The notes below the pieces were generated by a model. That model searched no databases and was not told the DNA's origin. It saw nothing but the letters and a program-made list of their open reading frames with translations. Made by a program: the position numbers and the translations under genes. This document shows positions 1-64,000 of a stretch of 64,000 bases of DNA, piece after piece (within the stretch, counting starts at the first letter, position 1; each line of letters starts with the position of its first letter). The DNA is from Prorocentrum cordatum (taxonomy: Eukaryota; Sar; Dinophyceae; Prorocentrales; Prorocentraceae): NCBI GenBank assembly GCA_963575745.1, contig CAUYUJ010015009.1, positions 156,273-220,272 of the forward strand. The letters are read 5' to 3'.

Positions 1-938
1 GCCCCTAGTCCTCAAACCCATCTTCGACGCTCCAGACAGAGCGGGAGCTCTGACAACACGGATCCCGCCCCCGAGCCCAGGGAACCTGGCAGCCAGTCAA
101 ATTATGTACGCGCGGGGGAGGAAAGGGGACGACGCGGCGATGTTTTGTATTTTCATGTGTGGGTTAGCTGGAACCGACGACTCGCATCCCACCGCTCAAC
201 ATGCAACACACGGCTGAGCGAGCACCGCTCAACGGGCTCTATGCAACAACGCGGAGCCTGACGGTTGAAGCAAATAGATGACCGACTGTGTTCAACCAGG
301 TCGGCGGAGACGACGAGACATAACATAAATGATGCCCGCAGAAGGATCGCACACAGCTGTAAACAATCTGCGCACATGTTGTACAACGCGCAGCGGTGCA
401 GTCCATGAAGTGCAACTGGTGTCGCGAAGCCCATGGCGTGCAATTTGTACGGTGCAGCCCACGGGGGCCCAGTTGCAGCGTGCAGTGCATTGGGCACAGC
501 AGGGCAACTTGTGGGTTGCAACTGAAAGGGGTTGAATGTGTAACCCACTGGGCGCATTGTACGGGGTACGGGTCGGACGAAAGGGGGGGTTACACAGGGA
601 GTGTTAGCGAATGAACTCTCGTACTTCCAGCTGTTCTTCCCAGCGCCTCCTGGCGATCATGTGAGGTTCCTGGCGGCGGGGCCGAAAGCAACTGCACGCA
701 GCAGATTTCGTACCCCCTCTTTTCCCTGCTGCCTCCCTTCGTACGGCCCGAATTTGGTGGGCTGAAGCTCATGGGATGCAGCACGCATGGTTTTCCGCCC
801 GCGCGGGGCTCCACACGCAACAAGGGGGCGCGCCGGCGTCCTAAGACACCATTGATCTGGCGCGGGCCTCACGCGAGCCCTTCCTCCTCGCCCTCCTTCT
901 CCTCCTCCTCCACCCCCCCCCTCCTACATCACCATCAT
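1..938. other. No gene recognised; TGCA-rich stretch
   Basis: Short open frames occur on both strands but none resembles a known protein. Between about 370 and 535 the tetranucleotide TGCA recurs many times in irregular context (for example GTGCAACTGG, GTGCAGCCC, GTTGCAGCGTGCAG). This gives Cys/His-rich but meaningless translations. A short pyrimidine tract (about 880-930) precedes the satellite that follows. Confidence 0.4.
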
Positions 939-1665
939 GATTTCGGCAAGCCACTCCCACGTTTCGTGGCCCCGTAGAAAGCTTCACCGAAAGCCCCAAG
1001 GGCATGTCCACATGCGTCAGCACGCTGCGTGTCGGTACACTCCTCACACGTTTCGTGGTATCACAAGGAGCTCCACCGAAAGCCCCAGTGGCAAGGTCCA
1101 AATGCGTCCGCACGACGCATTTCGGTACACTCCTCAAACGTCTCGTGGCCCCGCAAGGAACTCCACCAACAGCCCCAATGACAGGGCCCACAGGCGTCCG
1201 CTCGATCAATTTTGGCATACTCACAAGCTTCGTGGCCCCATGGTCCACATACGCACCTTTCACACACTTCGTTGCCCCATAGGGAGCTCCACCGAAAGCC
1301 CCAATGGTAAGGTCCACATGCGTCCACACGACGCATTTCGGCAAACCTCTCACACGTTCCATGGCCCATGAGGAACTCCACCGAAGGCCCCAACCAATGG
1401 CAGGGTTCACATGCGTCCGCACCACCCATTTCGGCGCACTACTCACGCGTTTCATGGCCCCAACGAAGCTCCACCGAAAACCCCAGAGGCGGCAACGTCC
1501 ACATGCGTCCGCAAGACCCATTTCGGCACAGCCCCCCTCACACGAGACGTGGCCCCAGAGGAAGCTCCACCAAAGGCCCCAATGACAATGTCCACATGCG
1601 TCCGCCCGACCCATTTCGGCGCACCCGTCTCACGCTTGGTTGTCCCTTAGGGGGCTCCACCGAAG
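939..1665 (+). repeat. ~90-bp satellite, block 1
   Basis: Tandem units recur at about 958, 1046, 1134, 1222, 1261, 1351, 1444, 1538 and 1631, so the period is 88-94 bp with one unit shortened to about 40 bp. Each unit carries a box like TTTCGGCACACTCCTCACAC followed by GTTTCGTGGCCCC, then GGAGCTCCACCGAAAGCCCC and a GGTCCACATGCGTCC stretch. Units are roughly 75-85 percent alike by eye. The same satellite resumes at 3355-3885, and its TTTCGG...CGTGGCCC box reappears in the 51-52.7 kb array. Reading frames through it are artefacts of the repeat. Confidence 0.85.
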
Positions 1666-1669
1666 ACGG

Positions 1670-2125
1670 TTTTGGGGGTGACTGGTATCACCCTGATGCT
1701 CTCTTAAACTGTGCGGCCCCATGTTTTCCCTCAAAATACACACGGTTTACGGTGTGACACGAGTCACCCGGATGCTGTCTTATACTCCATGGTGCCATGG
1801 TGGCCCTCAGGCTGCAAATGGAATCCATAATTTTTCTCACATGGTTTTCGGGATGACACTTTTCACCTTGGTGCTTTTTTATACTGAATGGCCCCATGTC
1901 GGGCCCCAGAATACACATGAAACGCATAATTTGTCTCACACAGCTTTCAGGGTGACACATGCCGTCCTGGTTCTTCCTCATACTGCGTGTCCCCATGCTG
2001 GCCCTCAGAATACAAATGACACCACGCGGTTCCCGGGGTGACACGTGTCACCCTGGTGCTTTCTCAGGTCACGTGGTCCCATGTTCAAGTTCAGAATGCA
2101 AAGTAAACCGTATTTCCCAAACATC
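1670..2125 (+). repeat. 80-100-bp degenerate repeat with GGTGACAC/GTCACC boxes
   Basis: Five diverged units each contain a TGACAC..GTCACC.. box followed by TGGTGCT-like sequence (about 1677, 1756, 1854, 1953, 2040), then a GGCCCCATG...CCCTCAGAATACA stretch. The last box is an exact 18-bp palindrome, GGGTGACACGTGTCACCC, at 2036-2053. The block lies between satellite block 1 and the (ATC)n tract. No coding function is seen. Confidence 0.7.
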
Positions 2126-2283
2126 CTGTGGTGTTGGGTCCTTGTTTTGACGGGAAAGCGCCCCGCGTCACTCCCCTCCTCCTCCTCCTCCCCCCCCCTC
2201 CCCCCTCCCCCCCTCCCCCAGAGCACAGACACCATGTCTCATGCCACCGTGCCACCACCACCCCCCCTCCCGCCCTCCTCCCC

Positions 2284-2345
2284 TACCACATCCCACATCC
2301 CACATCCCGCATCCCGCATCCCCATCCCCATCCCCATCCCATCCC

Positions 2346-2397
<52 letters not shown>

Positions 2398-3105
2398 GTC
2401 ATCATCAGCATCATCAGCATCATCATACTCATCATCATAATCATCATACTCTTCATTATCATCACCATTATCATGACCATGACCATGTCCATGCCCATGA
2501 CCATCACCATCATCATCACCATAATCAGCCTCCTTCTCCTACTCCTTCCCCTCCTCCTCATCATCATCTTCGTCATCATCATCATCTCCATGACCATGAC
2601 CATGACCATCATCATCATCATCACCATCATCATTATCATCCTCATCCTCATCCTCCTCCTGCTCCTCGTCATCATCGTCATCATCATCACCATCATCATC
2701 ATTGTCATCCTAATCCTCACCCTTCTCCTCATCGTCACCGTCACCGTCATCGTTACCGTAATCGTCATCGCCATCGCCATCGGCATCGTCATCATCATCG
2801 TCATCGACATCGCCACCGCCACCGCCGTCGTCATCGTCATCGTCATCATCATCACCATCGTCATTGTCGTCATCAGCATCAGCATCAGCATCAGCATCAG
2901 CATCATCATCATCACCATCATCGTCATCATCCTCATCCTCATCCGCATCCTTATTCTCAAACTCATCCTCCTCCTCCTCCTCCTCATCATCGTCATCATC
3001 ATCATCATCATCATCATTGCTGTCGTCACCGTCGTCATCGTCATCATCAACATCATCACTATAACCATCACCACCACCACCACCACCACCATCATCGTCG
3101 TCAAC

Positions 3106-3136
<31 letters not shown>

Positions 3137-3183
3137 TCGTCATCGTCATCGTCATCATCATCATCACCACCACCATCACCACT

Positions 3184-3226
<43 letters not shown>

Positions 3227-3229
3227 TCG

Positions 3230-3271
<42 letters not shown>

Positions 3272-3354
3272 CCAGCATCAGCATCAACATCAGCACCATC
3301 ATAATCATCGTCATCATCATCATCATCATCATCATCAACGTCATCATCAACAGC
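2284..3354 (+). repeat. (ATC)n microsatellite, about 1 kb
   Basis: It begins with CATCCC/CCCAT repeats (2284-2345) and continues as an interrupted TCA/ATC trinucleotide tract with CAC, CGT and CCT variants up to satellite block 2. It is open in several frames (poly-Ile, poly-His, poly-Ser, poly-Met, poly-Asp), purely because the unit lacks stop codons. A similar GAT tract in the opposite sense lies at 40985-42210. Confidence 0.95.
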
Positions 3355-3885
3355 ATTTCGGCATACACCTGACACGTTTTGTGGCCTCACATGGAGCTCC
3401 ATCCAAAACCGCAATGGCAAACTCAGCATTTTGCCCCTGCCCCATGTCGGCACACTCTTCACACGATTCGTGGCCACATAGGGAGCTCCACAGAAGGCCC
3501 CAATGGCAAGGTTCGCATGCGGCTCCCCGCCCACCGCATGTCCATGTCGGCACACCCCTCACACGTTTCGTGGCCCCACAAGGAGCTCCACCGAAGTCTC
3601 AAAGGCAAGGTCCACATGCGGCTCCCCGCCAATAGTATTTCGATTTCGGCACACCCCTCGCACGTTTCGTGGCCCCACAAGGAGCTCCACCGAAAGCCTG
3701 AATGGCAAGGTCCACATGCGGCTCCCCGCCCACCGCATGTCCATTTCGACATACCCCACACACATTTCGTGGCCCCATAGGGAGCTCCACCGAAAGCCCC
3801 AATGGCAGGGTCCACATGCGGCTCTCCGTTCACCACATGTCCATCTCGGCACACCCCTCACACATTCCGAGGCCCCCAAGATAAT
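3355..3885 (+). repeat. ~90-100-bp satellite, block 2
   Basis: This is the same satellite as at 939-1665, with boxes at about 3368, 3461, 3560, 3659, 3760 and 3859 (period 93-101 bp). The units share CGGCACACCCCTCACACG, TTTCGTGGCCCCA, GGAGCTCCACCGAAAG and GGTCCACATGCGGCTCCCC. Within this block units are more alike than in block 1, suggesting local homogenisation. The two blocks are separated by the degenerate repeat and the (ATC)n tract. Confidence 0.85.
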
Positions 3886-3892
3886 CTTGATT

Positions 3893-4003
3893 TTCTTGTA
3901 TGTGTGTATGTTGGTATGTCTGTCTGTATGCATGTGTGTGTATGTATGTATGCATGTATGTATGTATGTATGTATGTATGTATGTATATATATATATACA
4001 TAT

Positions 4004-4044
<41 letters not shown>
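3893..4044 (+). repeat. (GTAT)n / (TA)n microsatellite
   Basis: TGTG/TATG tetranucleotide repeats pass into about 50 bp of alternating TA ending at 4044. This is one of very few AT-rich stretches in the window. Confidence 0.95.
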
Positions 4045-4046
<2 letters not shown>

Positions 4047-4084
4047 TGTATCGTTTCAACGTGACTTATGCGTTATCGCGACGC

Positions 4085-4735
4085 TACAAGACGACACCAC
4101 ACGCCCCCAAAACTCGCCCCAGAAGCCCCGCAAGACGGGCCAACAGATCCCCAAGATGCCCCAAGAGGCCCCCAATACGGCCCCGTAGACTTCCAAGGCG
4201 GCCCTAAAGGGCCCAAAGAGGGACTTACGACTGCCCAGAGAGGGTCCCAAGACGGCCTCCGAAGGCCCAGACGTCCCCCAGAGGCTCCCAAGAGGCCCGC
4301 CCGGCAGGCCCCTCAGAGACGCCAGGAGGCCCCTCAGAGGCACCCAGAAGGCTCTCAGGACGCTCCCTGGAAGCCCCAAGAAGGCCCCAAGAGGCCTCCC
4401 CTCCTCCTTTTCCACCCTCTCCTCCTCGTCTCTCTTCCCCTCCCAAAGGTTCCCACAAGGGGTTCCACAACGGCTAGGGGAACACACAGTCCAGTAACTC
4501 TGCCGCTGGCCACCCGGAAAGCCGCCCAAAAGGTGGGAGGCAAGGCCCTTGACCCCTCCAAGACGGCCCAGATTGTCCAAGATGGCCTCTGAGATGGCCT
4601 CCAGAGCAATCGAAATGGCAGCAGAAGATGCACTCAAATCGGCCCAAGATGGCCCCAAGACTGCCCAAGATGGCCTCAAGACGGCTCAAGGGGCCCCCAA
4701 GATGGGCTGCAGGAGGGCCCGACGAGGCCGACGTT
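4085..4735 (+). repeat. CCAAGANGGCC quasi-periodic block, copy 1
   Basis: A degenerate motif like CCCAAGACGGCC or CCCCAAGAGGCCCC recurs every 12-20 bp through the block, with purine A/G and pyrimidine C alternations but no strict period. The minus strand is open over about 200 codons of Trp/Gly/Leu/Ser/Pro-rich nonsense. Equivalent blocks occur at 25560-25890, 32690-33365 and 50690-50945. A separate ~70-bp repeat is embedded at 4440-4515. Confidence 0.75.
4440..4515. repeat. Short dispersed repeat, copy 1 (paired with 5585-5665)
   Basis: Shares with 5585-5665 an AAGG.GTT.C..AACGGCTRGGG.AACACACAGTCC core followed by TAACTCTG..TGGCCAC. Both copies sit next to a pyrimidine tract, and their minus-strand translations resemble each other over about 20 codons. 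This could be a fragment of an unrecognised transposon. Confidence 0.55.
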
Positions 4736-4817
4736 ATTGATTATTCGAATTCCGACCGCCCAGACGGCCCAATATCCCTCCGAGATTGCCCCAAGAGGCC
4801 TCTTCATCCTGCCCCCC

Positions 4818-5575
4818 CTGCATCCTCCTCCTCCTCCTCCTCCTCCCTTCCTCCATCCCTCTTACTTATAAATAGCTCCTCCCTGTCGCATCCCAGACGT
4901 GTTGGTAAGGCGGGCCGGGCGTTTCGCCTGAGACTTTCTCGCAATGTATGATCCTGACGCTTGAAAGTTGCAACCGTTTCATGGATGGAGGGCGGGCCAT
5001 TTTCAAAATGTGGCTCTCGCCTTAGCGCCGCGAACATTCATCTTATACGTTTGGTGCAATTTCACGGATTGAGGGCGGCTCCTTTTCAACATGCGGCTCT
5101 CGCTTTGGCGCCGCGTGCATTACTCCCAAAAGCTTGCCACAGTTTCTCAAGGATGGAGGCCAGTCTCTTTTCAACATATGACTTTCGTCTTGGCGCCGCG
5201 CACTCTCGTCAAAAAATCACAATTTCAAGGATTCGTAGGGTCGACTTGAGGGAACTTGTTTCTGGCCCGATTCATCATTGATGATGCTGCCTTAACAATC
5301 ACGTCGATTCGCGGTGGAGTCCCAGGAACCGCGTTCTGGCACGATGTCGGATCGTCAGGACGCAACAGTCACGTTGATCCACGGCGTTGAAGTCCCAGGA
5401 GCTGTGTTTTTTGGCACGATGGAGGATTCTCAGACGGTTGCCGTCCAATTGGCCATTCCCCGTCATGGACAATAATTTCTTTAGGGGCCTACGAAGAGGC
5501 AACTTGGAGGGAGGTTGCATCGCAGCATCTTTGATGCGTCTTGGGTTTATACTGGTCCTCATCCTCCTCACCCTT
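4818..5575 (-). mobile_element. Composite GGA/82-bp-satellite element, copy A (inverted)
   Basis: Read on the minus strand the order matches copy B at 15799-16656. A core (5525-5552) holds the hairpin GCATC-AAA-GATGC. Then comes about 290 bp of single-copy sequence, then 82-bp satellite units anchored on TTTCANGGATNGAGGGCGG (plus-strand positions about 4976, 5061, 5143, 5221). The right end contains GGGCCGGGCGTTTCGCC (4912-4928) and CTCCTCCCTGTCGCATCCC (4877-4895), and is bounded by (TCC)n at 4818-4853. The left side also meets a pyrimidine stretch (5553-5575). No coding region is evident, so any mobility would be non-autonomous. Confidence 0.7.
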
Positions 5576-5584
5576 TTTACCCCC

Positions 5585-5665
5585 CCACATGTTCCCCGAA
5601 AAGGTTTCCTTAACGGCTGGGGTAACACACAGTCCGATAACTTGGTCGAACTCTGGCCACAACAT
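5585..5665. repeat. Short dispersed repeat, copy 2 (paired with 4440-4515)
   Basis: Second copy of the AACGGCTGGGGTAACACACA-type repeat described at 4440-4515. It lies directly beyond the left end of composite copy A. Confidence 0.55.
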
Positions 5666-6150
5666 TTGTTCGTAATGGGCCCTGGAAGCGACGGGGCAAA
5701 TGTTTTCAAAGTAATTCCGTTTTGCAATTTGTTTGCTGGCTCTGGCGCCGCATTTTTCCCAAGTCCGTCGCATTTTTTGTTTGGTTCCGGTTCCGGTTTC
5801 AATCCCTTGAACACGGCAGAAACAGCCCTGCAGTTTCTGGGTCCCACTGGGGTTCGGCCATGCAGTCGCTTTGATCGACGCAGGCGGCGGCGATTCGTCG
5901 TAGACGTCTTCGATACTCTTCAAGCCGTGTTGAGATAATCGTCGTCCTGCCTTCGTGCACTCCTCGGCTAGGAGGAGGAGGAGGAGGGGGAGGAGGAGGA
6001 AGGGGAGGAGGAGGGCCCCCTCCGGGCGGCGCGCCGCACGGCGCTTCCTGTGCGGTCCGCGCCGCCTCGGTCTTTGGCCCTGGCTGCCCCAGGAGTGACT
6101 CGTGGGGGCCGTTTGGGGTCTCCCGCGGCGCGGGGCCCTCCAATGCTTGG
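5666..6150. other. No gene recognised; includes GGA tract 5970-6015
   Basis: No similarity to known proteins is visible. An interrupted AGG tract at 5970-6015 is followed by GC-rich sequence up to the 3' tail of LINE-A. The strand sense of this tract is opposite to the tail at 6151-6178, so it is probably a separate microsatellite. Confidence 0.4.
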
Positions 6151-6178
6151 CCTCCTCCTCCTCCTCCTCCTCCTCCTC
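6151..6178 (-). repeat. (GAG)n 3' tail of LINE-A
   Basis: On the minus strand the 3' UTR ends CACGCTC and runs directly into GAGGAGGAG. LINE-B ends in ACGCTCGAGGAGGAG at 35477, so the junction is conserved between two copies. Either the tail is templated by the element or the element always integrates at GAG. Confidence 0.75.
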
Positions 6179-6210
6179 GAGCGTGCCGGAGAGGTCCCGT
6201 CCCAAGGCGC

Positions 6211-7091
6211 CTAGCCTGCAGCAGGCCGACGGACCTGATGCCGCGCGCACCTGGCAATGGCCGCCGCCTCCTGATGGGACGGCGGGCGCGGTGCCTGGCG
6301 CGCTTCATTGTGAAGGACCTGCGCGCAGGTAACTCTGAAAAAGCCTTCCTTCGATGGTGCGCGAAGGCCGAATCGAGCAATCGGGCAGTCAGGGATGGGG
6401 GGGCGGGTGACAGAGGCGAGATGGGCGCAGAAGTGGAGACAAGACCAAACATGCTCGAAAGAGTGCTGTGCGTTACAACCGTACGGACAGTTCTGAATTT
6501 CTTGAAAGTTCGAGGACGTGACCCACCCCCAATATATGTACGAATTGCAGCATTTCGCCAGGAGGGGGGAAGAGGAAGGAGAGAGGAACGGACCTCAGAC
6601 CACGGAATCTGGGCAATAATTGGCTCGTGCAATGGGGGCCACTTCCTCGAGCGACGAAGAAAGAGAGCTTGGAGATCATCAGGGAAGAGAAGTTCATGAA
6701 TATGGTGCGATAGTTGTCGTTGGGGATAAAGGGCTTTAACAAGTATATGTGGATTCTCATTCTGAAGACGTTGAAGGTGAAGAAAAGCCGAGCGACAGGG
6801 AAGCCTGAGTTCTTTAACTTCTTGAAACTGCTGCGCAGCAGCCGCCTGCGTACTAGCAATCGCAGGCGACTGCCAGAAGGAGGGCCAGTGCTGTCGCCGC
6901 CAGACTCCGTCAGGTCAACTTCGACCACGAACGACCAGGGCGATCGGGATGTTCTCCTCGGCACTTGAGATCAGCATCTGATTCATTTCATTCCAAGACG
7001 AGAAGGTAAATAACGCAGCACGCATGATTTGTGCCGGGTTAGTCGCCCAGATACTTCGGACCAAGGGACCACCCCATTTAGCCAAATTAGG
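6211..7091 (-). pseudogene. LINE-A ORF2 C-terminal region with CCHC knuckle
   Basis: This continues the RT frame after the TAG at 7092-7094. It aligns with LINE-B from the PNL.KWGGP..RSIW motif onward through GRS.PD, IPW.EVR.SLL.LPPSWR and the final RHQV.RP. A TGA at 6915-6917 replaces the Trp codon of GRSWPD in LINE-B. A frameshift near 6495 moves the reading into the frame with CPYGC, then HSFEH, then VWSC, a CX3CX7HX3C-like metal knuckle; LINE-B has CPCC...HSLRH..WSC at the same place. The stop is TAG at 6211-6213. Such knuckles lie C-terminal to RT in R2- and L1-type elements and bind RNA or DNA. The reading is pseudogenic, but the gene order is intact. Confidence 0.75.
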
Positions 7092-8989
7092 CTAACCCTG
7101 GGCGTCAAGACGGAAACAAGGAAGGGCGAAACCACTAGCAAGCACTGCATGTTCCCTCTTTCGGTGCTGGGGCAGGAGCAGCTGGAACTGGCCAACGTAC
7201 GAGAGCACCGTCATCGCGCGCCTCGCGTACAGGTGCGCGGCGAGCTGGGTCGGAGCGCCTTCTTCCGCAATCATCTGTGCTCGCTTCACAAACTTCGCGA
7301 AAGGGTCCAGCCAGGACGTCAGAGGGGTCACGCTCGGGCCTATCCAGAGGCCAAGATATATGGCACCAGAGACCACGTCGAAGTTTTTCCACCCAGGAAC
7401 GGTTTGAGCGAGCATCATACGATAGCGGGCGGCGATCATCTCGTTAAACTCTGCCGCCAACGGCGCGAGCTTGCACTTCGCAGTCTTCAGCGCCAAATGC
7501 TCGAGGGACTGGGCAGTCCCGAAAATCTCGTGCAGGATCCCGATGCCCCGCAAACGGAATAAGATCGCGCCTATGTCATCGGCGCAAGCTCGAACAAGGC
7601 CTAGCTTCGGGGTTTCCAATATGTGACGGAACATTTTCAAGAAGGGATCGGCCCCGATGGCGAACAGAGTCCCGCTAGCGGGACACCCCTGGATAATGCC
7701 GCTAGTAACCCAGAAGAGGACCATTTCTTCCCCGCCAATCAGGCCAAGACAGATGACGCTGGTGCACAGATTCGCCAGAAGAGCGAAGAGAGGAGGAGGG
7801 GGGGAGATGCGACGAAGGACGGCAAGGAGCCATTGCTGAGAGAACGAAGGGAACGCCTGACCGAAGTCAAAGCAGAGGAGAGAGGGGAGAAGAGAGGGCG
7901 GGTCACCAGTCATACTGGCATGACGGGCAACGGCGTCGAGTTCGACAATGTTATCGCCAAAGTTTCGTCGAGGGACGAAGCCCCGCTGGGCGCCGTCAAG
8001 ACCCGGAGGGGGAGCAGCCGTCAATGGGCGGACCGAAATCGCCGTGATGATTTTATTGTCGCAGTTCTTTAACCCCAGGGGTCTGGTCTCCGCAGGCCGC
8101 CTCGCCCCAGGGAAATCACCAGGAGGGTCGGCCCCCTTGGGGGTGAAAACTCCCCGCGACATATTATATCCAAAAATGAGATTGCCCCGCGTGGAGCCAT
8201 CTCATCGAATTCAAAAGCACTTCATCTCCTAGAGGGGCGTTCTTCCACGCGCAATAGGGAATGCGGTCGGGCCCAGGGGCGCATTCGCACTGGTGTTCCA
8301 GGAATTTCCGAAGCTGGGACAACGTGGGAGGGGGGATGTCTTGACAATTGAGGTCAGGAGGAAATCTGTCCAGGAATTGTTCAGCCGCCTCATGGAGGTA
8401 CTCCTTAGCTTCGAACGCCGGCGCCCAGTGCTGCGAGAGCGATCGCATGATCGCGGCGGGAGACTGCTCGACCGCGCCAGAGTCTAACCTCACACCGGCC
8501 AAAATCACGCGCCGATCGAACGGGGACCAAAGACGGGCGAGCCGCGCAACTCGGCGAGCACGGCCCACAACACGCGCGACCGCCGACGGGTCGCGGAGCC
8601 GCTGAGCACTAGCCTGCAGGGAGCGTTGGGTCGACTCGGCGAGGGAGAAGTGGAGCGAGTTGGAGAGGGTCGTGAAGGCCTGAGGGTTGGAGAAGGAGAC
8701 GAGGTGGGTGTCGTAGTTGAGGTTCAAGTGCTCCCTGCAGAGCTCGTGCGAGCGGAAAAGCCTGCGCGCCAGCGACCAATCTTGCCTGAACGCTGCTCTC
8801 GCCATGCTCCTGGCCATGAGATACCTTGCAGTGTGGGTCTGAGGTCGTTTGGGGATAATCAAATCCCGAGCGTGCCGACTCGCTTCTAACATGAGGAATT
8901 TAAAATAATCATGGGCCATCGGCGGCGAGAGCTCATCCAGGGGGCGAGCCGCGAGCGCCTTCTTCAGAAAGCTCCGAAACTCACGAGAC
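7092..8989 (-). pseudogene. LINE-A ORF2 reverse transcriptase
   Basis: The N-terminal part (8989 to about 8175) contains the thumbless linker and APGPDRIPYCAW, the RT motif 1 type. A frameshift near 8170 (HFW then stop against LLFGYN in LINE-B) joins to the frame 8162-7092. There the motifs run in order: ETRPLGLKNCDNK (motif 2), QRGFVPRRNFGDNI, CFDFGQAFPS (motif A with catalytic Asp), GIIQGCPASGTLF (motif B), ACADDIGAIL (motif C, CADD in place of YADD), then KCKLAPL (motif D). All three catalytic Asp residues are present. The frame ends at TAG 7092-7094, a Trp codon in LINE-B. RT would prime at a nick made by the endonuclease. Confidence 0.9.
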
Positions 8990-9912
8990 TCAAAGATGGT
9001 CCTCGGAATCGGACGCTCGGCCACATGAGTGGGGGGGGCGCGCGCAAATGCAGATTTCCACAGGGGCGTGATCCGACAGGCCCTGGGCATCCAAAACTTC
9101 GGGGCGCCCCCTAACGGCACCTCCAGAGGCAAATTGCGAGGGGATCCAGGCAGGCAACGAGGGGAAGGCCCTATCAATAAATCCGAGGGTATTTTGGGCA
9201 GCAGAAGTGGGTTGGGGAGAGGAGTTCAAATTCAACAGCCGTGGCCAGGGCACCCCTCCACGCAGGGGGGGGGGGGGGGTCGATAGGGGGGGGGGTCGGT
9301 CAAATCATCAGGGGAGATGGTGTTAGGGACCTGGGGGTCATGAGGCAGAGGGGTATGAGAAGGGGGATTCAAGTCCCCAGCAATGAGAACAAGTTTATTG
9401 AGAGGGTCAGCCTGAGCGAGGGAAAGCTCGCCCTTGATCCAGCCGAGGAGGAGCGCCTGCTCAGTCTGGGGCAGCCCGTGGTTGTGGATGTTAAAGGGGC
9501 TCACACCACAGCGCCCATTTACTGCCGAGATACTCGTGAGAAGAGCCCTTCCAGGAACGATCGGAGTCGAGGAGAGGAGAGGGAGCCGGCCACCAGTGAG
9601 GGCTTCCCTAGCAGCAGAGGGCAAACATTTGGGGAAGAGGGTGATCGCGCCTCCTGTACGGAAGTTGGGGTGGAAGGAGGAGCAGGCGTGGAAAGGGAGG
9701 TGAAGGGAGTGGAGAAGGTCCTTAACGTCACAATGGGCCCCGTGCGTTTCTTGAAGGGCAACTATCGAACCCGTCTCTAGTAGACGGCGTAAAAACTTGA
9801 TTTTACGAAGTCTGAGCGAGTCGTCGTGATGAAACAATGCCCTCGCATTCCACGTCACGACCCGCAAGCGAAAGAGCGGCGCCCCTTCGCGCCTCACAGC
9901 ACCGTGCCACAG
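8990..9912 (-). pseudogene. LINE-A ORF2 APE-type endonuclease
   Basis: Endonuclease/exonuclease/phosphatase-fold motifs occur in order: VTWNAR (Asn), ALQETHGA (Glu), RTGGAITLF, NIHNHGL, IAGDLN (Asp/Asn) and GLSDHAPV (Ser-Asp-His), the last near 9063-9088. Homopolymers of 15 G (9265-9279) and 10 G (9286-9295), read as C on the coding strand, separate GDLN from SDH and shift the frame. The ORF2 start expected from LINE-B (ATG TGG CAT GG) is CTG TGG CAC GG here at 9912, 13 nt after the ORF1 stop. This enzyme nicks the target DNA in target-primed reverse transcription. Confidence 0.85.
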
Positions 9913-9925
9913 GGCACTCAGAACG

Positions 9926-11134
9926 TTAAACGCACCGCACAGTTGTCGGCGCTGATCCCACATCAGCAACGACTCGATCGCGGACCATCTGGACGTCCAT
10001 CTGCTCGTAGCGCAGGTTGTCCTCGGCCCGCTCGAGCGAAGGGAACTTCTGGCCTTCCTTGGGGGCGACGCGAGCCAGCGGTTTCCACTCCGCCAGCACC
10101 TCGCCACGGAACTTGTCAACGAAATATCTCTTTGCTGGATAAAGCTGCTGAAGGGCTGCGCGCGCCTTCTTGCACCCGAGCTCGCGCTTGATCTGGCACA
10201 CGTTCTTGTCGGGGCCCACGTGCAGTGCTGTGCGACCACCTGCCACAACCGTCGCTGAGAACGATCTCCACGTCGCAGGCTGACCGTTGGCACCAGGCGT
10301 GCGGAGGGCGCCGATGACCTGGCCCACCTTTCGCGCCGCCAGGTGCGGGTTGCCTTTGAACCTGAGCGTGAACTTGGTCCCAGTGGGCGTCTGCTCATCA
10401 AAGGCCCAGTCCGAGGGATCAATATTGCAATCTGAAAGCCACGATTCCAATCCGACCGCCACTGCAGTTTTAGCCACCAGCGACTGCGCACGGATGACCA
10501 CGATGGCGGTGTCCACCTCTCTGTTGAAGGTGCTGATGCCATCTGGGAGGAACTTCGGCGGTTGCTCATTCTGAACCATGTGCAGCTCACGTTGGATGGC
10601 CTTGATCTTTTCATCCATCTCATCAATCTTCCGATTCTGTTGCCGTACGCTAGTTTCAACACCGTGCATGCGGCCTTCCATCTGCTGGCTGAGAGACTTG
10701 TAGGATGAGGTAACATTCTTAGTGAGGGTCGAGAGCGCACCCTTGGCACTGGTTTGGGCATCTTGGATGGACTTGAGAAGATCTGCGTGCAGGCCTGAGA
10801 CATGTCCACGAAGGTCGTTGAGGGCTGCATCATCGTACTCCTTTGGCTCATGAACTTCGCTCTCATCCATAGGGGCGGGCCCCTCAGCCGCACGAGGGGT
10901 AGCAGTACCACCTGTGGGAGTATCAGGGACCGCACTACGTCGGGCATCAGGGGGGCTTCGCGTTCTTGCATCGCGTGGGCTGTCCGAACCAGCAGCATGA
11001 CCAGCAGCAGCGGCACGAGCACGACCAGGCGAACCCACCTTGGTCTGTGATGGGAAGGTTGGGGCGTCCTCCATTTCCTTGCAGAGACGGCGACGCTCCT
11101 CCTCCGACATGGCCTCGAAGTCATGGCTGCCCAT
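9926..11134 (-). CDS. LINE-A ORF1 protein (coiled coil + RRM-like)
   Basis: An intact 402-codon frame with ATG at 11134 and stop at 9926. Residues 1-40 include APTFPSQ, shared with LINE-B ORF1. About 40-95 is a Ser/Pro/Ala-rich low-complexity arm. About 102-192 has a heptad-like coiled coil ending RELHMVQNEQ. About 200-280 contains FNREVDTAIVVIR and KFTLRFKG..HLAARKVGQV, an RRM-like pattern. About 300-330 carries HVGPDKN...KRELGCKKA, nearly identical in LINE-B. This architecture (coiled coil, RRM, basic C-terminal domain) is that of L1-type ORF1 proteins, which trimerise and coat the RNA. Function is inferred from architecture and position before the endonuclease. Confidence 0.8.
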   Translation of the reverse strand: MGSHDFEAMSEEERRRLCKEMEDAPTFPSQTKVGSPGRARAAAAGHAAGSDSPRDARTRSPPDARRSAVPDTPTGGTATPRAAEGPAPMDESEVHEPKEYDDAALNDLRGHVSGLHADLLKSIQDAQTSAKGALSTLTKNVTSSYKSLSQQMEGRMHGVETSVRQQNRKIDEMDEKIKAIQRELHMVQNEQPPKFLPDGISTFNREVDTAIVVIRAQSLVAKTAVAVGLESWLSDCNIDPSDWAFDEQTPTGTKFTLRFKGNPHLAARKVGQVIGALRTPGANGQPATWRSFSATVVAGGRTALHVGPDKNVCQIKRELGCKKARAALQQLYPAKRYFVDKFRGEVLAEWKPLARVAPKEGQKFPSLERAEDNLRYEQMDVQMVRDRVVADVGSAPTTVRCV

Positions 11135-11299
11135 CGCGGTCTAGCGGTGTCGAATGTGCGAGAAAAGAAAGAGGTGGGAAGACCTCCGCCGTATGCAGAC
11201 AGGCAGAATATGCTTGAACAGAAATCCCCCACCCTGGGCAGGGCCTCTGCTCGGGGGAAGACAATGGGTCACCCTGGACCAACCTCGGGACATGTTTTA

Positions 11300-11321
11300 C
11301 TTGAGCCAAAATGGCTACGGA
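11300..11321 (-). other. Dinoflagellate spliced leader at LINE-A 5' end
   Basis: The minus strand reads TCCGTAGCCATTTTGGCTCA then AG, an exact match to all 22 nt of the DinoSL (first base D = T). The SL is preceded directly by (GGA)n and followed by the LINE 5' UTR. In dinoflagellates this leader is added to nuclear mRNAs by trans-splicing, so its genomic presence marks DNA copied from a processed mRNA. Confidence 0.95.
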
Positions 11322-11843
11322 CCTCCTCCTCCTCCTCCTCCTCCTCCTCCCCTCCTCCTCTCCTCCTCTCCTCTCCTCCTCTCCTCCTCTCCTCCTCTTC
11401 TCCCTCCTGCTGCTGCTCCTCCTCTCCTCCTCCTCCTCTCCTCCTCTCTCCTCTATCTCCCTCTCTCCTCCTCCTCCTCCTCTCCCTCCTCTCCTCCTCT
11501 CCTCGTCCCTCCTCTCTCCTCGTCTCCTCGTCTCCTCTCCTCGTCTCCTCGTCTCCTCGTCTCCTCTCCTCGTCTCCCTCGTCCTCCTCCTCTCTCCCTC
11601 TCTCTCCTCCTCCTCTTCCTCTCCTCCTCTCTCCTCTCCTCCTCCCTCCTCCTCCTCCTCTCCTCCTCTCCTCCTCTCCTCCTCGTCCTCCTCTCTCCCT
11701 CCTCCTCCTCTCCTCCTCTCCTCCTCTCCTCCTCCTCATCCCTTCCTCCTCCTCCTCCCTCCCTCCTCCTCCTCCTCCTCCTCCCTCCTCCCTCCTCCCT
11801 CCTCCTCTCCTCCTCTCCTCCCTCCTCCCTCCTCCCTCCTCGG
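11322..11843 (+). repeat. (TCC)n tract with CTCGT variants
   Basis: About 520 bp of TCC/CTC trinucleotides with interspersed CTCGTCTC blocks (11510-11580). It directly abuts the DinoSL of LINE-A. Open frames across it are Pro/Leu/Ser or Arg/Glu/Gly homopolymer artefacts. Confidence 0.95.
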
Positions 11844-13431
11844 GGGGGCTCCTCGGGTAGGAGGGGTGGCAAGGGTTCACGCCGTCGCCCCGCGGGCCGT
11901 TGTAAAATTCCATTGCGCTCGCGGAGCATTGGACGTCTCCTCCGCATTCTCCACCCCCGCGCCTTCTCATTCTCCGCCTCATCCCTGAGCTGGCAGAGCA
12001 CTTGTCCTGGCTCCTTCTCCTCCTCATCCTTTTCGCTCCTCGAACTCCTCCTGCCACCTCCTCCTCTTTCGCCCGGTCCAGCTAAGCGTCCATCCTGGTT
12101 CCTCCTCCTCCGAGTCTTCGCCGTCCGCGAACCAGCGCGAGTCCAGCCACCCGTCGGGGCCTTCTTGCGGGGAGCGACAGGGTGGGGGGAGGGGCGAGAA
12201 AGTCGTCGTCGCCGTCGCCGCCGCCGCCGTCGTCGTCGTCCTCGTTTTGGTTGTCGTCCGCAGCGTTTTTGTTATCGTCGTCGTCGCCGCCGCCGCCGCC
12301 GTCGTCGTCGTCGTCGTAGCCGACGTTTTCCATATCATGTTGTCGTTGACGTGGGAGGAAGGAGGAGGAGGAAGAGGAGGAGGAGGAGGAGGAGGAGGTA
12401 AGATACTATTACAAGATAGACCAACGACGAAATCATGAATCAACACAATACCTGTATCTCCTGACCTTCGCGGCGAACGCGAGCACACGATAGCGCACCA
12501 CGAGCGCATGGCAGGAGTTGAAGACGAGGAAAACTCAACCGCACTGGGCACGACGAGGGACACGACGATGAACGCGCAACTACAGCCTGTTCAGCGATCT
12601 CTGCCGCTTGCACTGCGCGTCAGTTGGTGGCGATATGCCTGGGGGCGGCCCTCCTGGGAGCAGCCGCCTCTGGGGCAAAAGAGGTCGCGGTCGTGGAAGA
12701 AGCCGCCGACCCCGCAGCAGCTCCTCGTGCTCCCCCGCCGCGCGCGTTACCAAAACGGCCGCCCTGCACGCCCCGCAGCGCCTCCTGCGCGGCCGCCGCC
12801 TTCTCCTCACGCTCGGTGTTGTAACGTTCCGCTGCACGCGGCGCTGGCCGTGGTGGCCTCCGCCTGGCTCGCTGCGAAGGTCGCGATCTCCGCACGGAAG
12901 GCGCGGACCATGTCCACGATGCTGGTCTCGCCCTCCTGCGCGTCCGCCGCCGCCGCGCCCGCCGCTGCCGCCGTGGCCAGATGCGGGTGGGTCAGTGCCA
13001 GGGCGATGCCCTTTTGGCTCCACCCATCTCCCCTGGCCTCAGCATCTCCATGCTGGGAGAGAGGTGCATCCCGCTCTTCGTCTCCACCACCATCGTGTGG
13101 CGGAACGCCCGCGGGCCCGCCAGCGAGCGCCTCTCGGAGCGCCTTGCCGCGGAAGGTGAGCTGCTGGCCACGGTGGCCCGCAATCTTGTCGAAGGCCTTC
13201 AACAAGTGAAGCGCCACTCGGCATTGCGCCCGCGCTTGCTGCGCGCGGCGCTGGGCGGCCGTCCGATTCGGCCGGCGGGCACTTCGACGCCAAGGCTCCA
13301 AATCCGTCGCGGCCCTGAGGGAGCGGGACGAGGGGTGGCGAGGGAGAGGGCAGGGCGGCCGCGGGGGCCGCAGGCGGCGCGCGAGCGCCGATGGCACGGG
13401 ATCGGCAGTCCAAATCGGGCCGAGCTGGCAG
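11844..13431. other. No gene recognised; (GTC)n 12200-12325 and GGA 12355-12398
   Basis: GC-rich DNA with a GTC/GCC trinucleotide tract (12200-12325) and a short GGA tract (12355-12398). Between 12500 and 13430 the minus strand has Ala/Arg/Glu-rich open stretches that change frame several times, including segments like FRAEIATFAASQAEA and TMVVETKSGMHLSPS. These might be the remains of one protein, perhaps a retrotransposon ORF1, but I do not recognise it. Confidence 0.35.
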
Positions 13432-13592
13432 CTGGAGGAGGAGGAGGAAGAGGAGCAGGAGGAGGAGGACGAGGAGGAGGAGGACAGGAGGAGGAGGAGG
13501 AAGAGGAGCAGGAGGAGGAGGATGAGGAGGAGGAGGACAGGGGGAGGAGGGGGAGGAGGAGGAGGAGGAGGAGGATGGATGGATGGATGGAC
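13432..13592 (+). repeat. (GGA)n tract ending in (ATGG)n
   Basis: Interrupted GGA repeats with AGC and GAC variants, ending in five GGAT units (13572-13592). Confidence 0.95.
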
Positions 13593-14040
13593 TCGGCATT
13601 GCGCTGTGCGTCTGAAGACGCTCACCCCTCGAGCTCACGAGACGGGAGATCGCTCGGGGACACCTCTGAGCAGTCGTGCGATCTCCTCGGACCGAACGAG
13701 GTCAGGCGCGTGGGCGCGCCGTGCAGCTGTGATCACCTTTGATCAGAGCCGAGCAGGACAGGAAACAGGAAGACGCCCGCGGGCGGGGGGTGATGCCCCT
13801 CTGGCCCCTGGGGGCCGAGCTCGACGGCGCGGAGAGCACCGAGCAGGCTCCCTGGACACCCAGAGGCCCCGAGAAAGAAAAAAGCAGGCCGAAGAAAAGA
13901 GCCGACGGCGCGCCCTAGAGACCAGGGGCGGCGAGAGCGACTAGATGGGGCCTGGTGCTACAGCGAAGCTGCTGGAGGGACTCACGCCGTCACGTAGTGT
14001 GCTGGTCGCCCATCTCTTTCCGTGGGATCCGCCACCCATG
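13593..14040. other. No feature recognised
   Basis: Single-copy-looking GC-rich sequence. No protein similarity, repeat or RNA structure was recognised. Confidence 0.4.
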
Positions 14041-15677
14041 TCAGCCCTTCTGGCCGTGGTGGATCTGGCGGTTCTTGTCTAGCAGTTTCTGGGCCATCGA
14101 TTCCAGGTGGCCCAGAGGGGCCGTCCCCATCTTCTGGCGGCCGCCCAGAACGTCGAGGCATGTCTCCCGAGGGCCGTCTGGGTTGACGCTCCTCAGTGTG
14201 ATCTGGTCCGCGCTAGCGAACTGCATCCTGGTGTACTGGTCGTTGTGGCGCGTGCGCAGCCTGAGGTGGAGCATGGCTCCGAGCCCGTCCCCATGCAAAC
14301 GAGCTGCTGGTAGAAGGTGCGCGGGGGCACGTGCCCCTGAGGGGCCTCCTGCTCCACGGAGGCCGACGGGTACTTGAACTCGGCGTGAGCGATGTACACG
14401 TGTGGTGAATTGGGGCTTCGCCTCGGGGACCTGCGCCGCCGCTGCGTACATCTTGCCCGCTTCCCGAGCTGCGACGATCGAAGTGGCCGTGGGCGGGGTC
14501 ACGATGCTGATCCATTCCGAGGCCGCGAGGTCCCTGAGCTGCTGGGCGTGCTGGCGCGCCGTCTTGGGGAGGAACGTGACCGCCTGCTGCAGGTCGCGCG
14601 ACTTCAGGGCGCCCTCCAGACGAAGCATGATCGCGTCGTAGTCCCAGGTGTGCTGCGCGTGAGCCTCGAAGATGTCGCCCGCGTAGACAGAGCGGTGGTC
14701 TCGATCGTACAATGTGTTGAGGCGGCGTCCTGCTCCTATGGGGGCCTTGCACTTGCACGGGGCGTGGAGGAAGTCGGTCCTGCGCGACCGTCCGTGCGCC
14801 CCGATGAAGGTGTCCCCGCTGACAAACAAGGTGTCGTGGTCCGAGAGGAACCGTTGCCAAAGACGTCCAGAAAGGCCCTCCAGCTCCAAGACAGGGCCCA
14901 CGGCGCTGTCGACCTCGCTCCACAAGTCGGGCTCGAGCAGGGACGGGGGGCCGAGAAACGTCTCGTCCACGGAGTCGCCGAGCTGAGGTCCGCCCCGCTG
15001 AAGGGCGTGCGTCGACTGCCCACAGACTCCAGCGCGGTGCGTGCCCACGAGATCATAGCCTGGGCCACCTGGCGGTATGAATTGCGGCTGGAGCAGGACT
15101 CGGGTGGCACGGAAAGGTGCCGAATCATGAGGAGCACGTCCGAGGAGCGGCACCGTCGCGCCGCACCGGCCCGAGAGCGCCGCGGGCGGAGGGTAGATCC
15201 GACGTAGGTGTGCCTGCGGAAACCGCTGATGTAGGAAGATGCTCCCCCCGCAACTCTTGTTGGTCCAGCCGAAGAAGAGCTCCCAGTGGTAGTCGTGCTG
15301 AAAGAGGCTGTGGCGGCCGTCCAGTGTCGGGCGGCGGCTCGTCCCAGGGAAGAGGATCACGCCCATGTAGTGCTCGCAGGTGATCTCCTGCGCGCGGGTG
15401 TTGCCCGTCAAGTAGAGAGGTTGTACACGTAGAGCCTGGTGTGCTGAGCAGGTTGAGGCTCTCGCTCCTGAGTGCGTCCAGGGGCGCGGCAAGCGCCTGT
15501 CGACATGTAGGCGGCCGCCCGCGGCGAGAAGCCGACGGCCGCGAGCAAGAGGAGAGCCTCCATCATGGGCCTCTTGGGCCCCGCGGGCGCGTGGGCATCG
15601 CGCGCTGCTCCCCTGGCGGGCGATGGAACAGGGTGGGAGGGCCGCGTGTCCCTCGACCTTCAGCCGTGGCGGCGGCT
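14041..15677 (-). pseudogene. LINE-D: endonuclease remnant of a diverged LINE ORF2
   Basis: The minus strand is open over about 545 codons beyond the TCC tract, but the true frame changes. Features typical of dinoflagellate LINE endonucleases occur in order: HWELFFGWTNKSCGGSIFL, then RIYPPPAALSGRCGA, FIPPGGPGYDLVGTHRA, TFIGAHGRSRRTDFL and DRDHRSV. The last two correspond to the substrate-binding R.DF/Y box and the terminal D-H motif of the EEP fold. No RT domain follows, so the copy is 3'-truncated or the remainder was lost before 13960. Its 5' side stops at (GGA)n without a spliced-leader relic. Lineage differs from LINE-A/B and LINE-C. Confidence 0.5.
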
Positions 15678-15798
15678 GGTGGAGGAGGAGGAGGAGGAGG
15701 AGGAGGAGGAGGAGGAGGAGGAGGGAGGAGGGGAGGAGGAGGAGGAGGAGGAGGAGGAGGAGGAGGAGGAGGAGGAGGAGGAGGAGGAGGAGGAGGAG
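15678..15798 (+). repeat. (GGA)n tract
   Basis: Nearly pure GGA/GAG repeat between the LINE-D remnant and composite copy B. It forms the left boundary of the composite element. Confidence 0.95.
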
Positions 15799-16656
15799 TG
15801 TAAACCCAAGAGGCATCGAAGATGCTGCAATGCAGCCTCCATCTAGATTCCCTGCTCATGGGCCTCCCATTTTTTTTTCATTGCGGGGAACGGCCAATTG
15901 GCAGACACCCGTCCGACAACCCTCGATCGTGCCTACACAGAGTTCCTTGGACTTCAACGCCGCGGATCAATGTGACTGTTGGTTGCGTCCAGACTTGTGT
16001 CCTGACAACCCCCAAATGTGCCAGAACACCATTCCTGGGACATCGACCATACGAATCCTTGCATTTGCTGCACATTGTTAAGACGAGTGCGCACGGCGCT
16101 GAGGCGATAACAAAATTTTGATAAAGGAATAGCCTGTCATCCTTAATACGTCTGCAAACTTTCAAAACGAGCAAGCGCAACGCCAAAACGAGAACCACAT
16201 TTTGAAAACGACCCGCCCTCCATCCGTGAAATTGCTGCACACCTTTCTTGTTGAGACGAATGTGCGCGGCGCTGAGGCGATACCAACATTCGTAAACCAC
16301 CCGCGCTCCATCCGTGGATCTGCTGTAAACTTTTAGGACGAACGTGCGCGGCCCTAAAATGTGAAAACCTCCCGCCCTCCATCCGTGAAACTGTTTCACG
16401 CTTTCGCAACGAATGTGCGCGGCGCTATGGCGACAACAATATGTTGAAAGCTAGCCACCCTCCATCCGTGAGACTGTTGCAAGTTTTAAGGTTCAGGATC
16501 ATACATGGTGAAGAAGTCGCAGGCAAAACGCCCGGCCCGCCGTGTACGACACGTCTGGGGGTGCGACAGGGATGAGCACGACACAAGGACAAGGAAAGGA
16601 GGATGATGAGGAGCAGGAGGAGCAGAAAGGAGGAGGAGGAGGAGGAGGATTGGAAG
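15799..16656 (+). mobile_element. Composite GGA/82-bp-satellite element, copy B (best preserved)
   Basis: The order is: GGA tract, then a core TGTAAACCCAAGAGGCATCG with hairpin GCATC-GAA-GATGC at 15813-15825, then about 245 bp of single-copy sequence (15841-16085). Four 82-bp units follow, anchored on CCNCCCTCCATCCGTG at 16208, 16290, 16372 and 16455 (period 82, 82, 83). The right end (16490-16575) carries CAGGATCATACATG, GGCAAAACGCCCGGCCC and GGGTGCGACAGGGA, and is closed by an interrupted GGA tract (16600-16656). No open frame of note. Copies A (4818-5575), C (30797-31490) and D (52925-54180) share parts of this order. Confidence 0.75.
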
Positions 16657-16904
16657 AACAAGCAATGACATATACATAACACCTTGGAGATCCGCGCGGA
16701 CCTCCGAGCTGTATCTTGACGTCGCTGCTTGTTCCCCGAGGGGCGATCCTGGGATGCCTCAGCCGGCTCTGGGGCTCGCGCATGGAATTCCGGGGACCTC
16801 CTGGCTCCTGGGCGCGTCCAACGGTCCGTGCTGGCAGGGGGCTTGGGCCCTCAGGGGGCTCGGCCTTCCGAGCAAGCTGGGGTTGGGGGGGGGGCCGGAA
16901 GCGC

Positions 16905-17090
16905 GCAAACGCGGATTCCTGGATCCGGCGCGCCGTCGCCAAATCCATGGATCAGGGGAGGCGCCCTCCCCAAAAGTGCGGCCCGTGGCGCCTCGCTCGG
17001 CGGCGGCCATCAGCGATTTCCTGTGGAAACGGGGCCCGTCGCTGATCCACGCCCCCTTGACCCATGTTTGTGGTCGCCTGAATGTCTATC
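16905..17090 (+). repeat. Dispersed repeat with GGGGAGG hairpin, copy 1
   Basis: Matches 61424-61600 along its length: GGATCC..GGCGCGCCGTCGCC, ATCCATGGATC, then the hairpin GGGGAGG-CGC-CCTCCCC at 16955-16971, then GTGCGGCC, GGCGGCGG, GGGGCCCGTCGCTGATCCACGC and CCATG. The loop differs between copies (CGC here, TGC there) while both 7-bp arms are kept. A partial copy lacking the hairpin is at 29592-29640. Confidence 0.65.
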
Positions 17091-17095
17091 CCCCC

Positions 17096-17200
17096 TAGAG
17101 GAGGAGGAGGAGGAGGAGGAGGAGGAGGAGGAGGAGGAGGAGGAGGAGGAGGAGGAGGAGGAGGAGGAGGAGGAGGAGGAAGAGGAGGAGGAGGAGGAGG
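17096..17200 (+). repeat. (GGA)n tract
   Basis: About 105 bp of nearly pure GGA repeats. Confidence 0.95.
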
Positions 17201-17241
17201 CCTCTCTGTTCGGGCCCTCGCGAAGGCCTCGGGCGCCCGTC

Positions 17242-17365
17242 CCTCGATCCTCCTCGGTAGGAGGATCGAGGTCGACCCTCGATTCTCCTCGATCCTCGAT
17301 CTTCCTCGATCCTCCAGGTCGATCCTCGATCCTCGAACCTCGATCCCGATCCTCGAGCCTTCTTT
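17242..17365 (+). repeat. CGATCCTC array with a perfect hairpin
   Basis: Irregular tandem copies of TCGATCCTC about every 10-14 bp. The first part forms a perfect 13-bp stem, CCTCGATCCTCCT at 17242-17254 pairing with 17259-17271 across a CGGT loop. Confidence 0.7.
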
Positions 17366-18507
17366 CCCCCAACCTCTGGAGCCCCTCCGCAAGGGCGCCC
17401 TGGAGGCTGCGGTCGCGATCCCGGGGCCCGTCTTGGGGACACGGAGTGGGGTCGACTACGCAATGAATCTATCTCAAAATTGATTGTGCCGTCGAATCTA
17501 CCAAAAACATACGTAGAGTGCTTGTCGACCCTACGACAATCATGCACTTTTTTCCCCTAGATCCGACGGAGCACTTTTGTTCGGGGCAGAACCCCCTCTC
17601 CCTTCAGTCCTCGGTGCCCCTTCCCACCCTTCGTGGCGCCCTGAAGCCGTCACACCACGAGCTGCGAGGAGGAGGAGGAGGAGGAGGAGGAGGAGGAGGA
17701 GGAGGAGGAGGAGGAGGAGGAGGAGGAGGAGGATAATAAGGATAAAGCCCCTTGGGGGTCTGTCAACTTCGCCTACCGACAGGCATGCCGACCCCTGGGA
17801 AGGAGGAGGAGGAGGAGGAGGAGGAGGAGGAGGAGGAGGAGGAGGAGGAGGAGGATGAGGAGGAGTCTCATGGATCTGGCCGAAAAATCTGGCCCCGTCG
17901 TGAAAGCAGAAGCTGGTGACAGAAGTTCACGGCCTGGGAAATGTTTCAGAGTCCTTGGCACCTCCAGCGGGGCGAGGGGGGGCCTTCTCAACATGTGATG
18001 GCAACGATGCCATGATGCGATTGGCTCAACATGCCTCAGTTACAGGAGCTCTGTAACGTCTGGAGGCCATCGTCTGTGGAGCCCGCGAGGAACAACAGGA
18101 AGCGTTGAATTCCTGCAACGTGTCATTACCATGACTTCTGTGACTTCTGGCTCCTCTGATCGTCGGGGACGCGCCAACCAACCCGGGTCAGCGCCACAGG
18201 GATCGCCCCAAACAACGTATGTTCGCTTTCGTGTTGTTTCCGTTTTCCCTCGTTTTGTCTCCAGTCCGCCCTTGCTGCAAGACGACACCGAGAGGACAGC
18301 GGCACAGGACCTCGCCAGAACACCGTTCAGGCCGACACCTGCCGGCGCCACCTCGGGTCGGCCAAGGCCACATCGCGACCCCCCCGCTGGCCTGGTGGCA
18401 GCAGCTCCCGTGCCCAGGTTATCGGAGGGATGGGAAAGCAGCTCGGCTCCGCATGTCCCCAAAGCTGGGTCAACCTGCACGGCTTCCCCCGGGGCCGTGG
18501 GCGATCC
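17366..18507. other. No gene recognised; GGA tracts 17667-17733 and 17802-17866
   Basis: Two pure GGA tracts lie 70 bp apart. The remaining sequence shows no protein or repeat similarity that I recognise. Confidence 0.5.
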
Positions 18508-18588
18508 GAGGAGGAGGAGGAGGAGGAGGAGGAGGAGGAGGAGGAGGAGGAGGAGGAGGTGGAGGAGGAAATGGAGGAGGAGGAGGAT
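18508..18588 (+). repeat. (GGA)n tract at LINE-C 3' side
   Basis: About 80 bp of GGA repeats adjoining the 3' end of LINE-C. The tract has the same strand sense as the one at the element's 5' end (24414-24835). Confidence 0.9.
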
Positions 18589-18759
18589 TTTGACATCAAC
18601 ATCAAGGATGAGTGCCCGCCCAAACGATTAGAGCAGGCTGGCTGGCCAGGGCCAGCAAAAGAGAACTAACACCTGAAGACAAAGGAAAGGCAGGAGGTCA
18701 CATAGACATCTCCAGCTGGCTGGAGGATTCCCCGTGGCCAGGTGCTTCTCCCCCAGGCG

Positions 18760-19791
18760 TTAGTCAGAACTAGAGTCGCCCTCGTCACGATGCGGTAGCT
18801 TCGAAACGAGAGGGGCCTCGTCTTCTTCCTGCTGAAGAGGGGACGAGACACCTTGCAACACAACCCGAGGATCCTCCTCGAAAAGAAAACGGGAAGCTTC
18901 CTCCTCGGCCATCCATGCGTCGACTCCTCCCGCTGGCGCAAAGTCAGCCTGGCACCCAGCAGAAGAGGCAGCGTTGCTCCCCCCGCCCACTCCTGACTCC
19001 ACCCCATCCCCGCCACCCAGAGAGCTAGAAGGAATATCGAGAGAATGAAAAGCAACAACATGGCTGGCTGCACGGCCCCCACCCAGCTGCGCCCAAGGTC
19101 CGCGCTCAACCGTGACTCCTGGGCGCTTCGGATGGAGGCCTCTGCAAACCGGGTGCCAATTATTATAGCGCTTAGACCGAATTGGAGCAGCACGCTTCTC
19201 CGCTAGGCCGCAGATCCTGCCATGCGAAGAATAAGAAAAAGCACTTAGTACAACTGACATGTGATGCTTTGTCTGAGCACAGGAGTGTCAAAGCCCTGTG
19301 CCCCCGCGACTCCAAAGTCCTCGGCTCAAGCCCACGGACATGACCACAACGAGACGGAGGGGGCGGGGGACCGTGGGTCGACAGACGACTGACTATGGCA
19401 CAGACCGAGCACTTCCAAAAACCAGAAGCTGAGCCAAGCTCAACCTGTTGAATCGGCTCCCAGAGACAAGTGGCTTTCTGCACCGAAGGGGGGGGTCCTT
19501 GGACGGCTTCGTCCACGTAACACCCTGGAGGTCAAATTTGGGCCATTTGGGCATCAGCTTAGCTGCTTCAAGAGCCGCAGCCCTGGCAATCTTTACATCC
19601 AAGTCAACCCTAGAAGAGGCCTCCTCGGGCGGCTGTGGGTGCCCCAAGAGCCCTTCCCCAGCTGAAGCACTCTTGGCTCCAACATCGGCGTGATGGTTCC
19701 CATAGCGGCGCATTTTATCCCGATCGTCGGTCCACTCATCGAGCGACAAGTGAGCCTTGACTTTCTGCAAAACGCGGACCTTCCAAATGTC

Positions 19792-19871
<80 letters not shown>

Positions 19872-20709
19872 AACCACCGGAACTACGCTTTGGCGACAGC
19901 TGATCAACCCTGGGACGGTCGAAGTGGTCTTTGACCAGCTGCGCATCCGTGAAACAAATCTGACGGCTCGCCTGCAAACGTGACAGCCTGGCAGAAAGCA
20001 GCAAACTCTCCAGCAGGGGCAGTCTGAGGATAGCAAGGGGGGGGGAGGGCCGTAGAGCTTGCGGAGCCTCCTACAGCACGCCAAGAAGGGGACTCCTGAA
20101 AAAAAAGGACACCTTCCCAAGCTTCTCTCAGCTCCCTGAACGAAATAGAGCAAGGCCCTAACCTGAGAACACCACAGCTCCTTGTGCCACCTCAAGGTTG
20201 GCGAAACCGCGCCAACCCACGCGGGGCCCCCTTCCAGGTGGGACAAAACGGTCAGGGAGCGTTGGCCAGCCGAAGGTTTCATGGTAGATGCCGCTGCCCT
20301 GCGAATGAGCAGCAACTCGTGATCCGTGACTCCTCTCACCTCGCTGCCGTAGAGCAGGCCAGGGAGAGGTCCAGCAGTGCAAACGCGAAGAGTTCTCCGA
20401 GGCCCCGCGGCCTGCCTGAGTCCAGCCACTCTGGCCGTGCGTTTCCTGAAAAGGTGCCTCCTGACTTTCTGCTTTTTGTTTCGGCCCCGGACCCTAGAAC
20501 TCTTCCCGACGGAGTCGTCAAATCCCAAGGTTAACAGCGCTGGAGGTGATTAGGCCCGTGAGCTCAACTCCAAGATTAACCTGGGTGGCCCTGCCTAACT
20601 TGGCCGACGAACAAATGAGGCTGGATTTGTCTGCCGCCACCTGAGCTCCGATGCCGTCTACGATGGCGGCGTGGAGCTGGGGCGCGCCCTCTGTGATGGC
20701 ACCCGCCAC
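18760..20709 (-). pseudogene. LINE-C connection, RNase H-like and C-terminal region
   Basis: After the RT comes a connection region (20709-20150) with PGLLYGSEV, LIRRAAAST and GGPAWVGAVSPTLRWHKELW, typical of dinoflagellate LINEs downstream of YIDD. Near 19700-19600 the frame reads VLQKVKAHLS...RYGNHHADVGAKSA. This fits the end of RNase H (H of the VKAH motif, D of the GN..AD motif); the earlier catalytic carboxylates are not visible. A 36-unit (GA)n stretch splits this domain. The last part (19516-18760) is Cys/His-rich with SCTKC, ICGL and LHPKRPGV, resembling terminal knuckles of such elements. Several frameshifts. Confidence 0.55.
19794..19880 (+). repeat. (GA)n microsatellite inside LINE-C
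   Basis: About 36 GA units with one GC variant, expanding inside the RNase H-like region. The coding strand reads TC and adds Ser-Leu or Leu-Ser repeats. Confidence 0.95.
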
Positions 20710-20719
20710 AAAACTAGAC

Positions 20720-22294
20720 GTGCCTACCGCGCTGAGCCCAGAGTCGTCTATGTAGAGCGCCAGCTCAGCACCCTGCCTAAACCTAACACAATCGAGCTAT
20801 TCCACAGAATTGATCCTAATGAGAGTCGTCGCCAGGGAACACCCCGCAATGATGCCAGAAAGCGCGAACCAAGGGCCGTCCAGGCAACCGCCCAGAGAAA
20901 GAGACCTCGGGGCCCGATAGGCCCTAACGGCCAGCTTGGCCATAGCCGGGGGGAAGTCTAACATTAAACACCTGTCCAGGAGTCGCTCGAGGTGAATAAG
21001 CTCGTAGTATTTGAACATGTCCTGAAGAAGCGTAGCCGCATGCAATTGCTGAGTGGCGCCGCTTTCGCTGCGGAGGCTCTGGCGCCGCGCAGCATCGGCC
21101 GCCCCCTGGTACTTGCCCGCGGCAAAGTGGGGACGAGCGTGCGCCCCCTCCCAGCTCTCGGCGAGGCACCGCCGCGCTTTGCCACACAGGCGATAGGGCC
21201 CCATGAAAATCCCAATGGGGCGAAAACCCCCGCTCGGCTTCCCCGGGAGGGCCAGAGCGGTGGCGTCCAGCTGGGCTGGGAGCATGCTAGAAATCCCCAT
21301 CGCCTGCAGGATCCTGCACAAGGCCAGGGCCCCAGGACAAGAAATCATGCTAAAGTGTTTCATGTGAAAGCCGTCCACCCCAACCGCCGAGGTCGTCTTG
21401 TAAGTCCTGGAGATGCGAAAGAGCTGCTCGGGGTCCAAAGGGGGGGGCCCAGGGGCAGGCTCGAAATCGGCGGCAGGGCCCCCGAGCAGTGGGGAATCCG
21501 AAGCGCGCCACAGCTTAGTAAACTTGCGGCTCTCCTCAGCCAGCAAGGCCCTCGGGTTGCTGACAACGCAGCCGTTGGCCGAGAGGGTGGGCGAAGGTTT
21601 CCACGGCTTGGGTTCGGAGGTAACCATGTGAGCACGTTTGGCCCCCTGGTCGATGTTATCCCTCAGCCAGCTGCGCCGGGGCGCCAAGCTCTTGTCTCTG
21701 GCGCTGCTCTCAGCCTTAGAGACAACCTCCGAGGCTAAGAGAGACAATTCAAAAACCGTCTTCTGATGATCACTGTAATGGCCCGTGTCCAACTGGCGGA
21801 CCGTGGACTGCAAAGTGTCCGGCAGACCCCGCTGACCCCCCAAATGCCCCTCGACAAAGGGGAGGGGGGGGGGGGGTCAGAACGCGGGGCCTCGGAGCCC
21901 AGAGGTTGAGGGGCGGGGGAGAGGAATGCGACAAATTTAACCTAGAATTGGACGTGTGGTCGTCGTCGTCGCCGTCGCCGTCTTCCCCAGGCTGGGTTTG
22001 GTTGTTGGCTCTCTCTTGAGTCGGACTAGACGCCTTGCAGTCCAAGATGCGATTATATAGCCACCTGACAGAGTGCAGAAATGGGTGCCTGAGCGGTTCC
22101 CTGTCGCGAGAGAACGCTGGCTTCCAGACGAGCTGAGGGCCCTTGCCCCTAGCGCCCCAGTAAGGCAGAGAGACTTGGGTGGCGTTGGCGACCTCAACTT
22201 CAGCAAGGTTGGCCCACCACTTGTAAGTGCGATTCAGCAGCCTCTGAGTTCCCTGCCCTCGACCCCCCCTCGCAGCCTCAAGGGCCGCGTCCAA
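20720..22294 (-). pseudogene. LINE-C pre-RT linker and reverse transcriptase
   Basis: The linker (22294-21770) carries NRTYKWWANLAEVEVANA. The RT frame 21843-20797 has TTSAVGVDGFHMKHF (motif 1), LALPGKPSGGFRPIGIF (motif 2), LQDMFKYYELIHLERLL (motif A with Asp), LSLGGC, and SGIIAGCSLATTLI (motif B). A frameshift near 20800 leads to LALYIDDSGLSAVG (motif C, YIDD) at about 20725-20765, preserved in another frame. The catalytic triad can be read across the break. Motif B and YIDD place it apart from the LINE-A/B type. Confidence 0.8.
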
Positions 22295-22479
22295 AACTCC
22301 AAGAACAGGGTCCCAAGAAAGAGGGTTCCCGAGTAGGACCGATGGCCCTTTGAGGGGGGAGGGGGGGGGGGGGGCTTCCGAAACACAAGCACTTCGAGCT
22401 GAGCAGGGGAGGGGGATAACTCAAGATCCACAGGAGAGTGGGGAGTTAGGGGGGAATTACGATTGACTGTCACCTGCCT

Positions 22480-23100
22480 GACGACCTTGGAAATGCCAGC
22501 AGAGACAACGAAGAAGTCCGAGACCTTGAGGCCCCCCCGTGCTGCGGAGCGTGTAATCTCCGTCGGTCGGGGTGATCATCTGGCCTTTAAACTCGGACAC
22601 GAACCGATAACTGTTGAAATTCACCAGGCGTCATATTGAAGTCGCTTCCCAAGATGACTGGGAGGTCAGAGTGAGAAAGTCATGCACGGATATGCGACAA
22701 TAGCTCCACGTTGCGCTCAGACAGACCCTCGGCATCATGGAGATATGCTGATCCGACGAGGACCTGAAAACCTCCTGGAATGTCGACCACACAAGCTCCA
22801 GCACTATGGGGGGGGGGGGGGGGGGGGGGGGGGGCAGAACGAAGCCCGACGACAGCGTGTGAAGCCCAGGGTAAGATCTTGCCAAAACTGCGACTCCCCC
22901 AGACGATCCCGTACCCTCCCCTCGCGCTGCCGCCGCCCAACGCGACTTCCAGCCGCGACGAAAGAGCCACTCTGATGCCTTGGAGATGTCTTCTTCGGAA
23001 CACAGGTGATGCTGATGAACTAGCAACACATGCGCTGAAGTCATGGGTAGCCAATTGAGCTTAAGTGACAGCCAACCTGTAACATTGCACGTCTGGACGC
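22480..23100 (-). pseudogene. LINE-C APE-type endonuclease
   Basis: TCNVTGWLSLKLNWL (Asn motif), LLVHQHHLCSEEDI (position of the Glu-type QE motif, here HQHH), EWLFRRGWKSRWAAA, SSGGVAVLAR and VILGSDFNMTPGEF (Asp/Asn motif) occur in order. The last is in a different frame from the first four. A run of 27 G at 22808-22834 (C on the coding strand) lies between SGGVAVL and SDFN and would scramble the frame. The C-terminal part reads SDFFVVSAGIS with a later PHSPVDL. The usual catalytic Glu is not evident. Confidence 0.65.
22808..22834 (+). repeat. 27-G homopolymer
   Basis: An uninterrupted run of 27 G, the longest in the window, inside the endonuclease of LINE-C. It may be of uncertain length in the assembly. 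Confidence 0.9.
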
Positions 23101-23234
23101 AGGGCGAGAAGTTCTCTAAAGCAGGAGGAGCTGACGGCCTTAGAGAACCTTCCACAGGGGCTCCAAGGGCCACATCCTTGCTAAGGAGAGGGGAATAACC
23201 AGACGCATCACATTGAATGTGTGACAAGCTGCTG

Positions 23235-24392
23235 CTACCCAGGAGAATATGAAGCAGCACCAGCAGACGCAGCAGTCCTGGCCGTCTTCGCTGCTGCCAC
23301 GATGAACGAAGAGACACGCTCCCTCGACTCAGCCGAGACAGCCTCAGACTGCGCCTCCTTCCAAGCACGCAACACATTGTCGAACGCACCAGAACCAGCA
23401 GGAACAACCTGGGGCATAGCTTCATCTCCAGGCGTGCCAGTCCCCGCCCCAGCCCCTGAGCCCGTCCCCCCCACCCACATCATCAGCAGCAGCACCGCCA
23501 GCTCCGCTGGCAGGCTGCGGCCCTTGGGCAAAAGACTCGCAGCTCGGCTTGAGCTTGGCCCAGCCCTCGCGGATCGCCGCCAGGTCGCCCGACGCCAACA
23601 CGGAGTCGAAATCGGACATGTGACCCTGGAGCTCCGCCGCCTGCGGGGGCGGCGGCAGGTCAGCAACCTTCGCCGCCAGCTCGAGGTAGCGAGCCTTGAG
23701 CTGAGCCTGCTGGGCGGCCGCCTCGGCCCGCTTCTCGTTGGGCTCCTTGAGACGCACCTGGGCGTCACTGATCTGCTTGTCGAGGGAGACCACTGTGCGT
23801 TCGTTCTTCTCCAAAGCCTGCTGAGCCTCATTGGCCTGCTGACGAATAGGACGAGCTTCCGACTGCCGAGAACGAATAGCCGAGGCAGAGGCCAACACGG
23901 AGCTGTCCACCGCCGCGCGCTCTGGGAAGTCCTCCTTGAGCTGGCCCATGAGCATCTTGATCTGCGATAGCAGCGAAACGGGGTCCGAGGGGAGGGCCAG
24001 CATGCCGCCTCGACCACCGCCAAGACCGCCTGCCCCTTATCCCCCGCCGCCGATGCCGCCGCCACCGCCAGGACCACCTTTGCTTCCCCCCTTTCCGCCG
24101 AAAGAACCTGTGTTCCCGCCCTTGAGACCTTTGTGGGGAGAACCGTCCTTCCACACACCAGCAGGAGAAGGCTGAGCACCAACAGACACATGCGGAATAT
24201 GCGCCCAACAATTAGCACACCACTTGTACCACGGTTTGTTGCACTTCGCAGCGCCGCACGCGAGACATTTCGCACCGATGACCTCATGCTTCGGTCCCAT
24301 GGGAGACACACACGAGTGCAGAACGACAAAACGAGCCAGATTGACCCGCTCGCGCAATGTGCCGTTCTGAAATATGCGCTAGCAAGCCCCAA
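23235..24392 (-). pseudogene. LINE-C ORF1-like region: Cys finger and coiled coil
   Basis: In one frame (24357-24037) it reads KCLACGAAKCNKPWYKWC and ANC, a CX2C..CX2C finger, followed by Gly/Lys-rich sequence. Another frame (24003-23422) has a long Ala/Glu/Gln/Lys-rich coiled coil (RQQANEAQQALEKNER, KRAEAAAQQAQLKARYLELA) ending FDSVLASGDLAAIREGWAKL. Finger plus coiled coil before the endonuclease is a usual plan for the first protein or N-terminal part of dinoflagellate LINEs. No continuous frame joins the two. Confidence 0.55.
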
Positions 24393-24395
24393 GAA

Positions 24396-24413
24396 CTTGG
24401 GCCAGAACGGCTA
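24396..24413 (-). other. Decayed DinoSL at LINE-C 5' end
   Basis: The minus strand reads TAGCCGTTCTGGCCCAAG. It aligns to the last 18 nt of the DinoSL with three differences, all transitions, and abuts the (TCC)n (minus-strand sense) tract. The first four SL nucleotides are missing. Position and sequence match the exact SL copies of LINE-A and LINE-B. Confidence 0.75.
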
Positions 24414-24835
24414 GGAGGAGGAGGAGGAGGAGGAGGAGGAGGAGGAGGAGGAGGAGGAGGAGGAGGGAGGAGGAGAGGAGGAGGAGGAGGAGAGGAGGAG
24501 GAGGAGGAGGGCAGGAACAGCAGGAGGAGGAGGAGGAGGAGGAGGGGAGGAGGAGGAGGAGGAGGAGGAGGAGGGGAGGGAGGAGGAGGGAGGAGGGGAG
24601 GAGGAGGAGGGAGGAGGAGGAGGAGGAGGGGAGGAGGAGGAGGAGGAGAGGAGGAGGAGGAGGAGGAGGAGGAGGAGGAGGAGGAGGAGGAGGAGAGAGG
24701 AGGAGGAGGATCAGCAGGAGGAGGAGGAGGAGGAGGAGGAGGAGGAGGAGGAGGAGGAGGAGGAGGAGGAGGAGGAGGAGGAGGGGGAGGAGGGATGAGG
24801 AGGAGGAGGAGGGGGAGGAGGACGGGTGGCCGAAA
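24414..24835 (+). repeat. (GGA)n tract, about 420 bp
   Basis: GGA/GAGG repeats with a few ACA and TCA variants, starting right at the LINE-C 5' end. Confidence 0.95.
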
Positions 24836-25127
24836 TCCTTCGGAGAAAACCTCCAGGTCAGGACTGGCCCCCGCTGACGCTGACCCACTGTTGGCTTTCG
24901 GAACCCATCTCGGTCGCCATCTCGGCCGTTCCACACGAATCTGGCATCTTCCTGGGAACGACCTCGACGAGGCGCAGCCGATGAGACCCCCCCGTGGCAC
25001 CGATCACCTCCAACAGCTTCAAAATAACATCCCCGAAAAGTCTGGGTTACCTGCGTCCCGAGATTTAGGCTGGGCCTGTGTCCTTACATGCGGATTTTGG
25101 GGCGAAAAAACACGTACAAAAAACACC

Positions 25128-25200
25128 CGACTATCTTTTCACCATCTTTGAATATTCCCCCTGCAGAGGGACAAGCCCGACTTAACCCGAGATGGCTGGG
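25128..25200 (+). repeat. Dispersed repeat with ATTCCCCCTG box, copy 1
   Basis: Shares GACTAT.TTT and TATTCCCCCTGCAGAGGGAC, then AAGCCCGACTTAA, with 42718-42780. The central GCAGAGGGACAAGC portion differs there at only three positions. A further loose match (CAGCCACGAA) lies downstream in both places. Confidence 0.55.
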
Positions 25201-26315
25201 TCCCGTCACGTGCGCCTCGACATGGAACGAAACGCGCCCTCGACGCTTCCTGGGCTTTGCTCGCCGCCGGGGGGCCAGCCACGAAGTCGCCGCGCAGGGC
25301 CGGGCTGCACGGGCTCAGGTCGCCGCCCTCGTCCGCCAGGTTCTCCTCGCACGCGTCCTCGGCAGCGCAGCGGAGGGGCGGAGGGGTTTGGAAGGGTCGG
25401 GCACGCAAGCACACCCGCGGGCAAGCCGCACACGGAGCCCACCGCTCCTGAGGGTGTCCGTGGTTTCAGACGCTCCCTCTTCCAACCTCCCTTGCGCCTG
25501 TGGGCTTGCCCCTCCCCCTCCCCTCTCCCCCTGGGTCTGCTGCAGGGGGGAGGGCGCGAGCGGTCAGCGCGTTCAAGATGGCCCAGGATGGCCCCATAAT
25601 CCTCAAGACAACACCGAAAAGTGGAGTCGCTGATTTCTAAATTCTCGTCTTTTCGCTGCCGATGGTATTCCGAAGCCGCAAGACGGCTCCAAGACGGCCC
25701 CAAGATGGCTCACAGGGGGTTCCGAGAAACGATGTTAGGGATCGAACGGTACGGGGCTGTTTAGGAGCCCTCTTACCCCAAGGTGGTTCCAATCTGATTC
25801 CAACAGGGCTTGCTTTCCTCCAAGATGGCCCCACGAAGGCCCCAACAAGGCACCACGGCCTCCCCAAATGACCCCAACTGGGCTCAAAACTGGCCCAGGA
25901 AAGCCGCAAACTCCCGTATCGAAATATCCGCGAAGGCAATGATAGTTGACTGCTGCCCCTTTGCTTCGTTCCACTGCGTGCTTCCACACATCCCCGTTCC
26001 ATGCAATCCGCCCTGGCGTCGTTGCTGGATGGGCTGGTGGGGACACGCGAAGCGCTCACGACTCGGGGGGATGGAGGGGAGGGGGGGAGGAGACAAGCTA
26101 GGCGCGCTCGCGTCATATCTGACATCCTACCCCTCCCTCCCATCCCTTACCATGGCGTAGATCCCCTCTCTACTCGCACAGACGGATGTCGAGCAGGGCA
26201 ATGATCCCGACAGGGTACGCGATGCATTGTAGAGCACGGCGTGGCATGGCGTAGAAGAGCACCGCAAAGCGTAGTATCAACCTAGCATTGCATTGCATGC
26301 CGTGGCATGGCACGG
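25201..26315. repeat. Unassigned DNA with CCAAGANGGCC block, copy 2 (25560-25890)
   Basis: The motif CCAAGATGGCCCC and variants recur through 25560-25890 as at 4085-4735. On either side I see no gene. At 26079-26150 a polypurine/AAGCT/GCGC../GACATCCTACCCC segment resembles 62180-62260. Confidence 0.55.
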
Positions 26316-26515
26316 GAAATGACGCCAGCGCTGCAGCGGTAGCACGAGTCGGAACGAGCGGAAGCGCGGAAATGAGGCCAACGCTGCAACGGGAGCACGA
26401 TTCGGAAAGAGCGGAAGCACGGAAATGAGGCCAGCGCTGCAACGGGAGCACGATTCGGAACGAGCGGGGCCCGAAAATGAGGCCGGCGCCTCAGCGAGAG
26501 CAGCATTTCGGAAGA
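26316..26515 (+). repeat. 53-bp tandem repeat, about 4 units
   Basis: Units start at GAAATGANGCC at 26316, 26369, 26422 and 26474. They share CAACGGGAGCACGATTCGGA and GAGCGGAAGC. The middle two units differ at only a few bases. Confidence 0.9.
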
Positions 26516-27469
26516 ACAACTGCAGGCGAAAACCCAACTCTGGGGAATCCTGTGTAAAAAACACTACGCGGGGGGGGGCTAATACTTTCAAACCGTCATC
26601 AGGGGAAGAGGGAGAGTAGTATTCATATTGAATAATTGTAGAGCGGGGAGGAAGACTGGGCCCCACTCGCAGCCACAATTCCTGCCTTGCGCGCGGCCGC
26701 CGCTCGCGGCTGCCCCGCTTCCGCCCGGCCCGGCGTCCCGCGGACCGCCTGCTTGCGCTCCGGGGCTTGGCGCCCGAGCCGCAGGGCCCCGGCCTCGTCC
26801 GCGACAGCTTCCCGCCCAAATGCCGGCTTCTCAGGAGCTCGTGGTCGGCCGGCCCCCGGAGAGCCCCAGAGCGGCTCTGGAGGTGGGCCGCGGCAAAAGG
26901 GAGTCATCCAAAGGCCCCGCAGCCCGTCTGCCGCAGACGGGCTGCGGGGGGCCAGCGTGCAGCCAGCAGCGGTGCGGGCGGCCCGCGCAGCTGACCACCC
27001 CCCCTTGATGATCTTTGGGAAGTGGGCTCGTCGCTGCCATGGGGGCTCTTCGCCAGGCCCGCCTCCACGCGGTCGGCAAATCGACGGGCCAAGCGGGTCA
27101 TCTCGTCGTACGCAACGACCAGCAGGATGGCTTGCCGACCCCCGCTGCCCGCGCCTCGGCCCTCTCGGGCGCCACTCTGGTCAGTATTCCGAGGCCCGCT
27201 GAAATGGCAACAGCAAGTGCAATCCCTGCTGACGCCGACGCAGACGGCGACGGCGGTGACGGCGACGTCTCCTCGCGGAGCGCCGGGGAGACGTCGAAGC
27301 CGAGGCCGACGAGCCCGCTCTCGCCCAGCGCCGTTAGCGCCGGGCACCTCCCCAACTCCACGCTGACGTCCTGCTGCGGCGTGCGCGTCGTCGCCGACGT
27401 CCGCGTCAGCGTCGTCGCCGCCGCCGCCGTCATCTTCGTCGCAGTCGTCGCCGTCACCATCATCGCTGC
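26516..27469. other. No gene recognised
   Basis: GC-rich sequence with Ala/Arg/Pro-rich frames on both strands. No recognised protein family or repeat. Confidence 0.4.
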
Positions 27470-27623
27470 CGCGCCGCCGCCGTCGCCATCGCCGTTGCCG
27501 TCGCCGTCGCGGCCGCTGCCGCCCCCGCCGCCGTCGCCGCCGTCGTCGTCGGTCGTCGGTCGTCGGTCGTCGGTCGTCGGTCGTCGGTCGTCGTCGTCGT
27601 CGTCGGTCGGTCGTAGGTCGTAG

Positions 27624-27657
<34 letters not shown>

Positions 27658-27685
27658 GTCGTCGGTCGTAGGTCGTCGGTCGTCG

Positions 27686-27746
<61 letters not shown>

Positions 27747-27950
27747 TCGTTCTCCCCCCTCCCTCCTCCTCCTCCTCCTCCTCCTCCTCCTCCTCCTCCT
27801 CCTCCTCCTCCTCTTCCTCTTCCTTTTTCTTTTCCTCTTGCTCTTCCTCTTCCTCCTCCTCCTCCTCCTCCTCCTCCTCTCTTTTACTCTTTTCTTCCTC
27901 TTCCTCCTCTTCTTCCTCTTCTTCCTCTTCTTCCTCCTCCTCCTCCCAAG
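27470..27950 (+). repeat. (GTC)n then (TCC)n/(CTT)n tracts
   Basis: GTC repeats with GGTC phase slips (27470-27748) pass directly into TCC and then CTTCCT repeats (27755-27950). The switch from one trinucleotide to another without intervening sequence is sharp. Confidence 0.95.
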
Positions 27951-28412
27951 AGGCGAAGGGGGGGGGCGGAGAAGCAAGAGCCGTCTCAAGGCCGCTGCGC
28001 GCGTCGCAGCCAGGGAGAGGGCGGCGCCGCGTGCCAGTGGAGCACGGGCGCAGGTTCCCTGCGGGGGGGGGGGGGGCAAAAGCGGGAGGTGGGCCGCAAC
28101 GGCGGTGACCCCGAAGTGGGGCAGCACGAGTTGCCGATGAGGGCGTAGCCAGTGGCCGCGCCCAAGGCGCGGCCCTGGGCGCCGGCGCGCAACGGCGACC
28201 GGCGGGAGACAAGGCGGGCGCGGCACGGAGGGGCGGCGCCAGCGCGATGGGAGGGGCCCGCAGCGTGAGACCAGGCAGGCGGGCAGGGACCCCCAGGCGC
28301 GAGGGTCACGGCCCCTGAATGGGCCGCCGCGCAGGAGAGAGGAAGGGGGGCGTCGCATTGGCCCGCCGGCGGCGGGCGGGCATTGGCCCGCCGGCGGCGG
28401 GCGGGCAGGTTT
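27951..28412. other. No gene recognised
   Basis: GC-rich sequence. A directly repeated GGCGGGCGGGCATTGGCCCG-type segment occurs at about 28360-28410 (two copies of TTGGCCCGCCGGCGGCGGGC). Confidence 0.4.
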
Positions 28413-28626
28413 GGAATCCCGAAACGGTGCGGTGACAGAACGGCGGTGACCTCGGAACCCCAAGAGACCTCACCGCACGGTCCGTCACAGCACGGTTTTG
28501 GGACCCCGGAGGCCCCTGTCGCCCGAGACGTCCTCGGGGAACGACCCGAGTCCCAAAACCGTGCGGTGAGCCCGAATCCCCACCGACTCACCGCACGGTG
28601 TGGTCACCACCCCGTTTGGGGGCCCC
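28413..28626. mobile_element. Foldback (MITE-like) element, copy 1, complete
   Basis: The ends are imperfect ~24-bp inverted repeats: 28413-28436 contains CCCGAAACGGTGCGGTGAC, and 28603-28626 contains GTCACCACCCCGTTTGGG. Inside is a second inverted repeat, CACGGTTTTGGGAC (28491-28504) against 28550-28563, perfect over 14 bp. Length 214 bp, no coding region. Other copies: 44972-45787 (split by a LINE), 57986-58368, and a partial at 60829-60890. No flanking duplication was identified here. Non-autonomous DNA transposon is the likeliest nature. Confidence 0.7.
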
Positions 28627-29590
28627 CGAGCAGGGTACGCTGCCAGAGCGGGGCGCGCCAGTGCCAGACGCGGGCGCGCGGAGGGGGGTGGATGGCGCGC
28701 CCGCGGGGGGGGCTCCTGTGGCGCGCCTGGCTGGCGCGCGGCAGCTGGAGAGAACGCCAGCCTGGGTGCTCTGGGGCACCACCTGTGGTGGATGGCGCGC
28801 CTGGGGCCCGGCGGCGGGCGCCCCTTGGAGGAGGGGGCGCGCCGTGGGAAGGCGCCTAAATGGTGCGCAGGCCGGTGTTGCAAGGCATGGCGCCTCCATA
28901 GGAGGGGAGGCTGCCGGCGCCGCCTCTCCTCCTCCTCCTCCTCCTCCTCCTCCTCCTCCTCCTCCTCCTCCTCCGCCTCCTCCATCTCCTCCTCCTCCTC
29001 CATCTCCTCCTCCTCCTCCTCCTCCTCCTCCTCCTCCTCCTCCGTCCTCCTCCTCCTCCTGTCTCTCCTCCTCCTCCTCCTCCTCCTCCTCCTCCTCCTC
29101 CTCCTGTCTCTCCTCCTCGACGATGGCTGCTCGCAGCCCGAGAGGAGGATGGCCCTCCCGCTCAGCCGCAGCGCCCGCTGCCGCGCGGGTCCTCACAGAC
29201 CCGGTGCGCTGCGCCCTCCGCCTCGCCGAGGAGCCTGCGAGAGGCGGCCCCGTCCCTGGACGGGCAAAGCACGGGGACCATCACCAAGACCGATTGCAGA
29301 AGCGTCGTCTCGATCTTGGTCAGCGTCCTCCTCCTCCTCCTCTTCCTCCTCATCCCTCCCCCTCCCCCCTCCTCCTCCTCCTCCTCCTCCTCCTCCTCCT
29401 CCTCTTGGTCAGCGTCGATTCGTGGAACATCCTCGCGGATCGGCGGCGGACCAGGACCGAGATCGGCATCGACAAGGCTCCGCGACACTGTGGCCATGGC
29501 CCACGCGATCCTTCCCTCGAATGCCGTGCCGATCCCCCAGACCTCCACCGTCCAATCTTCCTTCCAGCATCGTCATTCGGGCGCACGCTA
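28627..29590. repeat. GC-rich DNA with two (TCC)n tracts (28925-29118, 29326-29406)
   Basis: Between 28627 and 28924 GCGCGC- and GGCGCGCC-type words recur. TCC tracts with CATCTCC and TGTCTC variants follow. The intervening sequence 29119-29325 and 29407-29590 shows no recognisable gene. Confidence 0.7.
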
Positions 29591-30409
29591 GCATGGATGA
29601 TGTATCCATGGATCTGGCGCGCAGGCGCGAGATCCACGGTTCAGCCTCTGCGGCCGACTTCGGTCCCTGGGGCCGTCAAGAGCGACTCGGGAGCAGAAGC
29701 TGGCCCTCGGGAGGGGAGCGGCACTTCTGGGGAGAACCGCCGCTGAACAAATCGAGGGGGAGCGTTTCAAGTTCGTTGCTTTCGAACATTTCGAACAGGG
29801 GGTCTCCCAAACTGCAGTACCCCCCGAGCAAACATCCAAAGGCTGTCATCCGACCCCCCTCGGAAGGGAACTGGGGATGATGAACCCCCACCTGTCTGGT
29901 TCAGGAGGGCAGTTGGGGTTTTGGAACACCCCCCCTCCCCCGGGCGTGTCAACAACCGACAACGACGGCTGGTGACGACGAGGCCGCCGCATCCGACGAC
30001 CGCGACAAACACGACGACAACGAACGACTTCGCCAGCGGCAACAACGGCGACAATATCGACGACGAAGGCCATGGGCGAGATCAGCGGGGCGGGTGAGCT
30101 CCCTCGCTGATGGGGCACAGTTGGGGGAAACATGATAAAACAACCACAGACGACGGCGACGGCGACGGCGACGGGTGACGGGACCCATGTCGGGCGGGCG
30201 GGCGGGACATTGAGGGTAAACCTTACTCGATGATGGGACAAGGTTACAGGAAAGGATGAGACAAGCAACAAACGACGGCGACGATACCGACGGCGACGGG
30301 CGGGGCGCTCAGACGGTCGGGCAGGCTGGACGCGAAACGTCATGTGCAAAACGCTCGTTCGAAGCAGTCGCGCCGTCGGATGCCAGGGCCTCTCCCGCGC
30401 CACCTCCTC
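29591..30409. other. No gene recognised; partial dispersed repeat at 29592-29640
   Basis: 29592-29640 (GATGTATCCATGGATCTGGC, then GCGCAGGCGCGAGATCC) matches the first part of the repeats at 16905 and 61424 but lacks their hairpin. The rest has short CGACGACGG stretches and no protein similarity. Confidence 0.4.
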
Positions 30410-30556
30410 CGTGCCATCGTCCGGGCGTCCGCTCCCTGTGCGCTGTTTGGCTTCGCGCGTGTATTTTTTCGAGATGGCCCGAGATCCGTCGAGCTGCTCC
30501 AGATCTTTTTCTGGCGCTGTCCTCGCCGAGAGGAGGGCACACGTCAGAGCGAGGCC
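30410..30556. mobile_element. Small MITE-like element, copy 2 (degenerate)
   Basis: Matches 58378-58506 in order: CCATCG.CCGG.CGTCC, CTGTGCGCTGTTTGGCTTCG, CGTGTATTTTTTCGA, GCCGAGAGG and a right end CACACGTCAGAGCGAGGCCA. The terminal inverted repeats are degenerate here but recognisable. Confidence 0.6.
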
Positions 30557-30796
30557 AGGCCTCTCCAGCCCCTCGAGGAACGAGGACCGAGTGATCGAGG
30601 AAGGCTCCAACGTGAACAGCTGTTTGGGCACACCCTGCCCTCTCGTGCTTCTCTCGGGGGGGGGGGGGGGGGCTCGGGCCTGCTGGGCAGCCATCGTACC
30701 TCCCTGCTCCTCTCTCCTGCTCCCCCCCTCCCTCCTTCGGACCTGCCTCATGTAAAAGCAAGCCAATTCAGCATCCCGCGTTCCCTCCTCTCTCCC

Positions 30797-31490
30797 TACC
30801 CTCCTCCTCCTCCTCCTCCTCCTCCTCCTCCTCCATTCCTTCGCCTTATGGGTAACTCCTCCCTGTCGCACCCCGGGGCCGGGCGTTTCGCCTCACACTT
30901 CCTCGCACCTTATGACTCTGGTGCAACAACACATGACAACAGTTTCACACATTGAGGGCGGATCGTTTTCACAATGCGGTCTCGCCCTAGCGCCGCGCAT
31001 ACTCGCTCTAAGAATTTGCGAGTGTTTCACGGATTGAGGGCGGGCCGTTTTCAAAGTGTGGCTCTCGCCTTCGTGCCGCGCGCACTCACTGCAAACATGT
31101 GGAAAAGAGCTTCACATATTGAGAGCTGGTGGTTTTCAAAATGTGGCTGTCGCCTGAGCGCCGCGCACATTCGTTAAAACAAATGCGAAAACTTCACACA
31201 TTGAGGGCTGGTGGCATGGCTCTCGCCTTAGCGCCCAGCGCGTTCGTTTCAAACAATTGCTAGCATTCCACGGGTTGAGGGTAGTTCGTCTTCAAAATGT
31301 GACTCTCGCCTTCGCGCCGCGCGAATTCTTTTAACAATTTGCAAAGCGAGTTTCACGGATTGACGGCGGGTCGTTGTCAAAACGTGGCTCTCGCTAGGGC
31401 GCCGCGCACACTCTCGTTTTAAACATTTGCAATCGTTTCACGGATTGAGGGCGGGGTGTTGTCAACATGTGGCTCTCGCCCCAGCGCTGC
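30797..31490 (-). mobile_element. Composite GGA/82-bp-satellite element, copy C (left end missing)
   Basis: In minus-strand orientation like copy A. A (TCC)n boundary at 30799-30834 is followed by CTCCTCCCTGTCGCACCCC, GGCCGGGCGTTTCGCCTCAC and CTTATGACTCTGG. Seven units are anchored on TTTCACGGATTGAGGGCGG (30943, 31024, 31109, 31192, 31266, 31351, 31436). Spacing is 74-85 bp. The core with the GCATC hairpin is absent; the satellite simply stops at about 31490. Confidence 0.75.
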
Positions 31491-32689
31491 GCACTTTCGC
31501 AAGGGTGGCCATCCCCTGACCATCCCCTGACCAACCCGGGCCATTCCTGGGAGATGTGCTCGTGGGGCTCCTCCAGTGGACAACTCTCGGGGTCTGGCCC
31601 TGGCGGGGGAGGCCATCGGAGCGGGGCTCGTGCTTTGTCGAAGAGTGCCGACGTGGCGCTCACTGTCTGCTGCAAGTAGACGCTGCTGCAGTGCTGGCTG
31701 GGCTTGTGTTAGCGATGCCGGAAAACATGTAAAGAAAGGCGTCAACTCTCTGCGCGAGGCAAGATGTGGCGGCGCTGTCTGCGGGGGGTGCCGTGATTTA
31801 CAGTGCTGCTGGTCGTCGTATTCTGATCGGCTGCTCGAAGTGTCCCTCTGCGCTGTCTTTCTCTCGTCGGAAGCCAACAGAGTGGAGTTGAGCTCGAAGC
31901 GCTCGTCGGCTGGGCCAGGGACAAGCCGTCGTCGCAGAACCTGCTCCTTATCATCAGATGCTGCGAGTGGCGTTTGTCATTGCGCCCCTGTCGCCTCTTG
32001 GGCCGGGTGCCGTCGGTGCCTTGGCGCTCCGTCGGATTTCGCGCGTTGCGTCGGCCGTGGTGCCGGCTGAACTCGTTGGAGCGACGCCGAATCTCATGTG
32101 CATATGTAGGCGCCGACTTTTCTGCGCGAAACAAATTGTGGCGGCTCTGCCTGCTGAGGGTCCCGTGGTCGATGTAGCTGGTCGGCATGCCTTCGCTGGG
32201 CGTCTCGCCCGCTGCCGGCCCTATCGGATGGTGCGGGGTCAACGGGGGGAAATGGTGGAGAGGGTGAGACTGCGATGCCGCTGGAGCACGTCCCCCAGGA
32301 GCCACCGCGCAGCGCGAGCCTGATGGTCCGCTGTCGATTGTGCTCGACTGCGTAAGTGGTGCATTCATTGTGTGGCGTGGTCTTGGCGAGCTCGTGGCTG
32401 CCCGTCTGGGGCGGGCAGGGCGCGCGTCGCGTATCGCGGGCCTCGCCAGTGCTGTTCTTGTAAAGCTTGTCGGGCTTGGCGGTTGTCGCGTGGAACTGGC
32501 GGCTAGGCCTCCTTGCCAGGCAAGGGGCTCTTCCAGTGTCCGCGTAGTCGCCCTCGCCGATCCCATGCTTGTCGGTGACTAGAGACATGCCTCTGCTGCG
32601 GCAGCTGTTGGAATCCGCCGACCCCTTGTGGGTCTCTAGGCGTGTGAGATTATCCCCCCCCATAATCCTCCCCCCCGGGACCCCAAACC
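31491..32689. other. No gene recognised; possible ~368-bp direct repeat
   Basis: 31748-31815 (CTGCGCGAGGCAAGATGTGGCGG and following) and 32116-32183 (CTGCGCGAAACAAATTGTGG and following) align at roughly 75 percent by eye. The minus-strand translations match weakly too. Otherwise nothing recognised. Confidence 0.4.
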
Positions 32690-33365
32690 GGCAATTTGAC
32701 CCCCCCCCTTGGCCGAGCCCGACCCCGGACTGAACGCGCCACAGGGGAGCGGAGGGCTCCAAAACTGGCCAAAAAGGCACCACAACGCACCCCAGACGGT
32801 CCCAGGGGGCAGCGATTCGCCGAAATATCGCCCCTGGACGCCCACGATGGCCTCCAGGCGGCTTCCGAAGCTGCCAAGACGCCTCAAAAGGCCCCCAAGA
32901 TGCGCCCCAAGAAACAAACGTCGTCCCATTCCCTTTCGAAAAACAAGCATTTTTGGCATGCTCGCCTATTCGGTTTTCACAACGTCCCAGGCGGGCAAAG
33001 ACACCTTCAATATCGCCCCCAGACGGCCAAACGGGGCCCCCAAAAAAGGTAGGAGAAGGTCCGACAACAGCCCACGAAGCCCCCAAGACAGCCCAAGAGG
33101 CCCCCAGACGGCTCCAAGACGGAGTCCAGGGGCACCTTTTCGAGCCTTCGGCCCCAAGACGACCCCAGCCTGCCCAAGAACACCCCAAGAGGCCCTGAGG
33201 GACCCCCAAGAGAACCTCAAAGGCCTCCAAGAAACCCCCCAGAAGCCCCCAAGAGGCCCCCAAACTTGGCCCAAGATGCCTCGAGGCGGCCAGATATGGC
33301 CTGCAGACAAGCCAAGATGCTACCAAGAGGCCACAAAACAGCACCAAGAGGTACGATAACAACAA
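32690..33365 (+). repeat. CCAAGANGGCC quasi-periodic block, copy 3
   Basis: The motif CCAAGATGGCC and variants (GGCCCCCAAGATGCG, CCCAAGAGGCCC) are repeated throughout. A small AT-richer island occurs at 32925-32985. It abuts the 3' side of the LINE-E remnant. Confidence 0.7.
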
Positions 33366-33469
33366 CGAGGCAACAGGAACGATGTCGAGCGCCGTGTCAT
33401 GTTTCGGACAAGCCTCGTGAAATGCAGTCCTGGATGCGCAATAGTTAACATAGGGGCCGGCGGATGTGG

Positions 33470-35352
33470 CGCAAGCCTATAGAGTCTCCTCCCTCTCCGC
33501 TTCTGCTGCCGAAGCCATCTCCTCCTGTTTCTCCCGCTCTGGCTTTTGAGCCGCTGTTTCCCCGTCCTGAGCCTCGCCGTTCGTGACCTTGCTGATGATG
33601 GGGGCCTCGTGGCGGCAACTAGCCACGTTGGTCGTGGAGCCGCAGCGGGTGCCATCGATTGCGCCCTTGATGTTGGGCTCGGTCTGCCGTGGGTCGGTCG
33701 CGATGGCCATGTCGGTGGCGCAATTGCGGGTGAAGGCTTCACCTGCCTCGCTGGGCTGGGGCCTTCTCTGCCACTTAGCCTTCCTCCGGATGGCCGTGCC
33801 TCTTCTGGGCTGAGTGGTGCTGGTTGGTCATCCGCCCTGTGTGCCCTTAGCAGTGAGGTCGAGTTCGCCGTGGAGGTGGCGGCCCCAAGACTGGCTGAAG
33901 TGGGTGGCTCGAGGGCGGCCGACCTCCTGTGCGGGGGTGGCGCCCTTGTCGGCCTTGGTGAAGCAGGCGGCGGCGGGGTGCTAGTGCCTCCTGCCATGAG
34001 CGTGTGGACATTCTCCTGGAATCGTTTGCGGTGCTGCTCTGCGCTTTGGCGGAGTGGCTCTCGAAATGGTTGGTGGCGCTGGCGGGGTGCCGTGGATCTG
34101 CTGCTGTGACCACCTCCGCGATTTGGCTCATCTTGGCCTACGTAGGCTACATGTGTGCGGGCAGCATTTGCGCCGCCACCGCTTCCAGAGGAGGGCCCGA
34201 TGGTGCTGGCGGCTGCTGCGCACGTGGCGAGGTCCCAACTTCCTGCTTGGCGCGCGGTGCTGATGTCAGCGAGAACTCTTGGCAGCCTGCTGCGTGACCT
34301 GGTCGAAGCGAGAAGGCGATGCCGTATGAGGTCCTCCTCGACGGCCATGTCCTCGTCGGCGCCCACTGTTGGCACGGTGGGCGCGGTCTCCGCCATCAAC
34401 TGCTCAACGCTTTTGTGCCCGTGCCGTACTGCTTCTTGGGTTTGTCGACTTTGTTCCTCTGTGCTTCTGCCTTTGCCGTTGGCTTCTTCGCAGTGCTGTC
34501 GCAAACCGTGGTCTGCTGGGCGTGCGTCTTGACCACCTGCAACATTCCCCGATTTATTGAAAGCTTGGATGCGATCTCGCTGGTGTCCTCCTTCATCTGG
34601 TTGGCCAGCCTGAACTGCTTCTCAAGGGTCCTGGCGCCCTCAGCGATCTTCATCGTGAAGTTCTTCTTCCTGTACTCGTCCATGTGCGGTTTGGCGTCCG
34701 CGAGCTCCTTGTTGTATTCCTTGTTCTGGGGGAACTCTGAGGGCGTAGCAGCTCGGACGTACATGAGGCTCGGCTCTGCCACAACCAACTCCTCCCATGG
34801 TGGCATGTCCTTATGCTGTTGGTCGGCGCCTTCATTGGACGCCACCGAGTTCTTGCCCTTGCCCTTCTTGTTATTGCCTTTGCCGATGCCCTTGTCCGGT
34901 TGTGTGGGCTGCCGCTGCGCTGCCTTCCAGTGAGAACTGCAGCTGGGGCAGTGCGCGTGCCGCATCTCGACCTTTACGCCACAGCTGCATGCCAATGTTG
35001 CAACGATCGCGTGAATGCTCCGCCAACAGCTGCACCGCGCTGCTTCTGCCCATCGTTGTCGCTGGTGTCGGTGCCAGGCTGACTCAGCCCGGCCAGCCGT
35101 GCCGATGCCTGCGGCGCCCGCGGGCGGGCGCAGGGAGGCGCCGACGGCATTCCTCGCTGCGGAGGCCGTTGGCGCGGCCGCAGTGCCGCAACCCGCGGCA
35201 AAGACCAGGGAGGCGCAGATGGACCCCTGCCGCAAGTGTCGCGCGGCTGCGCGGCGCGCGTCGAGCCCGGCCTCCCGGGCGGTCGATCGCGATCGATCGC
35301 GCCGGGCGCGAGCGATCAGGGCCGACGATCGGCGCCGCCCAGCAGAGGCCAA
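33470..35352 (-). pseudogene. LINE-E: ORF1-like remnant with Cys finger and coiled coil
   Basis: The first frame (35352-34396, 318 codons) has Ala/Arg-rich sequence, then CSCGVKVEMRHAHCPSC at residues about 122-138, a CXC..CX2C finger. It is followed by a Lys/Gly-rich stretch (KGIGKGNNKKGKGKN), then an acidic/Lys-rich helix (ARTLEKQFRLANQMKEDTSE). A frameshift near 34450 leads to 34504-33470, Ser/Pro/Arg-rich. Finger, GKGK linker and coiled coil before a would-be endonuclease match the first protein of many dinoflagellate LINEs. No endonuclease or RT follows, because the CCAAGA block begins at 33365. Its 5' side touches the GGA tract that is also the LINE-B tail. Confidence 0.45.
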
Positions 35353-35380
35353 CTGCGGACAGGGTGTGCCCGCAAATGAC

Positions 35381-35477
35381 TCCTCCTCCTCCTGCTCCTC
35401 CTCCTCCTTCCTCTCCTCCTCCTCCTCCTCCTCCTCTTTCTCCTCCTCCTCCTCCTCCGCCTCCTCCTCCTCCTCCT
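35381..35477 (+). repeat. (TCC)n tract shared by LINE-B tail and LINE-E 5' side
   Basis: On the minus strand LINE-B ends ...GGCTACGCTC and continues as GAG repeats through this tract, after which LINE-E-type sequence starts. One tract thus serves as 3' tail of one element and 5' flank of another. Confidence 0.8.
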
Positions 35478-35502
35478 CGAGCGTAGCCGCGGGCCTGGTC
35501 CA

Positions 35503-36953
35503 TCAGGTCGTTGGGCGGGCGACCTGGTGGCGGACCAGCCTTATGATGGCTCCGCTCGTCCTCGTACTGACCGGGGGCGGTGAGGTCCTAATCTCGTTGT
35601 GAAGGTGAACAGCGTACACGACAACTCTGAATGTGCAGCGAGAGGGCTGACTGAGACCGAGGCGGGCGATAGGACAATTGGGGAGCTGGAGGACACGCGC
35701 GGTGCGAGCCAAGAGGGTGAGAAAGACAGGGCAAGACCAGAGGTGGCGAAGCGAGTGCGGAGGATGCCGGCAACACGGGCAGGGTTCTTGCCCCTGAAAA
35801 TTTGAGGACGTGATCCAACCACCCACTAGGGTTCGCACGATGGCGGCTCTCCAGGAGGGAGGGAGATTGAGAAGGGAGGTGCGTACTTCAGGCCACGGGA
35901 TGAGAGCGATGGTTTGGGCACTGTGCGGGAACCAGGACCTGAGACGTCGAAGAAAGAGTTCTCGGAGCCTGTCGGGGAATAGAAGAGAATGAAGAAGCTG
36001 AGAAAGATGGCGCCGAGGATGGAGTGCGAGGCAGATGACGTTGAGTATGTTGGTGTTGGATATGTTGAAGCTGAAGAATGGCAGGTGCGCGTATATCACG
36101 GAGAGGATCTGAAGCGGGGAACCCTTGTGAGGCTGCTTCGAGGGTGCTGACCATCGCGGGGGACTCCCAGAACTCGGGCCGCAGCTGCGGGCGCCAGAAG
36201 TCGGGCCAACTGCGACCGCTGAGAATGGTGACGAGCGGGAGCGAGTCCTCTGCGCATGACTTCAGGCTGTCGAACAGAGGGCGCCACCCTGGGAAGGTGA
36301 AAAGACTCGCACGCACCAGCTGCGCGACATTCGTGCACCAAATGCTCCTGATGTGTGGGCCGCCCCACTTCTCGAGATTCGGCCAGCCTTGCTCGTCCAC
36401 TCTGTAGCGGGGAAGCTTGAAAGTACTGGCCAGGACGGCCGCCTCTTTTCTCCTCATCTCGGGCAAGAGGAGCTGGTACTGGCCAGCATGCGAGAGGACA
36501 GTGAGCACTCGTCGCGCGTAGATCGATGCCGTTCGCTCCAATGGGGCCCCAACCTCCGACAGAGCACGAGCGCGCTGGAGATACTTGGTCCATGGGGCTC
36601 TCCACGAGGTCCATGGGGAAACCGCGGGGCCCAGCCAGAGGCCGAGGTAGAGCGCCATAGGAGAAATCTCGAAATCCGACCAGTTCGGGGCCAGAGATGA
36701 CAGGAGTCGAAGATAACGACGAGCTAACCTATCTGAGAATTTGTCAGCGAGCGGCACGAGCTTGCACTTCTGCACCTTCAAAGAGAGGCGCGCGAGTGTC
36801 TCCGCCACGCGGAAGGCAGAGGCCAGGACCACCCCATCCTTCAGCTGGAATAAAATTGCGCCTATGTCATCTGCACAGGCCCTTGCTATGCCTTTACCTC
36901 GAGATTCCAGCAAAGCCCTAAACGTGCGAAGAAAAGGATCAGCCCCAATAGCG
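35503..36953 (-). pseudogene. LINE-B ORF2: RT motif C (second copy) to C-terminal knuckle
   Basis: The frame starting at 36913 reads ARACADDIGAILF (motif C with both Asp), LKVQKCKLVPL (motif D), LGLWLGPAVSPW, YARRVLTVLSHAGQYQLLL, GWPNLEKWGGPHIRSIW and GRSWPDFWRPQLRPEFWE. A frameshift near 36070 leads to 36099-35503 with IPWPEVRTSLLNLPPSWR, the knuckle EPCPCCRHPPHSLRHLWSC and the end VRHQVARPTT-stop. It is homologous throughout to LINE-A 7560-6211. Confidence 0.85.
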
Positions 36954-37060
36954 GGAATAAAATTGCGCCTATGCCATCTGCGCAGGCCCTTGCTATGCCT
37001 TTGCCTCGAGATTCCAGCAAAGCCCTAAACGTGCGAAGAAAAGGATCAGCCCCAATAGCG
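36847..37060 (-). repeat. 107-bp tandem duplication within RT motif C of LINE-B
   Basis: 36847-36953 and 36954-37060 are direct copies differing at three positions. Each encodes the end of motif B's helix through motif C. The copy read first on the coding strand has ACADGIGAIL, the second ACADDIGAIL. As 107 is not a multiple of three, the duplication shifts the frame. Confidence 0.95.
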
Positions 37061-37891
37061 AAAAGCGTGCCGCTCGCAGGGCAGCCTTGGAGAATCCCAC
37101 TAGTGACCCAGAAGAGGACCTGTTCGAGACCACCTATGAGGCCAGTGCAGATGACGCCAGAATACAGATCCAAGAGGAGGTGGAGGAGAGCGGGAGGAAG
37201 GGACATTCGTTTCAGGACCGCGAACAGCCAACGCCGGGCCATGGAGGGAAAAGCATGCCCGGAGTCATAACAGAGGGGGGAGGGGGGGCGGAGGAGGGGG
37301 GCACCGCGCATGCTGGCTTGCCGCCCGACGGCGTCGAGCTCCAGAATGTTCTGTCCAAAGTTTCGGCGGGGAACGAAACCGCGTTGGGCCTCGTCGAGGC
37401 CGAGGGGAGGAAGAGAGGGTCAGAGGTTTCACAGAGACTCCCGTGATCACTTTGTTGTCGCAGTTTTTCAGCCCCAAGGGTCTCGTCTCCGCGGGGCGGC
37501 GGGTGCCGGCGGCTTCTCCTGGCGGGTCAGTCCCCTTGGGGATAAAGACTCCTCTGACCTCGTTGTAACCAAAAAGCAAGCTTTGCCCAGAGTGAATCCA
37601 GCGCATCGAATTGCGGGGCACGTCGGCGCCACGAGGAGCGAAGTGCCAAGCGCAGTATGGGAGTCTGTCAGGACCTGGGGCACTGTGGGTCTGGATTTTG
37701 AGGTATCGCTGGATGTGCTGATAGGTGGGGTGGGGTGGGGTGGGGGTGGGGGGGGGGTATCCACGCAACGCATTTGGGGGGGAACCTATCCAGGAAAGCT
37801 TCTGCCTCCTCGTCGCGGTGCTCCTTAGCAGTGAAGATCGGGGCCCACTGCTGAGCCAGATGCGAAAGGATCGCTGAGGGCGTCTGTGCAA
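36954..37891 (-). pseudogene. LINE-B ORF2 RT, motifs 1 to C (first copy)
   Basis: One frame (37891-37265) has HSAPGPDRLPYCAW (motif 1), SLLFGYNEVRGVFIPKG and ETRPLGLKNCDNKVITG (motif 2). Another (37311-36886) has CYDSGHAFPSMARRWL (motif A), TSGILQGCPASGTLFAIGAD (motif B) and ARACADGIGAIL (motif C with Asp to Gly). A GGGGT-repeat/poly-G patch at 37725-37757 disrupts the sequence before motif 1. Motifs A and B are as conserved as in LINE-A. Confidence 0.85.
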
Positions 37892-38663
37892 CTTCGCCTC
37901 CGCTCCTGCGAACGCCCGACAGCATCAGTCTCCGATCGAACGGGGGCCGCAGTCTCGCGAGACGATTGACCCTGCGAGCGCGAGCAGAGACACGGGCGAT
38001 CGCAGACGGGCGCGATAGCCGCTGATCACTAGCCTGGAGAGCACGCTCCGTAGTCTGAGCAGTCTTGAGGTGGAGCTCGTTGGAGAGGGCCGTGAAGAGG
38101 AGAGGGTTGCGGAGGGAGATATCGAACGTGTTCGGGTCCAGGAGGAGGTGCTCTCGGCAAAGAGGATGAGATTGAAAAAGGCGCTGAGCCAAGACCCAGT
38201 CCTGGCGGAACAAAGCTCGAGCCATTCCTCGGGCGACCAGAAATCGGGAAATGTGAATGTGGGGGCGTTTCTGGATGAGCTGGTTTCCGGCGAAACGCGC
38301 CGCCTCCGCCATCAGGAGTTTGTAGTGCTCGTGAGCAGGGGGGGGGGGGGGGGGGCGGTGGTCAACAGAGGCCGCCCGGGTCGCTCGATGTAGAAAGAAC
38401 TTGTACGGGGCCGACGCAAACAGCCCCTTGGGGATCGGCCTGTCCCCTTCAGGCCTGGGCGGTCGCACGCGGATGTGAGCAGCGACAGGCGCGTGGTCGG
38501 AGAGACCCTTCGCGCCCAGCACCTCAGGATGTTCAGTGACCTCCCCGCCCGACGCGTATTGCGAGAGAATCCAGCCAGGCAGCGAGGAGAAGATCCTGTC
38601 CAGGAAACTAAGCGACGAACTTTGACTGTTGAAATGAGTGGGGGAGAGAAGTTCAAACTCCAC
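37892..38663 (-). pseudogene. LINE-B ORF2 end of endonuclease and linker to RT
   Basis: It starts with SFLDRIFSSLPGWILSQYAS and LGAKGLSDHAPV (Ser-Asp-His of the endonuclease, about 38486-38510), then the linker with LIQKRPHIHISRFLVARGMA, ALFRQDWVLAQRLFQSH and ARRVNRLARLRPPFDRRL. LINE-A has the same segments at 8990-9177 and below. A run of 18 G at 38338-38355 extends a Pro stretch absent from LINE-A. Confidence 0.85.
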
Positions 38664-39328
38664 CGTGGGGGGCTAAAGCCCGACTCCAGTCCCTGGGGGG
38701 GGGGGGGGGGCGGGGGTGAGGGTCAGTAAACACACTGAAGTCACCATTCGGGGGGTTGAGAGGGATGGGTTCATGGGATGAGAGGTTCATATCCCCAGCG
38801 ATGAGAACCAATCTATTGAGGGGGTCCCTGTGCCTGCTGAAGCGCGGCGGCCATCGCGCCGAACAAAGCTGCCTTGGCAGCCACGGAGAGGCCGTGGTTG
38901 TGGATGTTTAAGTGCTGGATCCAGCACCCCCCATTCACAGCCCCTATCTCGGTCTGAAGTACGCGGCCAGGGATCAGAGGGGCGGGCGAGACAGGAGGGA
39001 GGGCGCCGCCCAACGAGACCCTGCGGGATTCGGTTGGAAAGAACCGTGGGAAAATGGTGATCACGCCCCCAGTACGAAAACCATTATGAAAGGACCAATG
39101 CGCCTGGAGGGGGAGGAGGAGGGAGTGGAGAAGGCCCCTGACATCGCACGGGGCACCGTGCGTCTCATGCAAAGCGTCAATCGTGCCAGACAGCACGAGA
39201 CGGCGCAGCAGCCTCACTTTTTGCGCCCTCAGTGAGTCATCGTGGTGAAATAGCGCCCTCGCATTCCATGTGACCACTCGCAAGTCGAAGTGAAGCGAAC
39301 CGTCATGCTTGGCTTGACCATGCCACAT
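38664..39328 (-). pseudogene. LINE-B ORF2 start and endonuclease
   Basis: The ATG at 39326-39328 lies 13 nt after the ORF1 stop; this spacing suggests re-initiation or a separate start. The frame reads LRVVTWNARALFHHDDSL, DALHETHGAPCDV (Glu retained, Gln to His), RTGGVITIF and LNIHNHGLS. It stops at 38813 because of a one-base slip; in the next frame the Asp/Asn motif is LIAGDMNLSSHEP. A run of 16 G (38695-38710) follows at the same place as the 15-G run in LINE-A. Confidence 0.85.
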
Positions 39329-39341
39329 GGTACTGAGCGTG

Positions 39342-40562
39342 CTAGGAACTCCACGCTGTCTCCGTGACGGGGCCGAAGGCATCGGCGGCAAGCTGCTGGA
39401 TGCGCTGCGCATCCATACCCTCAGCCCGCATGCTCTCCTTCGCCCGCAACAAATTCGGCATATCTTGACCCTCCACAGGGACGGCCTTGCATATCGGCTT
39501 CCGGCCCAGTAGTATCTCGCCCTCGTGCCTTTCCAGGAAGAAGCGCTTCTGCGGGAACTCGCGGACCAGCACGCCTTTGATCTTCTTGCAGCCCAGCTCG
39601 CGGCGCGCCATCTCCGTGTTCTTGTCAGGACCGACGAACAGGTTGACTGTGCCGTCGGCGATCGATTCCGCTCGGAAGGACCTCCAAATTGGAGGAGCAT
39701 TGCCAGGGGAGGGCGTCTTGAGGGCGCCCAGGACTTGGTTGACCTTCCGCTCGGCGTAGTTCTTGGCACCAGCGAAGCGCATCGTGAATATGATGCCAGC
39801 AGGCTCTTGCTCGTCGAAGGTGTACTCTTGTTCGTTAATGTTGCAGTCTCGCAGCCAGTCCGCCAGGGCGTTCTGCATGTTCGACTTCGTGACCAGCTTC
39901 GGGGAGCGGATGACCACCACTGAGCGGTCGATCTCCCTGTTGAAGCTGGAGCCCGAGATTGGGCGGAGAGGCGGTTGCGGCTCTTCACTCTGGACCACTT
40001 GCAGCTCCTGCCGAAGCTGAGCGATCTGGTTCTCGATGCGGTCCAACCGCTTGTCTTGGTCATCAGCGCGATTTTCCACGCGGTTGATCCTCGATTCCAT
40101 AGCATGGCTGATGTCTCGGAACGACGATGTAATATTATTCGAAACTGATGTGAGGGAGGCCTGCACACTGTTCTGCACTGCTGCAATAGACTGCTGCAAC
40201 GCTGCTTGTACTGCATCCACATGGGCACGAATCGCGACCAATTCCTCTGCAGACTGTGGGCCACCTCCAGGTAGTGGGGGCACTCCATTGCCATGACCAG
40301 GGCACGAACCTGAAGTGGGTGAGGAGGCGCCAGATGCGGCGGCGTGACCTTTTCCCAAACCTTTGTTGTTGACGACCCCGTGCGTTGAGGAGATGACAGC
40401 ACGCTTGCTTGGGGGTTGGCCGTCAGGAAGTTCATCATCAGCATGAAAAGGAGGGCCAGCACGTTGGGGAGTGGCGACCTCCTGCGATGGGAATGTTGGC
40501 ATGGCCTCGAGCGCCTCGAGAGTCGCGGCAGCCGCCGCTTCGCGATGTCCATCGCTCTCCAT
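39342..40562 (-). CDS. LINE-B ORF1 protein (coiled coil + RRM-like)
   Basis: 406 codons from the ATG at 40562; an upstream in-frame ATG at 40679 exists, but the chosen start gives a length like the 402-codon ORF1 of LINE-A and precedes the shared PTFPSQ. It has a Pro/Ser/Gly-rich N-terminal arm and a coiled coil (IRAHVDAVQAALQQSI to ENQIAQLRQELQVVQSEE). The RRM-like segment is FNREIDRSVVVIR...IFTMRFAGAKNYAERKVNQV, and the C-terminal domain has FVGPDKNTEMARRELGCKK. It is uninterrupted despite the broken ORF2. Inferred RNA-binding chaperone of the retrotransposon particle. Confidence 0.8.
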   Translation of the reverse strand: MESDGHREAAAAATLEALEAMPTFPSQEVATPQRAGPPFHADDELPDGQPPSKRAVISSTHGVVNNKGLGKGHAAASGASSPTSGSCPGHGNGVPPLPGGGPQSAEELVAIRAHVDAVQAALQQSIAAVQNSVQASLTSVSNNITSSFRDISHAMESRINRVENRADDQDKRLDRIENQIAQLRQELQVVQSEEPQPPLRPISGSSFNREIDRSVVVIRSPKLVTKSNMQNALADWLRDCNINEQEYTFDEQEPAGIIFTMRFAGAKNYAERKVNQVLGALKTPSPGNAPPIWRSFRAESIADGTVNLFVGPDKNTEMARRELGCKKIKGVLVREFPQKRFFLERHEGEILLGRKPICKAVPVEGQDMPNLLRAKESMRAEGMDAQRIQQLAADAFGPVTETAWSS

Positions 40563-40749
40563 AGCCTGCACGGAACAGATGTGGCGAGAGGGAGACGGGA
40601 GGTACCGTAGGCAGAGCTGGGTGTGCTGCGGACACGCCGCAGGGGAGAAAAGAGTGCGGATACCCTTGTCCTGGGGCAACTCTCCAGGGTCTCACTCGCG
40701 CGCGGCGGGCCAGGCCACTTGAGACGGGGGGTCGAGTTCCCGAAATGGC

Positions 40750-40771
40750 CTTGAGCCAAAATGGCTACGGA
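40750..40771 (-). other. Dinoflagellate spliced leader at LINE-B 5' end
   Basis: Exact 22-nt DinoSL on the minus strand (TCCGTAGCCATTTTGGCTCA then AG), followed by GCCATTTCGGG of the 5' UTR and preceded by (GGA)nGG. It is identical to the copy at 11300-11321, although the sequences downstream of the two SLs differ. Confidence 0.95.
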
Positions 40772-40984
40772 CCCTCCTCCTCCTCCTCCTCCTCCTCCTC
40801 CTCCTCCTCTTCTTCCCCCCCCCCGCCCTCTCTGGGAGGCCGCCTCCCCTCCAGGCCGCCGCAGTTGCCCGCCAACACTAGCAGCGCCGCCAGCGCGGCC
40901 GGGGGGGAGGCGGACAGCCCGCGGAGCGCCCACTCGGAGGCGATGGGGCGCAGGGACTCGGCGAGGAGGGTGCTCCTCGGCATT
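40772..40984 (+). repeat. (TCC)n tract (40772-40815) and short unassigned sequence
   Basis: The TCC tract touches the DinoSL of LINE-B. The following ~170 bp is GC-rich with no recognised content. Confidence 0.8.
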
Positions 40985-41331
40985 CTGATGACGACGACGA
41001 CGTTGACGACGACGATGATGACGCTGACGCTGACGGTGATGGTGATGGTGATGATGATGATGATGATGACGATGATGATGTTGATGATGATGATGATGAT
41101 GATGATGGTACTGTGTAGTGATGATGATGCTGATGATGATGATGACGATGATGAGGACGATGACGAACGACGATGACGATGATGATGCTGATGATGATGA
41201 TAATGATGATCACGATGATCATGATGATCATGATGATCATGATGCTGATGATGCTGATGATAATGATGATCTGATGATGATGATGCTAATGATGCTGCTT
41301 CTGATGCTGATGCTGATGCTGATGCTGATGC

Positions 41332-41378
<47 letters not shown>

Positions 41379-42210
41379 TTGATGATGCGCAAACCTCCTG
41401 CACGCAGAGGTTCCGGGCTGAGCTGGAGAAGATCACAGATGATGCTGATGACAACCAAGATGTGACGACAATGATGACGATTATTCGTTCAAACCAATGC
41501 CGCTGCATTCTCAGACGCGGGGATGGCGGCGCCTTCCTGCCATGCCTTGTCCTGGCGAGGCTTTCTATGATGATGGGGATGATGCTGATGATTGGATGGT
41601 GATGGTGATGACGATGATCCCGCGTCGCGATGGACAGCGCGCAGAGAAACAGCTACCATCCGCCGAACAAGCTTCAGCGGGGTTACTATCGAAACCTTGG
41701 CAAACACGAGTTCCCGAACGCTTTTCGGGGATACCCAGGAACAGGCCAGGGCAACCAGATCGACCACCGTCCCATGATGAGGTGGTGATGATGGTGCTGC
41801 TAATGCTGATGATGTCAATGATGTTGATGAAATGAGTGGTGATGGTGATGGTGATGGTGATGATGATGATGCTCATACTGATGATGCTGCTGATTCTGAT
41901 GATGATGCTGATGCTGCTGCTGATGATGATGATGCTGATGATGATGCTGATGATGATGCTGCTGATGACAATGATGATCATGATGATGCTGATGATAATG
42001 ATGGTGACGATGATGCTGCTGATGATGATTATCATTATGATGATAATGATGATGCTGATGCTGCTGCTGCTGATGATGCTGATGCTGCTGCTGATGATGA
42101 TGATGATGACTATTGCGATTATGCTGCTGCTGCTGACGACGACGACGAGGAGGATGATAATGATGATGATGATGATGGTAGTGGTGGTGGTGGTGATAGT
42201 GGTGGTGGTG
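40985..42210 (+). repeat. (GAT)n/(GCT GAT)n microsatellite with two islands
   Basis: Mostly GATGAT with GCTGAT variants, about 1.2 kb. Two non-repetitive islands (about 41393-41465 and 41480-41770) interrupt it. They do not resemble known genes and may be insertions or unexpanded ancestral sequence. It ends in GGTGGT repeats. Confidence 0.9.
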
Positions 42211-42717
42211 GTGTCGACTATCAAACAAACTATGAAGGTGATGATGGTGAAGCTGATGCCACGCCCTCGCCACATCTTGCAATCCATTAGAGGTTAGACA
42301 ACCAAAATGCTCTGGCATTCGCCGATCCTGAATATCTTCGAAGTAACCGCTCCCAATGCACTTTCTTGTCTGGTGTGCATTGGGGTTCACGTTGACAAGT
42401 CCTGCCTACTCTGGGTTTCTTAATCAGCCGGGGGGGGGGGTACATCCCTGACGGGGGTCAACCTCGCTTCGTCGTCGCGCCGCGACGGGGGTCGGAGCGC
42501 CTTCGGCGCGCGGTGGCTGCCCGCGACGGGGGTCGATGTGGGGCTGTCGGCGGGGGTGACGCCCCCCCGACGCTTATTAAGAAACTTGGAGTATCCGCTT
42601 CCTAGGATTAGGTCGAACATGTCCCCCTGCAGGCGGATTTTGAGCGACAAATGATAAATAGCCGCAACATACTCCAAACTAGTCAACAAATAATCTAAAA
42701 CATCGCCCCCATACTGT
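42211..42717. other. No gene recognised; CGACGGGGGTC repeated
   Basis: Between 42440 and 42560 GACGGGGGTC occurs three times, with a related GGCGGGGGTGACGC. The composition changes to AT-richer from about 42590. Confidence 0.45.
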
Positions 42718-42780
42718 TTTTCGACTATTTTTGACTATTCCCCCTGTGGAGGGACATGCCCGATTTAATCACAGGAGGGG
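42718..42780 (+). repeat. Dispersed repeat with ATTCCCCCTG box, copy 2
   Basis: Contains GACTATTCCCCCTGTGGAGG, GACATGCCCGATTTAA, matching 25128-25200. Confidence 0.55.
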
Positions 42781-42935
42781 CATGCAGGAGGACGCCAACT
42801 CCGTTGATGAACCTGTGCTTAGCGCGTCGCTGCGGCGGCCCCTGCGACACGCCCCCGCGTTGCCAAAGCGACACCGCGTCACTCTCTGGCAAGGCTTGGC
42901 GCCGACAGGCCGCAAGCAGCCACGAAAGGCGCAAC

Positions 42936-43340
42936 GTGTTTCTTCTTGTTGTTGTTGTTGTTGTTGCTGTTGCTGTTGTTGTTGTTGAACATTATTAATT
43001 CTAAAGAATAATTATTGTTGGGCCCCCTGGTGCGCGCCCCCCCCGCCGCGCCTAGGCCGCAGCCACGTTTTCATCATTTTCGTGAGGAAGCCTCAGGTAA
43101 TTCGAGGTGATCAAGATCCGGTTGTTTTGTTGTAATCCGTTTTCCCTTGCAAAAAACACTATAAAATGACATTTCTTGTTCTAATATAATCAAATTTCAA
43201 GAATCCCTTGCAAAAAATAAGGTAAAGTGGACATCGCGCGCGCAAGACGAAATCCTTCCAAAAGCTTAGTGTTCGGAGCGATTTTAACATAAAAACATCA
43301 AAAAACCAATGGTTTTTCAACAAAAAAATGTCAAAATCTC
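42936..43340. repeat. (TTG)n and AT-rich island
   Basis: A TTG/CTG tract (42936-42987) leads into AT-rich DNA to about 43340. CCCTTGCAAAAAA occurs twice (about 43145 and 43205). The near-palindrome AAAAACCA-A-TGGTTTTT lies at 43301-43317. The base composition contrasts strongly with the GC-rich surroundings. No gene or RNA was recognised. Confidence 0.6.
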
Positions 43341-43966
43341 ATCCCGCGCGCTCTTGCGGATTCGTAGGAAAACCAACACTTTTTAAACATTTCTGTCAAA
43401 CGGGCTTTTGCGAGCAACTTTTTCGAACTTCTGCGACAACGGTTGCGCACCTGCCAGGGCCATCATCCCTGTCAAATAATACCATGCGGGACACATTCGT
43501 TTTTTCTTCGCGCGCGCACGCCGAAATCTCCAAAAACCATTGGGTTCTGTGGGTGTGTACCCCACGCCAGTGTAGTAGCCACGGTCGTCCGCACGCCACG
43601 AAGTGAAGTGTCCCAACGTCATAGGGCGGGAAGCTGGGTTTGGGTGGTCGCGAAGAGTCGTTTGGATATTTGGTAGAGCTTGTAATGCCCCCCCACGAAG
43701 TGGGGGTATTGCCTGGTGTCGTATGAAAACCCTGGCACTGGGGAGAACACCACGCGTTCGGGTAAAATGATTGTTGTTGTTGTTGTTGTTGGCTTCCCCC
43801 CCCGTAGCCTTGCTGAAGCTCGATGCTATCGACGGCGCTCCACTCGCCGCGCCTGCAACCACGAAAAACGCAACGATGCAGCAACGACACAGCAACCAAC
43901 CGAACCGTCCGAACTGGGGACGCCCTTTGACTACACACCTGCGATGGTCCTGGCCCTGGCCAGAAC
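43341..43966. other. No gene recognised; (GTT)n at 43768-43791
   Basis: AT/GC-mixed sequence. A short GTT tract recalls that at 42936-42987; in both places CACGAAA.GCGCAACG-like words lie within about 110 bp. No protein similarity. Confidence 0.4.
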
Positions 43967-44042
43967 GCCCTCCTGGCTCTGGCCAGGCGGGCGTACGTGC
44001 ACCGATCCTGGGCCCAAGGCTGGCCCGGCCAGGATCGGTGCA
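43967..44042. repeat. Dispersed repeat with 14-bp inverted repeat, copy 1
   Basis: TGCACCGATCCTGG (43998-44011) pairs perfectly with 44029-44042 across a 17-nt loop. The whole segment, from CGCCCTCCTGGCT to GGCCAGGATCGGTG, matches 45806-45892, where the left arm has decayed. Confidence 0.7.
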
Positions 44043-44971
44043 GGTGCATAGTTGGCGTCCCACAGGGATTCTGCAGGATCCCGCAGGGAAGCTTGAAACT
44101 GTGGAGACTGGGAACTCAGTGAAAGTGGAAGTGGCCAAACACGAGCCCAACACAGCTGGGACGAGGCCGGCGGTGCTGCAAAGACTCGACAGCAACTGTT
44201 CAGGCTGGAACGAATGGATGGGCTGACCCAAACCACGTTTTCAACCTTCCCTGTGCAATCGGAACATGGTCACACTACCGTGGGACAAGAACACGAACCC
44301 CTTCGCCGAAGGCGCGAGCCCCGCGGGAATACAGCATACGAAGAGCATTCCAAGGTCGGCGGAAACCCTGGAGAGCTCCGACAATCGCCAGAAATCCCCT
44401 CAACCACCCCCTCCTCCTGCCTCCTCCTCAATGACGACGGCGACGTTGAAGCTAGCGGCGGACAACGGACGACGACGGACAACGGCGGCAGACGACGACG
44501 CGGCTCCCGTCGAACTCCGAGTGCACGAGCAACCACGAGAGGGTACGGCAAACGTGCCGCAGGAGCCTCTGCGGAGACGGCGTGCGCTGCTCGCCGCCGC
44601 CGCGGTCGTTTCCGCCGTCGATCGCCGCCGCTGCCACCGTCTTTGCGGTGCTTGGTGTTTGAATCAATTGCCATACAACTGCCTGCCGACCGGTCCGAGG
44701 AGGAGAGGCCGACCTCAAAAAATGTACCTCGTGATGCGCAATTGCATGGACATTGCCGGCTCGCACGCGCGCCTCAGCACTGCTTCCGCCCAGAGAGGGC
44801 GGTGCAGCGGTGCAGCACGCGAGAGGGAGCTGGTTGTCAGAAGCTGGAGAGGATGCAGAAGACATTCGACTGATCACCATTTTTCCTCTGCTCATGCACC
44901 GTCTGGTGCACGCCTCTGCCCGACCTGACCTGACCTGACCGTCGCCCTCTTGTCGGGGGACATTCACTGCT
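44043..44971. other. Unassigned; open frame 44266-44928 (+) without similarity
   Basis: A 220-codon plus-strand frame (44266-44928) is Arg/Ala/Pro-rich, overlaps other open frames and resembles no family I know. I do not call it a gene. A short CCTGA pentamer array occurs at 44918-44939. Confidence 0.3.
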
Positions 44972-45114
44972 GGGGGTTCCGACACGGTGCGGCGGCAGCT
45001 CGTGCGGTGACCTCGGCATCCCCAAAGACCTCCTCGCACAGTCCGTCACCGCACGGTTGTGGACCCCCCCGATCGCCCGAGACTTCCTCGGAGACCGACC
45101 CAAATCCCCACAAC

Positions 45115-45130
45115 CGTGCGGCCACCCCGA
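45115..45130. repeat. Target-site duplication of LINE-F, left copy
   Basis: CGTGCGGCCACCCCGA, identical to 45725-45740. Both copies belong to the interrupted foldback element, whose sequence continues across the join. Confidence 0.9.
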
Positions 45131-45724
45131 GGCAAGAGGCAAGAGGCAAGAGGCAACTCCCAGTTCGCCCCAGAGGGCGGCCGCGCGCGGGGCCGGGAGG
45201 AGGCGCCGGGGCGCCGCTCATTCAGTCGCCTGACACATATAATTGTCCAATCCTTTCCCACTCGGGAATTTTCTGCGATAGTCATCCAATCGCTTCCACC
45301 TCCATGGTGCTTTCGTACCGCCGCTGCAAGATCGTCAGTCCACCTCCGTTTGGGTCTTCCTGTTGATCTCTGTGCCGGCCATGGCTGCTTGTCCGGATCC
45401 CACTTGAATACAGCATTGCTCCATTTGTGGTGGTCTTTGATGACAAGTTGTTGTGCCCATTCCCACTTGCACCTTCGTTGCATAGTCACCCACTCTTCAT
45501 ACCCCATGTTTTCCATCTGCTGAGTAGCGTAATGCGTAGATCTTTGTATCCATGTGTGCCAAGGCTCGAGATCACTGGAGCTGCCACTGGAGCTTGACGA
45601 AGAAAATGATTCCGTATCGGAACTATCTGCGCTGGATTCCTGCCCTTCCGTGTGGTCGTGCCCCTGACCAGACATACTACAATCATCATTTTCAGATTTC
45701 TGTTCATCCGAACTGCCTTCGCTG
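45131..45724 (-). mobile_element. LINE-F: 5'-truncated LINE insertion with 16-bp TSD
   Basis: A 594-bp insert between perfect 16-bp direct repeats. The minus strand encodes the C-terminal tail of a LINE ORF2: PWHTWIQRSTHYATQQMENM, then RRCKWEWAQQLV, W.NAVFKWDPDKQPWPAQ and STGRPKRRWTDDL, a W..W/GRP.RRW pattern usual downstream of RT. Its 3' end is a tail of four TTGCCTC heptamers (plus strand GAGGCAA, 45129-45156) instead of poly(A) or GAG. Truncation at the 5' end, a tandem-repeat tail and a TSD are the hallmarks of target-primed reverse transcription. The lineage differs from LINE-A/B and LINE-C. Confidence 0.85.
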
Positions 45725-45740
45725 CGTGCGGCCACCCCGA
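45725..45740. repeat. Target-site duplication of LINE-F, right copy
   Basis: CGTGCGGCCACCCCGA, identical to 45115-45130. The flanking bases outside differ, so the duplication is exactly 16 bp. Confidence 0.9.
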
Positions 45741-45805
45741 ATACCCGCTAACTCACCACACGGTGTGGTCTCCGCGCCGCTTGGCGATGCCTGGAGCTGA
45801 CCAGT

Positions 45806-45892
45806 CGGTGCATGCGCCCTCCTGGCTGTGCCCGGGGAAGAATAATGCACACCCGGGGCCCAGGACCAGCCCGGCCAGGATCGGTGAGGCGG
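45806..45892. repeat. Dispersed repeat, copy 2 (paired with 43967-44042)
   Basis: GCGCCCTCCTGGCTGTGCCC...GGGGCCCAGGACCAGCCCG and GCCAGGATCGGTG match copy 1. Confidence 0.7.
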
Positions 45893-46024
45893 TCAGTTGA
45901 CGCCTTCCGATCCTCGTCGTCGCCATGGTCGCGGTCGCCGTCGCCTTCGGAGGACCAGGGCAAGAAGGCGGGAGCAGAGAGGATGAGAAGCAGTAGTGAA
46001 CTGGACCCCAGATCGCTCCAGGAG

Positions 46025-47465
46025 TGCGGGTAGGAGAAGAAGGACGAGGAGAGGAGGGAGGAGAAGGAGGAGGAGGAGGAGGATGAGGAGGGGGAACAGG
46101 AGGAGGAGCAGGAGGAGGAGGAGGAAGAGGAGGAGGAGGAGGAGGAGGACGCGGAGGACGCGGAGGAGGAGGAGGAGGGGGAGGCGGAAGAGGAGGAGAC
46201 GGAGAAAGATGAGGAGGAAGAGGAGGAGGAGGAGGAGGAGGAGGAGGAGAAGGAGGAGGAAGGAGGAGGAGGAGGACGAGGAGGAGGAGGAGGAGGAGAA
46301 AGAGGAGGAGGAGGAGGAGGAGGAGGAGGAGGAGGAGGAGAGGAGGAGGAGGAGGAGGAGGAGGAGAGCGGAGAGGCGGAAGGAGAGGAGGAGATGAGGA
46401 GGAAGACACGTAGGATGAGGCGGAGGCGGAGGCGGAGGCGGAGGAGGAGGAGGAGGAGGAGAGCGGGGGGCGGAAGCGGAGGAGAGGAGGGGAGGAAGAG
46501 GAGGAGGAAACGGAGGAGGATGAGGAAGAGGCGGAGGCGGAGCAGGGATGAGGATCATGATGATGCTGCTGATGAGGATAAAGGGGGAGGAGGAGGAAGA
46601 GGAGGAGGAGGAGGAGGCGGAGGAGGAGGACGCGGAGGACGCGGAGGAGGAGGAAGAGCAGGGCGGATAAAGGGGAGGAGGAGAGGGGGAGGAGGCGGAG
46701 GGATGAGGAGAGGAAGAAGGGTTACTACCATGAGGAGACGGATGGGGCGCGGGAAAGGGGGAGGAGGAGGCGAAGGAATAGGAGTAGGAGTAGGAGTAGG
46801 AGGAGGAGGCGGGCGGAGGAGGAGAGGAGGAGGAGGAGGAGGAGGCCAGGAGGGCCAGACCAGGAGGAGGAGGAGGAGGCGGATGAGAAGGAGGCGGAGG
46901 AGGAGGCGGAGGCGGAGAGGAGATGGAGACGGCGGAGGAGGAGGAGGAGGAGATGAGGAGGAGGAGAGGAAGCGGAGGAGGAGGAGGAGGAGGAGGAGGA
47001 GGAGGAGGAGGAGGAGGGTAGAAGAGGAGGAGGAGGAGAAAGAGGAGGAGGAGGTGGAGGATGATGAGGAGGAGGAGGATGATGATGATGAGGAGGAGGA
47101 GGAGAAGGAGGATGAGGAGGAGGAAGACGAGGAGGAGGAGGAGGAGGGAGGAAGAGGAGGAGGCGGAGGAAGAGGAGGAGGAGGAGGAGGAGGAGGAAAA
47201 GGGAGGAGGATGATGATGAGGATGAAGATGAGGATGAGGAGAGCGGCGGAGGAGGAAGGAGGCGGAGAGGAGGAGGAGGAGGAGGAGGAGAGGAGGAGGA
47301 GGGGGGGGGGGAGGGAGGAGGGAGCAGGAGGGAGCAGGAGGAGCAGGAGGGAGGAGGGGAGGGAGGAGAGGAGGAGGGAGGAGGGAGGAGGGAGGAGGGA
47401 GGAGGGAGGAGGAGGAGGAGGGAGGAGAGGAGGAGGAGGAGGAGGAGGAGGAGGAGGCGGAAGAG
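46025..47465 (+). repeat. (GGA)n mega-tract, about 1.44 kb
   Basis: GGA/GAG repeats with GCG, AGA, GAT and GTAG variants. The longest GGA tract in the window. Frames on both strands are open over hundreds of codons (Arg/Gly/Glu or Pro/Ser/Leu) for compositional reasons only. Confidence 0.95.
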
Positions 47466-47988
47466 AAGGTTCACTACCCATAGAAGGTATCGTCAGAGGG
47501 GGGAGAAAGGATATTTGGGGTGGGGGGGCATCCGAGAACCTTTTGTTGTCCTCGCCCGAGGCTGCGCCCCACCTCGGAAGCGTCCAGCCGAGAGGGCCCC
47601 AGCCACCCCCCGAAGCCAGCCCCAGGCCTCAGCGTGTTCAGCGTTCGCCGAACGCGAGTCCTGGGCTGCCGCTCGGCCCAGGAGGACCTGTCGACCGAGC
47701 GCCTCGGCTGCTTCCAAAACGGAGAAACCATCGGGGCCCTGGGGCCAAACTCCGCCGCGACAAGGGCCTCCCGACATGTTGAAAAAAAAAAGCGGGCCCG
47801 CGCCTCGACCGACGGGGCCGTCGGAGGCCCCGGGGCCACGAGAGGGAAAAGAAAACAAGGTGAAAACCGCCCCTAAGCCTTTCCGCACGATATGCGCCGG
47901 CCCTCCTGTGATGCGCTTCTGGCCCTTGCAGGCGCAAATGAGTTCTCTTTGCGTTGGGAAATGCTGCACATGCGCAAAACAACATAAT
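47466..47988. other. No gene recognised (possible 3' part of LINE-G)
   Basis: The minus strand keeps open stretches containing CCFAHVQHFPTQRELICACK near 47985-47925, a Cys/His pattern like that at the end of many LINEs. It is too diverged to be certain. Confidence 0.3.
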
Positions 47989-48428
47989 CTAGGTTCGGCC
48001 TCTGGGACAGCACACTGGACAACGCAATGCTGATTGACGCGCCAAGGCTGGGCGCCTTTGTCCAGCAGCCATCGGGGGTCCACTGAGGCGGGCCCAGGAG
48101 GGGCCGAGGCAGCAGCACCACCAGGAAGCTCGGGGAGGTGGGGGTATCAAGACCCAGGGAGTCCGCCCCAGGAACTCTTTTTTTCCCCCCGAAACCGGAT
48201 GGATTTCGACAAGCCCCAAGTCGATTTGCTGGAGGTAATCGATTCCACAAGTGCCCCGAGCCCCCGCCGCGGTCATCGAGACCGTGCGCTGGGGCGGGCA
48301 ACTTCGCCGCAAATTTGGCAATCTACCAACGTCCTCCAGCCGGCCAGGCATCGGGCTCTCCTTCGCTCGGGCCAGAAGGCTGCCCCTCTTTTTTCGCAAA
48401 CAGGTCCGCAACATTCTTGCCAGCGCGA

Positions 48429-49086
48429 TCAAACTCTGAAGCCTGATCCCGCTCCGCGCTCTGTGCCGTCGCGTGGGCTCTGACGTGCGGGAGCGTGCGC
48501 CGCCAGGGCCCTCGGGCAGTGGAGTCCAGCGCCTCCTAGGCCGTGGGCGCAAGAGCCCCGCGTGGCCATCGCCGTTGGACCAAGCGGATAAACCCTGAAC
48601 GTTGCGTCTCCAGCTCCCCGAGGCGCGCGCTGTCTGAGAGCTCTCTTCTGTGCCGACAAGTGCCTCTCGAGGTGCGTTGCCAGTCTCTGGGGCAGCCCGT
48701 CTGTCGCGCCCCCGCCGTGCCCCCCCGGTGGGCTCTCTCCGCGCCGGCAAGTCCCAGGGGCAGCCCGTCGCGGCCATCCTGGTTGCGAGACTGGGCGGAT
48801 TTGCCAGGAAGCGGGCCTTGGGCTGCGAGGTCGGCGGGCCTCTCGCCAGCGCAGTCCTAGCAGCCGAATTAGACGCACCACCCATCTGCGTCGGAACTGC
48901 GGATTCGCCTCCTACCGCCTGAAGGGAGACGTCGGCACTGACGCTCTTAATCTTTGCGATTGGCGCGTCGGTGCGGGCTTTCTCGAGGGCGGCATTAGCC
49001 TGCGCCTTGGCCAGCGACGCGGCGCAAGAACATCCCGCGACCGTCCCGTTGGCTTCCGAATGCCGTCCCGTGACGCCCTGGAACAT
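48429..49086 (-). pseudogene. LINE-G RT motifs B and C
   Basis: The minus-strand frame reads SEANGTVAGCSCAASLAKAQ (motif B, compare SGIIAGCSLATTL in LINE-C), then about 85 nt later VSADVSLQAVGG. This corresponds to the YVDDVSLQ-type motif C with the first residues altered (S-A-D for Y-x-D-D). Downstream in another frame RRGESPPGGHGGGATDGL recalls the segment after motif C in related elements. Catalytic residues are degraded. Confidence 0.5.
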
Positions 49087-49285
49087 TGCGCGCCCCTCCG
49101 GCCGACGCTAGCAGCGTCGGCTCCTCCAGGGGCTATCTAGAAACCCAGCGTGGGGCGTGGCGTCTCCGAGCCCAGCGTGCGCGATATTCTCTCATGGAAC
49201 TTCTTTAAATCTAGAACGGCCGCCCCTGGCACCAGTCTGCGCAGTCGGGCAAGCGCCGCAGGGGGAGTTGTCAAGTCGCGCGCTC

Positions 49286-49937
49286 TTATTTCACGGCGTG
49301 GCCCTGCTCTGGCCTCGGAGCAGCTCCGACGAGTTCCTCCTCTCCCAGGCGCCGCGAACCCGCTGTCGGACCTTGGGCCAAACGCGAGCCAAGAGCGGCA
49401 ACAGCCCGATCGGTCTTGCTCCTCCGGTCGGCTTGTCCAGGAAAACGCTCATAACCATCCAGAGTTAGGGGGCGAGCGGATTTCGCTCCCGCGCGTTGAG
49501 CGCGCCTGCGAAGCTCTGGGCACTTGCCGAAGGCAGCTGCGAGATAAATCTGGGATGCAACCCATCCCATCCGAGGGCCGTGACTTTGGCGAAACATCTA
49601 CAGGCCGAGCGAACGCCCTCCTCGGTGATGGGCTCGAGAAAAACTGTAACCTCCCAAAACCTTGGGTGCTCCTCCTGGGCCTTGGCCTCCTGGGTCCAGA
49701 TGGGAACGCGCTCCTCTGGGTTTCTCTAGAAAGGGCCATGTGGCCAGCGAGCGGAAGCCTTCCTTCCTCCCCAGGACCTATGATGGGCAAGGCGGGCTTG
49801 GGGCCCTTGCCGAAACGGTGTGCTATGCGACCGCCTTTAAGCGCCGACGCCTGGGCAAAGTCCTGCCACGCTTGCCTAGCCCTGTGAGTGTCGCGAGCAA
49901 CTCTAGAAGCTACCTCCTGCGCAAGGGCCCCCAGCAC
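49286..49937 (-). pseudogene. LINE-G pre-RT linker and RT motifs 1-2
   Basis: The frame 49937-49449 reads RDTHRARQAWQDFAQASALK then GGRIAHRFGK, the W..A...GA..AHR.. pattern of the region preceding RT in dinoflagellate LINEs. Around 49620-49552 another frame reads ITEEGVRSACRCFAK and ALGWDGLHPRFIS (motif 1). At 49449-49399 comes VFLDKPTGGARPIGLLP (motif 2), followed by RVWPKVR. Confidence 0.6.
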
Positions 49938-50030
49938 ATCCGCGCACCTTCTAGGATCCCTGAGGCCTTCCAGGAGAGCCTGGCCGGAGAAACCTCACAG
50001 AGCCCCCCGGCCCTGCTGAGCTAAGACACG

Positions 50031-50689
50031 GGCTGACCTGACCCGAGACCCCCGACAACCTCGCACAAGTAACTCCCCGAGCCTCCCCTTCTCCTCTGGT
50101 CAGCCTGGGCATCTGGGTCAAGCCTATGCGCAGCTGCAGCAATTTCGCCGCGTCTGCCGTCGACCGCCTGGCCAGCTCCCTGCCCCGGGCAGCCTTGAGC
50201 GGCATCGCCCGAAACTGGCAACCTTGGGTTCCGCCCGAAAACTTGGCGGCATCCCCAGCAGAGATCTTATGATCTTCGGCGAGAATGCCGCCGCTGCATT
50301 CAACCATCCCCTCGCCGCCTTCAGCAGCTGCGGTGGCATGGCCCCCGCTTCCCAGGACCAAGCAGTTCCTGAGGCATCGGGGCCTGGGGCCTCGAAACCT
50401 TCGGCATCTCGAGGCGGGTCCAGAGGGAATCCACGCGGAGGCCACTAAGCCCCACGGAGACGGCAACGCGCGGGATCCTGGGCGCGTCCAACACAGACCG
50501 GGCCTGAGCAACAACGGGGAGGAGGAATCGCGGGGCACGACTTGGAATGCCCTGAGGCCCCTTGTCATTTTCAGTCCGCAAGATTGAGTCATCAACTGTC
50601 TGCTTTTCTGTGTTCCTGGCGTTCTTCCTGCGTGACCTTTTCGGAACCACGAGCGCCCCCTGAGCTTTGACGTCGCTACCTTGTCGAGC
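50031..50689. other. No gene recognised
   Basis: The minus strand is partly open with Ala/Arg-rich sequence (KAARGRELARRSTADAAK). It could be the upstream part of LINE-G, but no endonuclease motif is visible. Confidence 0.35.
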
Positions 50690-50945
50690 TTCCGATGGCC
50701 TAAGATGGCCAAAGAGGCCCCAATATTGGCCCAACACAGCCGTAGAGGCTCCCAGGACTGGCCCCGAAACTGCCCAAGAAGACTCCAAGATGGCACAATA
50801 GGCCCGAAGAGGGGAATCCGAATTCACATGTCGGACCCTTTCGCCAAAAATGGCTTCCGAGACTGCCAAGAAGGCACCCAAGAAACCCTCAGAAGCCCCC
50901 GAGATGCCCCCACGAGGCTGCAAAAATGCCCCCGCGAGCATGCAG
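50690..50945 (+). repeat. CCAAGANGGCC quasi-periodic block, copy 4
   Basis: Shorter block with CCTAAGATGGCCAAAGAGGC, CCCAAGAAGACTCCAAGATG and similar words, as at 4085-4735. Confidence 0.65.
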
Positions 50946-50989
50946 GCAAGTGCCAACGATACTTCAATATGTGCCAAGGAGCGAAGCGA

Positions 50990-52800
50990 TTGAATTCGGC
51001 GGGCCCCCTGCGGATCTTCGCCGTGTTAGCCGTCGAGAGAAGATGACGGTATTGAGGATGGAGGATGGGTGGGACGCATGCGTGACGGCATGCTGGGAAC
51101 GGCTTCGCGCACTCCGCCCGTCTTAAGATGGCCGATTCCGTACAGTCCTCCTGGGCACACGTGAAAATACATGCGAACCTTGCTCCCAGCGCTGCAGGTC
51201 GGATTGCTCCAGGAGTGCGGGAGGAGAAGAGGAGGACGGGGAGAGGAGGAGGAGGAGGAGGAGGAGGAGGAGGAGGAGGAGGAGGAGGAGGAGGAGGAGG
51301 AGGAGGAGGAGGAGGAGGAGGAGGAGGAGGAGGAGGAGGAGGAGGAGGAGGAGGAGGAGGAGGACAAGGAGGAGGAGGAAGAGGAGGCGGCGCCATGTCC
51401 ACGCGCGTGACAGCTCCTGGGACACGTGCAGACACGAGCGAGGTGCGCCCTCGGGGCTGGGAGAGCGGCGGCCCGGCGCACCCCTCAGGCACTTCCTCTC
51501 GGGCATCCTTCTGGGACATGCGAAAGATACGCGTGAGCAGCGCCTTCAGGGCTGCGACGCTATCATTTCGGCGCGCCCCTCGCGCATGTCATGCCCCACA
51601 CTTTCCTGGGACACGTGAAAATACGAGTTATCTACACTCCGAGGCCGTTCGATCCCCCATGGGACGCCAGTATGGTCCCAAGAAGCCATTGCAACGATTG
51701 GTACCGACCCTCGTCGAGGCAATATCCCAAGCCTCCACTGATTGCAAAATGTGCGCGCAAACTTCCCCCTGGAGGCCCGCCGGCTCAATTCGGCGGGTCC
51801 CCCTGCGGGCCCTCGCCATGTTGAACTTCGAGAGAAAATTGTTACATGAAGGTGAAATGGAGTATGCCGAGAAACGTGCGTAAACAGGCATGGTGAGAAC
51901 GGCCTCGCGCATTGAGCCGGCCGATTCTATTTACCAAGTATCCTGGGGACACGTCAAAATACAAGTGAAAGGAGGAGGAGGAGGAGAAGGAGGAGGAGGG
52001 GGAGGAGGAGGAGGAGGAGGAGGAGGAGGAGGAGGACAAGGAGGAGGAGGAAGAGGAGGAGGCAGCGCCATGTCCACGCGCGTGATAGCTCCTAGGACGC
52101 GCGAAAACACGAGTGAGGTGTGCCCTTAGGGCTCTGGGAGAGCGGCGTTTCGGCGCACCCTTCACGCATGCCCTGCCTGCTCTTATTCTGGGACGCGTAG
52201 AAATACTAGTGAACAACGCCTTCATGGCTACGACACTGTCATTTCGGCACGCCCCTCACGCATTTCCTGCCTTTCCTGCCCCACACTCTACTGGGACGCA
52301 CGAAAATAAAAGAGATATGCGCTGCGGGGGCCACAAAGGGCTCAATTCTATAAACCCCTCACGCAACTCCTGTCCCAGAGTCATTGGGACACCTGAAAAT
52401 ACGAGTGATCTTCGCTGTCAGGCTCCTGGGACATGCAAGAACAACAAGCAATTTGGGCCTCGAGGCTTCTGGGAGAAGTGAGAATACGAGTGGATTGTCC
52501 TTCCGTTTTGACGGGGACTTCAATTCGGCAGACCCATCACGCACTTCGTGCATGTTGGGCGCTCAGCTGGCCCCGAGATGGTTCCTGGAAGCCCCAATTC
52601 GGCACACCCCTCACGCATCTCGTGCCCCACGGACCTCAACAGGCCTCTCGCTGGCCTCCAGGCCTGCCTAATCCCTCAAGGGGCGCAAGTACGTCCCCAA
52701 CAAAAACATCGAAACGATTGGTACCAATCCTTCTCGAGGCAATATCCCTAACACCCACTGCTTGCAACATCTGCGTGCAAACTTCCACCTAGGGCCCGCC
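50990..52800 (+). repeat. ~95-bp satellite with higher-order duplication and two GGA tracts
   Basis: A box like CCTGGGACACGTGAAAATAC, GAGTG recurs at about 51147, 51417, 51510, 51605, 51942, 52088, 52187, 52288, 52384 and 52468. In between is TTTCGGCRCRCCCCTCACGC, related to the satellite at 939-1665 and 3355-3885. On a larger scale the order 'AATTCGGCGGG...CCCCTGCGG box, GGCCGATTC, GGGACACGT, GGA tract, GGCGCCATGTCCACGCGCGT' occurs at 50994-51400 and again at 51786-52075. A CGATTGGTACC..GAGGCAATATCCC segment occurs at 51696 and 52716. GGA tracts: 51246-51385 and 51968-52055. Confidence 0.8.
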
Positions 52801-52924
52801 GTGATTCCCACTGTGCGGCTGCAATGCGTGAAAACACAATCTTGGAAAACATCAATCCGCCGGATGTCCGGATGTCCGGGAACCAGGCGGGTCGCTCCGC
52901 GGGCGAAACACGCGCCCGACCTGA

Positions 52925-54180
52925 AGGAGGAGGAATACGATGAGCGAGGAAGAGGATAAGGAGGGAGACGCATGAGAAGGGAAGGCAATGGAGGACGAAA
53001 AGGGGGGGCAGGAAGAAGGAGGAATCTAATGGCGAGCGAGGCGGACGAGGAAGAGGAAGAGGAGGGACGAGGAGAAGAAACAGCAGGAACGGACTGGAGG
53101 AGAATGAGGAAGAGCGAGGAAATGGACAGAAGGAGTGAGGACGAGAGGCAGGAATGCACTGGAGTAGAAGATCGAGCAGGTAGAGGAAGAACGAACATGA
53201 GAGGCATGAGTGAACTGGATGTGGGCGGGGGAGGGGGAGGGGCAGAGTAAAACCAATATGCATCAACGATGCTGAAATACACCCTCCCGTCCCAAGCCCC
53301 CTCTTCCCAAGTTCCTGCACGCCTTCTTTTCACTGCGCCCCTCGAAAAACAACACCTGATGGGTCTGCCTGTAAGGCGGGGGGGCCCATTTTGAAAAATG
53401 AAGCTCCTTGCATCCATCCAGCGTCTAATAACCCATGCGTAGACGCATGATCCTACAATTCAATAAGGGGTCCACAGAGATCGTTTTGAAAAGAGGGTCG
53501 CCCCATCTGTGCAACGGTTGCACAACGTAACGCTCGTGGCCGTGAGCTTCGAAGACATCTCTGCTGATAAACCCATTCTGAACACGAGCTGCCTCAAGTT
53601 TGTTGCCAGCTTGGAGAAATATCACACGAACTGTCCATTCGAACAAGACGCGTTCTCCATCCCTGTGGGCGAAACAAGCTTTTAGGGCGAAGGTGCGCGG
53701 TGCTGAGGCGAGGTGCCCCTATTGAAAATCAGCCGCCCTCCATCCCTGTAGCCCTTGCAACCCTTGCAAGACGACTGGTCGCGGCGTTACGGCGAGGAGT
53801 CCCGTATCGAAAATGACCGGCCGTCAATCGTTGCAGCAACTGCAGACTTTGAGAACGGCTGTGCTCGGCGCTGCTGCGAGAGCCCCATGTTGAAGACAAC
53901 CCCCGTCCATCCTCTGGCACGAGTGTGCGCGGCGCTGGGACGAGAGCCTCATACACCAAAGAAGAGAAGCCGCCGATCTCTGCAACTCTGCAGAAGCTTT
54001 GAGTCACGCGTGCGCCGCGCTGTGGCGATAACGAACCTTCTGAAAACATCCCCCCTCCATCCGTGCAGCTGCTGCGAACCTCGAGCCTCGGGAACAGAAG
54101 TGGTGTGAAGCTGGGGGCGGAACACCCAGCCCGCTCCACCAGCGCGCCTCGGGGTGCGTTTCGTGAGGAAGTATCGATCA
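52925..54180 (+). mobile_element. Composite GGA/82-bp-satellite element, copy D (diverged)
   Basis: An interrupted polypurine tract (52925-53248) precedes a core GTAAAACCAATATGCATCAA containing the hairpin GCATC-AAC-GATGC at 53260-53272, then single-copy sequence. About five diverged 82-bp units follow, anchored on CCGCCCTCCATCC-like words (53733, 53818, 53903, 53969, 54050). The right end is poorly conserved, and GGA-type sequence resumes at 54180-54370. Same orientation as copy B. Confidence 0.6.
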
Positions 54181-54287
54181 AAAGAAAAAGGATGGAGGAG
54201 AGGACGAGCGCGAGAGCGAGCGAGCCGGGAGGCACGCGGATGAGCGGGCGAGCAGGAGGAACGAGGAGGAGCGAACGAGGAGGGAGG

Positions 54288-54365
54288 AGGCATGAGGAGG
54301 AGGAGGAGGAGGAGGAGGAACGAGGAGGAGGAAGAGGAGGAGGGGAGGAGGAAGAGGAGGAGGTG
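54288..54365 (+). repeat. (GGA)n tract
   Basis: Interrupted GGA/GGAA repeats to the right of composite copy D. Confidence 0.9.
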
Positions 54366-54519
54366 GCGAAGAGTAGGCGAGAAGCCAAGGCCAACCTGCC
54401 CCAGAGAGATGGGGGGAGACGGGCCTCGCAGCCTCCGGGGCGTGGGAATCGGCGATGAGCTTCCTCGCGCAGACAAGGTTGCGCGCCCCGGGCCCCCCGA
54501 CCGCCCCTTGCCGCGCCCT

Positions 54520-55495
54520 CCTCTTCTTCTTCCTCCTCCTTCTACAGATCTCCTCTTTCTCCTTTTTCTACCTCCTCTTCTTCTTCTTCTTCTTCTTCCT
54601 CCTCCTCCTCCTCCTTCTACAGATTTCCTCTTTCTCCTCATCCTCTCTCTCCTCCCGCCCACCTCTCCTGATCCCCCCTCCCTCCTCTCCAAATCCCCCT
54701 CGTCCCCCCTCCTTCCGCCTCTTCGTCCTGCGTCCGCGTCCTCCGTCCCTTCTCCCTCCTTCCTCTGCGTGCTCCCTCTTCCCTCCCTCCCTCCGTCCCC
54801 CCCCACCACTACTTCCACTCCGAGAGCTCCCCGGTCCCTGGCTCTCTAGATGCTGCTGCTGGCTCCTCCTCCTTCTCCTTCTCAAGCATTTCGATGCGAT
54901 CTTCCCCACGGCGACCTTGGCCATTCCCCGCTTGCAGAAACCATCTGTCCCTTCAAATTCCTCCTGCTACTCTTCTGTATCCCCTGACTCTGCCCAGCTT
55001 TGAGACCAGGCGGGGCTCGTCCTCGTCCCCGTCCTCTACCACCTGCGCGTCGTCCTTCTTCTCGTCGTCGCCACCCTCCCTCCTCCTGCTCCCTCCTCCT
55101 CTTTCCTCCTCGTCCGTCCCTCTTCTCTCCACGTCTTCTCTTTTCTCGCTCACATGCTTCGGCTCCGCTTCACCATCACCCCCCCTCCTCACTCACCTCC
55201 CTACATCCTCCTCCTCCTCTCCTCTCCTCCCCTCCCTCCTCATCCTCTCCCTCCCTCCCTCCCTCCCCGACCCTCCCATCCCTCCCTCTCGTCCCCCCTC
55301 CCTCCCTCCCCTTCCCTCCCTCCCTCCCTCCCTCCTCCTCCTCCTCCTCCTCTTCCTCCTCCTCCTCTTCCTCTCTGCCTCCTCCTCCTCCCTCAGCCTC
55401 GTCCTCCTCCCCCTCCTCCTCCTTGTCCTCCTCCTCCTCCTCCCCCTCCTCCTCCTTGTCCTCCTCCTCCTCCCTCCCACCCTCCCCAGCCTCCC
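54520..55495 (+). repeat. Polypyrimidine region (CTT, TCC, CCCT repeats)
   Basis: CTT/TCC repeats at 54520-54800 and TCC/CCCTCCCT repeats at 55040-55495 enclose about 240 bp of less biased DNA. The minus strand is therefore purine-rich over almost 1 kb. Confidence 0.9.
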
Positions 55496-55601
55496 TCCCT
55501 CCCCAGCCTCCTCCGCTGTGGCTCTGGCCGTGGTGCTCCCCGCCTGCCTCCGCAGCCTTTTCTTCGCCCCTGGCCAGCGGCGGCTCGGCGCGCCACTGTG
55601 C

Positions 55602-55710
55602 GTCGAGGAGGAGGAGGAGGAGGGGGAGGAGGCTGGGGAGGAGGAGGCTGGGGAGGAGGAGGAGGAGGAGGAGGAGGAGGAGGAGGAGGAGGAGGAGGAG
55701 GAGGAGGAGG
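55602..55710 (+). repeat. (GGA)n tract
   Basis: GGA repeats with two GCT GGG variants. Only about 105 bp separate it from the preceding TCC tract, so the two form a large imperfect purine/pyrimidine inverted arrangement. Confidence 0.95.
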
Positions 55711-56484
55711 CCTCGGGTTATGTTGCTCCCATCGCACTTAAGGACCACATCCCAGAAATAATTTGGATCACCCGAAAAAGTGTCGAAAGAGTGTCGACAC
55801 AATGCCGGACGAGTGTCTCCCAGGGCCCAACACGTGAAAACCCCCGAGTTTCGGTACTTTGTTTGGTGCTCGAAATTCTTTCTGGCGATCAAGACTAAAG
55901 TAAGTTGGAACATCATAAGCCTCGGGCGCCCAGCTGCTGCCGACCGCAAGGCTCGGCGGGACTGGGCCAGGCTGTGCGCCGATCGTGTAAATTGTCGAGT
56001 GGAAGGGCGAGCTGGAACGGGTCGGCGGCGACTTCGATTTCCGTCCTCGCCGGCGTCCAGCTCCTCCTCGGGTCGTCGAGTGAGCTCGCGGACCGCGTGT
56101 TGGCCATCGTGCCGTACTTGGCGGCCAAACTGAAAGGCCGCAAACCGCTTCCCGAAGACATTCTTCGCCGTAATGTGGCCTCCCATGCTGATGCGCGTGG
56201 GCAAAGCGTGGCAACGACGTGCACCCGCACGCTGGAAGGTGTGCAGGAAGGCCCTCGGATCGAGTGCCGTCAAAATCTGGGACCTCCCCTTCGGCTGCGA
56301 GCTAAAGCGCCAGTATTGGTTACTGGTGTTCGGTGGTGTGCTGACGATGCTCCTCAGGTCCTACTGGTGGACGCTGCTGATGAGTGGAGAACAGCACGGG
56401 AGTGATGTTCCTGATCATGAGCGTGGTGCCGTTCGCGAAGCCCCTGCCGCCTCTCCCTCTGGCGCCGTGTGTGCTGCTGTTGGA
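55711..56484. other. No gene recognised
   Basis: Open stretches on both strands (for example minus 56273-55711) show no similarity that I recognise. A degraded coding sequence cannot be excluded. Confidence 0.35.
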
Positions 56485-56630
56485 AGAAGAATCATAATTG
56501 CAATACGAAGAAAACTAAGAAGACTAAGAGGACGATTAGTAATAATAGTATTACAAATCATATTATTCAGAAGAAGAGTAATAGTACTAATGCTAAGGGA
56601 AATTGTACTCGTAAAAACAGCAGAAGTGAT
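56485..56630 (+). repeat. AT-rich degenerate AAG/AAT trinucleotide patch
   Basis: AATACGAAGAAAACTAAGAA, GAAGAAGAGTAATAGTACTA and similar sequence, dominated by AAG, AAT and AGT triplets. The patch stands out as AT-rich in GC-rich surroundings. It is open in one plus frame (Lys/Asn/Thr/Ser) but has no recognisable function. Confidence 0.6.
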
Positions 56631-57985
56631 GCAGGTGGAGTTCGAGGGGGGGACGCGTTGTCCTGACGAGGATGTCGAAGACCCTGCCTGGTGAGGGCTT
56701 CGGCGATGCCGCGGAGAAGGAGCTGCAGGAGGACGCAACCTCCACCGGGTGCTGCGTACTGGGCGGCGGCGGTGCCCCGATTGCGCCGACGGGCCGTGCC
56801 TCGCCGTGCACGCGAGGGGGATCGATCTGCTTCGGCGGCGTCGCCGATGGCAACGGCATCATGCACTGCCTCGCCAGTGGGTCGTCGTACCGTGGAGGCC
56901 AGTCTACGAGGAACCTTCCACAAGAAAAAACCCAACCCTGAGACCCCAGGACGTCCACTGATTTCTGGTGTCGGAACGTCACGCTTTTCATAGAAAACCA
57001 ATCGAAGCTCACGAAGCCCAGAGCACCCTGGAGGCAAGCAGGATGCTTCTTGGCACGGGTCTATACTGCACCACATCTCCTGCGCCGAGGTGCCGATGCG
57101 GGGCCCGACCTTGATGAGGGGGGCCCATCGGTCAAGGACTGAGCCGTGCTCCGGCAGCTTCGGCTCGCTGGCGCAAGGCCCCGCCTGCCGCCGTCAGGCC
57201 TGGGGCTTCCCTGTGGGCTCTTGCGATCTGCGGGGTCCTGCTGCTGCCACGACGGTTGTGGCTTGAATCCCGTAATCCCGTGATCTCCCCGGCATCCTCC
57301 TTCCTCCTCCTCCTCCTCCTCCTCCTCCTTCCCTCCTCCTCCTCCTACTTGCTCCGTTCCCCCTCATCCTCCACGTCAACTCTTCCTCTCCTCTGCCTCA
57401 TCCTCACATTATCCTCCGTCTCCAACGCCTTCCATTCCCTCCTTCTCCCCGGCCCCTCCCTACCCCTCTGGCTCCTCCACCTCAGGATAGTGCGTGGTGG
57501 TCATCGTCGGAGGGCCGCCGAGGTCTTTCAGGTGGCATCCAACATGCTCTCGGACGTCAATCAATTCTGGGCGGTTTTCGGAACTCTTCAAGGGCTCCTG
57601 GTGGGCTTCCAGAGGTGCCCCGAATCCAGGGAGCGAAACAGCGGGAACCCTGCTCGAAGTCCCCCCCTCCTCCTCCTCCGCCTCCTCCATCCTCCCCGTC
57701 GGGGTCCTCCTTCCGCCTCTGATTCTTCCTTTTCCCGCCTGCACCTCCACCTCAATCCTCCTCCATCCCCTTCCGCCTCGTTCCTCTGGATCGAATGAAA
57801 TGGGTCCTGAGTTTTTCACCTTGGATCGTTCTTTGACGGTCCCAAGGCCCTTGAGGGGCCCTTGGAGCCCGAAAACTGTGTCAAAAACCTCCAGGACTCA
57901 TTTCCCTCACGACCCCTTTCGCTCATGGCGATCCTGCACCTCCTCCTTCCGATCCGCGGCGGCCGCGGACCGGGGCGCTCTCTCT
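56631..57985. other. No gene recognised; TCC tract 57300-57350
   Basis: Mixed GC-rich sequence with Pro/Ser-rich frames. Short TCC runs at 57300-57350 and 57665-57690. Confidence 0.4.
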
Positions 57986-58368
57986 GGGGCCCCAAAACAT
58001 GGTGGTGACGGACCGCGCTGTGACCTCGGACGAACTCACCGCGCGGTCTGTCACCGCACGGTCTTGGGACCTCGGATGCCCTGGTCGTCCGGGGTCGTCC
58101 CCAGAGCCGAGTGCCCAAGCCGTGCGGTGACTCAGACGAAGCCAAGACGAGGATCAAATCGGGTGAAGATAAATCGAGAATCTCTGAGATCCGGCGGCTC
58201 TGGAGGATGTATCGAACGCCGCGGCCTTCTCAGAGCTTCTCGCAACGCTTCGAGGGCGTTCCGGAACGCTCTGGGACGGATCTATGCTCGCCCTAGTCCC
58301 GTCCTGATGGCCCCACGTGTATACTGACTCACCAATCGGTGTGGTCACCACACCGTTTCGGGGACCCC
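57986..58368. mobile_element. Foldback (MITE-like) element, copy 3, interrupted
   Basis: The left end is GGGGCCCCAAAACATGGTGG, TGAC (57986-58009) and the right end GTCACCACACCGTTTCGGGG, ACCCC (58344-58368); they pair imperfectly as terminal inverted repeats. The internal stem GTCACCGCACGGTCTTGGG (58050-58068) pairs with 58114-58131, one base shorter, across 45 nt. About 190 bp of unrelated DNA (58135-58324) lies between the internal stem and the right end; TGACTCA occurs on both sides of it. Confidence 0.65.
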
Positions 58369-58377
58369 GATGTTTCC

Positions 58378-58506
58378 TTGCCATCGCTCGGACGTCCATT
58401 TTCTGTGCATTTTTCGGTTTCGTGCGTGTTTTTTTTGCTCGATTGTCCAGGATGGTCCTCGATGGCTCCCGCCGAGAAAAAAATACACACGTCCGAGCGA
58501 TGCCAA
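58378..58506. mobile_element. Small MITE-like element, copy 1, 129 bp
   Basis: Terminal inverted repeats TTGCCATCGCTCGGACGT (58378-58395) and 58489-58506 match with one mismatch in 18. The inside has T-rich and A-rich sub-terminal stretches and no coding capacity. A degenerate copy lies at 30410-30556. It begins 10 bp beyond foldback copy 3. Confidence 0.7.
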
Positions 58507-58661
58507 GTCTTTCTACTTACAAGCGACCGCGTCTCCTCACCAGCGGCGTCAGGAACCGGAAGCCGAACCGCGAGAAGTCGAGGGCCACCCAGCGGCTCAG
58601 TAGCCTCCCGGGGTCGCCACAGGCCTCCTGGCCTTTCCTCCGCGCCGTGGTCCTTCCCGTC

Positions 58662-58810
58662 CCTCCTCCGCCTCCTCCTCCTCCTCCTCCTCCTCCTCCT
58701 CCTCCTCCTCCGGCGACGACGACTACGAGGATTCCTCTCCCCTCCTCCTCCTCCTCCTCCTCCTCCTCCTCCTCCTCCTCCTCCTTCCCCTTCCCCTTCT
58801 CCTTCTCCTC
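58662..58810 (+). repeat. (TCC)n tract
   Basis: Two TCC runs (58662-58705, 58741-58810) split by a CGGCGACGACGACTACGAGG island. Confidence 0.95.
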
Positions 58811-59347
58811 CTCATCGCGCAAAAAAGGTTGAGAACGCCCACGCTGAGTCAACTTGGAAGCGCTCCAGCCGTCATCAGCATTGCAGCCATGCCAAAGGCA
58901 ATGGGAAGGCGCTGGTAGATCCTTCTGCTAGCTGCGCGGAGGCATAGGCCCCAAGGTAGCGGTGCGAGGCAAGCGAGATTCGGCCGTATGCCAACTGCTG
59001 GTCCTCCTCCTCCTCCCCCTCCTCCTCCTCCGTTGTCTGACCTAACGTTTTGTACGACTCGCATGTGTGGTGACCGCGACGCACCACATGTACTCCTTAC
59101 ACAGCCTGCCAAGCCCAAAACAACAACCCTGTACTCGCATAACAAAACACATGCATGTGTCACGGAATCGTTGCAAGAGCAACGGCACCACGAAACACAT
59201 ACAAATGTCTCAATCGAATACGACGGAAACATCTGGTATTCCCGGCACTGGCAAGGCAAACATGGAAAACCCACACACTACCTTAAGACTGGCTTTCCCA
59301 AGCTCCGTGCATAACCACGAGAACTGGCAGGCACAAGAGGCCTTCAC
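58811..59347. other. No gene recognised
   Basis: Mixed sequence with a short TCC run at 59003-59030. No recognised coding or repeat content. Confidence 0.4.
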
Positions 59348-59570
59348 AAGAGGAGGAGGAGGAGGGGGAGGAGGAGGAGGAGGAGGAGGAGGAGGAGGAG
59401 GAGGAGGAGGAGGAGGAGGAGGGGGGAGAGGAGGAGCAGGAGGAGAGGAGGAAGAGGAAGAGGAAGAGGAAGAGGAGAGGAGGAGGAGGAGGAGGAGGAG
59501 GAGGAGGAGGAGGAGGAGGAGGAGGGAGGAGGAGGAGGAGGAGGAGGAGGAGGAGGAGGGGAGCCTCCCC
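59348..59570 (+). repeat. (GGA)n tract
   Basis: About 220 bp of GGA repeats with GGAA and AGC variants. Confidence 0.95.
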
Positions 59571-60009
59571 TCCGCGAGCCTCCTCCGCGCCGCCGTCGGG
59601 GGCTGCTGGCTGCCCCCCGACGACCCGCGGCCGCCGGCGCTGTGGGCCTGGTGGCCCAGGGTCCCCCCCCCCCGCGCCCTCCGCGCCCCCCCCCGCGCCC
59701 TCCGCCCCCGCCGGGGGGGGGGGGAGGGGAACACGAGAGAGCACATCCACACTGCCGGCCTCGCTCGCACTGCTCCAGCCGAGGTGCCGCTCGTGGCCGC
59801 GCAGCTCGCAGCGCAGCGCCCCCCAGCTCTGGATGCCGGAGGGGTGCTGCGGCTCCCCGAGGCGCCGCCTTCCGTCGTCCGGTCCGTCGCCGTCGTGCTG
59901 CACTCCGACGCGGTGCTCGCAACCCTGCACTTTCACCTCCTGGATGCCAAAGTCGTGCTGGTGCCGAGACCGCCACACGCCACAAGGCGGAAACCGTGAC
60001 ATCCTGACG
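59571..60009. other. No gene recognised
   Basis: GC-rich, with C9 and G10 homopolymers (59660-59725) that make frames unreliable. Confidence 0.4.
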
Positions 60010-60600
60010 TAAGCCATCCGAGCTGCCGCACCGAGTCCGTGACACGCAACAAAGTGGGACACGCACACAAGCGCTGGTCACACGAGCTGCCACACCGAGT
60101 CCGTGACACGCTGCATGGCTGAAACTATGACACACTCACGCTGCTGGGTAGTGCTGGATTGCGACGTGCTGCTCAACCTCGTCGTGGTAGACACCGTGGT
60201 ATCACGTGATTCCGTCGTGCTGTGCAGCGGCGAGGTGTTCAGCTAGGTTGTGGCGGACACCAAAGAAGTGAAGTGCTCGAATCCGTAGAGCCGGATAGCG
60301 GCCACGTGCTCTTCTCCATCGCGGAGAAAATCGTGTAAGCGCCCGTCTCCATAGTGCCAACCACCGACTTGCCGCACCTCACCGTGGTGATAGAACTCGC
60401 GGTCTTGCACGATCCCGTAATGCCGGATGGCGACGTTGTGCTCGCCTCCGTCGTGAGGGACCTCGTGGTGGCGCTCCATTCCGTGGTCTTGAAAAGCGAC
60501 GTAGCGCTCGACTCCGTCGTTCCTGAAAGCAGGATGCCGACGTGGTGCTCGACTCCGTCGTGGTGGACGCGGACGTGCTCCACTCCGTCACGCTAGATAG
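60010..60600 (+). repeat. Short tandem arrays: ~69-bp pair and 29-40-bp CGTCGTG array
   Basis: GAGCTGCCRCACCGAGTCCG, TGACACGC occurs at 60020 and 60089. From about 60425 to 60600 diverged units like GACGTGGTGCTCGACTCCGT, CGTG recur at 60431, 60460, 60497, 60537 and 60568. The plus strand also contains scattered GTCGTGGTAGAC words before that. The minus strand reads Thr/Ser/Glu-rich repeats. Confidence 0.65.
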
Positions 60601-60828
60601 CGACGCGGTGCACGATAGCGACGCGTGCCGTATTGCGCCCCAGTAGATGTCGGAATCGAGGGTGCAAGTCGTACTGCTCGTCCACTCCTGGATGCGCGGG
60701 TCAGGCGATGTGATGAGAGAACAGGCTCGCACACCGCACTGGTGGTCATTCGCTCGTCCGCGCACACCGTTCGCACAGAGGTACAAAAACCGGCAGAAGC
60801 ATACTTTCTCGGAGGTCAGCACGGAATA

Positions 60829-60890
60829 TCCGCGTGGTGACCCCAAATAATCCCCACCGACCCACCACGCGGTGCGATCACCTCACAATT
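60829..60890. mobile_element. Foldback element, partial copy 4 (right half)
   Basis: GTGGTGACCCCAAATAATCC, CCACCGACCCACCACGCGGT and GATCACC match the right half of copy 1 (28561-28612). Confidence 0.55.
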
Positions 60891-61423
60891 GTCGGGGGCG
60901 TCCAAGAGGGGGGCGTCCAGGAGGGGGGGCGCAGACCATGGCGGGCGGCATGTGCGCGGCCCAAGGGGGGGGGCCAGGGACGCAGTGGAACAAGAAGAGG
61001 CGCCATGAAATCTGGGCAGATCTCATGGCCCACGCCGTGATATCCCCCCCCCCTCATCATCACCCCCCTCTCTGCCGCCCCCGAAACTCGGGGACCCCCG
61101 AGATCCTCTTCCTCCTCGCCGGTGGCGCGCCTGGGACGCCCGGAGGCCTCCCGCGCCGGGCCCCCCGTCGCGCGCGCGCGCGGGCGGGGGGGGGGGGACG
61201 GCCCCCCACTGGGGGTGCGCGGGTGAGGGCAGGGCTGGATCCAAGCGGCCGTGGTTGGCGATCTCGTGGGCCGCGTTCGCTTCGGCTTCGTGTTTTGCGG
61301 TAGGAAGGCGGGTTCGGGACAGAGGCGAGGGAAAACGAGAGCAGGACGAACACGAGAAACACCGTTTAGGTTCAGCCCTGGGTGAGGCTAACCTGGTTCA
61401 CACAATTTCGCGCACCTCGGGGG
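60891..61423. other. No gene recognised
   Basis: GC-rich with tandem GGGGGGCGTCCA words at 60896-60928 (GGGGGCGTCCAAGAGGG and GGGGGCGTCCAGGAGGG) and a CGCGCGCG run near 61169. Confidence 0.4.
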
Positions 61424-61600
61424 AGCGCAAACATGGATCAGTGATCCATGGATTTGGCGCGCGGTCGCCTGATCCATAGATCGGGGGAGGTGCCCTCCCC
61501 GAAATGCGGCCAGTGCCGCCTCGTTCCCTCGTTCGGCGGCGGAAATCGCGATTCCCCACGAAAATGGGACCCGTCGCTCATCCACGCTCCCTGAATCCAT
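61424..61600 (+). repeat. Dispersed repeat with GGGGAGG hairpin, copy 2
   Basis: ATGGATCAGTGATCCATGGA, TTTGGCGCGCGGTCGCC, then hairpin GGGGAGG-TGC-CCTCCCC at 61484-61500, AATGCGGCC, GGCGGCGG, GGACCCGTCGCTCATCCACG and CCATG, parallel to 16905-17090. The start contains an extra inverted repeat, ATGGATCA/TGATCCAT. Confidence 0.65.
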
Positions 61601-61849
61601 GCTTGCGATCGCCGGAGCGATGCGCGGTTGCCTCCGCGCCCCCGCGCCACCCCCGCAGGAGAATCGTAGCCGCTCCGGCCCAGGCCGCGATTCGCGCGGA
61701 AGCGCGGCTCTCTTCGCGCCCCCGTTGCGGGTGGCCTTGAGAGCCCCCCTCGGAACCCCTGCGGGCCGTGCCAGGAGGACCGTCCTTACACCCGACGACG
61801 CAGGGGGGCGAGGTGTGCGAGAGGAAGGGAGTGGACGGGTAGGGCGCGG

Positions 61850-62850
61850 CGAAGGAAGGATGGGGCAGGGCGTGGGGGGAGAGGGGAGCAGGGGCGATGG
61901 GGTGGCGAGGGGAGGAGGGGGGGGGCGTCGTCGTCGAGAAGAGACGGGGTGGTTGCGGGAAGGAGACGGGGTGTCGGGGGAGAATAGAAATTCCAGCTCG
62001 ACAAGGCATTGCAAGGAGAATAGAGCACTGGATGGCAAGAAACAAGTCAGCGACAAAGTAGATGGGGGGGGCGAGGGAGGAGGGGGGATGAGAGAAGGGC
62101 GGGGGAGTGGACGGTTGGGGGGGGTCTAAAGGGATGGAGGGGCAGGGCGAGGGGGGGGGGCAGAAGGAGAGGAGAGTAGGGAGGAAGGAGGCAAGCTGGA
62201 TGCGCCAGCGCCACATCCGACACCCTGCCCCGCCCGCCCCTTCCTTCCCATTGCGTTGGGCCGTCTTCTGCCTGCTGGCTGGGAGGAGGATGGAGGAGGG
62301 AGAATCGAGGAGAACGAGGAGGAGGATGAATAGGAACAAACCGAGAGGAGTTTCGGAGAGGAGGATGAGGAGGGATGCGAGGGGCAGCAGGAGGGGAGGA
62401 GTGAACCATGAACCTCCCCATGGCGAACGACAATCTTCATGAGCACCTCTACCTCGACTTCGCTTGGCTGAGACGGAGGGCAGAGGAGGAGATCGGGAGG
62501 GGGGGATTCCGCGATCGGAAGGGGGATGAGACGAGGGAGGCAAGAGCACCGCTCTTTCAACGAGCCTGCCCGCGGTGCCATCGTCAGGGGAAAGGGGAGA
62601 GGAGAAACGACGAGGACCACGGGGACGAAGGAGGGATGGAGGAACGGAGGAGGAATGGACACAACGAAATGAACGAAATGAACGAAAATGAGGAAGAAGG
62701 ACGAAACGAAAAGATGAAGGTAAGGAGGAAAGGACGACATGAAACGGAAAGCTCAACGAGGACCACGGGACGAACGAGGGATGGAGGAACGGAGGAGGAA
62801 AGGATTCGTGGGGAGGAGAGGACGACATGGAATGGAAAACTCAACGAGGA
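61850..62850 (+). repeat. Polypurine region with internal direct repeats
   Basis: GA-rich plus strand over about 1 kb. ACGAGGACCACGGGACGA, AGGGATGGAGGAACGGAGGA occurs at about 62608 and 62755 (about 147 bp apart). GGACGACATGRAAYGGAAAR, CTCAACGAGGA occurs at about 62732 and 62819. 62180-62260 resembles 26079-26150. Long minus-strand Ser/Pro-rich frames are compositional. Confidence 0.65.
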
Positions 62851-63390
62851 TGGGGCTTCCGCCAGAGACGCCGGCAACCTGTGGCCCCCGCGCGTGCCGG
62901 CCGTGGCACAACTCTGGGAGGATGAAAACCTGAAGGGGCTCTGGGACACACAAATAAATACACACAAATCAAAGGATGCCCCATATTTTCTCATATTTTC
63001 TAGGTTGTCTTCCCCCCCACTTCCCATATTTTCCAATATTTTCCTGGGAATCGACGGTTGATTGTGTCTGTGTGTGTGTTTTCCCTCCTGAAAACCACGA
63101 GCACATGTGGGTTGCCGCCCAAGTGCCCGCCGTAAGGAGGCGACGACGACGACCGCGGAGACGACGACGACGGCGACTGCTAAGACAACAAGGGGACGAC
63201 GGACACGACAGCGACGACAGCTGCCCCCAGCGACGCGAAAGAAACGCTTGCGCCTGAAGCGCCGCCCGTGGGGCCCAAGCGCGGATCCTCGAAATCCGCG
63301 CGAAGCGCCACAAGTTTATGTTTACGTGGTTTTTCTTTTTCGACTGGAGAAGGTGCGGCGGGGACGCGGGGACGAGAGTCGGGGATCTTC
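62851..63390. other. No gene recognised
   Basis: A small AT-richer patch (62945-63075) has CATATTTTC repeated three times. A CGACGACGACC stretch (63137-63180) follows. No recognisable gene. Confidence 0.4.
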
Positions 63391-63540
63391 TGACCCGGGT
63401 CAACCCAGACCCTGGTCAGCAGGAAACCAAAAACTGCAGTGCAGGAAACAGAAACTGCAACGCAGGTCTTCGCAAACCCGGGTCAACCAACATGCGCGGC
63501 CGCTTCGTGGCCACGAGCGGCTCGCTGACCCGGGTCAGCC
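63391..63540. repeat. TGACCCGGGTCA palindromes
   Basis: TGACCCGGGTCA occurs at 63391-63402 and, extended to the 16-bp palindrome GCTGACCCGGGTCAGC, at 63524-63539. Half copies (ACCCGGGTCAACC; CTGACCCCCGTTTGCATTGA) lie between and just after. Confidence 0.75.
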
Positions 63541-63878
63541 AGAGGGGGTCTTCGCAGGATCCTGCAGGATCTGGCGCCCTGGCTGACCCCCGTTTGCATT
63601 GACCCCCGTCTCTTGAGCCCCGAGACAGTGACGACGGCAGCCTGCCGGGCTCCACGAGCCGCTTGCCCGCGGTGAGGTTGTGCAGCGCCCGGATCAGGGC
63701 CGCCACCACGAGCTGCCGCTGCGGAGGTCGCTCTTTTGGCCGCCGCCGCCGCGTGCGACGCCATCGGCGCCCGTCTTCGTCGACGCCGTCGTGGCGGGCA
63801 CGCGCGCGCGCGCGTCGCGTCTCCCCACGAATCGCTCCTAGAGGCCACCTGGATGGGGTCCGAATAGACGGGGTCGGA

Positions 63879-64000
63879 GGGTCGCGCCGCATCGCCGATG
63901 CATCGGCGACGTCGGCGATGCATCGGCGATGCATCGGCGTTTAAATGTCGTGCTCCACATCGAGCTGCATCGTCGATGCATCGGCGATGCGGCGCGACCC
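63879..64000. repeat. 27-bp perfect inverted repeat enclosing GATGCATCGGC units
   Basis: The left arm (63879-63905), from GGGTCGCGCC to GATGCATCG, is the exact reverse complement of 63974-64000, the last bases of the window. The 68-bp interior repeats GATGCATCGGC, itself near-palindromic (CGCCGATGCATCGGCG at 63893-63908). The structure may continue beyond the window. Confidence 0.9.

Follow-up and report, generated by a model that had tools for sequence, protein, structure and literature searches.

LINEs of Prorocentrum cordatum that begin at a genomic copy of the dinoflagellate spliced leader

Why does an exact copy of the 22-nt dinoflagellate spliced leader (DinoSL, here SL), TCCGTAGCCATTTTGGCTCAAG, mark the 5' end of a LINE in the genome of Prorocentrum cordatum? 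The copy under study lies at 40750-40771(-) of the 64-kb stretch of DNA analysed here (the window), at the 5' end of the element LINE-B. A second exact copy lies at 11300-11321(-), at the 5' end of LINE-A, and both are located immediately 3' of (GGA)n on the coding strand, as an earlier note on this DNA had described. The 21-nt SL core matched the window twice at up to three mismatches, compared to no matches in 100 dinucleotide shuffles. The relic that the note had reported for a third element, LINE-C, was also confirmed: 18 nt at 24396-24413(-) are identical to the SL save for three transitions. Taken as a full 21-mer (24396-24416(-)), this decayed SL has five mismatches and ranks third among the window matches on both strands, directly after the two exact SLs. 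It is preceded by (TCC)n, not (GGA)n.

All three elements lie on the minus strand. LINE-A extends from its SL to ...CACGCTCGA (6177-11321(-)) and LINE-B from its SL to ...CTACGCTCGA (35477-40771(-)), while LINE-C extends from its decayed SL to ...GTCAAAAT (18587-24416(-)). Directly upstream of the SL, a (GGA)n-rich purine tract was followed as far as 11800 in LINE-A (11322-11800(-)), and a (GGA)n-rich tract of approximate outer limit precedes LINE-B (40772-40815(-)). The 3' end of LINE-A directly adjoins a (GGA)n tract (6151-6176(-)) and that of LINE-B a (GGA)n-rich tract (35381-35476(-)); in the sequences of both 3' ends there is no poly(A). LINE-C is bordered by (TCC)n-rich tracts upstream (24417-24820(-)) and at the 3' end (18509-18586(-)), both with approximate outer limits. 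The reverse transcriptase of LINE-A was located by its own profile at 7136-8174(-) and matched Pfam RVT_1 on 7092-8162 (E 3.4e-09), and its PF03372 endonuclease match was below the Pfam cut-off (E 0.003). That of LINE-B (36427-37573(-)) is split by a frame shift and was located by a profile seeded with LINE-A, and that of LINE-C (20811-21678(-)) by a separate clade C profile; a Pfam search of the given LINE-B and LINE-C frames matched neither reverse transcriptase nor PF03372.

LINE-A and LINE-B had been called independent and full-length. They are separate insertions, but of related elements, with 66% nucleotide identity over 1.2 kb and reverse transcriptases that were sisters in the tree with a support of 100/100. 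They are present to their full extent, but the reading frames of both are interrupted, so that neither is intact. LINE-C, previously called unrelated, gave no protein match to LINE-A or LINE-B, and its reverse transcriptase belongs to another clade. A fourth reverse transcriptase fragment in the window, of clade C, was observed at 49311-49701(-). The minus strand of the window has no further SL within six mismatches.

We searched the whole genome assembly (4,128,499,153 bases, or 4.13 Gb, in 21,875 contigs) and found 7,201 + 7,017 = 14,218 exact 21-nt SL cores. The reversed control pattern of the 21-mer had no match in the whole genome; together with the shuffles, this rules out a chance origin of the SL matches. 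SL RNA genes were also rejected as the source of the sites, since the layout of such a gene was seen by eye in 0 of 40 loci. Two of these loci have GT after the SL, and both contain LINE sequence (a reverse transcriptase in L036 and a weak endonuclease match in L032).

The 40 loci comprise 40 of the first 41 SL sites listed, the other one being inside locus L047; they are thus the head of the listing and not a random sample, and all were chosen for a perfect SL. For each locus, about 4.3 or 8 kb downstream of the SL was fetched. Reverse transcriptase profiles seeded with LINE-A and LINE-C detected two reverse transcriptase clades among them. A LINE reverse transcriptase was found downstream in the sense orientation at 25/40 SL sites, starting 2.1-4.0 kb from the SL, compared to 0/40 in the antisense orientation at the same threshold. 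The proportion was 14/20 for loci also used for profile building and 11/20 for loci not used. For scale, the density of the LINE-rich window (four reverse transcriptase copies in 64 kb) predicts about two to three in 40; LINEs are thus common at the SL sites sampled.

RVT_1 exceeded the Pfam cut-off in LINE-A, L013, L017 and L019, and in the last three the APE-like endonuclease PF03372 also exceeded it, upstream of the reverse transcriptase. This is the composition of APE-type LINEs, and these elements are members of that group. RNase H was above the cut-off in L027 and below it in L014 and L021; no match was obtained in PDB (searched with L027) or in NCBIfam (searched with L013 and L027). Among the other 15 loci, weak endonuclease matches were detected in L032 (E 1.5e-4), L042 (E 0.0017) and L047 (E 0.0011). 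Two more of them showed other content: L038 is a copy of a host WD40 gene with an SL and a decayed relic, located outside any tract, and L016, in a CCT tract, has an SL, a decayed relic and a weak KOW/Spt5-like match. L010 has a 2,054-codon open frame (2837-8998(+)), which opens 1.8 kb downstream of an SL embedded in a CCT tract and has no Pfam match above the cut-off.

The SL was also found when the searches were performed with the 5' UTR alone. The 200 nt after the LINE-A SL, used as query, gave 27 matches, most of them over about the first 74 nt. Non-self matches starting in the first six bases numbered 25, and 20 of these (L049-L068) were fetched. In 20/20 an SL or SL relic stands directly before the same base, strongly decayed in L065 and L067 and reduced in L062 to a pair of relic units with no complete outer leader. 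Beyond the SL junction, 20/20 lack shared sequence, which counters the objection that copies of this family might extend upstream past the SL; L049 and L050 have a common flank and could represent a single insertion. By eye, a CCT or GGA tract lies above the SL in 17/20, and other sequence in the remainder. An SL at the 5' end without shared upstream sequence is also the mark of a DinoSL retrocopy. The 72-nt module directly after the LINE-A SL (11228-11299(-)), which 25 other places match in all or in part, is kept in all 20 relatives; in most of them the match to LINE-A hardly extends beyond it. A conserved RNA structure was considered for this module but is not claimed: three hairpins were predicted, but only 1/14 pairs showed a double change, with a covariation term of +0.32.

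The LINE-B UTR query gave 41 matches, or 39 after removal of the self match and an internal piece. With the SL included, the query gave 40 matches, all of which begin inside the SL (at query base 1, 2 or 6). Judged from match ranges, with 40 of 107 candidates scored per search, 34/39 of the UTR matches were recovered with an SL or relic aligned and 5/39 were not, three of which align only from base 20 or 27. Because an SL-containing query favours SL-bearing copies, 34/39 is the fair figure for LINE-B. Thus nearly all examined copies of two different 5' ends have an SL.

Repeat tracts are the second recurrent feature of these 5' ends. Twelve pure pyrimidines precede the SL at 3,624 of the 14,218 sites (25.5%) and twelve pure purines at 1,312 (9.2%), so that 34.7% of all SL sites have a tract of either type, mostly CCT or GGA repeats. 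The background rate, taken from the window, from flanks close by and from downstream sequence, was 0.9-3.1% for each type. The ratio of pyrimidine to purine tracts before the SL is 2.8 to 1, though the background is symmetrical. The GGA tract, which had been put forward as the setting of these LINEs, holds for LINE-A and LINE-B; genome-wide, however, CCT is the commoner tract, and the insertion target is better described as a microsatellite. Under a looser 30-nt rule, the 40 loci comprised 18 with pyrimidine tracts, nine with purine tracts, four with another period and nine with none; one of the last, L019, has AT repeats at both ends (by eye). Other repeats around the SL in L019, L032, L043 and L047 were AT, CAT, CACATA-like and CAGACA-like.

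The two borders of an element mostly match. The same tract type occurs at both ends of LINE-A, LINE-B and LINE-C in the window, and in 9/12 tract-embedded elements if the downstream border is set at the first long tract beyond the reverse transcriptase; in L011, L022 and L023 (3/12) a short tract of the opposite kind comes first downstream. L014 is without a 5' tract, and the end of L027 is beyond the fetched stretch. Poly(A) was seen at none of the LINE 3' ends read. Inside such simple repeats, a target-site duplication would merge with the tract itself. A 5' tract above chance and the same tract at both borders are the characteristics of microsatellite-targeting LINEs. Among the first 100 pyrimidine sites listed, 42/64 perfect CCT tracts share the register of the TCC in the first bases of the SL (p 1.6e-7), which suggests that the cDNA end may anneal to the target by microhomology at the 5' joint. 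Within clade A, the four elements with purine tracts are monophyletic (97/99; 0 of 500 shuffles), whereas tract orientation is scattered in clade C (a value as low was reached in 132 of 200 shuffles).

The tract could instead be a product of insertion, with a repeat tail copied at both ends. LINE-generated microsatellites are recorded in Lepidoptera (PMC2887409), and LINE-A and LINE-B have GCTCGA in common just before their 3' GGA tract. The tract sequence is however irregular and varies between copies, and L019 has AT repeats at either end. We therefore regard this origin of the tracts as unlikely, and the repeat tract probably preceded the insertion; the conclusion on the SL is unaffected either way.

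In L013, a single frame of 1,863 aa encodes both the endonuclease and the reverse transcriptase above Pfam cut-offs and starts at the first ATG, directly behind the SL. An ATG directly follows the SL in 9/40 loci; their frames range in length from 15 to 2,660 aa, and that of L027, which is the longest, reaches the end of the fetched stretch. L013 and L025 show 91% identity over the whole span between their tracts, SL and body included, and their flanks beyond differ. Their dN/dS is 0.26 over 1,846 codons, which indicates purifying selection. Together with the differing flanks, this shows that at least this pair has been under selection and has moved.

The SL is not always alone. Genome-wide, 1,202 of the 14,218 exact SLs are directly followed by an exact 15-nt relic, which begins after the internal AG acceptor of the leader (CCGTAG|). 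Among the LINE loci, this relic is exact in L017, L022 and L048 and imperfect in L014 and L030. A second SL unit (up to four mismatches) was detected in 10/20 LINE-A relatives, at an offset of 15 nt in eight and 17 nt in two. For LINE-B with the SL included, the 39 non-self matches start at base 1 (n=20), base 2 (n=3) or base 6 (n=16). Judged by match ranges, a 15-nt relic beneath another leader would produce such base-6 starts, which also take in a match to the AG of the outer leader. Three LINE-B 5' ends on one contig (G000:C13564:293059, 299370 and 305753), about 6.3 kb apart, all start at base 6 and may represent a tandem array or repeated insertion. In LINE-B itself, the bases directly 3' of the SL (40739-40749(-)) read GCCATTTCGG and, speculatively, may be a very old relic. 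A higher relic rate behind pyrimidine tracts was considered and dropped, the hand counts of 12/100 versus 1/31 being not significantly different (p 0.30).

L048 appears to record successive additions. It is 73.6% identical to the window LINE-C over 2.4 kb, and its 5' end consists of an SL, a perfect relic and an older, innermost unit that has derived transitions in common with the single SL of LINE-C. Since these transitions are shared, the simplest account is that LINE-C inherited its odd SL as an old leader and that two further leaders have since been added in the L048 lineage. A similar displacement is seen with the motif GGATACC.CTAGTC, whose distance downstream from the SL is 25-26 nt in five loci but 41 nt in L017; as L017 has one 15-nt relic, the relic accounts for the difference. 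The motif, with variants, occurs within 60 nt downstream of the SL in L009, L015, L017, L035, L037 and L041, which include both reverse transcriptase clades, and an ATG abuts the SL in 5/6 of these loci.

Stacked units bear directly on whether the SL is simply inherited as DNA, with an internal promoter that starts transcription exactly at the encoded SL and so mimics a trans-spliced mRNA. The identical single-SL arrangement of the close relatives L013 and L025 is what inheritance predicts, and the SL may indeed pass as DNA for some generations. The LINE-A family can be read in the same way, its outer SL and conserved module having diverged by similar amounts (6.0% and 9.0% per site); this difference is also too weak to sustain the proposal that the SL is the younger of the two. 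As a general account, however, inheritance appears distinctly improbable. The number of SL units varies between relatives, and the exact relics start at the CCGTAG| acceptor. Moreover, families that are separated in their reverse transcriptases by roughly one change per site or more have the same perfect 21-mer before unlike 5' ends, though inner units can be decayed. These structures suggest that the leader came from trans-splicing.

Template switching, in which the reverse transcriptase jumps from the 5' end of the LINE RNA to SL RNA or an SL-bearing RNA, would also place an SL at the 5' end. Template jumping is known for LINE reverse transcriptases. Recombination of LINE-1 with other RNAs is the subject of PMC13174262. 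Jumps would often be expected to carry in intron sequence, and in the loci read the joint falls at the end of the SL exon, with no intron sequence visible by eye in the 40 loci (a reading made independently of this species' SL RNA gene). We consider template switching highly improbable.

The trypanosome elements SLACS and CZAR insert into SL RNA genes, and LINEs that similarly target SL sequences and insert directly behind them would also adjoin an SL, yet there is scarcely any likelihood of this here, given that the other side is mostly a repeat tract and not the remainder of an SL RNA gene, that a repeat tract mostly lies above the SL as well and that the SL count varies between copies.

Collectively, these results make it very likely that APE-endonuclease LINEs of at least two reverse transcriptase clades retrotranspose from trans-spliced, capped mRNA into microsatellites and regain the leader in each cycle. 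That trans-spliced mRNA is the template of retrotransposition, as the earlier note had read it, is supported at the level of sequence by the 20/20 LINE-A junctions and the 25/40 sense reverse transcriptases. In the proposed cycle, the host would add the 22-nt leader to the LINE RNA by trans-splicing, and the LINE endonuclease would nick trinucleotide or other simple-repeat tracts. Target-primed reverse transcription would then copy to the RNA 5' end, and because it runs to that end, a daughter of full extent would begin exactly at the SL, with a repeat tract on either side and without poly(A). The daughter, once transcribed, would need new trans-splicing. Use of the terminal AG of the encoded SL in this step would restore a single SL and leave the event hidden, whereas use of the internal AG (CCGTAG|) would leave a 15-nt relic beneath the new SL. 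The note had also suggested that the SL could serve as a renewable, mobile 5' end. The stacked SL and relic structures agree with renewal; that the DNA-encoded SL is itself the splice acceptor is something we infer.

We also put forward, tentatively, a further possibility: the LINEs may be promoterless, the acceptor of the encoded leader turning any read-through transcript into a capped, translatable LINE mRNA of full length, and the same machinery may recycle host mRNAs. The CCT tract often found before the leader could then act as a polypyrimidine tract, and in several families the start codon would lie directly behind a fresh leader. In the leader, the host would thus supply the element with a 5' end that renews itself.

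SL tags and relics on retroposed host genes are already established. DinoSL-tagged retrogenes and relic SLs were described by Slamovits and Keeling (2008), as related in passages of PMC3229502, PMC6050394 and PMC7245778; host relics are truncated at an internal AG (PMC3229502, in part), and stacked relics on retrogenes have been interpreted there as repeated cycles of mRNA retroposition. The LINEs sampled here resemble these retrogenes in their genomic SL, in relics cut at the internal AG and in stacked relics. In contrast to the tagged host genes, the tagged sequences sampled here are mainly LINEs, the SL is the 5' border of whole families and, unlike in the retrogene cases discussed, this border is often in a repeat tract. 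With other APE-type LINEs these elements have in common a PF03372-type endonuclease and an RVT_1 reverse transcriptase, but their 5' end is a host-type spliced leader, with an ATG directly behind it in the nine loci described above.

Microsatellite-targeting LINEs are known, such as the R1-clade elements Waldo and Mino. Restriction-like-endonuclease elements with microsatellite targets are also mentioned in a passage of PMC4640811. The elements described here are similar in that they insert into simple repeats and that tract orientation follows the tree in clade A; they differ in the CCT/GGA trinucleotides, the dinoflagellate host, the leader at the 5' joint and the scattered orientation in clade C. 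With SLACS, CZAR and the trypanosomatid LINEs they share a host that performs spliced-leader trans-splicing. Trypanosomatid elements have Pr77 at their 5' end, which drives transcripts that are unspliced (PMC8190864), whereas here the SL exon alone belongs to the element. Insertion into an SL RNA gene of the SLACS/CZAR type was rejected, as a repeat tract lies opposite in the window LINEs and in most elements read.

Song et al. (2018, PMC6050394) called the retroposition enzyme of dinoflagellates unknown and favoured Ty1/copia-type LTR elements, while a passage of PMC10235124 suggested LINEs for virus-derived inserts with a nearby SL. Symbiodinium LINEs are described in PMC5890265, in a text that contains neither 'leader' nor 'DinoSL'. 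In the accessible parts of the open-licence PubMed Central literature, we found no description of LINEs whose 5' end is regularly the SL.

As a source of the reverse transcriptase that recycles mRNAs in dinoflagellates, LINEs that regularly start with the leader are a direct candidate. The repeat-tract borders of these LINEs provide a signature that can be searched for in host retrogenes, and stacked leaders provide a partial count of past cycles. Genomic SL copies in P. cordatum may have been mistaken for retrogenes or for the starts of host genes. Should the encoded leader be the acceptor, such a LINE would dispense with a promoter, capturing the splicing signal of its host in every round.
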